The notes beneath the pieces are model-generated. The model did no database searches. It was given only the letters and a program-made list of their open reading frames with translations, and had not been told where the DNA came from. A program made the position numbers and the translations under genes. This document shows positions 1 to 29,037 of a DNA stretch of 29,037 nt, in pieces; the first letter of the stretch is position 1; every line of letters starts with the position of its first letter. The stretch is from a virus. The stretch spans positions 1 through 29,037 of the IMG/VR virus record IMGVR_UViG_3300047560_001933. One strand, given 5' to 3'.

Positions 1-1409
1 GTACTCTGATCAATCTCGAAGCATCGACAGGTGACTATCAAGAGATGTTGGATAAGCACATCCTCAAGATCAACCACAAGTCTTTCTCACAGATTGTTGT
101 TCTCGGTAGTGCATCGTTTGTTCCGTTTATGCAATTGTCTGCTGCTCATCGCAGAGAAGTGATTGAAGATTTGCTTGACATTCAAATCTTTACAACAATG
201 AATACGTTGTTAAAGACAAAGATTGCAACCAACAGACAAGCAATTCAAGATAACAGCTATGCTCGTGATACGGTAGAAGGAAAGATTGAACTTGAAAACC
301 TTCATATCAAAGAAATCAAAGCCAACACTGAAGAAACAATCAAGCAGAAAGAACAGCAAGTCAAATCCTTGAAGGAGGAAATGGATGAAGCACAAAATGA
401 AGTCGATCGATTACAGGCTGAGGTTACGAACCTCTTGGCCTCTATTAGTGATCAAGACAAGGTACGGTCAAGGTTGGAGAAAGTCGTCGCGATTGGCAGA
501 CAGCTTGATAGCAAGGCTATCAAAATCCAAAACGAAACCAGATTCTTTAATGACCACAGTGATTGTCCAACTTGTCGTCAAGGGATTGCCGATGAACACA
601 GGACCACTATCGTTGAAAAAGCAAATAGTCAACTTGCTGAAGTACAACAGGGTCGAGAAAAAATCGCTGAAGAAGTGGTACGTCTTAATGCCAGACAATC
701 CGTCATATCAGATGTTCTCTCTGAAGTATCTAATAAGACCGCATCGATCTCGGAACGCAACGTACGAATCAGAACACTTACAGGCTTTAGCGCTAGCATC
801 ACAAACGAGATTAAGCAACTAAAACTTCACAAGCAAGCGGAAACAAACGTTGACAGATTACAAGAATTGAAAGATCAGTATGCTACTCTTGTGCTTGAAT
901 GTGAACAATTGCTGATTGATCGTAATACACTCGATGTTGCAAGTGTTATTCTCAAAGATACGGGAATAAAAACTAAAATTATTCGTCAATACATCCCAAT
1001 CATCAACAAATTGATTAATAAGTACTTGGCGTCGATGGACTTCTTTGTCAACTTCGAATTGAATGAAAACTTCGAAGAAACAATTAAGTCACGTTTTAGA
1101 GATGAGTTTAGTTATGCATCATTCAGCGAAGGTGAGAAGTCTCGTATTGACCTTGCGTTGCTATTCACGTGGCGTGCGGTTGCAAAACTAAGAAACAGTG
1201 CTAGTACCAACCTTCTGATCCTCGATGAGGTGTTTGATGGTTCTTTGGATGCTCAAGGTAACGAAGAGCTGTTAAAGATCCTTCAGACAATAACAGAAGG
1301 TAATAACGTATTCGTTATCTCACACAAGACGGATACGTATTTGGATAAGTTCGAACGTGTGTTGAAATTCCAGAAGCAGAAAAACTTTAGCAATATGGTT
1401 GAATTATGA
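1..1409 (+). CDS. 46: Recombination endonuclease subunit gp46 (SbcC/Rad50-like), 5' truncated
   Basis: ATPase subunit of the T4-type gp46/gp47 nuclease complex, which resects double-strand ends for recombination-dependent replication. The reading frame is open to the window edge (codons in phase from base 3), so the N-terminal Walker A lobe lies upstream. The visible part begins just before the conserved FMQLSAAHRREVIEDLLDIQ segment, then a long coiled coil with a zinc-hook CPTC (C174 and C177 counted from the internal ATG at 45). A second coiled-coil arm follows, then the ABC signature FSEGEKSRIDLALL, Walker B NLLILDEVFDGSLD and an H-loop VISHK. The stop overlaps the next gene by 4 nt (ATGA). 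In T4 the partner gp47 lies just upstream; that position is outside the window. Family assignment is very secure. Confidence 0.95.
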   Translation, partial: TLINLEASTGDYQEMLDKHILKINHKSFSQIVVLGSASFVPFMQLSAAHRREVIEDLLDIQIFTTMNTLLKTKIATNRQAIQDNSYARDTVEGKIELENLHIKEIKANTEETIKQKEQQVKSLKEEMDEAQNEVDRLQAEVTNLLASISDQDKVRSRLEKVVAIGRQLDSKAIKIQNETRFFNDHSDCPTCRQGIADEHRTTIVEKANSQLAEVQQGREKIAEEVVRLNARQSVISDVLSEVSNKTASISERNVRIRTLTGFSASITNEIKQLKLHKQAETNVDRLQELKDQYATLVLECEQLLIDRNTLDVASVILKDTGIKTKIIRQYIPIINKLINKYLASMDFFVNFELNENFEETIKSRFRDEFSYASFSEGEKSRIDLALLFTWRAVAKLRNSASTNLLILDEVFDGSLDAQGNEELLKILQTITEGNNVFVISHKTDTYLDKFERVLKFQKQKNFSNMVEL

Positions 1410-1927
1410 AACTGAAACTAGTTAAGAGTGACGATCCGATCCTTCGTCAGAAAACGGAACCATTCGATTTCCAAAACCCCCCAACCGATCCTATTCAGCT
1501 AGCAAAAGATCTCTATGAGACTATGGTTGAGAACAAAGGACTTGGTCTTGCAGCTCCTCAAGTAGGTCTTCCATATAGAGCGTTTGCTTTGTATGCTGTT
1601 CCTGGTATCGTCTGCTTTAATCCTCGCATCGTCGATGAAACAACAGAGCTGATTGACCTCGAGGAAGGGTGTCTAACTTTTCCAAACCTTTTCTTTAAGG
1701 TTAAACGACCACGTCGTATCAAGGTTCGTTATGTTGAGCCTAATGGTACCGTTGTTAACAAAGTGCTTGATGGTATGACAGCTCGTGGTTTTATGCATGA
1801 GCTTGATCACTTAAATGGAATAGTGTATACTACGAAAGCACATAAGATTCACTTAGAAAGAGCCATGCGTAAGAAGAAGGAACTTGATCGCATGGCTAAA
1901 CGAGCAGAGGCGAAAGGTTTAGTATGA
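1406..1927 (+). CDS. def: Peptide deformylase
   Basis: Metalloenzyme that removes the formyl group from the N-terminal methionine of new proteins. All three family motifs are visible: GLGLAAPQ (residues 45-52), EEGCLTFP with metal ligand C89, and HELDH with H131, E132 and H135. At 173 aa it is the usual length for a bacterial or phage enzyme, with a basic C-terminal helix rich in Lys and Arg. It starts in an ATGA overlap with gp46 and ends in another ATGA overlap with the dehydrogenase-like gene, so it is translationally coupled. Phage deformylases are best known from cyanophages, where they are thought to help mature host photosystem proteins; no photosynthesis gene is seen here, so the target is open. 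Confidence 0.93.
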   Translation: MKLKLVKSDDPILRQKTEPFDFQNPPTDPIQLAKDLYETMVENKGLGLAAPQVGLPYRAFALYAVPGIVCFNPRIVDETTELIDLEEGCLTFPNLFFKVKRPRRIKVRYVEPNGTVVNKVLDGMTARGFMHELDHLNGIVYTTKAHKIHLERAMRKKKELDRMAKRAEAKGLV

Positions 1928-2682
1928 ACGTTGTTATTTTTGGTAATGGAAAGGTTGGTAAAGCTACTGACCTTACAATGAAGTTGAATGCTGACTTCCA
2001 CGATCCCTATAAGGGTCTGGTTGTTACTGATTTCTCAAAGTATGATATTGCAATCATTTGTGTATCATCTCTGAATGATGGTCCTTATGATCACGATGCA
2101 ATCTATCATTGCTTAGATACATTGAACAAAGCCGAGTTTAAAGGAACGATTGCTATTAGATGTACTGTCTCGCCATCGTTCCTCAAAGCATGGGACCTTC
2201 AATTCCCTAACCTGAAAATTATTCACTTTCCTGAGTTTATGAAACAGGGTGATGATGAATATCTCGACAAGCCCTGGATTCTGGTTCTTGGTGGTGACAA
2301 GAAGCTGACTGTTCCATTTGGTAAGTGGTTGGTGGATAATGGATATGGACACGAGGAGCAGTGGCACTTCTGCACGAAAGTAGAGAGTGCATTAATCAAA
2401 TTGCATCAGAATGCTGGCCTGGCATTGAAGGTTGTTTATGCCAATATCATGTATGAAGCATGTCAAGCACATGGAGCTGATTATGAAAAAGTCCGTCAAG
2501 GGGTGGCTGCTGATGTTCGTGTTGGTCCTGGCCATCTTCAAGTTCCAGGTGAACATGGTTTTGGGTTTGCTGGACACTGCCTTCCCAAAGACTTGAAGTG
2601 CCTTGATAGGGTAGCGGATAGTAGAGGGTTCTGGCCAGCGGTTATGAAAGTTAACGAACAATTGAAAGCGAAGAATGTCTAA
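1924..2682 (+). CDS. UDP-glucose/GDP-mannose dehydrogenase-like protein, short form
   Basis: Resembles nucleotide-sugar 6-dehydrogenases, which oxidise UDP-glucose-type substrates to uronic acids with NAD. A Rossmann start is present (MNVVIFGNGKVG), then the central helical domain with the typical ESALIKLHQNAGLALK stretch (active-site Lys and Asn region), and the catalytic cysteine motif FAGHCLPKD with C219. At 252 aa it is far shorter than the usual 390-450 aa because the C-terminal sugar-nucleotide-binding domain is absent; the protein ends about 30 residues after the Cys motif. It may be an active minimal form, part of a two-protein enzyme, or act on another substrate. It overlaps deformylase by 4 nt and QueE by 8 nt, so it belongs to the same operon. 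The family is secure; the substrate is not. Confidence 0.82.
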   Translation: MNVVIFGNGKVGKATDLTMKLNADFHDPYKGLVVTDFSKYDIAIICVSSLNDGPYDHDAIYHCLDTLNKAEFKGTIAIRCTVSPSFLKAWDLQFPNLKIIHFPEFMKQGDDEYLDKPWILVLGGDKKLTVPFGKWLVDNGYGHEEQWHFCTKVESALIKLHQNAGLALKVVYANIMYEACQAHGADYEKVRQGVAADVRVGPGHLQVPGEHGFGFAGHCLPKDLKCLDRVADSRGFWPAVMKVNEQLKAKNV

Positions 2683-3583
2683 ACAAATTGCATACAGTGA
2701 GATCTTCCACTCTATTCAGGGTGAAGGTCACTACACAGGTCGACCAACAGCTTGGTTGAGATTCTTTCTTTGTAACCTTCAATGTGATGGGTTTGGCCAG
2801 AAGGATCCTACCGATCCATCTACATACGTTCTCCCATATAAGACAATTAAGGTTGAAGATTATAAGAAGCTAGAAGATCTGCCTGTGTGGAAGTATGGAT
2901 GTGACTCTTCTTATTCGTGGTCTGCAAAGTTTAAACATTTGCAACATAAGCATACAGCAGAAGAGATTTGCGATCGCATTCGTCAGTCGATGTACCATCC
3001 TTCTAATCCAGAAGGCCTCTTCAATAAGAGAGACGGTACACAACAACATCTTTGCTTTACAGGCGGTGAGCCTTTGATGAAGCATGCACAGGTTGCTGCT
3101 ATCGATATTGTTGATCATTTTGTTGAAGAGGGTGACTACCCATTGTATCTGACATGGGAAACAAACGGTACACAAGAACTGACATCAGAGTTTGCAAACT
3201 ACTTTGCTGACTATGCTGGTGAGGTTTTCTTTTCTATCTCTCCAAAGCTACACACAACATCTGGTGAGAAGCCAGAAGATGCAATTAAGATTGATGTTGT
3301 AAAGTCTTACACAGAGATTTCCTCATGGGGACAACTGAAGTTTGTTGTCAATGGGACAGAAGAATCGTGGAACGAGCTAGAGGCAACTGTAGCAAAGTTC
3401 CGTGAAGCAGGCGTGACATATCCTGTCTGGATTATGGGTGTTGGTGCAACACTTGAAGCTCAGAAGGGAACCGAAGCTGGTTATATCGGCGAAGCGAAGA
3501 TTGCTACAGAAGCATTCAAGCGTGGTTACAACTATTCCTCACGTGTGCACGTACACATCTGGGGTAACACAATGGGAACTTAA
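2675..3583 (+). CDS. queE: 7-carboxy-7-deazaguanine synthase QueE, radical SAM
   Basis: Radical SAM enzyme that converts 6-carboxytetrahydropterin to 7-carboxy-7-deazaguanine (CDG). The start shows the QueE hallmark SEIFHSIQGEG (residues 8-18), which binds substrate, and TAWLRFFLCNLQC, the beginning of the iron-sulfur site. Cysteines C33 and C37 are followed by a long insert before YGCDSSYSW (C76), which lines up with the canonical WCDSxxxW end of the cluster loop; normally this spacing is only two residues. The SAM-binding GGEP motif follows (CFTGGEPLM), and later TWETNGT and SISPKL. At 302 aa it is longer than typical QueE (about 210-250 aa), partly because of the insert. It lies directly before queD and close to folE, forming a deazaguanine cassette. 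Confidence 0.9.
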   Translation: MSKQIAYSEIFHSIQGEGHYTGRPTAWLRFFLCNLQCDGFGQKDPTDPSTYVLPYKTIKVEDYKKLEDLPVWKYGCDSSYSWSAKFKHLQHKHTAEEICDRIRQSMYHPSNPEGLFNKRDGTQQHLCFTGGEPLMKHAQVAAIDIVDHFVEEGDYPLYLTWETNGTQELTSEFANYFADYAGEVFFSISPKLHTTSGEKPEDAIKIDVVKSYTEISSWGQLKFVVNGTEESWNELEATVAKFREAGVTYPVWIMGVGATLEAQKGTEAGYIGEAKIATEAFKRGYNYSSRVHVHIWGNTMGT

Positions 3584-4114
3584 ATGGAAGATCATATTCA
3601 TGCATGGCGTTCTGCACGTCAATACAAATACACAAGCACAAAAGAATATCACGATGCATTTCCATGTGCATATCGTCAATGGAGAGCAGATAGTCATTGC
3701 AATCTGATTCATGGTTATAGCTTCTCGATGAAGTTCTACTTTGGAACAGATGATCTTGATGTTCGAAACTGGGCTGCTGACTATGGTGGTTTGAAAGAAC
3801 TGAAGAATGTACTTGAGGATCAATTTGATCACACTCTTCTTGTTGCTGAGGATGATCCTGAACTGGAAATGTATTATGAACTCGAGCGTCGCAACCTAGC
3901 GAAGCTGACAGTTCTTCCTAAGCTTGGCTGTGAGGGTCTTGCTGATCAGTTGTACAAGTATGTTAACGGTGTTTACATTCCTGATTACTGGGGCCCATCA
4001 GAAGCGAGTCGTTTATGGTGCTACCGTGTCGAAGTTCGCGAGACACAAAGCAATATGGCTTTCCGTGAAGGTCATCGTGAGTGGAATGAAGATCTATTTG
4101 AAGATGTAAGATGA
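3584..4114 (+). CDS. queD: QueD-like 6-carboxytetrahydropterin synthase (divergent)
   Basis: T-fold protein of the 6-pyruvoyltetrahydropterin synthase/QueD family, which turns dihydroneopterin triphosphate into 6-carboxytetrahydropterin, the QueE substrate. The family pattern is recognisable: FPCAY (residues 26-30) at the F-x-AAH position, catalytic-type C39 in SHCNLIHGYSF, FDHTLL (D82, H83) matching the LDHxxLN motif, GCEGLADQLYKYV matching the T/S-x-E-N-x-A helix, and VRET (E153) at the substrate-anchoring Glu. Two canonical zinc histidines appear replaced: AAH reads CAY (Y30) and HGH reads HGY (Y45). This is either a divergent phage lineage with a rearranged metal site or a changed activity. 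The gene abuts queE with no gap and overlaps the next gene by 4 nt. Confidence 0.82.
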   Translation: MEDHIHAWRSARQYKYTSTKEYHDAFPCAYRQWRADSHCNLIHGYSFSMKFYFGTDDLDVRNWAADYGGLKELKNVLEDQFDHTLLVAEDDPELEMYYELERRNLAKLTVLPKLGCEGLADQLYKYVNGVYIPDYWGPSEASRLWCYRVEVRETQSNMAFREGHREWNEDLFEDVR

Positions 4115-4908
4115 AAAGGCCACAACGCATCTTGGTGATGGGTCTGCCTGGAGCAGGTAAGACCTATCTCGCGCAGTTCATTGTTGAGACCCTACAAAAA
4201 GAAAAGAAGAAAGTAGGGTGGCTCAATGCTGATGATGTACGGAAGAAATACGATGACTGGGATTTCAGTCACGAGGGTAGAATCCGTCAGAGCAAGCGGA
4301 TGCGCCAGTTGGCTGACGAGATGACTAAGTTCGACTACGTCATTTGTGATTTCGTTGCTCCTCTACAGGAGATGAGAAACAACTTTAAAGCTGATTGGAC
4401 TATCTGGGTTGACACCATCGATGAGGGTAGGTTCGATGATACAAACAAGTTGTTCGTTCCTCCACAAGTTTATGACTTTAGAGTGACGGAACAAAAGGCA
4501 GAGAAGTGGGGTGAGTTTATTGCAGCTCACATCTACGACAACAGACGTCGACCTGTGTTTGACACAAAGAAAGAAACTGTCCAGTTGCTGGGTCGTTGGC
4601 AGCCATGGCATCTTGGTCATAGAACTCTCTTTGAAAGAGCTTTAGCTAAAACAGGTCAAGTTTGTATTATGGTCAGAGATTGTCAAGGATGGAATGATTC
4701 CAATCCTTTTAACTTTGAACAAATTCAAAACAGGATTCGCCGTGATCTTGACCCTCTCTATCAAGGGTTGTATAATATTCAACTGGTACCTAATATTGTA
4801 AACATTACATATGGACGCGATGTTGGTTACAAGATTGAAAAGGAAGAGCTCGGTGCTGCCATCGAGAAGATCTCAGCAACAGATATTAGGAAAGAACTTG
4901 GCGTTTAA
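4111..4908 (+). CDS. Adenylylsulfate kinase-like / NMN adenylyltransferase-like fusion
   Basis: Two-domain protein. The N-terminal half is a P-loop kinase with GLPGAGKT (residues 11-18) and WLNADDVRKKYDDWDFS, which matches the LDGDxxR...DLGFS pattern of APS kinases. The C-terminal half (about 155-265) is a nucleotidyltransferase with GRWQPWHLGH (HxGH at 167-170) and the closing ISATDIR (254-260), as in NMN adenylyltransferases of the NadM/NadR type. A kinase plus NMNAT pairing recalls NadR but with the domain order reversed. Likely roles are phosphorylation of a small molecule and NAD synthesis from NMN, or cytidylyl/adenylyl transfer to another substrate. It starts in an ATGA overlap with queD. 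Fold assignments are good; the substrates are inferred. Confidence 0.8.
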   Translation: MKRPQRILVMGLPGAGKTYLAQFIVETLQKEKKKVGWLNADDVRKKYDDWDFSHEGRIRQSKRMRQLADEMTKFDYVICDFVAPLQEMRNNFKADWTIWVDTIDEGRFDDTNKLFVPPQVYDFRVTEQKAEKWGEFIAAHIYDNRRRPVFDTKKETVQLLGRWQPWHLGHRTLFERALAKTGQVCIMVRDCQGWNDSNPFNFEQIQNRIRRDLDPLYQGLYNIQLVPNIVNITYGRDVGYKIEKEELGAAIEKISATDIRKELGV

Positions 4909-5095
4909 ACAATTCAAGTGGGTTCCGGATGGAACCTATGACTACAATAACTTTCTTGTTCGTTATGTGATCAAGGATGGCAATGCAACCAAAGTTATTT
5001 CTAAAATATGGGTTGACCTTGGCGGTCCAGATGATGTATCATTAGAACTTAAACAACCTTGGGGATCATTTCCAGATTTCCCACCAAAACCTTAA
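4898..5095 (+). CDS. Small hypothetical protein (65 aa)
   Basis: Starts at a TTG codon inside the last codons of the upstream fusion gene (11-nt overlap), preceded at 4888-4894 by AGGAAAG, a good ribosome-binding site. An in-frame ATG exists at 4811 but would force a long overlap and encode only basic, low-quality sequence, so TTG is preferred. The product begins MAFKQFKWVPDGTYDYNN, contains a predicted beta-rich core (FLVRYVIKDG, SKIWVDLG) and ends in a proline-rich tail (WGSFPDFPPKP). No motif identifies a function. Its position between the NMNAT-like gene and folE puts it in the deazaguanine operon, but that alone says little about its job. Confidence 0.6.
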   Translation: MAFKQFKWVPDGTYDYNNFLVRYVIKDGNATKVISKIWVDLGGPDDVSLELKQPWGSFPDFPPKP

Positions 5096-5106
5096 TAGGA
5101 GTGTAA

Positions 5107-5781
5107 ATGGAAAAGACAGACGCAGCATTGGGTGAACAGGTACATGCTCACCTACTATCAGTAGGCCTGGAAACACCTATGGTGTATGACCGAGTTAAGG
5201 TCAAGAATGACAAGAAGATTAAGAACATTGCAAAGCACTTTACAGCTATTATGGAAGAGCTTGGTCTTGATCTGACTGATGATTCTTTGATCGATACTCC
5301 TAATCGTGTTGCTAAGATGTATACACGAGAGATCTTCTTCGGTCTTGACTATGACAACTTCCCTAAGTGTACTCGCATTGAGAACAAGATGGGTGAGAAT
5401 AACAGCTTTGTTCTGGAGCGTAATATCAATGTGCAGTCTAATTGTGAGCACCATTTTGTCGTTATTGACGGTAAAGCCACTGTTGCGTACATTCCGAAGA
5501 AAACAATCCTCGGACTCTCAAAGCTAAACCGTATTGTTCAGTTCTTCTCTAAGCGTCCTCAAGTACAGGAACGTCTGACTGAGCAGATCGCTGAGACGAT
5601 TAGTTTTATTACAGGTTCCCCTGATGTTGCTGTATACATCGAAGGCGTACACTATTGTGTCAAGTCTCGTGGTATCCAGGATACATCATCTTCAACGATG
5701 ACTCTCGCTACGCGTGGTGCGTTTGCTGAAGAGAAGTCGGAACTGCGTCGTGAATTCCTTAACTCTGCACGGATGAAATAA
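5107..5781 (+). CDS. folE: GTP cyclohydrolase I (FolE)
   Basis: Converts GTP to 7,8-dihydroneopterin triphosphate, the first step of folate and 7-deazaguanine synthesis. The conserved zinc site is intact: CEHH with C113 and H116, plus C184 in VHYCVKSRG; catalytic H115 is present. Other family marks are DTPNRVAKMY (63-72) and the KTILGLSKLNRIVQFFSKRPQVQERLT block. At 224 aa it is normal length for a bacterial-type enzyme. A clear AGGAG at 5098-5102 precedes the ATG. In this operon, with queD and queE and without folate genes, its product most likely feeds CDG synthesis. Confidence 0.95.
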   Translation: MEKTDAALGEQVHAHLLSVGLETPMVYDRVKVKNDKKIKNIAKHFTAIMEELGLDLTDDSLIDTPNRVAKMYTREIFFGLDYDNFPKCTRIENKMGENNSFVLERNINVQSNCEHHFVVIDGKATVAYIPKKTILGLSKLNRIVQFFSKRPQVQERLTEQIAETISFITGSPDVAVYIEGVHYCVKSRGIQDTSSSTMTLATRGAFAEEKSELRREFLNSARMK

Positions 5782-5782
5782 A

Positions 5783-6244
5783 ATGCGTACACAACGTCAA
5801 ACTCAAACCTGGACTCCCACTCTTGTTGAAGCTTTTGGACCTTCTGGTGAAAAAGGTCGTAAAGGTGAGCTCTTTGTAAAGAGAGCTATTGAGAGTTGGG
5901 GTTGGCAAGTTAGAGACAACGAAGGTAATATTCTTGAGCAATTGTCTGGTCGTGATCTTTGGATCAAGAAACCTGAGTGGAGTAACTTCTACAGCATTGA
6001 TGTAAAGAACAATCTCAACGAGTATGGGGCATTCACTGTTGTTCCTAAAGAGTGGATGAACCCTGCAAAGAAGAATGATCGTTTCTGGCACGTCAATACT
6101 GAGACAGGTTGGATGGCGTGGTACTCGCGTGAAGATATGCAACGATTCATTGGTACGACCAATCGTGTCCGTTCTTTTACAGTAGGTATCAAAGACCAAC
6201 TGCCTTTCAAGATCACACGCGCTCGTTTCAATGTACCGTTTTGA
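5783..6244 (+). CDS. Putative PD-(D/E)XK nuclease-like protein
   Basis: A 153-aa protein with a pattern fitting the restriction-endonuclease/Holliday-resolvase fold: a helix with E29 (GRKGELFVKRAIESWGW), then D58 in SGRDLWI, then D73-V-K75 in YSIDVKNN. That is the E...D...DxK order of PD-(D/E)XK enzymes, with short spacing as in small resolvases and very-short-patch-like nucleases. The second half (WFxx-type aromatic residues, WHVNTETGWMAWY) may bind nucleic acid. No exact family name is recognised. It begins one base after folE and overlaps the methyltransferase gene by 14 nt. The fold call is a motif-level inference; a structural protein with a chance match is possible. Confidence 0.5.
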   Translation: MRTQRQTQTWTPTLVEAFGPSGEKGRKGELFVKRAIESWGWQVRDNEGNILEQLSGRDLWIKKPEWSNFYSIDVKNNLNEYGAFTVVPKEWMNPAKKNDRFWHVNTETGWMAWYSREDMQRFIGTTNRVRSFTVGIKDQLPFKITRARFNVPF

Positions 6245-6836
6245 TTATCCGGATTGGTCTAGTGTTCATCACACGCACTGGAAGACAATACTAGATAAAC
6301 ACCTTGACCTTGAATCTCCTTTGAGGATGATTGAGGTCGGGTGTTTTGAAGGCAGATCAACTATGTGGTTTGCCGGTTACCTTTGTCATAATCCTCTCTC
6401 ACGGTTGGTGTGTATTGATACATGGCAAGGCGGTGAAGAGATTGAACGCTTGAAGCTACCATTTGATATGCTTAAAGTGTTTGATAACTTCTGTAAGAAT
6501 GTAATCAACCACGATCAATCAGTAAAGATTTTTACACATAAGGGATCATCAGAGAGTCATTTGTCTTCTTTATTGTACAAGGGGTATCAAAGCTATGACT
6601 TCATTTACCTTGATGCATCTCATACGCGTCGTGATACATTGGTAGATCTTACACTATCACTGCTTCTTGTAAAGAAGGGTGGTGTCATTATTATCGATGA
6701 CTACAACAACAATATGGCAACAAAAGATCCTGCACTACGACCCCGTACCGCTGTAGACTTTATTGTTGAAACATTCGATAGTGAAGTAGAGTTTTATAAG
6801 ACTCCAGAGCAACAAGCTGTTATTATTAGAAAGTGA
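6231..6836 (+). CDS. SAM-dependent class I methyltransferase
   Basis: Rossmann-type methyltransferase of 201 aa. Motif I reads IEVGCFEGRS (residues 34-43), the ribose-binding acidic residue is D63 in LVCIDTWQGG, and the later strands DFIYLDASHTR and GGVIIIDDYN are typical of the Methyltransf_24/FkbM-like group, which often acts on sugars or small molecules. No DNA-methylase DPPY/NPPY motif is visible, so a DNA base methylase of the classical N6/N4 type is unlikely. It overlaps the upstream nuclease-like gene by 14 nt and ends in a GTGA overlap with the next gene. Its substrate is unknown; a sugar, a nucleotide or a modified base are all possible. Confidence 0.78.
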   Translation: MYRFDYPDWSSVHHTHWKTILDKHLDLESPLRMIEVGCFEGRSTMWFAGYLCHNPLSRLVCIDTWQGGEEIERLKLPFDMLKVFDNFCKNVINHDQSVKIFTHKGSSESHLSSLLYKGYQSYDFIYLDASHTRRDTLVDLTLSLLLVKKGGVIIIDDYNNNMATKDPALRPRTAVDFIVETFDSEVEFYKTPEQQAVIIRK

Positions 6837-7219
6837 ATATGGACAATAAGAGTTTTATTTGGGTGACATTTCAGAAAGAAGGCATCCACCGATACCCTGC
6901 TGCAGCTACAGACCCTAAACTGAAGACAGGTGATTGGTTGGATGTCAGCTTTTTAGGTGTTCCACATCGCCACATCTTTCATTTCCGTGTTGAGATGGAA
7001 GTGTTCCATGATGATCGTGATGTTGAATTCATTCAAGCAAAGCGCACAATGGAGCGTTGGTTGTCTGATGGTACAATGACGCTTGACTACAAATCTTGTG
7101 AAATGATGGCACGCAGCATGTATGACCATTGTGTTAGCAAGTGGCCTGACCGCGACTATGTTATCGAAGTCTCCGAGGACGGAGAGAACGGTTGCCGCAT
7201 TTATTTCCCGAAAGGTTGA
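6833..7219 (+). CDS. Conserved hypothetical protein, possible T-fold
   Basis: A 128-aa product starting at GTG (GTGA overlap with the methyltransferase); an ATG six bases downstream (6839) is an alternative start. The sequence is rich in aromatic and acidic residues: PHRHIFHFRVEMEVFHDD near the middle and SCEMMARSMYDHCVSKWP toward the end, finishing EVSEDGENGCRIYFP. The HxHxFxxxVEV strand followed by a helix with SCExxA and a closing E-containing strand is reminiscent of the QueD/PTPS T-fold order, but the similarity is weak. I believe close relatives occur in T4-like phages of aquatic bacteria without a known function. Its place between queDE/folE and the TGT-like gene is consistent with a pterin or deazaguanine role, which is inference. 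Confidence 0.6.
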   Translation: MNMDNKSFIWVTFQKEGIHRYPAAATDPKLKTGDWLDVSFLGVPHRHIFHFRVEMEVFHDDRDVEFIQAKRTMERWLSDGTMTLDYKSCEMMARSMYDHCVSKWPDRDYVIEVSEDGENGCRIYFPKG

Positions 7220-7221
7220 TC

Positions 7222-8079
7222 TTGATTAACTTCTGCCACATCTCTCCCACCGCCTATCTCAATAAGTATACTAAGAGTAACGGAGCGCACTTGCTTCTTG
7301 CCCACTTGGTTGAAGAGGATCCTCAGTACCGTGATTACTATGCGAACCTCAACGACGACAAGTACAAGATCATGGATAACAGTGCTTTCGAAATGTTTAA
7401 GCTCGGACGTCCCATGTATGAGTCGTCAAAGCTAATTGAGATGGGCAAAGCATGCAATGCAAATTGTATTGTGCTTTCCGATTACCCCAAGCAACCTTCA
7501 CGAGTGACGGTGGAAGCCGCCAAGCGGTTGATCCCCGAGTTTAAGACGGAGGGATTTGATACCTTCTTCGTGCCACAAAGCGAGCTTGGTGACATGGTCG
7601 ATCTTGTTAATGCCATTGAGTGGGCTCTTAATAATGATGACATTGACTTGATCGGCATGTCTATTTTGGCAGCACCTATTGCATGTGGTGTTGACGAATC
7701 AACGTTTGAAGGTGGTAAGCGTAGCGATGCATACAAGATGCAACGTTATCTTTCACGTCTGACGGTGTTCCGTGAACTTGAGCGTCGCAAGTTGCTGACA
7801 GATAGAGCAAAGAAACGTTTCCACTGTCTTGGTATGGTCGATGGACCAAAAGAGATTAACCTATTGCGAGAATACAGTGACTTCATTTACTCCTGGGACT
7901 CTAGTGCTGCTGTTTGGGCTGGTATCAATGGTATTGAGTTTGATGCTTCGCCTACTGGTCTACAGAATGGTAAATTCGAAAAAGAAGTAGACTTTTCCTA
8001 CAATGAGGAGCATAATCCTCAGCTTGTTTATGAAAACATTCACTACATTGATTGTATGGCGACAGGTGTATGGCGTTGA
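7222..8079 (+). CDS. tRNA-guanine transglycosylase-like protein, candidate DpdA-type DNA deazaguanine transferase
   Basis: TIM-barrel protein with features of the queuine tRNA-ribosyltransferase superfamily, whose phage members (DpdA) exchange guanine in DNA for a 7-deazaguanine. From the TTG at 7222 (285 aa): MDNSAFEMF (D52, like the substrate-binding Asp of TGT), LSDYPKQPSR (D87), FVPQSELGDM, IDLIGMSI, CLGMVDGPKEINLL, and YSWDSSAAVWAGINGIEFD with D226 near the TGT nucleophile position, followed by GLQNGKF (compare RNGxxF in TGT). The TGT zinc-binding cysteine cluster is not seen. TTG at 7222 follows GAAAGG by a normal distance; ATG at 7192 is the alternative, overlapping the previous gene by 28 nt. 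Neighbouring folE, queD and queE support a base-exchange role. Superfamily is moderately sure; the DNA target is inferred. Confidence 0.6.
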   Translation: MINFCHISPTAYLNKYTKSNGAHLLLAHLVEEDPQYRDYYANLNDDKYKIMDNSAFEMFKLGRPMYESSKLIEMGKACNANCIVLSDYPKQPSRVTVEAAKRLIPEFKTEGFDTFFVPQSELGDMVDLVNAIEWALNNDDIDLIGMSILAAPIACGVDESTFEGGKRSDAYKMQRYLSRLTVFRELERRKLLTDRAKKRFHCLGMVDGPKEINLLREYSDFIYSWDSSAAVWAGINGIEFDASPTGLQNGKFEKEVDFSYNEEHNPQLVYENIHYIDCMATGVWR

Positions 8080-8636
8080 AGATTATTGCGCTTACCGGAC
8101 CAAAGGGTTGCGGTAAGGATACTGTAGGACAATTGATTAAGGAGATGTATCCACAATATTCTCCTAAGACAATTGCATTTGCAGATCCAATTAAGAAAGT
8201 AATCGATCACATTTTTAATCTCAGTGACAGCGGTTACAGCTATGACCGCTTGAAGCGTGCTACGCTAAAACTGAAAGATGAAGAATGTTTTTACACAATT
8301 GACGGACGAAGACTTGTTCGTGAGATTGGTATGCTGATGCGTGGATACGACGAGAAGCAATTCACCAACTACGTTGTGAATGAGATCAGGTATGAACCCA
8401 ACAACTTGTGGGTTGTTACCGATCTTCGTTTTGATAATGAATACACTGTCCTCAAAGGACTCGGAGCAAAGATCGTTAAGATTACTCGTCCGAGCTATCA
8501 GTATGATGGCCATATTACGGAGCGAGCTTTCGATGATCACCTTGTTGACAAAATACTGTTAAATGATGGAGACTTGGAGTATCTCAAAATTAGAGTGAAA
8601 AGTGTTATTGATAGTTTTATTAAGGAGACCGAATGA
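8070..8636 (+). CDS. Deoxynucleoside monophosphate kinase (T4 gp1-like)
   Basis: P-loop NMP kinase that phosphorylates deoxynucleoside monophosphates to diphosphates for DNA synthesis. The start is MALKIIALTGPKGCGKDTVG with Walker A GPKGCGKDT; the next part IAFADPIKKVIDHIF and the REIGMLMRGYDEKQFTNY and VVTDLRFDNEY segments match the T4 gp1/phage dNMP kinase layout (the DxRFxNE motif is the family signature). Start ATG at 8070 is preferred over an in-frame TTG at 8052 because the protein then begins at the P-loop strand. It overlaps the TGT-like gene by 10 nt and the next gene by 4 nt. In phages with modified bases such kinases sometimes act on the altered nucleotide; here the standard role is more likely. 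Confidence 0.82.
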   Translation: MALKIIALTGPKGCGKDTVGQLIKEMYPQYSPKTIAFADPIKKVIDHIFNLSDSGYSYDRLKRATLKLKDEECFYTIDGRRLVREIGMLMRGYDEKQFTNYVVNEIRYEPNNLWVVTDLRFDNEYTVLKGLGAKIVKITRPSYQYDGHITERAFDDHLVDKILLNDGDLEYLKIRVKSVIDSFIKETE

Positions 8637-9253
8637 AGCACATTATGGGTCCTAACAGTAAGTCAGTGCTGACGAATGTTAAGGAAGGTGACGTACAACC
8701 AAACGCAGTCGATTTGCGTTTAGGTAAAGTATTCAAGATGTCACAATCAACGTTTATGATTGATGAACGTGACAAGAAGCATCGCGGATCGTTTGAGATG
8801 GTACCAGATGCTGGCGGCTATTATAATCTACCAGAAGGCCATTATGAAGTAATCATGGAGAACATGATCACCGTTGGCGAGAATGAAGCTGGATGGGTTA
8901 TTACTCGATCGACATTGAACCGCAACGGTGTCTTCCTAACCTCTGGCCTATACGACACAGGCTACGATGGTGTTATGGCTGGCGTGATGCACGTAACGTG
9001 TGGACCAATGCGTATCCAACGTGGCACACGTATCGGCCAATACCTCTCTTTCAATGCAGAAGCATTGCACAAGTATGATGGTAGCTATGGCAAAGACAAA
9101 GAACACGACAAGAAGTATCAAGCGGAAGCATTCGCTGCTCAGCAAGCACTTGAGCAGTTGGGCATCCCTGTCGATGCAGAGTTGAAAGTTGAAGAACCCG
9201 TAAAACGTGGCCGTGGTCGTCCGCCTGGCACAACAAAGAAATCTAAGGAATAA
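8633..9253 (+). CDS. dUTPase / dCTP deaminase-like protein with AT-hook-like tail
   Basis: Trimeric dUTPase/DCD superfamily protein that removes dUTP or makes dUMP precursors. Family motifs: QPNAVDLRLG (residues 22-31), TRSTLNRNGVFLTSGLYDTGYDG (91-113) and RGTRIGQ (130-136). The Glu that DCD uses for deamination (in the lExxN strand) is not apparent, as the strand after GYDG reads VMAGVMHV; Asp108 sits where dUTPase carries its catalytic Asp, so dUTP hydrolysis is more likely. The domain seems to end near residue 150, and the rest is a charged, Ala/Gln-rich extension ending KRGRGRPPG (191-199), an AT-hook-like DNA-binding motif, then KKSKE. ATGA overlap with the kinase. Confidence 0.75.
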   Translation: MKHIMGPNSKSVLTNVKEGDVQPNAVDLRLGKVFKMSQSTFMIDERDKKHRGSFEMVPDAGGYYNLPEGHYEVIMENMITVGENEAGWVITRSTLNRNGVFLTSGLYDTGYDGVMAGVMHVTCGPMRIQRGTRIGQYLSFNAEALHKYDGSYGKDKEHDKKYQAEAFAAQQALEQLGIPVDAELKVEEPVKRGRGRPPGTTKKSKE

Positions 9254-9255
9254 AA

Positions 9256-10110
9256 ATGACATTTGAAATTAAAGTCCCCGTCTCCGATCTGCAAAAGAAG
9301 AAGCTGTTTGTAGCTACTCCAATGTATGGTGGTGCTTGTGCAGGCATGTATGCACGAAGCATTGCTGACCTTGCAGCTATTTGTGCAAAGTATGACATTC
9401 CTTTGCAATTGTATTATTTGTTTAACGAGTCGTTGATCACACGTGCTCGTAACTACTGTGTAGATGAGTTCTTGCGCTCTGATGCAACACACTTGATGTT
9501 TATTGACAGTGACATCGGTTTCAACCCACAAGACGTTATCGCTCTGCTTGCTTTGCAGTCTGATGAAAGCGACTATGATGTTATTGGTGGTCCTTATCCT
9601 AAGAAGTGCATCTCTTGGGAAAAGATTAAGATTGCTGTTGACAAAGGTGTCGCAGATGACAATCCTAACGTTCTCGAGAAGTTCGTTGGTGACTATGTGT
9701 TCAACCCTAAGGGCGGTCAGAAAGAGATCCCTATCGGTCAGCCTGTTGAAGTGATGGAGATCGGCACTGGCTTCATGATGATTCGTCGTGCAACGTTTGA
9801 CAAGTATAAGGAAGCATATCCTCACCTGTCTTACAAGCCAGATCATATCCGCACAGCAGCATTCGATGGTTCACGTGAAATCCATGCATACTTCGACTGT
9901 ATCATTGATCCTGTAAGCAAGCGTTATCTGTCAGAAGACTATATGTTCTGCTACAACGTAGAGAAGATGGGTTCCAAAGTTTGGCTGTGTCCTTGGATGA
10001 GCATGAACCACGTTGGTAGTTATGTGTTCGGTGGTAGCCTTGCAGACCTTGCATCTATTGGTGCACCTGCTACGGCTGACGCTGGTCAATTGGGGAAAAA
10101 CAAGAAATGA
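9256..10110 (+). CDS. GT-A type glycosyltransferase-like protein
   Basis: A 284-aa protein with the nucleotide-sugar-binding layout of GT-A fold transferases: first strand KLFVATPMYGG, then NESLITRARNYCVDEFL, and the metal-binding DXD motif HLMFIDSDIGF (D84-S-D86). Later come VIGGPYPKK, IGTGFMMIRRATFDKY (a common feature of family 2-like phage transferases), and SEDYMFC with a YNVEKMG helix near the end. It should transfer a sugar from a nucleotide donor. Acceptors could be phage DNA bases, as for T4 glucosyltransferases, or host or virion surface glycans. Spacing of two bases from the dUTPase-like gene and a 4-nt overlap with the clamp gene put it in the replication operon. Confidence 0.75.
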   Translation: MTFEIKVPVSDLQKKKLFVATPMYGGACAGMYARSIADLAAICAKYDIPLQLYYLFNESLITRARNYCVDEFLRSDATHLMFIDSDIGFNPQDVIALLALQSDESDYDVIGGPYPKKCISWEKIKIAVDKGVADDNPNVLEKFVGDYVFNPKGGQKEIPIGQPVEVMEIGTGFMMIRRATFDKYKEAYPHLSYKPDHIRTAAFDGSREIHAYFDCIIDPVSKRYLSEDYMFCYNVEKMGSKVWLCPWMSMNHVGSYVFGGSLADLASIGAPATADAGQLGKNKK

Positions 10111-10769
10111 AATTAGAAACACGCACGATGCAAATTCTGAAGAACTTTGCATTGATTAATCCGTCAATGTTGTTCCGTGAGGGAACTGTGCAATCAACGA
10201 TTGCAGCACAGAAGACCATTCTGGCACGTACTACTCTGAGAGAGACGTTCCCGAAAGAGTTTGCTGTGTTTGATCTCTCACGTTTCATCGGCGTGTTGTC
10301 TTTGTTCACCGAGCCTGAGCTCGAGTTCGAAGACAACAAAGTAACTATCCAGCAAGGTCGTCAAAAGGTTGAGTACACTTATGCAGAGCCTGAGCTGATT
10401 GTTGCTCCTCCTGCTAAGACACCAAAGGTTGAGAATCCTGAAGTTGTATTCACATTAACAGGTGAAGCATTGCAGTCAACGATTCGTGCTCTTGGTGCTT
10501 TGCAATCGACTCACATCATTGTTGAAGGTGATGGAGAGAATGTAACGATTGGCGTTGGTAAGCCTTCTGATCCTACAAGCGATACATTCCGTATCGATGT
10601 TGGTCTAAGCAACCACTCTTTTAAGTTTGCATTCAAAGCAGAGAACGTCAAGATCCTTCCTGGCGATTATGAAGTACAAATCTCTTCAAGAAACATTGCC
10701 CATTTTAGCTGTAGTGATGTAGAATACTGGATCATGGCCGATTCCAATCACTCAACTTTTAATGGATAA
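10107..10769 (+). CDS. 45: Sliding clamp gp45
   Basis: Trimeric DNA polymerase processivity clamp of T4-like phages, which also tethers late transcription to replication. At 220 aa it is close to T4 gp45 (228 aa). The N-terminus TMQILKNFALINPSMLFREG and the strand/loop FAVFDLSRFIGVLSLF are characteristic, and the second domain (SSRNIAHFSCSDVEYWIM) closes with the typical acidic and aromatic strands. It is followed after 5 nt by the clamp loader gene. Late promoter use in this phage type depends on gp45, consistent with the TATAAATA word found at 21647. Confidence 0.93.
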   Translation: MKLETRTMQILKNFALINPSMLFREGTVQSTIAAQKTILARTTLRETFPKEFAVFDLSRFIGVLSLFTEPELEFEDNKVTIQQGRQKVEYTYAEPELIVAPPAKTPKVENPEVVFTLTGEALQSTIRALGALQSTHIIVEGDGENVTIGVGKPSDPTSDTFRIDVGLSNHSFKFAFKAENVKILPGDYEVQISSRNIAHFSCSDVEYWIMADSNHSTFNG

Positions 10770-10774
10770 ACTAA

Positions 10775-11713
10775 ATGAGAGAAGACTTCCTGTGGGTGGA
10801 GAAATACCGCCCACGTACGATTGCCGATACAGTCTTACCGCATTCGCTGAAGGCGGTGTTTCAACAATTTGTCGACGATGAGAACATACCAAATCTTTTG
10901 CTTACTGGTCGTGCTGGTGTTGGCAAAACCACCGTTGCACGTGCTATGCTGGATGAGCTTGGCGCTGATTATATTGTCATCAACGGATCGATGCATGGAA
11001 ACATCGATACACTCAGAACTGATATACTCAATTTCGCTAGCACTGTTAGTTTTTCTGGCGGTCGCAAGTACGTTATCCTGGATGAATCTGACTATCTGAA
11101 TCCGAACAGTACTCAGCCAGCCCTTCGTAACTTTATGGAGCAGTACAGTAAGAATTGTGGCTTCATTCTCACTTGCAACTTTAGGAACAAACTGATTGAG
11201 CCTCTTCAGTCTCGTTGCAGTGTTATTGACTTTGTCATTCCTAAAACGGAGAGGCCACAGCTTGCCGTTACATTCTACAAACGTGTTGTAGACATCTTAG
11301 GCAAGGAGAAGGTTGAGTTCGATCCTAAGACGGTCGCTGCATTGATTGAGAAGCACTTTCCTGATTGGAGACGTGTACTGAATGAGTTGCAACGATACTC
11401 AGCAACGGGTAAGATTGATGCTGGTATGCTTACGAACCTTCAGGATGAGACATTCGATCAATTGATTGGATTCTTGAAGAACAGAGAGTTCAGCAACATC
11501 CGTAAGTGGGTTGGTGAGAATTCTGATATCGATGTTCCTACGTTCTTTCGCAAGTTCTATGACAAAGCAGGTGACTTGATGGATCCACCATCGATTGCAC
11601 AACTTGTTCTTATTCTTGCAAAGTATCAGTATCAAGCTGCATTTGTTGTTGATCACGAGATTAACCTTGCTGCTTGTATGACAGAAGTTATGGTGGAGTG
11701 TACATTTAAATGA
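10775..11713 (+). CDS. 44: Clamp loader large subunit gp44
   Basis: AAA+ ATPase that opens gp45 and loads it at primer ends. At 312 aa it matches T4 gp44 (319 aa). Visible elements: VEKYRPRTIADTVLP at the N-terminus, Walker A GRAGVGKTT (45-53), Walker B ILDESDYLN (D103-E-S-D), sensor 1 ILTCNFRNKL, and the arginine-finger SRC motif (146-148). The C-terminal helical domain follows. It ends in an ATGA overlap with a small membrane-protein gene, instead of being next to gp62 as in T4. Confidence 0.95.
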   Translation: MREDFLWVEKYRPRTIADTVLPHSLKAVFQQFVDDENIPNLLLTGRAGVGKTTVARAMLDELGADYIVINGSMHGNIDTLRTDILNFASTVSFSGGRKYVILDESDYLNPNSTQPALRNFMEQYSKNCGFILTCNFRNKLIEPLQSRCSVIDFVIPKTERPQLAVTFYKRVVDILGKEKVEFDPKTVAALIEKHFPDWRRVLNELQRYSATGKIDAGMLTNLQDETFDQLIGFLKNREFSNIRKWVGENSDIDVPTFFRKFYDKAGDLMDPPSIAQLVLILAKYQYQAAFVVDHEINLAACMTEVMVECTFK

Positions 11714-11880
11714 ACGACAAACTAATTCCTAATCCGTTGTGGCATCGCAACATCAGCTTTGCAAAGAGTGTGTTTCGTATTGTTGCTGGTCTCTTTATGG
11801 TAATCACACAAAGCATTGTTCTTGCTGGTGCTTTTTTGATTCTTGCAGAAGTACTAGGTGTTGTTGAAGAGATTGTGTAA
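11710..11880 (+). CDS. Small membrane protein (56 aa)
   Basis: Starts at the ATGA overlap with gp44 and encodes 56 residues beginning MNDKLIPNPLWHRNISF. One strongly hydrophobic stretch, about residues 22-50 (VFRIVAGLFMV through FLILAEVLGVV), would span the membrane once; the end is acidic (VEEIV). It is too short for standard ORF cut-offs but is bounded by coupled starts and stops on both sides: its TAA shares a base with the next ATG (TAATG). Function unknown. Tight coupling with the two following membrane proteins suggests they are made together. Confidence 0.7.
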   Translation: MNDKLIPNPLWHRNISFAKSVFRIVAGLFMVITQSIVLAGAFLILAEVLGVVEEIV

Positions 11881-12029
11881 TGTGGCGTTTGTGGGCAAAG
11901 GCGCTTGGTGAGAAACATGGTAAAGATGATAACGAAGCTGACAAGATTGCATTTATTAGAACTGTTATTGTTGGCTGTTACATTATTACCAACTGTTTCA
12001 TTATTGCTGGAGTAATAAGACATTGGTAG
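11880..12029 (+). CDS. Small membrane protein (49 aa)
   Basis: ATG shares its first base with the stop of the previous gene. The 49-aa product starts MWRLWAKALGEKHGKDDNEA, a basic and aromatic head with a short charged segment, then a single transmembrane helix (FIRTVIVGCYIITNCFIIAGV) and a short tail IRHW. I recall similar proteins of the MWRLWAKALG type in other aquatic T4-like phages, always near the clamp-loader genes; that recollection is not checked here. Function unknown; a single-span inner membrane protein is the best description. Confidence 0.72.
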   Translation: MWRLWAKALGEKHGKDDNEADKIAFIRTVIVGCYIITNCFIIAGVIRHW

Positions 12030-12316
12030 TTTTTGATATTTTTAAACCGACTATAGAATGGATCAAGAATGATTGGGCATCTCACCGTTTACGTTTTGCT
12101 ATTGAGTGCATTGCTTGGGCTATCAGTATTGGATGCTCAATCACAATGGCAACGACGGTTCCCAATCCTCCATTGCTCACTCTATATCCTATTTGGATTA
12201 CTGGTTGTGCTATGTACGCTTGGGCTGCTTGGACTCGTAAATCTTTTGGCATGCTCGCTAACTACCTTTTGCTCACCACCATTGATAGTATTGGGTTGGT
12301 AAGGATGATCACATGA
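12023..12316 (+). CDS. Multi-span membrane protein (97 aa)
   Basis: Starts at TTG 12023 inside the end of the preceding gene (7-nt overlap); no better start gives a full first helix. The product MVVFDIFKPTIEWIKNDWAS has an amphipathic head followed by about three hydrophobic segments (FAIECIAWAISIGCSITMA, LYPIWITGCAMYAWAAWT, MLANYLLLTTIDSIGLV). The WITGCAMYAWAAWTRKS pattern is vaguely PnuC-like, but this is not strong enough to assign a transporter. It ends in an ATGA overlap with the SDR-like gene. Confidence 0.65.
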   Translation: MVVFDIFKPTIEWIKNDWASHRLRFAIECIAWAISIGCSITMATTVPNPPLLTLYPIWITGCAMYAWAAWTRKSFGMLANYLLLTTIDSIGLVRMIT

Positions 12317-12855
12317 AAGTAGCTATTACAGGACATACACGCGGACTCGGTGCCGAGCTTTGGAAACGGTTCGATGAGAAAGACACATTGATTGGTTTCT
12401 CAAAGAGTACCGGACATGATATCTCATATCCACAAACACAAAATACAATTGTATGTGATGCGTTTGATTGTGATGTTTTTATCAACAATGCATACAGCGG
12501 GTTTGCACAAACGGATCTTCTCGTCAAGTTAACAGATGCGTGGAAGCACATCCCTGGTAAGTTTATTGTTAACGTTGGTAGCCTTGCTTCTTACCATGAC
12601 AAACGAAGAATGCATCCCTATTCAATCCATAAAATTGCATTGGACAAACAAGCAGAACAGATTCAGGCAAACTTTCCGTGGCCAAAGATTATTAATTTCC
12701 GCCCTGCTCTTTTTGAGAGTGATATGGGATACTCGAGTGAGTTTAATCGTTGGCGCAAGAAGATTGAAGTCAGCACGATTGCAGATGTAATAATGTATGC
12801 AATCAACAACCGTAACACATTCCTCATTAAGGACATTGTAATTGACACCGTTTGA
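12313..12855 (+). CDS. Short-chain dehydrogenase/reductase-like protein
   Basis: Rossmann-fold oxidoreductase of the SDR superfamily. The cofactor motif TGHTRGLG (residues 6-13, TGxxxGxG), NNAY (58-61) in place of NNAG, the catalytic Ser strand FIVNVGSLASY (Ser90), and YSIHK (Y103 and K107, the YxxxK pair) are all present. At 180 aa it is shorter than the usual 250, lacking part of the C-terminal substrate region. It is an NAD(P)-dependent enzyme of unknown substrate. The last 14 nt overlap the TTG-started gp62 gene. It sits between clamp-loader subunits, probably as an accessory insertion. Confidence 0.75.
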   Translation: MKVAITGHTRGLGAELWKRFDEKDTLIGFSKSTGHDISYPQTQNTIVCDAFDCDVFINNAYSGFAQTDLLVKLTDAWKHIPGKFIVNVGSLASYHDKRRMHPYSIHKIALDKQAEQIQANFPWPKIINFRPALFESDMGYSSEFNRWRKKIEVSTIADVIMYAINNRNTFLIKDIVIDTV

Positions 12856-13240
12856 CTTTGTTAATAGCATTAACCAGAATAAGAAAGACTTGCTGGCAGA
12901 TGGGGACGTTTCTGAATCGGAATACGTCCCTTTTGTTGTCAACAAGGCACTATCATACTTTCCGGAAACGATTCTCCATGCAAATGAGATGAATCGCGCG
13001 AATATAGACAACAAACTCCAATATCACTATCTTCTAAATAGCATTCGACCTGGAAAAAGGTTTGCAAAGTGGGTGAAGAAAGATAATGTGGAAGATGTCG
13101 AAGTCGTGAAACAATTTTATGGATACAGCACAGACAAGGCTTTACAAGCACTGACAATTCTTTCAACTGACAACCTACACTACATAAAACAAAAATTACA
13201 ACGTGGTGGTGAGAATGATAAAACTAGAGGCGCTGGTTGA
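12842..13240 (+). CDS. 62: Clamp loader small subunit gp62
   Basis: Partner of gp44 in the T4-type clamp loader (four gp44 to one gp62). The 132-aa product starts from TTG 12842 with MTPFDFVNSINQNKKDLLAD and contains the conserved YVPFVVNKALSYFPETIL, HANEMN and NKLQYHYLLNSIRPGKRFAKW blocks typical of phage gp62. It is shorter than T4 gp62 (187 aa) at the C-terminus, as in many distant T4-like phages. It is separated from gp44 by four genes but directly precedes regA, with a 26-nt overlap, as in T4. Confidence 0.88.
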   Translation: MTPFDFVNSINQNKKDLLADGDVSESEYVPFVVNKALSYFPETILHANEMNRANIDNKLQYHYLLNSIRPGKRFAKWVKKDNVEDVEVVKQFYGYSTDKALQALTILSTDNLHYIKQKLQRGGENDKTRGAG

Positions 13241-13610
13241 GGTAAAGTTAAAGATAGACGAAGATTTTCTAAAGGTCCGTGAGACACTTACACGGATCGG
13301 TGTCGCCTCTAAAAAAGAACAAGTATTGTACCAATCGTGTCATATCCTGCATAAGCAGGGTTTGTATTACATTGTACACTTCAAGGAGCTGTTTGCTCTT
13401 GATGGTAAGCCTTCTAATATATCCGAAGAAGACCTAGGAAGACGTAATACAATCGCTAACCTAATTGCTGAGTGGGGATTAGTGACATTGGTCGAACCAG
13501 GCAAATCCAAGGATCCTATCGCTCCTATGTCGCAGATAAAGATCATCCCTTTCAAAGAAAAGAATGATTGGGAGCTTGTGACCAAATATAATATTGGTCG
13601 TAAGGTTTAA
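13215..13610 (+). CDS. regA: Translational repressor RegA
   Basis: RNA-binding protein that represses translation of early phage mRNAs by covering start regions. The 131-aa product is clearly RegA: DFLKVRETLTRIGVASKKEQ, VLYQSCHILHKQGLYYIVHF and the C-terminal WELVTKYNIG are near T4 RegA (122 aa). ATG 13215 is chosen over GTG codons at 13203-13209 because it follows GGTGGTGAG and gives a RegA-like start. The TAA stop overlaps the stop of the opposite-strand gene, leaving no terminator space. In T4, gp43 follows regA directly; here a minus-strand module intervenes. Confidence 0.94.
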   Translation: MIKLEALVEVKLKIDEDFLKVRETLTRIGVASKKEQVLYQSCHILHKQGLYYIVHFKELFALDGKPSNISEEDLGRRNTIANLIAEWGLVTLVEPGKSKDPIAPMSQIKIIPFKEKNDWELVTKYNIGRKV

Positions 13611-14173
13611 AGATACTTGCGGCTTCTTGCAGCCCACAGTCCTTCAGATATACCAAACTGAACAATTCCGTAAAAGATAAGACCGATAATTACAACAGCA
13701 AGAGCACACCACCCAAGCTCTATTAACAATTCTTTACGTTCTTTTGCTTTCTTATCATTGATCATTTGGAGACGAAGCTCTTCTGCTTCCTCATCTCTGA
13801 TCTTCTTGCGCATCTCTTCGCGTACGGTACACATATCATGCCATATGTCACCATTGCCGGACCACAATAACATCTCATAAAGTTTATACTCTTCACGTTC
13901 AAGAGTCTTGCGTTTGATCGCAATGTCTAAAGCCTCAGCAGTTATCTCTGCATCGGTTTTCTTTTGTTTCTTTTGTTTGTTGAAAGTAAGATCGTGTACT
14001 TCACGTTCTTTAATGCGCTCGGCTTTTTCAATTACACTCTTGTGCTTGAAGTATTCAATAATGTTTGATGATATGTCACCAACATCTTGACCGAGCTTGA
14101 TCAGCTCTTTGATACCAGCAACCGTAGCTTTAGCACCGGCAAATGCTAACCCTATTGTTGCTGGATCGATCAT
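13607..14173 (-). CDS. Membrane-anchored coiled-coil hypothetical protein (188 aa)
   Basis: Last gene of the minus-strand module. It begins MIDPATIGLAFAGAKATVAG, a glycine/alanine-rich head, followed by a long, highly charged helical region (residues 45-145, KAERIKEREVHD, KQKKQKKTDAE, EEMRKKIRDEEAEELRLQ), then one hydrophobic helix (LGWCALAVVIIGLIFYGIVQ) and a basic tail ARSRKYL. This looks like an inner-membrane protein with a large soluble helical part. Proteins of this kind accompany DUF4337 proteins in other aquatic T4-like phages, from memory. A role as a structural or lysis-linked protein is possible but not shown. Confidence 0.7.
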   Translation of the reverse strand: MIDPATIGLAFAGAKATVAGIKELIKLGQDVGDISSNIIEYFKHKSVIEKAERIKEREVHDLTFNKQKKQKKTDAEITAEALDIAIKRKTLEREEYKLYEMLLWSGNGDIWHDMCTVREEMRKKIRDEEAEELRLQMINDKKAKERKELLIELGWCALAVVIIGLIFYGIVQFGISEGLWAARSRKYL

Positions 14174-14179
14174 TTTACA

Positions 14180-14728
14180 TTATAGGACAATTGGTAGCCA
14201 CAACCAAACTGCTTGCGACAAAAACACGGTCGCAACACCACCAACAGCCAGACTTGCCCAATACAGACGCATATTGACAGCAAGAATAGATGCTGTTAAC
14301 AGAACAACAGCAATCTGGAATAGCGAACCAGCATACGTGTACCAGGGACTACGCAGCTTTGCTACAGTGCGGTCTTCCTCGAGCTTACGTGCTTTTGCCA
14401 TCAACTCTTTCTTACCCTCACCCGTCTTGGGATCAGATTCGTAGCGATCAATCTTTGCCTTCAGCGCTTCCTGTTTAACTTTGTCTTTATTATGGACAGC
14501 GTCATCATATGCCATTTCAGCAAGCGTTTGCTTGATACTCTTAGCCTGGTAGAATGCCCACGTGTTGTTTGCATCTATAGTGTTATTAAGTATCTTACTA
14601 CTATTGCTACCGCCGAAATAGGTATTAAGGGCCAGAAGAGCAGCAAAAACCACAATAACCCACCCTGCTTTATCTTTAATTTGTGCTTCTCTTTCGCTTC
14701 GACTAAGAGGCTTCTTTTCTTCACTCAT
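14180..14728 (-). CDS. DUF4337-like membrane protein
   Basis: A 182-aa membrane protein with an N-terminal transmembrane helix (AGWVIVVFAALLALNTYFGG), the DUF4337-type segment NNTWAFYQAKSIKQTLAEMAY, a charged helical stretch with KAKIDRYESDPKTGEGKKEL, and two more hydrophobic helices near the end (SLFQIAVVLLTASILA and WASLAVGGVATVFLSQAVWL). DUF4337 proteins occur in bacteria and many T4-like phages and have no known function. It starts in an ATGA overlap with the 42-aa gene and is followed 6 nt later by the 188-aa gene. Confidence 0.75.
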   Translation of the reverse strand: MSEEKKPLSRSEREAQIKDKAGWVIVVFAALLALNTYFGGSNSSKILNNTIDANNTWAFYQAKSIKQTLAEMAYDDAVHNKDKVKQEALKAKIDRYESDPKTGEGKKELMAKARKLEEDRTVAKLRSPWYTYAGSLFQIAVVLLTASILAVNMRLYWASLAVGGVATVFLSQAVWLWLPIVL

Positions 14729-14853
14729 TGTTTCTTCTCCTTCACTTCAACTTTAACTTCCACAGCTGTGTTGTCGACCGCTTTTTGAATTTTGGCGGCC
14801 GACCACCATCCAAATGAGGTAAAGAACCCCAGTACAAAAGCTGTAGTATACAT
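14725..14853 (-). CDS. Small membrane protein (42 aa)
   Basis: Short ORF read from ATG 14853, which immediately follows the TAA of the upstream 194-aa gene. The product starts MYTTAFVLGFFTSFGWWSAA, a short hydrophobic span, and continues KIQKAVDNTAVEVKVEVKEKKQ, an alternating charged tail. Its stop overlaps the next gene by 4 nt (ATGA), which supports translation. Residues KIQKAVDN repeat the KIQKAIDN found at the end of the neighbouring 194-aa protein, hinting at a shared interaction motif or common origin. Function unknown. Confidence 0.7.
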   Translation of the reverse strand: MYTTAFVLGFFTSFGWWSAAKIQKAVDNTAVEVKVEVKEKKQ

Positions 14854-15438
14854 TTACTTAGCCAGAGGGTTGTCGATCGCTTTTTGGATCTTGTTGTCGA
14901 CTTCCTTCTTCAGGGTCTCGACTTCACGGCCAATTTCGCGACGAGCCTCTGCCATTTCCTTACGGACAGCATTGACTTCGTTTCGTGCTTTATCAAGATC
15001 CTCACGGACATCCTTACGAGCTTGACGCATTTCTTGCTCTGTCTCACGCTGAGCTTGCTTTACACTACGTTCCACTTGCTCAGTCACTGTCTCATTACGA
15101 CGAATGTCTGTTTTTAGATCATTCTTAATATCACGTGTGTAATCAGCAGTCTTGGAGCTATTCTGTTCAATAACAGCCAGGCGCTTATCGAATTCAGAAA
15201 GATCGGGAGCAATATACTCCGCAATCTTTTTCTTCATGCCAATGTAGTCCTTGTAGACTTCAAAAGCACCATACAAACCACCGAGGATAGATGACACAAG
15301 CGTAGCTGCCACCATTAGCTTTGCTGGTGTAAATTCATATCCACCAATGCTAATAACGGTATCCTTGCTTGCATACTTCTTAACCGCTGCTTCTGCTTCG
15401 TCAATTTTTGCGTTGACGTCTTTAATTTCTTCTGACAT
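14854..15438 (-). CDS. Membrane protein with long coiled coil (194 aa)
   Basis: N-terminal acidic helix (MSEEIKDVNAKIDEAEAAVK), a hydrophobic span (LMVAATLVSSILGGLYGAFEV), then a long charged helical region from about residue 70 to the end, rich in Glu, Arg and Lys (QRETEQEMRQARKDVRED), ending KKEVDNKIQKAIDNPLAK. The heptad-like spacing suggests a coiled coil projecting from the membrane, a layout compatible with spanin-type or tether proteins, though no lipoprotein signal is visible. The start follows AAGGGAAGAT, which overlaps the stop of the upstream 777-aa gene. Function unknown. Confidence 0.72.
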   Translation of the reverse strand: MSEEIKDVNAKIDEAEAAVKKYASKDTVISIGGYEFTPAKLMVAATLVSSILGGLYGAFEVYKDYIGMKKKIAEYIAPDLSEFDKRLAVIEQNSSKTADYTRDIKNDLKTDIRRNETVTEQVERSVKQAQRETEQEMRQARKDVREDLDKARNEVNAVRKEMAEARREIGREVETLKKEVDNKIQKAIDNPLAK

Positions 15439-15439
15439 T

Positions 15440-17773
15440 TTATCTTCCCTTGTATTGTTGATTTACCATCTCCTGATGTACTCTATCAGAAGAGAGCTGT
15501 CTCAAAGCTCTGACATTATCGACGGTGTTCTGTCGAGGATAGATGTCACGTGGTGCATAAAATGAACTGTCCTTTAAAACTAATGTCAGATATGAATTAT
15601 AACCGGTTGGTAGCATAGCAATTTTTGCAATGTCAACGCCGACCGCGGCCTCATTGACAGCAACTTCTTTCTTTACAGTAGACATTTGCTGCTCCATTGA
15701 GACACCAGATATGATCGGTTGACCTTCAATGATTTCTCTTAATGGATTTGTTCTATCAATAAGAAAACTCGTACTAGTTGAAGGTGCTTCTACTTCTACT
15801 TCTCTTCTACTATTTGATAGTTCTTGAAATCCTCGTGACTGCTGCACTGTTTCGGTAAACACAGGTGCAGCAATGGTAGGTGCAAAAGAAGCTACTTGCA
15901 TACTTGGTACAATTGAATAGTTAGCTTGTATCTCAAACGACTGATTGGTCATCTGAGATACAGGCGCCACACTTTGTACTGTTGGAGCAAGTTGCATCTG
16001 CTGTAGCTGTTGCATTGTTGTAATTGCTGTAGATGTAACTTGCTGTTGTACTTGAGGACCACCTTGCAACTGTACAGCACCCATTCCGGCAAAGCTTTGC
16101 AAACCTAATCCCCCACCAGCCGAGGCTGATCTTGAATCGGATGTTGCAGATGTTGTACCAGAAGAAGATCCAGTCGTGGTTGTTGTAGACATACTTGCTT
16201 CACTTGCCTTAGTTGCAACCGAAACAGCTTCCTGTTGTGCCTGAGATCCTGCAGCTTGCGCTTGTTCAACCGCTGTAGCTACCGCACTCATTGCTATTGC
16301 TTTCTCCTTCTCAGCATTCTTTGATATTAGATTCATAGCAAAGGAAAGATTGACGGGTGAAGCAACAGCTCTATCAGACGTTGCAGCACTACCAGCACTC
16401 GAACTTACACTTGTTGTAGATGTAGATGATGAGGAACTGCTAGACGCTGTCTGTGTAGAAGCTGGCGGAGGCGGAGGCGCTGTAGATGGAGAAATTGCTT
16501 GTACTGTTGATCCAGATGGAGAAGTAGTGAATGTTATTGCATCTGTTGTGTTAGTACCTGCCGTAACACTTGCTGGTTCTGTATATCCCGTTGTAGCGTA
16601 ATCTGTTTTGTTTGTACCATTGAGCTTATCGATTGCTTCCTGGAATCCAGTACACGTTGGGCTATACATAACGTTCTTCATACAAGGATCTGGTGTAACG
16701 ATCATCTTGCTGTACATATTGTAGATTGAACCATTTCCTTCTACTTGAGCACTGAAATGAAAGTTACCCATCAGATTGGTGTTAGTAGAATTAGGAAATA
16801 AGTATTGATAGTTCATCTCTTGTGGACCGGTGTTAGCACCCTGGAACACATGATTGTTATTGAACACTAATCCACCGTTTGCGTTAGTGGCACCAGCGCT
16901 CACACGTGCAACGCTGTCTGTCCAACCTGTACAAAATATACCGAGGAACGAAGATGAGCAGTATGGATCTTTCAAATCATAAACGAAGCCATATTTGAAT
17001 CCATGCAGTGCTAAGCCTGAGCCTGAGCTCGACAAAACTGTTGCAATTGGATATGTGTTATCAACGTAGTTACTGCCAGTCGCAACAGCATTTGGATACG
17101 GAACCAGGTTGATACTTGTTACAAGATCATTGAACCCAGCACATTGCGGACTGTACGCTGGATTGTTAGCGCATGGATCAACACGGTAGTTTAGCGAAAG
17201 TTGAGGATCACGAACACGAGGTCCGTAGTATCCGGCCCAGAAGCGACTGTCTTTACCCGTAAAGGATACGGAAATCGTTGACAGTTCACCAGCGAGGTAG
17301 TTACGTGTAAAGTTTTGTGTACCGGAAAACAACTGAAAGTATTCTGCATCACCTGTAGTGTTTTGTGCATTATAGTTATATGAATACGTTTCTAACGTGT
17401 TACCAGCAGTACCCTTCAACGTGACATTACCAGTAAGCGATCCAAAATAATTAGCGGTATTGTTGTTAATCTTCCAGCTATAGTTATAGCCAGTAACTTG
17501 AATACCCGTATCCTGCAAAGCACTGTTAATTGCTACAGATTGTGTTGTAGTCTGCTGTGTATACCCAAACAAAATTGTGTTTGTAGTTGGGTTAAAGCCC
17601 GCTGTGTATCCACCACTATACCCTCCTGCAGATCCTGGAACGGTTCCGCTCCAAGATCCCGAAGCACCACTTAACAGATTGCTTGTGGTCGCATCCTGAG
17701 CATTAGAACTTAAACAGATTGTGAACAGCAATACCGAACAGAGCGCCAAGCCCAATTTTCTTATAAGTGTCAT
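15440..17773 (-). CDS. Exported 777-aa protein with two CX9C beta-type domains
   Basis: A clear Sec signal peptide opens the protein (MTLIRKLGLALCSVLLFTIC, likely cleaved after SNA at residue 25). Gly/Thr/Asn/Tyr-rich beta-type sequence follows, with two related blocks that each end in DPC-x9-C-x-GF (C201/C211 and C364/C374), suggesting duplicated disulfide-bonded domains. Residues 400-560 are a Ser/Thr/Ala/Pro linker including PPPPP, then a Gln-rich stretch (560-650) and a C-terminal domain with QNTVDNVRALRQLSSDRVHQ. It lacks a recognised enzyme motif. It is probably placed in the periplasm or outer membrane of the host, or is a virion protein made through the Sec route. ATG 17773 follows AAGGAAAAG. 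The first 71 nt overlap the upstream gene. Confidence 0.78.
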   Translation of the reverse strand: MTLIRKLGLALCSVLLFTICLSSNAQDATTSNLLSGASGSWSGTVPGSAGGYSGGYTAGFNPTTNTILFGYTQQTTTQSVAINSALQDTGIQVTGYNYSWKINNNTANYFGSLTGNVTLKGTAGNTLETYSYNYNAQNTTGDAEYFQLFSGTQNFTRNYLAGELSTISVSFTGKDSRFWAGYYGPRVRDPQLSLNYRVDPCANNPAYSPQCAGFNDLVTSINLVPYPNAVATGSNYVDNTYPIATVLSSSGSGLALHGFKYGFVYDLKDPYCSSSFLGIFCTGWTDSVARVSAGATNANGGLVFNNNHVFQGANTGPQEMNYQYLFPNSTNTNLMGNFHFSAQVEGNGSIYNMYSKMIVTPDPCMKNVMYSPTCTGFQEAIDKLNGTNKTDYATTGYTEPASVTAGTNTTDAITFTTSPSGSTVQAISPSTAPPPPPASTQTASSSSSSSTSTTSVSSSAGSAATSDRAVASPVNLSFAMNLISKNAEKEKAIAMSAVATAVEQAQAAGSQAQQEAVSVATKASEASMSTTTTTGSSSGTTSATSDSRSASAGGGLGLQSFAGMGAVQLQGGPQVQQQVTSTAITTMQQLQQMQLAPTVQSVAPVSQMTNQSFEIQANYSIVPSMQVASFAPTIAAPVFTETVQQSRGFQELSNSRREVEVEAPSTSTSFLIDRTNPLREIIEGQPIISGVSMEQQMSTVKKEVAVNEAAVGVDIAKIAMLPTGYNSYLTLVLKDSSFYAPRDIYPRQNTVDNVRALRQLSSDRVHQEMVNQQYKGR

Positions 17774-19040
17774 CTGTCTTTTCCTTTACAGGTTCTGGTA
17801 CTTTGTCTGGATTTGCTTCCCATGCTGCTTTAGCCTGTTCGCCAATCTTGCCTTCAAACGGGCAAGGTGTTCCTGCTGCTAGCATAGCATCAAAGACACG
17901 GCGATCCTGACACATGGTTGCAACTGCAGCAACCTTCATACCCATATCGTATAAAGTTTTGGATAGTTTCAGGCGTTCACAATTCTCATCACGTACTACA
18001 CCTCCGGATGAAACACCAAAAATCTGTGTTTGAACGGATCCGGATGTACCTGTAGTACACAGATCAGCATTACCACCACTCATCATTGCAGGTGCAATTG
18101 CGGTTGGAGGTGGCTGAATAACACGTTGTGTGATTGTTGTTTCGTTAATATTACGGTTGGTCATCTCACCAGATTGAATGTTCTGATTCACGTTATTTGA
18201 CGTGCTTGTGTTGTTGTTCTGGTTTACGTTGTTAGACGTAGATGTGCTATTGTTATTGTTGTTATTTGTCATACTTCCACTCTGAATATTGTTGTTTGTA
18301 TTCACGCTTGTGGATGTATTGTTGTTATTGTTGTTGTTTGTCATACTTCCACTTTGAATGTTATTGTTTGTATTAACACTCGTAGAAGTACTGTTATTCA
18401 CGTTATTGTTATTGTTCGTCATGCTTCCGCTTTGAATATTGTTATTTGTATTCACGTTTGTAGAAGAAGCAGTGCTAGAGTTGTTATTGTTATACGTCAT
18501 CGTGCCGCTGTTGATGTTCGTATTAACGTTATTGCTAGCGTTGTTGTTATTGTATGTCATCGTACCGGTATTCACGTTTGTGTTGGTCGATGTGCTAACG
18601 TTGTTATTGTTATTTGTAATCGTACCGGTATTGTTGTTGTTATTGTTATAGGTCATTGTACCAGAGTTGACGTTATTGTTGTTATACGTCATTGATCCGG
18701 TATTAACGTTATTGTTATTGTTTGTGACAGTACCGCTTTGAACGTTATTGTTCGTGTTTATACTTGTAGCAGTCGATGTAGAAGTACTCGTATTAACGTT
18801 GTTGTTGGTGCTTGTACTGTTGACAGTCGAAGTGCTTGTTGCCGTACTGTTGGAGTTTGTTGTATTATTGGTGTTTACTGTACTAACACTATTTGAAGTA
18901 CTGTTAGTATCCACTAACGATTTTGAATCGTAAGTGAGCGTTCCACTCGTTTGATTGATCAAAGCTGGTGTTGTTTGTCCCTGCGCCGTCACGTAACTCA
19001 TTACAAAAAGTAGCGAAAGTGCTAACTTTTTGATTTGCAT
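17703..19040 (-). CDS. Exported Asn/Ser/Thr-rich repeat protein (445 aa)
   Basis: Signal peptide MQIKKLALSLLFVMSYVTAQ, then about 255 residues (45-300) made almost entirely of Asn, Ser, Thr and Val. Within them a short unit, G-[ST]-[MVIL]-T-[NY]-N-N-N, recurs about ten times (starting near residues 103, 115, 127, 139, 159, 179, 205, 231, 255 and 291). The C-terminal part is ordinary protein: DLCTTGTSG, VVRDENCERLKLSKTLYDMG, MCQDRRVFDAMLAAGTPCPF with four or more cysteines, and a final hydrophobic stretch IGLGALFGIAVHNLFKF. The repeat may fold as a beta-solenoid or fibre; the Cys-rich domain is likely a conserved anchoring or assembly domain. First gene of the minus-strand module; AAGGAAC lies before the ATG. 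Function unknown. Confidence 0.82.
   Translation of the reverse strand: MQIKKLALSLLFVMSYVTAQGQTTPALINQTSGTLTYDSKSLVDTNSTSNSVSTVNTNNTTNSNSTATSTSTVNSTSTNNNVNTSTSTSTATSINTNNNVQSGTVTNNNNNVNTGSMTYNNNNVNSGTMTYNNNNNNTGTITNNNNNVSTSTNTNVNTGTMTYNNNNASNNVNTNINSGTMTYNNNNSSTASSTNVNTNNNIQSGSMTNNNNNVNNSTSTSVNTNNNIQSGSMTNNNNNNNTSTSVNTNNNIQSGSMTNNNNNNSTSTSNNVNQNNNTSTSNNVNQNIQSGEMTNRNINETTITQRVIQPPPTAIAPAMMSGGNADLCTTGTSGSVQTQIFGVSSGGVVRDENCERLKLSKTLYDMGMKVAAVATMCQDRRVFDAMLAAGTPCPFEGKIGEQAKAAWEANPDKVPEPVKEKTDDTYKKIGLGALFGIAVHNLFKF
18141..18908 (-). repeat. Asn-rich coding repeat array
   Basis: Region encoding residues 45-300 of the exported repeat protein. On the + strand it appears as long runs of GTT/ATT/GTA-type triplets such as TTGTTGTTATT. 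On the coding strand AAC/AAT, AGT/ACT and GTA/GTT dominate, mixed rather than one pure codon. Unit spacing changes along the array: 12 residues early, 20 in the middle, 24-26 late, which suggests successive duplications of different unit sizes. Three late units share VNTNNNIQSGSMTNNNNN almost exactly. The mixed codons argue that the amino acids, not the DNA, are under selection. Confidence 0.85.
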
Positions 19041-19071
19041 TTCTGTTCCTTTTTAACTTTTTTTAGCCATA

Positions 19072-19100
19072 TTGTCAAAAAAACCAATACAGTGTATAAT
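19072..19100 (+). promoter_or_regulatory. Sigma70-like promoter, divergent from the minus-strand module
   Basis: TTGTCA at 19072-19077 and a perfect TATAAT at 19095-19100 are separated by 17 bases, the ideal bacterial spacing. It lies in the 66-base gap between the start of the minus-strand module and the + strand 101-aa gene. The expected transcription start (about 6-7 bases after the -10) falls on or next to the ATG at 19107, so the transcript may have little or no 5' leader. It is one of the few intergenic spaces in the window and could restart transcription after the opposite-strand block. Confidence 0.7.
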
Positions 19101-19106
19101 AACCAA

Positions 19107-19412
19107 ATGATGAAATTTACTGCTACAGATGATGGTTATCTTTTTCTAAATGGCGAAGATGCTATTGCATTGGGTGTGTATGAACAGGGTACTTTCTGTC
19201 TAGCACACGGTGATCAAACTTCCACCTTTTCAAACGCAATGCAAGCGTTCTCACATTTACGGTCTATTTATGAACCCTCCGTTGCTAGTCCAAAAACAAT
19301 GGAATTATTCTTAACACCTTCTCGCCCCATTGACAATATGTCAAAGTATAGGGACAATGTAATCCTCAAAGACATGCCTTCAGAGGTCTTCCATGCCAAT
19401 CTTCCTCGTTAA
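19107..19412 (+). CDS. Hypothetical protein (101 aa)
   Basis: Starts at one of two adjacent ATG codons (19107 or 19110); an upstream in-frame ATG at 19035 would run through the promoter and the start of the opposite gene, so it is rejected. The product MMKFTATDDGYLFLNGEDAI is beta-rich at first, with a recognisable repeat of Gly-Glu and aromatic residues, and then a helix AMQAFSHLRSIYEPS. It ends PSEVFHANLPR. No motif names a function. No ribosome-binding site is visible before the ATG pair, in line with leaderless translation. It overlaps the next gene by 20 nt. Confidence 0.65.
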   Translation: MMKFTATDDGYLFLNGEDAIALGVYEQGTFCLAHGDQTSTFSNAMQAFSHLRSIYEPSVASPKTMELFLTPSRPIDNMSKYRDNVILKDMPSEVFHANLPR

Positions 19413-19686
19413 TACCCTAAGTACGTTTCGTATGAAGTATGCTATCGAAGCGGAGACGCTCGAGCATGCAATGGATGAGGTTGTTATGAACGAACATAAT
19501 TATCGGTTCGAAGAGTTTACCCAACGTTGGTTAGGTGAACGGATTATCGACGGTCGAGAAGTAACACATGAAGAGTTTGTTGCTATGATAAACAAGATGT
19601 CGACAGACAAAGATGAAATGTGCTCTCATTGGATGGGAGACAAATTAATACATAAGGTTAATTATGAAAATTCAGGTAGTAAGTGA
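19393..19686 (+). CDS. Hypothetical protein (97 aa)
   Basis: Begins MPIFLVNTLSTFRMKYAIEA at ATG 19393, inside the end of the previous gene. The sequence has one strand (FRMKYAIEAETLEHAMDEVV), acidic helices and a conserved-looking FTQRWLGERIIDGREVTHEEFVAMI middle part; the end is Trp-containing (SHWMGDKLIHKVNYE). Similar small proteins with an LVNTLSTFRM start occur, from memory, next to metallophosphoesterases in other aquatic T4-like phages. Function unknown. It overlaps the metallophosphoesterase gene by 23 nt. Confidence 0.65.
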   Translation: MPIFLVNTLSTFRMKYAIEAETLEHAMDEVVMNEHNYRFEEFTQRWLGERIIDGREVTHEEFVAMINKMSTDKDEMCSHWMGDKLIHKVNYENSGSK

Positions 19687-20539
19687 TATCCACCTCGAGT
19701 TTGGACCTATCACTATTGAAAACGCTGGTGACACTGATGTTCTTATCCTCAGTGGGGATATCTGTGTTGTAAATGACTTAGCTGAGCGCGATGTATACAA
19801 CCTTAGAGGTGAACATGACAAATCTAATCGATTCCATACGTTCTTTCAAGAATGCTGTGCAAACTTCCCTCATGTCATCTATGTCATGGGAAACCACGAA
19901 CATTATCACGGTGATTACAGCACTAGCGCTGGAACTATCCGTGACCGTCTTGGTTATTTGGTCAATCTGCACTTCCTAGACAAAGAAAGTGTCCTAATCA
20001 AGGATGTGTTGTTTGTTGGTGGTACTCTTTGGACTGACATGAACAAAGAAGATCCAAACACGCTGTATGCCATCAAAGGTTACATGAATGACTACAGAAT
20101 CATTGCTGACTCGAGCGAAGTTGTTAACTACAAGGCTTATATTGGCGATACAGACAAGTTTGAATTTAAAACTCGTCCTGCAAAGTTCTCACCAGAGAAG
20201 TCTGTTGAGGATCACAAAGCCATGCTCGCTTTCATTGATAATGAGATCAAACGTGTTGGTCCATGGACAAAAGTAGTTGTTGTTGGCCACCATGCTCCTT
20301 CAAAGGCTTCAACAAAGCCTCAGTACGAGAAGGACGTCATTGTCAATGGTGCATACAGCTCCGATCTGAGTGAGTTTATTCTCGATCGTCCACAGATCAA
20401 ATTGTGGACTCATGGTCATACGCATCATGAGTTTGACTACATGATTGGTTCGACTCGTATCTTCTGCAACCCTCGTGGATATCATATGTACGAGCACCAA
20501 GCAGATGTGTTTGATTGCAAGAAGGTGGTTGAAGTATGA
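19664..20539 (+). CDS. Calcineurin-like metallophosphoesterase
   Basis: Two-metal phosphoesterase, 291 aa. The motif series is complete: VVSDIHLEF (D8 and H10), LSGDIC, VMGNHEHYHGD, VVVGHHAPS and THGHTHHEFDY. Such enzymes cleave phosphomonoesters, phosphodiesters or cyclic nucleotides, and the substrate cannot be read from sequence. Phage members may act on nucleic acid ends, on nucleotide second messengers, or on damaged tRNA ends. The start ATG follows a weak TTAAGG-like site (AAGGTTAATT). It ends in an ATGA overlap with the dCMP deaminase gene. Confidence 0.88.
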   Translation: MKIQVVSDIHLEFGPITIENAGDTDVLILSGDICVVNDLAERDVYNLRGEHDKSNRFHTFFQECCANFPHVIYVMGNHEHYHGDYSTSAGTIRDRLGYLVNLHFLDKESVLIKDVLFVGGTLWTDMNKEDPNTLYAIKGYMNDYRIIADSSEVVNYKAYIGDTDKFEFKTRPAKFSPEKSVEDHKAMLAFIDNEIKRVGPWTKVVVVGHHAPSKASTKPQYEKDVIVNGAYSSDLSEFILDRPQIKLWTHGHTHHEFDYMIGSTRIFCNPRGYHMYEHQADVFDCKKVVEV

Positions 20540-20991
20540 GTGATTGGAAGCTGGATACGCAGATTATTGCAAACTGGGACCTTAGATTCCTTGGGCTTGC
20601 GGAACACGTAGCTCAATGGTCAAAGGATCCCTCAACAAAAGTTGGCGCCGTAATTGTTAATGATCTGAAGCAAGTATTGAGTCTTGGATACAACGGGTTT
20701 CCAAGAGGAGTCAATGATATGATATCTCGCTATGAAGAACGAGATCAAAAATTGAAGCTAGTCGCACACGCGGAGCGTAATGCTCTTGATAATGCTCCGT
20801 TCGATGTCAGAGGCGGCACGATGTATGCGACATTATGTCCTTGCAATGAATGTGCGAAAGGTATTATTCAGCGCGGTATCAAACGTGTTGTTGCTACGAA
20901 GTTTACAGACCCAGAACAAGCTCAGAGATTCAATGCTAACTTTACGTTCACCATGTTCAAAGAAGCTGATGTGGAACTTGTATTGATCTGA
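20536..20991 (+). CDS. cd: dCMP deaminase
   Basis: Zinc-dependent deaminase turning dCMP into dUMP for thymidylate synthesis, as T4 cd. The 151-aa product has the catalytic HAE motif (H78-A-E80, VAHAERNALD) and CPCNEC with zinc ligands C103 and C106. The N-terminal DPSTKVGAVIVND and GYNGFPRGVND stretches are classical. It complements the dUTPase/DCD-like protein and dNMP kinase upstream. No thymidylate synthase is seen in this window. ATGA overlap with the metallophosphoesterase gene; a 71-base gap follows. Confidence 0.93.
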   Translation: MSDWKLDTQIIANWDLRFLGLAEHVAQWSKDPSTKVGAVIVNDLKQVLSLGYNGFPRGVNDMISRYEERDQKLKLVAHAERNALDNAPFDVRGGTMYATLCPCNECAKGIIQRGIKRVVATKFTDPEQAQRFNANFTFTMFKEADVELVLI

Positions 20992-21004
20992 TTAATAATA
21001 TCAA

Positions 21005-21035
21005 TTGGTTTTTCAACTTGATAGTTATATATAAT
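21005..21035 (+). promoter_or_regulatory. Candidate promoter before the rubrerythrin gene
   Basis: A perfect TATAAT at 21030-21035 lies in the 71-base gap after the dCMP deaminase gene. The best -35 candidate is TTGGTT at 21005-21010, with a long 19-base spacer, so strength is doubtful. An imperfect inverted repeat at 21000-21022 (ATCAATTG / CAACTTGAT, one bulge, loop GTTTTT) overlaps it and could be an operator or a weak terminator-like hairpin, but no U-run follows. AAAGGAG at 21051-21057 is the ribosome-binding site of the next gene. Confidence 0.45.
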
Positions 21036-21062
21036 AATAGAACTGATTGAAAAGGAGTTGAA

Positions 21063-21512
21063 ATGTCAGTAACACTAAAAAATTTAGAGAGCGCATTGGC
21101 TGGTGAGTCAATGGCTCACATTAAATACCGCTACTTTGCTAAACTAGCTCGTGCTGAAGGATTCGAAGAAGTTGCAAAACACTTTGAACATACGGCAGAT
21201 CAAGAGATCCTACATGCATGGGGTCACCTGGAGTTGCTGATCGGTAAGCCTTCTACAAAGGAATGCCTGGAGAAAGCAATTGCTGGTGAGACATATGAAT
21301 ACACAGAGATGTATCCACAGTTTCATGCTATTGCTGTCAAAGAAGGTGACCTAAGCGCTGCTGGTGTTGCTCTTGAGCAAATGGCTGAGTCAAAAGAACA
21401 TGCTGAACAGTTTGTTAAAGTACTAGCGCTTGCAGAAAAGCGTTTCGCTGCTTTGCAGAAAGTTGAACAACGTCATGCAGAAGCATACAAAAAAGTATTG
21501 GAGGCACTATAA
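21063..21512 (+). CDS. Rubrerythrin-like di-iron protein, catalytic domain only
   Basis: Ferritin-like four-helix protein of 149 aa matching the di-iron domain of rubrerythrin, which reduces hydrogen peroxide. Metal-ligand motifs are visible: GESMAH (E15), ADQEILHAWGH (E48 with H51), GETYEYTEMYP (E76 and E79) and MAESKEHAEQF (E109 to H113). The rubredoxin domain normally fused at the C-terminus is absent, but a separate rubredoxin gene follows, its ATG sharing a base with this stop codon. The pair therefore acts as a split rubrerythrin and should protect against peroxide during infection. Good ribosome-binding site (AAAGGAG). Confidence 0.9.
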   Translation: MSVTLKNLESALAGESMAHIKYRYFAKLARAEGFEEVAKHFEHTADQEILHAWGHLELLIGKPSTKECLEKAIAGETYEYTEMYPQFHAIAVKEGDLSAAGVALEQMAESKEHAEQFVKVLALAEKRFAALQKVEQRHAEAYKKVLEAL

Positions 21513-21643
21513 TGTCTGAAAAGGTTTACGTTTGTGTCGTTTGTGGACACACATTGTCAGAAGCAGATTGGTTGAGCCTGCCAGATTCCGTTAACTGTCC
21601 GGAATGCGGTGTCTCAAAAGAGGATTACGTCCTAATGGAGTGA
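21512..21643 (+). CDS. Rubredoxin-like protein (43 aa)
   Basis: Small iron-sulfur-free, iron-tetracysteine protein. The 43-aa product contains two knuckles, VCVVCGHTL (C8 and C11) and CPECGVSKEDY (C29 and C32), the rubredoxin CxxCG...CPxCG pattern. The N-terminal Tyr (Y6) and closing acidic segment also fit. It is shorter than free rubredoxins (about 52 aa) and resembles the rubredoxin tail of rubrerythrin. It is read from a TAATG junction with the di-iron gene, so the two are co-translated; it should be the electron donor for that protein. Too short for standard ORF cut-offs. Confidence 0.88.
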   Translation: MSEKVYVCVVCGHTLSEADWLSLPDSVNCPECGVSKEDYVLME

Positions 21644-21646
21644 TCG

Positions 21647-21654
21647 TATAAATA
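21647..21654 (+). promoter_or_regulatory. T4-type late promoter word
   Basis: TATAAATA, the exact T4 late promoter consensus recognised by gp55 with gp33 and DNA-loaded gp45, just after the rubredoxin stop. No -35 element is expected for this class. Transcription would begin about 5-7 bases after the word, near 21660, and run into the two-hairpin region and then hsp20. I see no other exact copy in intergenic DNA of this window. Confidence 0.7.
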
Positions 21655-21659
21655 GTTTC

Positions 21660-21730
21660 ATCTCAGGGATGGGACATGGCGCAGTAACCATGTAAAAAAC
21701 TGCATCCAATGCCTTCGGGGTTGGTTTTTT
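21660..21730 (+). ncRNA. Candidate short structured RNA or attenuated leader
   Basis: Starts where the late promoter should initiate and ends at a rho-independent terminator. It contains a perfect 6-bp hairpin ACATGG (21674-21679) / CCATGT (21688-21693) with an 8-base loop, an A-run, then the terminator hairpin. The whole would be about 70 nt. No start codon with a convincing ribosome-binding site and long frame is present inside. It may be a free small RNA or a leader that controls read-through into hsp20. The assignment is inference from element order. Confidence 0.45.
21706..21730 (+). terminator. Rho-independent terminator with UUCG loop
   Basis: CCAATGCC and GGGTTGG pair through a TTCG tetraloop, with one bulged G and one T-G pair, followed directly by six T (21725-21730). 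The UUCG loop and U-run are classical. It lies 28 bases before the hsp20 start, so read-through or a separate promoter is needed for hsp20 expression. Confidence 0.75.
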
Positions 21731-21757
21731 ATTAACTCGCTTAAATAGGAGCATACT

Positions 21758-22249
21758 ATGCAATTTGGTAACATTAACTTTGGTCCTCAATTCAAAGACG
21801 TCGATAAATTCTTCGTTGGTTTTGATGACACATTCAATCGCATCGCAAAGATGCACGATGATCTGACAAAGAACATCCCCAACTACCCACCTTACAATAT
21901 CAAAAAGACTGGCGATAACACTTACGTTATCGAATTGGCTGTTGCTGGCTTTGCCAAGCAAGATATTGAGATTGAACTAGCCGAAGGCAAGATGGTCATT
22001 AAGGGCAATGTGCAAGATGATACAGACAACGATAACTTCCTGTTCAAGGGTATCGCTGCTCGTAATTTCACACGTACATTTGCGCTTGAAGATCAAGTAG
22101 AAGTCAAAGACGCAGAGATGCTCAATGGCATGTTGAAAGTGTTCCTGGAACGAATCATTCCTGAACACAAGAAGCCAAAGAAAATCGAAGTCAAAGAAAA
22201 GACTTCTAAAAAGGCTGACAAGCAATATCTTACAGAAGACGATCTGTAA
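21758..22249 (+). CDS. Small heat shock protein Hsp20/alpha-crystallin
   Basis: ATP-independent chaperone of 163 aa. The alpha-crystallin domain covers about residues 45-135: NTYVIELAVAGFAKQDIEIEL, GKMVIKGNV, RNFTRTFALEDQVEVKDAEM and NGMLKVFLER, with a polar linker before the C-terminal tail rich in Lys. The N-terminal arm has FKDVDKFFVGFDDTFNR. Hsp20 genes are common in aquatic T4-like phages and may protect replication or capsid proteins. AGGAG (21748-21752) precedes the ATG with good spacing. The leader holds a terminator and a late promoter, so regulation by read-through is possible. Confidence 0.92.
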   Translation: MQFGNINFGPQFKDVDKFFVGFDDTFNRIAKMHDDLTKNIPNYPPYNIKKTGDNTYVIELAVAGFAKQDIEIELAEGKMVIKGNVQDDTDNDNFLFKGIAARNFTRTFALEDQVEVKDAEMLNGMLKVFLERIIPEHKKPKKIEVKEKTSKKADKQYLTEDDL

Positions 22250-22257
22250 TTAAGCCA

Positions 22258-22282
22258 AGCCGGCCGAGTGCCGGCTATTTTT
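22258..22282 (+). terminator. Rho-independent terminator after hsp20
   Basis: Perfect 6-bp stem AGCCGG (22258-22263) / CCGGCT (22271-22276) with a 7-base loop, followed by ATTTTT. It starts 8 bases after the hsp20 stop and ends the hsp20 transcript. Confidence 0.82.
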
Positions 22283-22309
22283 CCGTTCAAAACACATATG
22301 GGTAGAAAC

Positions 22310-22456
22310 ATGCACATGCAACAATTTTGGGAATGGGTCAAGAAAACCTTCACCGTATCTTATCAACAAGAAATCGAAAGATATTTCAAAGACTGTGTCG
22401 ATCACGCAGATGTAGAGCGCGTAATGCGTAGTCTACAAACAAGAGGAATGCTATGA
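22310..22456 (+). CDS. Small DUF3563-like protein (48 aa)
   Basis: Reads MHMQQFWEWVKKTFTVSYQQ from ATG 22310; an upstream GTG at 22268 lies in the terminator and ATG 22298 has no ribosome-binding site, so neither is preferred (a weak GGGTAG stands before 22310). The following part, EIERYFKDCVDHADVERVMR, matches the DUF3563 pattern (Y-L-x-x-x-x-DHADLERRMR) known from small proteins of Betaproteobacteria and other proteobacteria. Function unknown. It ends in an ATGA overlap with the next tiny gene. Confidence 0.6.
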   Translation: MHMQQFWEWVKKTFTVSYQQEIERYFKDCVDHADVERVMRSLQTRGML

Positions 22457-22551
22457 AATTCTTCAGAATATTGTATAGAATTTTGAAAAGCATTGGTCAA
22501 GCGCGCGCTCGTCGTCTTCAAAACAATCCTTACCTGGCACACTGGTATTGA
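22453..22551 (+). CDS. Tiny basic protein (32 aa)
   Basis: ATGA-coupled ORF encoding MKFFRILYRILKSIGQARAR followed by a short polar tail ending YLAHWY. It is strongly basic and amphipathic at the start. No family is recognised. Coupling to the DUF3563-like gene and the abrupt intergenic promoter region right after it are the only support, so translation is plausible but unproven. Confidence 0.42.
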   Translation: MKFFRILYRILKSIGQARARRLQNNPYLAHWY

Positions 22552-22554
22552 TTG

Positions 22555-22582
22555 TTGCCTTTTGGCAAACATGATATATAAT
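22555..22582 (+). promoter_or_regulatory. Promoter with inverted repeat before the DNA polymerase gene
   Basis: TTGCCT (22555-22560) and a perfect TATAAT (22577-22582) are spaced by 16 bases. The -35 forms part of a perfect hairpin/palindrome TTGCC-TTTT-GGCAA (22555-22568), which could be an operator site. The transcript would start near 22589, leaving a short leader with TAAGGAGG before the polymerase start. Confidence 0.65.
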
Positions 22583-22605
22583 GGCTTCTCTAAGGAGGAG
22601 TACTG

Positions 22606-25302
22606 TTGAAGTTTTACACACACGTCGCTAGGGTTGGTAACAGACTTCTTGTTCGTGGCTACGAAGATGGCCAACGATTCAAGGACATGGTAGAATACCG
22701 ACCCTACATTTTTGTTTCGTCTCCGGATGTGGAGTCGGAATACCGCACACTCAATAACAGACCCGTATCAAAAGTCTTTCCTGGGTCAATGAAAGATACC
22801 GCTGAGTACATCAAAGAATATACAGATGTGCAAGGCCATGAGATCTTTGGTGTTCTGCCATACGAATACCAATACATTAACGAACAATATCCTGGTGAAA
22901 TCAAGTACGATCCTTCACTGATATCTGTCGTCACACTTGATATCGAAACCGACTCAGAAGGCGGCTTTCCTAATATCAAAACCGCAAACAAAGCAATCAC
23001 GGCTATCACGATGCGCAAGAATGATAAAGCTGTTACGTTTGGATTGCAACCATACACACCTGAACTTCCATATGTCACATACATCGAATGTAACGATGAA
23101 CGTGATATGTTGTTGCGCTTCCTCGATTTGTGGAACACGTCAGAGTGGGCACCTGATGTAATGACTGGCTGGAACGTTGAGTTCTTCGACATGCCATACA
23201 TCATTAACAGGATTGAACGATTGTTCGATGAGAAGATGGCTTTGCGTCTCTCGCCGTGGAACCGTTGGGAGAAGCGTCGAGATCCAAACGCACGAGATGA
23301 TCCCGATGCACAGATGCGTATCCCACTTGGGATCAACGTTCTCGATTACATGCAACTGTATAAGAAGTTTACGTTCTCACAACAAGAGAGCTTTAGACTT
23401 GACCACATCGCATATATGGAACTAGGTGAACGTAAACTGGACTACGGTGAGCTTGGGTTTGATTCACTCGATGCGTTCTACAAAGGTGACTTCCGTAACT
23501 ACATTAACTACAACATCCGAGACGTGGATCTCGTATACCGAATCGACCAGAAGATGAAGCTGCTCGAGCAGGTCTATGCTATTGCATATGACGGCAAGGT
23601 TAACATGATCGACAGCTTGACGACAGTAGGGATGTGGGATGTCATCATTCACAACTACCTAATGAATAAGAAGATTGTCATTCCTCTAAAGAAGGTCGGT
23701 GACAAACCTCGTCAGATCGAGGGTGCTTATGTTAAGGATCCAATCATTGGTCTTCACAAGTGGGTTGTATCGTTTGACTTGAACAGTCTGTATCCTCACC
23801 TGATCATGCAATACAACATCTCACCAGAGACGTTACGTGGTCAGATGTTAGAGTACGATCTTGCTGTTACAACACGAAGCGTTGATAAGATGCTCGATGG
23901 TGACATTGATCGTGTTCGCGATCAGGAAGAACGCACTCGTTTGTACGAAGACATCGTCAACGGTCTTTCTGGTGTTGGTGAAGTGCTCGCTTCTCGTCAG
24001 AGTGAATACTTCTTGGGCTTCGAAACCGTCCGTGAAGTCCTAGACAAACATAACCTAACGATTACACCGACAGGTTGTTTGTTCGACAAAGAGACACGTG
24101 GCTTCCTACCAACGCTAATGGAGACAATGTACAACGATCGTTCCGTTTGGAAAGGTCGAATGCTTGAAGCAAAGAAGCAATACGAGAAGCACAAGACACG
24201 TGAGTGGGAGAATGAGATCGCACGTTGCCATAACATGCAGCTTGCAAAAAAGATCCAGTTAAACTCAGCATATGGTGCTTTGTCCAATCAATACTTCCGT
24301 TGGTTCGATAACCGTTTGGCTGAGTCGATTACCAAGTCTGGTCAGCTCTCCATCCGTTGGATGGAACGAAGCATGAATCAGTACCTTAACAAGTTACTGA
24401 AAACACAGGACAAGGACTTCGTGATTGCAATCGACACCGATTCGATGTACATTACACTTGACGATCTTGTTGGTAAAACTTTTGAAGGTAAGAACCCAAC
24501 AACGGAAGAGATCGTCGAGTGGTTGGACAAGTCATGTAAGAACATCTTCGAGCCGTTCATTGATAAGAGCTATGAATCGCTAGCTAAATACGTGTCTGCA
24601 TATGAGCAGAAGATGAAGATGAAACGTGAAGCAATTGCCAACAAAGGTATTTGGACAGGCAAGAAGCACTACATCTTAAACGTATACGACCTTGAAGGGG
24701 TACGTTACAAAGAGCCAAAGCTGAAGATCCAAGGGATCGAGGCTGTTCGCTCTTCAACACCGTCAGCATGTCGTGAGAACATTAAGAAAGCTCTCACGAT
24801 CATTATGACACAAGAAGAAAAAGACATTCAGCAGTTCATTAAAGACTTCCGTAAAGAGTTCAAGAAACTGCCTTTCGAAGATGTCGCTTTTCCTCGCAGC
24901 GTCCGTGGTTTGATCAAGCAGGATCAAGTTGGCAAAGACGGAACGATTATTCAGAAAGCATACGACACTGGTAATCTGAACTTCCGTCCATCAACACCAA
25001 TTCATGTGAAGGGTGCTCTGATGTACAACTATCTGCTGAGACTTCGCAAACTCGAATCGAAGATACCATTGATTGGTGATGGTGAAAAGATCAAGTTCTG
25101 TTACGTCCTTGATTCGTCACCTATTCCAACAAACGTTATTGCAACGCCAGGTAAGCTTCCGAAGGAATTGAACCTAGACAAATACCTAGACTACGATACG
25201 CAGTATCAAAAGTCTTTCGTGGAACCTATTAAGACGATCCTTGATGTGATCGGATGGAAGGAAGGAAATGACCAACAAACCCTCGATAGTTTCTTTGAGT
25301 GA
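22606..25302 (+). CDS. 43: DNA polymerase gp43 (family B)
   Basis: Replicative DNA polymerase with proofreading exonuclease; at 898 aa it is the same length as T4 gp43. Exonuclease motifs: TLDIETDSEGG (D112 and E114), NVEFFDMPYI (D195) and YNIRDVDLVYRID. Polymerase motifs: A SFDLNSLYPHLI (D391), B KKIQLNSAYGALSN, and C IAIDTDSMYI (D610 and D612). Catalytic residues are all present. The start is TTG at 22606, preceded by a very strong TAAGGAGG (22591-22598), so initiation at a weak codon is compensated. The C-terminus ends QQTLDSFFE, a clamp-binding-like tail (Q-x-x-L-x-x-FF) for gp45. In T4 it follows regA directly; here it has its own promoter. Confidence 0.97.
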   Translation: MKFYTHVARVGNRLLVRGYEDGQRFKDMVEYRPYIFVSSPDVESEYRTLNNRPVSKVFPGSMKDTAEYIKEYTDVQGHEIFGVLPYEYQYINEQYPGEIKYDPSLISVVTLDIETDSEGGFPNIKTANKAITAITMRKNDKAVTFGLQPYTPELPYVTYIECNDERDMLLRFLDLWNTSEWAPDVMTGWNVEFFDMPYIINRIERLFDEKMALRLSPWNRWEKRRDPNARDDPDAQMRIPLGINVLDYMQLYKKFTFSQQESFRLDHIAYMELGERKLDYGELGFDSLDAFYKGDFRNYINYNIRDVDLVYRIDQKMKLLEQVYAIAYDGKVNMIDSLTTVGMWDVIIHNYLMNKKIVIPLKKVGDKPRQIEGAYVKDPIIGLHKWVVSFDLNSLYPHLIMQYNISPETLRGQMLEYDLAVTTRSVDKMLDGDIDRVRDQEERTRLYEDIVNGLSGVGEVLASRQSEYFLGFETVREVLDKHNLTITPTGCLFDKETRGFLPTLMETMYNDRSVWKGRMLEAKKQYEKHKTREWENEIARCHNMQLAKKIQLNSAYGALSNQYFRWFDNRLAESITKSGQLSIRWMERSMNQYLNKLLKTQDKDFVIAIDTDSMYITLDDLVGKTFEGKNPTTEEIVEWLDKSCKNIFEPFIDKSYESLAKYVSAYEQKMKMKREAIANKGIWTGKKHYILNVYDLEGVRYKEPKLKIQGIEAVRSSTPSACRENIKKALTIIMTQEEKDIQQFIKDFRKEFKKLPFEDVAFPRSVRGLIKQDQVGKDGTIIQKAYDTGNLNFRPSTPIHVKGALMYNYLLRLRKLESKIPLIGDGEKIKFCYVLDSSPIPTNVIATPGKLPKELNLDKYLDYDTQYQKSFVEPIKTILDVIGWKEGNDQQTLDSFFE

Positions 25303-25546
25303 TGACGACTTCGGTTTTACAATTGTTGATGAAGAAGAACTTACCAAACAACATAGTGATAATGTTGAGGAGTTGACAAACAGACTCCAAATGATGTACG
25401 ATGCGATCATGCCTCTTATAAAGAATCTAAGTAAGAACCCAGAGCAAGACATTATTAAATGGCCTAACCGCCAAGCAAAGCTCGCTGAGTTTAAAAACAA
25501 ACTTGAGACAATTGGTGGTGGTTACATAAAAGGAAAATCGTTATGA
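25268..25546 (+). CDS. Conserved hypothetical protein (92 aa)
   Basis: Starts inside the end of gp43 (35-nt overlap) with MTNKPSIVSLSDDDFGFTIV. It has an acidic N-terminal part, then a helical region (EELTNRLQMMYDAIMPLIKN) and a C-terminal half with IIKWPNRQAKLAEFKNKLET that looks conserved. AAGGAAGGA precedes the ATG. I recall similar small proteins after gp43 in aquatic T4-like phages. Possibly replication-linked by position; no motif proves it. Confidence 0.72.
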   Translation: MTNKPSIVSLSDDDFGFTIVDEEELTKQHSDNVEELTNRLQMMYDAIMPLIKNLSKNPEQDIIKWPNRQAKLAEFKNKLETIGGGYIKGKSL

Positions 25547-25728
25547 GTGATTTTGAAACACATCCGCGTGGCACATTTGAAGAAATTAGAGCATCACGCG
25601 CTCTAGCAAGATCTATTGAACAGCTTTCCAAACAATACAGTCCTGGTATTGTTCCGACTGATATTTGGAAAGCATATCAAGACTTGTGTAATGTTTATAA
25701 CCGACATATGTTGAATGGAGATGTATGA
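25543..25728 (+). CDS. Conserved hypothetical protein (61 aa)
   Basis: ATGA-coupled at both ends, to the 92-aa gene and to uvsX. The product MSDFETHPRGTFEEIRASRA is mostly helical and ends VYNRHMLNGDV. No motif is recognised. Interestingly, its first residues MSDF are the same as those of UvsX just downstream. The coupling supports real translation. Confidence 0.68.
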   Translation: MSDFETHPRGTFEEIRASRALARSIEQLSKQYSPGIVPTDIWKAYQDLCNVYNRHMLNGDV

Positions 25729-26750
25729 GTGATTTTTTTCGTAATCTGATTAAGGAAGTCAAAGATGAGGATACTACTATGGCCTCTGACGGCACTGGTA
25801 GTGCTGAGTTTGGGGGTTTTATTGATACTGGCAGCTTCGCTCTCAATGCTGTTCTCAGTGGTAGCCTCTTCGGCGGCGTCCCTGATAATAAAATTACTGC
25901 TTTTGCAGGAGAGTCCGCTACTGGTAAAACTTACTTCGTTCTTGGGGTCGTCAAGTCTTTCCTCGAAAAGCACCCCAATGGAGGAGTAGTTTACTACGAC
26001 ACCGAAGCAGCAATTACAAAGACAATGATGGAAGAGCGTGGAATTGATACCACGCGAGTTATTATTGCAGAACCAGATACAATTCAGAAGTTCAAGACGC
26101 ATGCATTGAAGTTGATCGATGCATATGATCAGAAACCTGAAAAAGAACGCCCACCTATGATGTTCGTGTTGGACAGTCTTGGTATGCTATCCACTTCCAA
26201 AGAGATGGAAGATAGTTTGGATGGTAAAGACACTCGCGACATGACAAAGGCACAGATTATCAAAGCAGCATTCCGTGTGTTGACTTTGAAGCTGGCAAAG
26301 GTTAAAATCCCTTTGTTAGTAACTAATCACGTCTACGAACTTGTCGGTTCGTACGTGCCTACAAAGGAGCTCGGTGGTGGAACAGGTCTCAAGTACGCAG
26401 CTAGCACGATTGCTATGCTCTCCAAACGAAAAGAAAAGGATGGAACAGATGTTGTTGGCAACATCATTAAAATCAAAATGTTCAAGTCCAGACTCTCAAA
26501 AGAGAACAGTCAAGTCGAAGTGCTACTTACTTACTCCGAAGGCCTCAACCGATACTACGGCCTCCTAGAGATTGCTGAGAAGCACGGTATCTTTAAAAAG
26601 GTATCAACTAGATATCAACTGCCAGATGGAACATCTGCATTTGGTAAGAACATTAATGAAGATCCTGAGAAGTACTTCACTGATGATGTAATGAAGCAGC
26701 TAGAGTTGGCTGTGCAAAAAGAATTTAAATATGGAGTAAGCGATGAGTAA
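25725..26750 (+). CDS. uvsX: UvsX RecA-like recombinase
   Basis: Strand-exchange protein for recombination-dependent replication and repair. The 341-aa product has Walker A AGESATGKTYF (GESATGKT, residues 62-69), the acidic site VVYYDTEAAI, Walker B MMFVLDSLGML, and KIPLLVTNHVYE, all in RecA/UvsX order. It is somewhat shorter than T4 UvsX (391 aa), as in other aquatic T4-like phages. It overlaps the downstream 212-aa gene by 8 nt. Confidence 0.95.
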   Translation: MSDFFRNLIKEVKDEDTTMASDGTGSAEFGGFIDTGSFALNAVLSGSLFGGVPDNKITAFAGESATGKTYFVLGVVKSFLEKHPNGGVVYYDTEAAITKTMMEERGIDTTRVIIAEPDTIQKFKTHALKLIDAYDQKPEKERPPMMFVLDSLGMLSTSKEMEDSLDGKDTRDMTKAQIIKAAFRVLTLKLAKVKIPLLVTNHVYELVGSYVPTKELGGGTGLKYAASTIAMLSKRKEKDGTDVVGNIIKIKMFKSRLSKENSQVEVLLTYSEGLNRYYGLLEIAEKHGIFKKVSTRYQLPDGTSAFGKNINEDPEKYFTDDVMKQLELAVQKEFKYGVSDE

Positions 26751-27381
26751 TGAAGTAGCAGTTCAAGATCAACCTTCTGAAGAGAAGAACGTAATTAACT
26801 ACAACCCGATCTTTCCTACATTGACGGCTGTTGTTAATATTGACTTGCCTATTGAAGATATGGCAAGAGATTTGTGGACTCTCGCTGGTGAAACGGAAAA
26901 CTGCGATGGTGGTTATACAACGTTCATGACCCGCCAGACGATTGATCACATCAAAGGGATCGACGAAGCCAAACAAGCAATCTATGGTATTGCATGTGCA
27001 TTTGGCCGTGAGCAGAAGTTTGAAGTTAACTATGACAAAGCCGCAGTTAATATCTGGGCTAACGTAATGCGTCGTGGTGGGATCCAATCTCCCATGAGCC
27101 ACACCAATTCATACTTTGCTGGTGTCATTAACATTTCTGTTGCTGAAGATGACAGCCCTCTGCTGTTGTCTAATCCAACATACCTCTACCGTGGCCACGA
27201 AGGGTTTATCCGTCCTGATGACTACGGTCCATTCACAGCACCATCGATGTCGATGAAGACAAAGAACAACCAACTGCTTATCTGGCCTTCGTGGTTGCAG
27301 TATGCTGTGCCAAAGATGAAGACATCTGGCCCGCGTGTCACATTAGGATTTACCGTCGACTTCCTGCCACCAGGAGTGTAA
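26743..27381 (+). CDS. 2OG-Fe(II) oxygenase-like protein, possibly degenerate metal site
   Basis: Resembles phage double-stranded beta-helix 2-oxoglutarate oxygenases (TIGR02466-like): NYNPIFPTLTAVVNID at the start, SPMSHTNSYFAGVINIS in the first metal region (H120), LLIWPSWLQYAVPKM in the distal-His region and GPRVTLGFTVDF with R198 at the 2OG-anchoring position. The distal His expected in the WL-H-x-V pattern reads Gln186. The protein may be inactive, use other ligands, or be a structural relative. It sits between uvsX and gp41. The best reading is a divergent member; enzyme activity is uncertain. Confidence 0.6.
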   Translation: MSNEVAVQDQPSEEKNVINYNPIFPTLTAVVNIDLPIEDMARDLWTLAGETENCDGGYTTFMTRQTIDHIKGIDEAKQAIYGIACAFGREQKFEVNYDKAAVNIWANVMRRGGIQSPMSHTNSYFAGVINISVAEDDSPLLLSNPTYLYRGHEGFIRPDDYGPFTAPSMSMKTKNNQLLIWPSWLQYAVPKMKTSGPRVTLGFTVDFLPPGV

Positions 27382-28749
27382 ATGGTTGAGGATCTGATCC
27401 TTTCAAACCTAATTCACAATGAAGGATATGGCCGTAAGGTCATTCCTTTTTTGCGGGCTAGTTATTTTGGTGATAAGACTGACCGACTGATATTCAATTC
27501 AGTCAGTACATACGTTGATCAATACAACAAGTTCCCCGACAAAGTAGCGTTGAAGGTCATCATCGATGATCAGCAAACGATGTCACAGGAAGAGATCAAC
27601 CATGCACAGGAACGTTTATCAGCTCTTGTAGAACAAACTACAGATATTGATTGGCTCGTTGATCAGACAGAAAAGTATTGTAAAGATCGTGCAATCTATA
27701 ATGCGATCTCCGATTCGATTAAAATCCTAGATGATAAGACTGGTAAGACAACACCAGGAATGATTCCGTCTCTTTTGGAAGAGGCGCTTGCTGTTTCTTT
27801 TGACACTCATATCGGTCACGACTTCTTTGAAGATGCTCAGAGCCGTTATGACTTCTATCACAAGAAGGAAGCTCGTATTCCTTTCGATATCGAATACCTC
27901 AACAAGATTACTAAGGGTGGCCTACCTCGCAAGACGTTAAACGTAGTCCTTGCTGGTACGGGTGTTGGTAAGTCTTTGTTCATGTGTCACTGTGCTGCTA
28001 GTAACCTGGTTGGTGGAAAGAATGTTCTGTACATCACAATGGAAATGGCAGAAGAGCGGATTGCTGAACGTATCGATGCAAACCTGATGAATGTATCACT
28101 GGACGAGCTCGCAGACCTGCCACGTGACTCTTATGAGAAGAAGCTTGCTCGAGTTAAAGAGAAAGTTGTAGGTAAGTTGATTGTTAAAGAATACCCAACA
28201 GCATCTGCTGGGTCTGCTAACTTCCGTCACTTGCTGAATGAGTTGAAGCTAAAGAAGAAGTTCATTCCAGATATTGTTTACATCGACTACTTGAATATTT
28301 GCAACTCGAGTCGTATTCGTCAGGGATCGAACGTCAACTCATATACATACATCAAAGCAATCGCGGAAGAGCTTCGCGGTTTGGCTGTTGAGTTTGAAGT
28401 CCCTATTGTTTCCGCAACACAGACGACGAGATCAGGATACACAAGTTCCGATCTTGGTTTGGAAGATACATCAGAATCGTTTGGTCTACCAGCAACGGTT
28501 GACTTTATGATTGGTATGACATCTTCGGAAGAGCTTGAAGCATTGAATCAAGTGATGTTTAAGCAGCTAAAGAACCGCTATGCAGATCCCAGCTTTATGA
28601 AGCGATTCGTTGTTGGCATTGACAAGTCGAAAATGAAGCTGTTTAACACGGAACAATCCGCTCAAGCAGACATTGTTGACGATGTTCCACTGTACGATCG
28701 TAGCCAGCAAAATAAATTGTCTAAAGACGTTTTCAAGGGATTTAGCTGA
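27382..28749 (+). CDS. 41: Replicative helicase gp41 (DnaB-like)
   Basis: Hexameric 5'-3' helicase of the T4 primosome. At 455 aa it is close to T4 gp41 (475 aa). An N-terminal DnaB-like helical domain (about 1-140) is followed by the RecA-like core with IPFDIEYLNKITKGGLPRKT, Walker A AGTGVGKSLF (191-198), MEMAEERIAERID, Walker B DIVYIDYLNIC, and SATQTTRSG (sensor region). It begins immediately after the upstream stop, with AGGAGTG before the ATG (27373-27379), and its stop shares a base with the next ATG. Confidence 0.95.
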   Translation: MVEDLILSNLIHNEGYGRKVIPFLRASYFGDKTDRLIFNSVSTYVDQYNKFPDKVALKVIIDDQQTMSQEEINHAQERLSALVEQTTDIDWLVDQTEKYCKDRAIYNAISDSIKILDDKTGKTTPGMIPSLLEEALAVSFDTHIGHDFFEDAQSRYDFYHKKEARIPFDIEYLNKITKGGLPRKTLNVVLAGTGVGKSLFMCHCAASNLVGGKNVLYITMEMAEERIAERIDANLMNVSLDELADLPRDSYEKKLARVKEKVVGKLIVKEYPTASAGSANFRHLLNELKLKKKFIPDIVYIDYLNICNSSRIRQGSNVNSYTYIKAIAEELRGLAVEFEVPIVSATQTTRSGYTSSDLGLEDTSESFGLPATVDFMIGMTSSEELEALNQVMFKQLKNRYADPSFMKRFVVGIDKSKMKLFNTEQSAQADIVDDVPLYDRSQQNKLSKDVFKGFS

Positions 28750-28916
28750 TGTTTCTCATCAAAACAGCAATTTGGACGCTGCTTTACCCGTTAGTTTTAC
28801 TGGGTTTTGCAGCTCGAATCGTTTTTATGATAATCTCGTTCTTGTTTCACTCACCTGTCGATATTTGGATTCTGATAAGTAGCTCATTGGAGTCCACACA
28901 AGTCGAGGAACAATGA
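28749..28916 (+). CDS. Small membrane protein (55 aa)
   Basis: TGATG junction with gp41. The product MFLIKTAIWTLLYPLVLLGF has two hydrophobic stretches (residues 3-20 and 22-34), a short loop with HSPVDIWILI and an acidic tail SLESTQVEEQ. It is most likely an inner-membrane protein. Too short for the usual ORF cut-off. It ends in an ATGA overlap with the next gene. No family is recognised. Confidence 0.6.
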   Translation: MFLIKTAIWTLLYPLVLLGFAARIVFMIISFLFHSPVDIWILISSSLESTQVEEQ

Positions 28917-29037
28917 TTCTACGTGTCCATGGATGTAAAGATAGCGCGCTTGCCTACGAGATCGAAAAGGCTTCTCACTTTTACGCCAGAGAGCTGTTGT
29001 CACCGCAACTGCTCAAGTACATCGTCGTAGATATTCA
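28913..29037 (+). CDS. Hypothetical protein, 3' truncated by window end
   Basis: ATGA-coupled gene whose first 41 residues are visible, beginning MILRVHGCKDSALAYEIEKA and continuing SHFYARELLSPQLLKYIVVD. The frame is open at the window edge. From memory, aquatic T4-like phages have a protein with a similar RVHG...FY start after gp41 that continues into a metallopeptidase-like region, but that part lies outside, so no function is claimed. Confidence 0.6.
   Translation, partial: MILRVHGCKDSALAYEIEKASHFYARELLSPQLLKYIVVDI

Follow-up and report, generated by a model that had tools for sequence, protein, structure and literature searches.

The window analysed here is the whole of an IMG/VR record, a 29,037-base fragment of a phage genome. 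It carries the five-gene cassette of Table 1, which is set among replication genes, and no tRNA gene was found in the window. The first-pass annotation had called the QueE-like, QueD-like and FolE genes, and profile searches upheld all three. The CEHH and HYC motifs of FolE are taken to be its zinc site. By hand count, the QueE cysteines are arranged as C33-x3-C37-x38-C76, and the insert preceding the third is common to KVP40, D479 and Ahp1. QueD retains the Cys and the Asp-His pair, with HGH changed to HGY; two zinc histidines that are usual in QueD are gone (AYRQ, HGY). The fourth gene had been overlooked.

Table 1. Genes of the proposed 7-deazaguanine cassette in the window.
Feature	Position	Strand	Evidence
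QueE-like radical SAM enzyme (CDG synthase)	2675–3583	+	phrog_2076, E 2e-51
QueD-like 6-carboxytetrahydropterin synthase	3584–4114	+	PF01242 (PTPS), E 3e-14; phrog_2389, E 1.5e-35
FolE, GTP cyclohydrolase I	5107–5781	+	PF01227, E 1e-57; CEHH and HYC motifs
T-fold QueD/PTPS-like protein in QueC's place; probable CDG-processing enzyme	6833–7219	+	phrog_17812
TGT/DpdA-fold guanine transglycosylase-like protein	7222–8079	+	TTG start; 2 nt past the stop codon of the T-fold gene

We dropped assignment of the last product to the TGT family from sequence alone: Pfam returned no match, PF01702 (TGT) was found in none of 42 family members, and PDB searches with phmmer and with a 42-row profile gave nothing credible. 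PF01702 likewise matched nothing in ten genomes, and also missed the DpdA2 phages nt-1 and KVP40. Only the structure route succeeded. The AlphaFold model (pLDDT 92.4) matches TGT in Foldseek with E 6.4e-8 and probability 1.00, at a TM score of only about 0.5, and VIA aligns 239 residues both with TGT (Z 17.0, rmsd 3.2) and with 7ui4, the DpdA that inserts preQ0 into DNA (Z 16.7, rmsd 3.5). By its predicted model, the product belongs to the TGT/DpdA fold, as the first-pass annotation had suspected, whose own structural check on this point thus came out in its favour. Three aspartates invariant in the 42 sequences, D52, D87 and D226, lie where strands 3, 4 and 8 of the model end, and the invariant motifs run along it as D52 in DNSAFE after beta3, D87 after beta4, PQ at beta5, GxS at beta6, H-x-LG at beta7 and WD226SS at beta8. 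This is the order in TGT, whose active-site aspartates lie at beta3, beta4 and beta8, and D52, D87 and D226 are candidates for these. With hhalign, D52 and D87 come into register with the motifs of E. coli TGT, but the probability is low (0.4 and 5.9%). Homology to nt-1 DpdA2 was not found at the sequence level (0.15%; 5% family against family), and the pooled DpdA proteins of phi38:2, Dp-1 and ItsyBitsy1 (the Rosebush group) reach 40% (E 2.9e-4, 203 columns), with no more than 1.3% singly. At the TTG start, several homologues have TTG or ATG in the same place and others begin upstream. The family has 225 pattern-matched relatives in IMG/VR.

The gene immediately upstream, whose protein probably starts at the ATG at 6839 going by its homologues, yields a model with a pLDDT of 93.6 and a beta-beta-alpha-alpha-beta-beta topology. 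Its top Foldseek matches are E. coli QueD entries (probability 1.00, TM up to 0.69), and VIA gives Z scores of 12.0 for the PTPS 2dtt, 11.1 for QueD and 10.6 for dihydroneopterin aldolase; going by the model, QueD/PTPS are the nearest solved structures, with other T-folds scoring close, as the aldolase lies within 1.5 Z of the best. The T-fold family aligns with the QueD family at an hhalign probability of 88% (E 2.8e-6), and the protein aligns only weakly with the window's own QueD alone (1.9%). Pfam PTPS matches one of 46 members, at E 0.2, and a PDB profile search found nothing. In the family alignment H45, H47, E90 and E115 pair with QueD residues, so that the zinc-type histidines and the anchoring Glu are retained; these histidines and the purine/pterin anchor residues are conserved over diverse phages. 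H19 was picked by eye as a third zinc ligand and pairs with QueD H16 in neither alignment. The alignment shows neither the catalytic Cys that precedes HxH in QueD, where an invariant Leu stands, nor the Asp-His pair. A QueD short of zinc histidines, beside a T-fold protein with zinc-type histidines but without the catalytic residues, raised the idea of a split enzyme. This was rejected, as phi38:2 has a QueD of a similar make-up (CFRQ, HGY), and that phage has QueC and is absent from the T-fold match lists.

In 78 of 80 related loci the T-fold gene precedes the TGT-like gene, and in 64 it does so within 100 nt; in RHph_I1_18 and Bakedbeans the two are 1.7 and 6.7 kb apart. Thirty-two of the 80 loci offer more than 9 kb of upstream sequence, and in these tblastn recovers the T-fold gene every time, FolE in 31, QueE in 30 and QueD in 28, a recurrence from which we conclude that the cassette is not a chance assembly. 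Roos has a T-fold homologue and lacks a PTPS match. The glycosyltransferase (9256–10110) and methyltransferase that had been put forward as further modifiers are not supported as core parts by their distribution. The methyltransferase is rare in relatives (6 of the 32 loci). The glycosyltransferase is present nearly as often as QueD (26 of 32), yet the stretches examined near the gene in three phages, Ahp1, D479 and Bakedbeans, did not show it; 66 phage records carry it, mostly cyanophages (43), and among the matches listed only RHph_I1_18 also has the cassette. It is thus a frequent neighbour rather than a specific one, and its frequency in the 32 loci leaves room for a role that may be lineage-specific.

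The first-pass annotation had also noted that QueC is missing from the window, and no PF06508 match was found there, nor an SGGxDS motif in any of the six frames. Because the window is a fragment, this absence is uninformative by itself, and we searched whole related genomes instead. Full-length QueC (PF06508) was found in none of 12 representatives, drawn from 27 records, of cultured phages with the T-fold gene, among which D479 has a partial match, common to KVP40, and X1 a sub-threshold one; nor was QueC found in any of 55 loci. Conversely, none of seven QueC phages checked appears in the T-fold match lists. Judging from these sequences, the T-fold gene and QueC appear mutually exclusive in the phages compared, and they swap even inside the DpdA2 group, in which ACP17, X1 and BUCT-ZZ01 have the T-fold gene, and nt-1, KVP40 and pf16 have QueC. 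One related genome (G005, 234,864 bases) encodes a divergent QueC-like protein above the PF06508 cut-off. We do not take it for the QueC that is lacking: a cysteine motif is present, but SSGLES replaces SGGxDS, and neither VPxRN nor YPDC, motifs described in PMC13329287, was seen by eye. As a query against 22 records, it matched only G005 itself and, weakly, KVP40. The search for a QueF elsewhere, which the first-pass annotation had proposed alongside that for QueC, gave nothing above cut-off in eight genomes (G005–G007, Ahp1, D479, RHph_I1_18, Bakedbeans and phiST); two weak matches fall within FolE.

Among known systems, the cassette of the 79-kb Cellulophaga phage phiST (CGPG_00065, CGPG_00067, FolE, QueE and QueD) resembles that of the window in having a TGT-like homologue (phrog_20335, hhalign probability 97.5%), a T-fold homologue (31% identity, E 1e-16) and FolE-QueE-QueD without a QueC match, but differs in a further gene of 159 aa (phrog_19196) between the T-fold/TGT-like pair. 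The T4-like Vibrio phages nt-1 and KVP40 have in common with the window FolE, QueD, QueE and an inserting enzyme related to TGT, in their case DpdA2, whereas they carry QueC (KVP40 also QueF) and are absent from the T-fold match lists; for nt-1, PMC6884629 gives dPreQ0. DpdA2 was found in none of nine genomes with the window's TGT-like family (Ahp1, D479, RHph_I1_18, Bakedbeans, phiST, MA9V-3 and G005–G007). The Acidovorax phage ACP17 has FolE, QueD, QueE and the same T-fold family, again without a QueC match, but its inserting enzyme is DpdA2-like (37% to nt-1 DpdA2 over 281 aa) and a GT-B-like glycosyltransferase lies between that gene and the T-fold gene. Its relative Ps15 has QueC adjoining TGT, according to an excerpt of PMC9025141. 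In other phages the T-fold protein accompanies DpdA2 or an unrelated large protein, often with a GT-B glycosyltransferase, by which the base that it would yield may be glycosylated. Cui et al. 2023 reportedly found dCDG and dDG in phage and virus DNA, described new DpdA subfamilies 3 and 4, and predicted DpdL to be a CDG decarboxylase; the T-fold protein may be DpdL, and the window's TGT-like family may be DpdA3. In the literature searched, DpdA3, DpdA4 and '7-deazaguanine decarboxylase' were not found in this sense, and DpdL gave, by title and among the matches listed, unrelated abbreviations.

This analysis shows what the genes are, the two folds in the form of predicted models, the nearly constant pairing of the last two genes and the absence of full-length QueC from the related complete phages. 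On this footing we incline, with some reserve, to read the window as a QueC-free 7-deazaguanine DNA-modification cassette in which the T-fold protein turns CDG into the base inserted by the TGT-fold enzyme. The first steps follow the established enzymology of these families: FolE would convert GTP to dihydroneopterin triphosphate, QueD would form CPH4 and QueE would form CDG. The T-fold protein probably takes over CDG where QueC otherwise would, the simplest and likeliest reaction being removal of the carboxylate to give 7-deazaguanine; it could instead be a non-catalytic partner. The TGT-fold protein, given its fold, motifs and cassette, would then swap guanine in DNA for this base, which would hinder contacts of host restriction enzymes at N7 and in the major groove. 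The five genes would thus probably form a phage kit that replaces some DNA guanines with a 7-deazaguanine base and evades bacterial restriction enzymes; phage 7-deazaguanine DNA is of a kind already known. Extended more tentatively, this reading would make the T-fold protein a new enzyme that replaces QueC and converts CDG to a different base, and the TGT-like protein a separate, unnamed subfamily of DNA transglycosylases specific for that base.

The 7-deazaguanine cassette without QueC and with a TGT/DpdA fold is what the first-pass annotation had proposed, with CDG as the final base, and it is this last part that has weakened: with a T-fold protein at QueC's step that excludes QueC, the inserted base is more likely the product of that protein than CDG. 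Insertion of CDG itself, in which the T-fold protein would bind and carry CDG, act as a regulator or form a structural part of the transglycosylase, is a doubtful but serious alternative. FolE, QueD and QueE stop at CDG and full QueC is missing from the related complete genomes, the catalytic Cys and Asp-His of QueD are absent from a T-fold protein whose gene co-occurs tightly with the TGT-like gene, and CDG was suggested in 2019 for Mycobacterium phage Bipper, described in part of PMC6884629 as missing QueC only. However, zinc-type histidines and purine/pterin anchors conserved in diverse phages fit an enzyme better than a scaffold, and a protein that partners two or more unlike transglycosylase families, that of the window and DpdA2 among them, is not readily seen as the dedicated subunit of one.

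It is unlikely that a host QueC completes the pathway, with the phage raising CDG, the host making preQ0 and the TGT-like enzyme inserting it, even though QueC is widespread among bacteria and archaea (matched in 12 of 14 control genomes) and, in one account within PMC6884629, E. coli with the DpdA of 9g alone acquires dPreQ0 in plasmid DNA. The compared phages with DpdA but no T-fold gene have QueC and those with the T-fold gene do not, across many host groups, and dependence on the host leaves the T-fold gene unexplained. A second QueD raising CPH4, or an alternative pterin enzyme supplying QueE, is in our view a very improbable role for the T-fold protein: the QueD/PTPS fold would suit a cassette that begins with pterins, but the Cys and Asp-His of QueD are absent, QueD is already present in most of the same loci and the exclusion of QueC would go unexplained. 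Least probable is a tRNA target, with the cassette serving translation instead of DNA modification; the fold is common to tRNA-guanine transglycosylases, but VIA ties DpdA with TGT, the cassette lies among replication genes and the window has no tRNA gene, none of which is decisive.

This work replaces an argument from gene absence, the lack of QueC, with a positive and testable one, a specific small protein in QueC's place. A phage protein family that bears no functional name in the libraries used is assigned a TGT-type fold, and its partner a QueD-type one. If the proposed reading is true, the T-fold gene would predict which phages carry 7-deazaguanine or CDG, not preQ0-type bases, and this prediction would extend to PA5oct-like Pseudomonas phages.

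The window spans an entire IMG/VR record (29,037 bases), which is itself a fragment. Its source looks like a T4-like phage; it encodes a sliding clamp, clamp loader, RegA-type translational repressor, family B polymerase, RecA-type recombinase and DnaB-type helicase, and also an SMC/Rad50-like ATPase that scores under the Pfam cut-off. The first-pass annotation had described a 7-deazaguanine cassette without QueC, and we confirm its QueE, QueD and FolE calls as well as the observation as a whole, which is widened by a T-fold gene missing from its gene list. This gene ends two bases upstream of the TGT-like start. The cassette QueD has AYRQ and HGY where that of E. coli has AHRL and HGH, so that two zinc histidines are substituted while the Cys and Asp-His are retained; the QueD of phi38:2 resembles it in this respect (CFRQ, HGY).

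Cassette genes and other features of the window
Feature	Position	Remarks
QueE	2675-3583	
QueD	3584-4114	
Kinase fused to a nicotinamide-nucleotide adenylyltransferase-like stretch	4111-4908	Between QueD and FolE; in 10/32 related loci
FolE	5107-5781	
153-aa protein	5783-6244	No family match; in 7/32 related loci; GRDLWI...SIDVKNN resembles a PD-(D/E)XK nuclease by eye
T-fold protein, 128 aa	6833-7219	phrog_17812 (function not named in PHROG)
TGT-like protein	7222-8079	Predicted structure
Two long low-complexity Asn/Thr/Ser-rich proteins and a DUF4337 protein	13607-19040 (minus strand)	Gene block; N-termini of the low-complexity proteins signal-peptide-like by eye
Rubrerythrin and Hsp20 genes	21063-21512 and 21758-22249	Adjacent
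2OG-Fe(II) oxygenase (PF13759)	26743-27381	Flanked by RecA-like and DnaB-like genes

By its structural model (pLDDT 93.6, beta-beta-alpha-alpha-beta-beta), the added protein has a T-fold. Foldseek ranks E. coli QueD entries highest (prob 1.00, TM up to 0.69), and the VIA Z scores are 12.0 for PTPS, 11.1 for QueD and 10.6 for dihydroneopterin aldolase. With hhalign, the family aligns to the QueD family (prob 88%, E 2.8e-6), and to the window's own QueD alone with a prob of 1.9%. Five residues are invariant across 46 sequences (H19, H45, H47, E90 and E115), and in the family alignment the last four fall on QueD residues that we take to be its second and third zinc-binding histidines and its anchor glutamates; H19 is the counterpart of the first zinc histidine as judged by eye only. 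At the presumed catalytic Cys of QueD the family has an invariant Leu, and in the alignment the Asp-His pair is missing.

For the TGT-like protein, a Pfam search gave no match and a PDB sequence search, 42-row profile included, nothing credible. Its AlphaFold model (pLDDT 92.4, pTM 0.91, from 38 sequences) bears out the earlier TGT/DpdA-like assignment: all 50 Foldseek matches listed are TGT entries (prob 1.00, with TM only about 0.5), and in VIA the model reaches Z 17.0 with TGT and 16.7 with 7ui4, a DpdA that acts as a DNA preQ0 insertase. The invariant D52, D87 and D226 lie at the ends of model strands 3, 4 and 8, which we take to be where TGT has its active-site aspartates, and hhalign against E. 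coli TGT places D52 and D87 on matching motifs with low probability.

The TGT-like protein was found by tblastn in 225 IMG/VR stretches, the best 80 of which form our set of related loci, and in four cultured phages (Aeromonas Ahp1, Vibrio D479, Rhizobium RHph_I1_18 and Vibrio Bakedbeans). A T-fold gene lies upstream in 78/80 loci, at most 100 nt away in 64/80; of the two exceptions, L018 begins within the TGT-like gene and L075 offers only 494 nt upstream. The distance is 1.7 kb in RHph_I1_18 and 6.7 kb in Bakedbeans. Between the two genes, phiST carries the 159-aa CGPG_00066 (L115:1382-1861, phrog_19196) and MA9V-3 a gene of similar size (L125:7312-7782). All 32 loci with more than 9 kb available upstream have the T-fold gene; 31 have FolE, 30 QueE, 28 QueD, 26 the window's glycosyltransferase and 6 its methyltransferase. 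Among 22 records searched over their whole length (five named phages including KVP40, 16 contigs chosen from the 80, and the window), FolE is matched in 21, the QueE profile in 22, weakly or partially in G002, G013 and G016, and PTPS in 20, the others being G013 and D479, which has a 326-aa frame with sub-cut-off PTPS matches.

A PF06508 search of the 21 whole records besides the window was positive in three: KVP40, with a true QueC; G005, with a divergent match (SSGLES in place of SGGxDS); and D479, with a partial match similar to a second one in KVP40. The G005 protein (L090, G005:C1 near 182000) has a C-x7-CxxCxxC motif and is distant from the cassette of this 235-kb relative. The partial matches of D479 and KVP40 (L088, L089) have a cysteine motif, are separate from QueC and sit beside a frame resembling nicotinamide phosphoribosyltransferase (Nampt).

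In the phage collection, the window's T-fold protein as query recovers the family in 26 records and its phiST homologue recovers it in 25, which makes 27 records in total (lists complete at E 0.01). Twelve representatives, including 1/11 PA5oct-type and 1/5 Cellulophaga records, contained no full-length QueC match, D479 giving its partial match and X1 a 16-bit match under the cut-off. QueC homologues occur in 319 phage records (60 listed), and none of seven QueC phages looked at (nt-1, KVP40, pf16, phi38:2, Dp-1, ItsyBitsy1 and D480) is on the T-fold lists. Among 55 T-fold loci, some of them short (13 genome-collection contigs, 35 viral contigs, one being ACP17 again, and seven named phages), tblastn found FolE in 37, QueE in 36, QueD in 22 and, with two queries, QueC in none.

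In these 55 loci the T-fold gene accompanies the window's TGT-like family (14), a DpdA2-like family (phrog_10773; 14) or a PA5oct gp168-type protein (16). The ACP17, X1 and BUCT-ZZ01 proteins match nt-1 DpdA2 (33-37% identity over 260-315 residues), so DpdA2 phages include both QueC-bearing members off the T-fold lists (nt-1, KVP40, pf16) and T-fold-bearing members without QueC (these three). Ps15, an ACP17 relative, is reported to have QueC next to its TGT (PMC9025141). Vibrio phage D479 has the window's T-fold/TGT-like pair and no DpdA2 match, whereas D480, from the same series, has an annotated QueC close to its DpdA2 match. The second-best viral model match is a 259-aa phiST protein, CGPG_00065 by length and name; like the window, phiST combines FolE-QueE-QueD and a T-fold gene, with no QueC match. 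A GT-B-like glycosyltransferase match occurs together with the T-fold gene in 33/55 loci, including PA5oct (L120), ACP17 (L122) and BUCT-ZZ01 (L124), where this enzyme may act on the base; it is found in 0/14 loci of the window's TGT-like family.

Because the T-fold protein occupies QueC's place in cassettes ending at CDG, and keeps the zinc-type and anchor residues while losing the catalytic ones of QueD, it is most simply read as a CDG-processing enzyme standing in for QueC. In the leading reading it would decarboxylate CDG to 7-deazaguanine, ranked first because Cui et al. 2023 reportedly described dDG and dCDG along with DpdL, a predicted decarboxylase. The cassette is of a known type, unless the T-fold protein and TGT-like family fall outside what that study described. 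The initial proposal that CDG itself is the base in phage DNA is supported in so far as the cassette ends at CDG without QueC, but with the T-fold protein in QueC's place it now comes second to decarboxylation; a 2019 study had already suggested CDG for Mycobacterium phage Bipper (PMC6884629). That study also credits base exchange to DpdA and reports that dG+ protects from EcoRI, which supports a role of the cassette in restriction evasion solely by analogy (PMC6884629).

Follow-up and report, generated by a model that had tools for sequence, protein, structure and literature searches.

The window analysed here, a 29,037-nucleotide stretch of viral DNA (IMGVR_UViG_3300047560_001933), carries a block of five consecutive minus-strand genes, designated A to E, inside a replication and nucleotide metabolism region that is otherwise coded on the plus strand. 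Gene A (17703..19040, minus strand) starts with an ATG preceded by an RBS-like AAGGA and encodes an exported protein of 445 aa; the initial annotation had called this ORF without giving its strand, and the call is borne out. About 21 N-terminal residues (18978..19040) form the signal peptide that had also been proposed. It is evident by eye from a K in the n-region, a hydrophobic core and the ending AQG/Q, and 83 of 87 family members carry a similar N-terminus by a simple hydropathy test. An Asn/Ser/Thr tract with two-faced alternation follows (residues 25-309, 18114..18968), defined by motif and face statistics, and then a PPPTAIAP linker with a mostly helical four-Cys domain (residues 310-416, 17793..18113), supported by invariant cysteines, an AlphaFold model and PHROG 20531. 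The protein ends in a hydrophobic tail (17706..17771), the bases of which also encode the signal peptide of gene B. No copy of the T4 late promoter TATAAATA was found upstream of A, its sole copy in the window corresponding to chance expectation, and a sigma-70-like site at 19072-19100 is directed away from A. RNA families gave no match within the window.

The description of residues 45-300 as almost exclusively Asn, Ser, Thr and Val proved accurate (N 100, T 53, S 42 and V 17 of 256), as did the count of about ten repeats. Ten G-x-x-T-[NY] motifs, all of the form G-x-[MVI]-T-[NY], start at residues 103, 115, 127, 139, 159, 179, 205, 231, 255 and 291, the last ending at 295, and their spacing increases stepwise as had been noticed (12, 12, 12, 20, 20, 26, 26, 24, 36). 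The strict pattern G[ST]xT[NY]NNN is present in nine of the ten motifs, a number that shuffling the tract 20,000 times never produced (mean 0.016). Codon usage is mixed (64 AAC and 36 AAT for Asn, four Thr codons, six Ser codons), and the selection at the protein level suggested on this basis agrees with a family-wide excess, within the tract, of synonymous (22,867) over replacement (14,315) changes. The layered duplications previously proposed would fit a small excess of codon identity at lags 12, 24 and 26, and would then be old ones. The cysteines that had marked the C-terminal domain as Cys-rich are four in number (328, 354, 377 and 393) and are invariant in 74 aligned relatives.

Gene B (15440..17773, minus strand) encodes an exported protein of 777 aa, identified by its signal peptide, its structure model and alignment. 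Two beta sandwiches (residues 26-200 and 214-362) are followed by a disordered linker with one helix, and the conserved C-terminus reads FYxPxxIY..VDN.R..QY. The model, with pLDDT mostly above 80 across residues 31-380, matches tandem CBM22 modules (4xup, E=4.5e-7), CBM16 (Z 10.3) and the sugar-binding domain of Fbs1 (Z 13.3, 3.0 A over 152 residues), and a PDB sequence search returned weak matches to F-box sugar-binding proteins. As modelled, B is thus a carrier of a carbohydrate-binding-module-like beta-sandwich fold. Gene C (14854..15438, minus strand) encodes 194 aa with, by alignment, a single membrane span and a coiled coil whose last residues, NPL, are invariant in 33 aligned sequences. 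Downstream in the block lie, also on the minus strand, two genes for membrane proteins: D (14180..14728), a DUF4337 protein (PF14235, E=1.7e-31) found in 12 loci, and E (13607..14173), a MIDP... protein with a C-terminal membrane span (PHROG 32327) found in 17 loci. Across loci, A was counted 75 times, B 67 times plus 7 short forms, and C 65 times, in the order A, B, C in nearly all cases. The length of the A tract correlates with the length of B (Spearman 0.46), a value left out of the argument because of shared ancestry.

The start of B often overlaps the end of A, and the hydrophobic tail of A depends on this arrangement. It is present in 41 of the 49 loci in which the overlap is at least 40 nt and in none of the 29 others, hence in 41 of 78 A members, and the tail and the B signal peptide are overprinted in a constant relative frame across loci. 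Being confined to the overlap, the tail is an uncertain anchor and may be a by-product of overprinting.

Relatives of A are numerous in viral sequence collections. A scan of IMG/VR gave at least 598 confirmed relatives, from which 80 loci were retained for analysis; the contigs of these listed relatives have lengths of about 4 to 352 kb, and cultured pelagiphages and roseophages are included. A search of GenBank with the C-terminal domain found it in 11 phages, six of Pelagibacter, two of Roseobacter and three uncultured. GTDB, with 84,980 species genomes, yielded just 20 loci with A relatives; their placement almost entirely in metagenome-assembled genomes suggests that they derive from phages and not from cellular genes. 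The attribution to a phage stands, and the relatives in IMG/VR and GenBank exclude an artefact as the origin of the repeat. The absence of a named family was likewise confirmed: A has no match in Pfam or NCBIfam and corresponds only to PHROG 20531, of unknown function (E=2.7e-11; matched by five of six family members scanned). No function could be assigned to A or B from Pfam, NCBIfam or PHROGs, and a PDB sequence search with the A domain found no match. The tract preceding this domain varies from near zero (L057, L058, L078) to about 500 residues (L070); in about a third of A members it is shorter than 70 residues, and in some shorter than 30. The many short tracts imply that the fibre discussed below is dispensable for whatever the core of the protein does.

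The main property of the tract is a rule of even steps. Two or more G-x-[MVIL]-T-[NY] motifs occur in 36 A-family proteins, and every one of their 216 spacings is an even number; 26 different values, from 10 to 94, are represented. The residues in phase with the motif glycine are mainly N (50%), S (21%), G (8%), M (5%) and Y (3%), and those of the opposite face T (40%), N (22%), V (11%) and I (6%). Charged residues (D, E, K, R, H) occupy two of about 4,040 positions on the G face of these motif-bearing proteins, against 271 on the other face (266 without His). The same alternation is referred to the C-terminal domain. A tract of 100 residues or more is present in 55 proteins, and in every one of them Thr lies mostly at an even distance from the PPP linker (88% of their Thr residues), with 619 charged residues on the Thr face and 34 on the other. 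Since the parity statistics include related sequences, these raw numbers are less trustworthy than the cluster counts, by which all 24 clusters formed at 90% domain identity keep the phase to the PPP linker, as do tracts of 45 distinct lengths. In a hold-out set from GTDB, seven of eight tracts were in phase and six of six motif spacings even, the lone exception being a tract of 50 residues; tracts under about 70 residues are frequently without visible phase. Gaps in pairwise alignments are predominantly even in the A tract (1532 even, 348 odd) in contrast to the B proteins (282 even, 455 odd), and some of the odd gaps in the tract probably reflect the noise of aligning low-complexity sequence. 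Taken at the level of sequence, these counts show that the register of the tract is locked to the C-terminal domain at any length.

Even steps, together with the exclusion of charge from alternate residues over hundreds of positions, argue strongly for a continuous beta chain with one face buried and the other exposed, so that the A tract would be a two-faced beta fibre. Intertwined oligomeric beta fibres and stacked cross-beta sheets are each compatible with the parity data. The beta-solenoid fibre of the initial annotation is retained as a probable beta fibre and abandoned as a regular solenoid, because the 26 even spacings are not multiples of one coil length and a solenoid with a fixed coil would need larger steps, and the phase-separating matrix suggested there fits poorly with a tract of such strict register. 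The AlphaFold model of a single chain is confident in the C-terminal domain (pLDDT 83-96 over residues 361-420) and poor in the tract (29-76 overall, 42-76 over residues 101-260). It places strands in the repeats and a hairpin turn at each G; hairpins with tight two-residue turns would exchange the two faces each time, contrary to the parity, and little weight was given to this modelled detail. A Foldseek search with the model returned no significant PDB match and, in BFVD, uncharacterised phage proteins; the negative result excludes little, as the model is poor outside the domain.

The surroundings of the A-B-C trio point to the lysis stage in part of the loci. In four of them (L016, L025, L041 and L047) a spanin-like pair, a GH19 endolysin and A follow one another, the ends of endolysin and A being within about 21 nt. 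The L016 endolysin matches PHROG 181 (E=3.6e-76), its lipoprotein the Rz-like spanin PHROG 456 (E=3e-7), and the inner-membrane partner gives a weak Rz match (E=0.0073). A GH19 endolysin is located 2.5-3.3 kb downstream in five further loci (L055, L061, L070, L080 and L084). Among named phages, Mosig has a three-span GTA_holin_3TM gene immediately upstream of the trio, HTVC033P a lysozyme upstream of it, HTVC023P an M15 peptidase directly after C, and HTVC202P and Baldr the terminase large subunit after the trio. Most loci, and the window among them, have neither a recognised endolysin nor a recognised spanin within the stretch examined; in the window, C is followed by the membrane proteins D and E.

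We tentatively favour the view that A, B and C constitute an exported envelope apparatus of the lysis stage. The three proteins would be made within or beside the lysis block. The A tract would form a long beta fibre, for example through intertwining or stacking of several chains, the uncharged faces turned inward, while the four-Cys domain would be disulfide-bonded in the periplasm and located at the envelope with or without the hydrophobic tail. The tandem beta sandwiches of B, judging from their fold, may bind a glycan such as peptidoglycan or LPS, and C would be the coiled-coil partner in the inner membrane. Together they might help to breach or otherwise deal with the outer cell layers at lysis, in addition to spanins where these are present; the coexistence of a spanin-like pair in four loci means that the trio is not simply a missing spanin. 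A broader formulation is possible but doubtful: A would be a viral beta fibre of a new, exported class that obeys a two-residue rule at any even length and has its register locked to a four-Cys domain. Joined by a protein that binds glycans and by a coiled coil in the inner membrane, it would form an envelope machine of the lysis stage, widespread among aquatic phages and different in kind from holins, endolysins and spanins.

The main rival explanation makes A a fibre or adhesin on the surface of the infected cell, serving the aggregation of neighbours or the exclusion of competing phages. Such a role would suit an exported beta tract that is rich in N, S and T and carries, as cross-beta zippers do, an uncharged face; it would also suit the glycan-binding folds of B, and curli genes of other pelagiphages have been proposed to act in sibling capture or exclusion (PMC7029224, PMC9599517). 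However, the outer-membrane pore CsgG was found in none of 25 A-bearing records, a search that detects it in HTVC008M (E=1.8e-54) and that, for the window, covers a genome fragment. No other exporter was identified in the trio, and the repeated placement of the trio in lysis blocks also speaks against a surface fibre, which we regard as rather improbable.

Alternatively, the trio could itself be a spanin-like system of outer-membrane disruption, with A and B directed outward and C as the inner-membrane coiled coil. The layout of C resembles that of i-spanins, and in T7-like pelagiphages the trio either adjoins the holin or lies a short way ahead of the large terminase gene, the position equivalent to that of the spanins in T7. 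Against this, A and B are without a lipobox, a separate spanin-like pair lies beside the trio in the four loci with the endolysin, and A has four cysteines, compared with a periplasmic Cys in none of 58 surveyed u-spanins (PMC6139136). We consider the spanin-like explanation unlikely.

Another possibility is that the tract is a disordered linker of low complexity that varies neutrally, the even rule being produced by slippage of 6-base dipeptide units. The tract is of low complexity, its length ranges from nearly nothing to about 500 residues, and exact 6-base repeats of three or more copies occur at nine places in A tracts, four of them in L072. However, codon identity at a lag of two codons is at expectation (0.432 against 0.437), which removes recent hexanucleotide slippage as the cause of the rule. 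The constant phase with the domain (55 of 55 tracts, 45 lengths), the asymmetry of charge (619:34) and the predominance of synonymous over replacement changes also oppose neutral variation, and make a disordered linker very unlikely. That A belongs to the virion, be it as a whisker, as a decoration fibre or as a protein with a tail-fibre repeat, is still harder to credit: phage fibres are often rich in beta structure and tail-fibre genes lie near some A relatives, but the Sec signal peptides of A and its partner B place both outside the cytoplasm, where virions are assembled, and the trio stands in lysis blocks.

A word search of open-access papers found no description of the A protein or of the trio. 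A is thus an undescribed exported protein which, in most sampled loci, belongs to a trio without a reference-family name. A role in lysis would make it an envelope component over and above holin, endolysin and spanin, possibly relevant to the roughly 13% of surveyed phages in which no spanin has been recognised (PMC6139136). If it is a surface fibre instead, aquatic phages would gain a tool comparable to curli. The even-length rule offers a simple way of recognising, from sequence, beta fibres concealed in tracts of low complexity.

Among known systems, curli, already described in pelagiphages (PMC7029224, PMC9599517, PMC9004378), resemble A in several respects: CsgA and CsgB are exported, have beta-prone repeats containing Asn and Gln, occur in related marine phages and have been proposed to form a surface fibre. 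The motif spacing of A is nevertheless unlike the regular curli repeat, and its partners are B and C. Identity with a curli subunit was rejected, as Curlin_rpt (PF07012) matched none of the 25 A-bearing records and detected the E. coli control; type VIII secretion was rejected on the CsgG search described above. Nor does the curli operon of HTVC008M occupy the place of the trio of Mosig, which adjoins the primase gene: in HTVC008M, CsgG is at 8 kb and the primase at 118 kb.

The unimolecular spanin gp11 of phage T1 is likewise exported, largely beta and encoded near lysis genes, and its hydrophobic C-terminal segment may have a counterpart in the tail carried by half of the A members. A was rejected as a unimolecular spanin in view of its classical signal peptide ending AQG/Q, with no Cys at the cleavage site and no lipobox, and of its four invariant cysteines, periplasmic cysteines being absent from all 58 surveyed proteins (PMC6139136); it differs further in having partner proteins and, in some genomes, a spanin-like pair alongside. 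The prion-like domains surveyed in phages (PMC5694896) share with A an Asn-rich tract in a phage protein, whereas that survey is composition-based and makes, in the parts consulted, no mention of an exported trio or a parity rule.

The triple-stranded beta-helix of T4 gp5 is also a phage beta fibre, built of Gly-containing repeats of even length (VxGxxxxx, eight residues) in which residues point inward or outward and the interior is partly polar (PMC4576200). It belongs to the virion, as a spike synthesised in the cytoplasm, and its repeat is fixed at eight residues, in contrast to A, which is exported and tolerates any even spacing, and no sequence relation between the two was seen. The parity of A, as read from its sequences, is nonetheless compatible with a triple-stranded beta-helix fibre.

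The end of A and the start of B are overprinted: at 17703-17773 of the window, shared bases code for A's hydrophobic tail and, in a different frame, for B's signal peptide. This overprinting was found in 41 loci, and the relative frame is identical in all of them. A sigma-70-like promoter with near-consensus elements (TTGTCA-17-TATAAT; 19072-19100, plus strand) is located between A and the divergent plus-strand genes.

Elsewhere in the window, Pfam identified phage-encoded peptide deformylase (1406-1927), rubrerythrin/ferritin-like protein (21063-21512) and Hsp20 (21758-22249), as well as two plus-strand genes, one PTPS/QueD-like (3584-4114) and one for GTP cyclohydrolase I (5107-5781). Because QueE-like (2675-3583) and Tgt-like (7192-8079) genes, both on the plus strand, recognized by eye and without a Pfam match, lie near the latter two, the gene content of 2675-8079 (plus strand) suggests 7-deazaguanine DNA modification.

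Some loci with relatives of A carry further genes of note. A phage-encoded, exported D-alanyl-D-alanine carboxypeptidase (Peptidase_S11) lies close to the A, B and C trio in eight loci (L020:9392-10099 and seven others), and a small Cys-rich lipoprotein-like gene with a YRYPCQ motif and no family match is located 3' of C in ten (L041:10867-11079 and nine others). In L057 (8412-9291), L062, L063, L065, L066 and L074, A and B occur in a short form and are followed by two more exported proteins of about 165 and 124 aa, neither matched in Pfam or PHROG.

In pelagiphages, the coiled coil of C contains His-rich HxH stretches (L003:10032-10391, L007:7770-8111, L008:8032-8355), which are reminiscent of metal-binding phage fibre coils.
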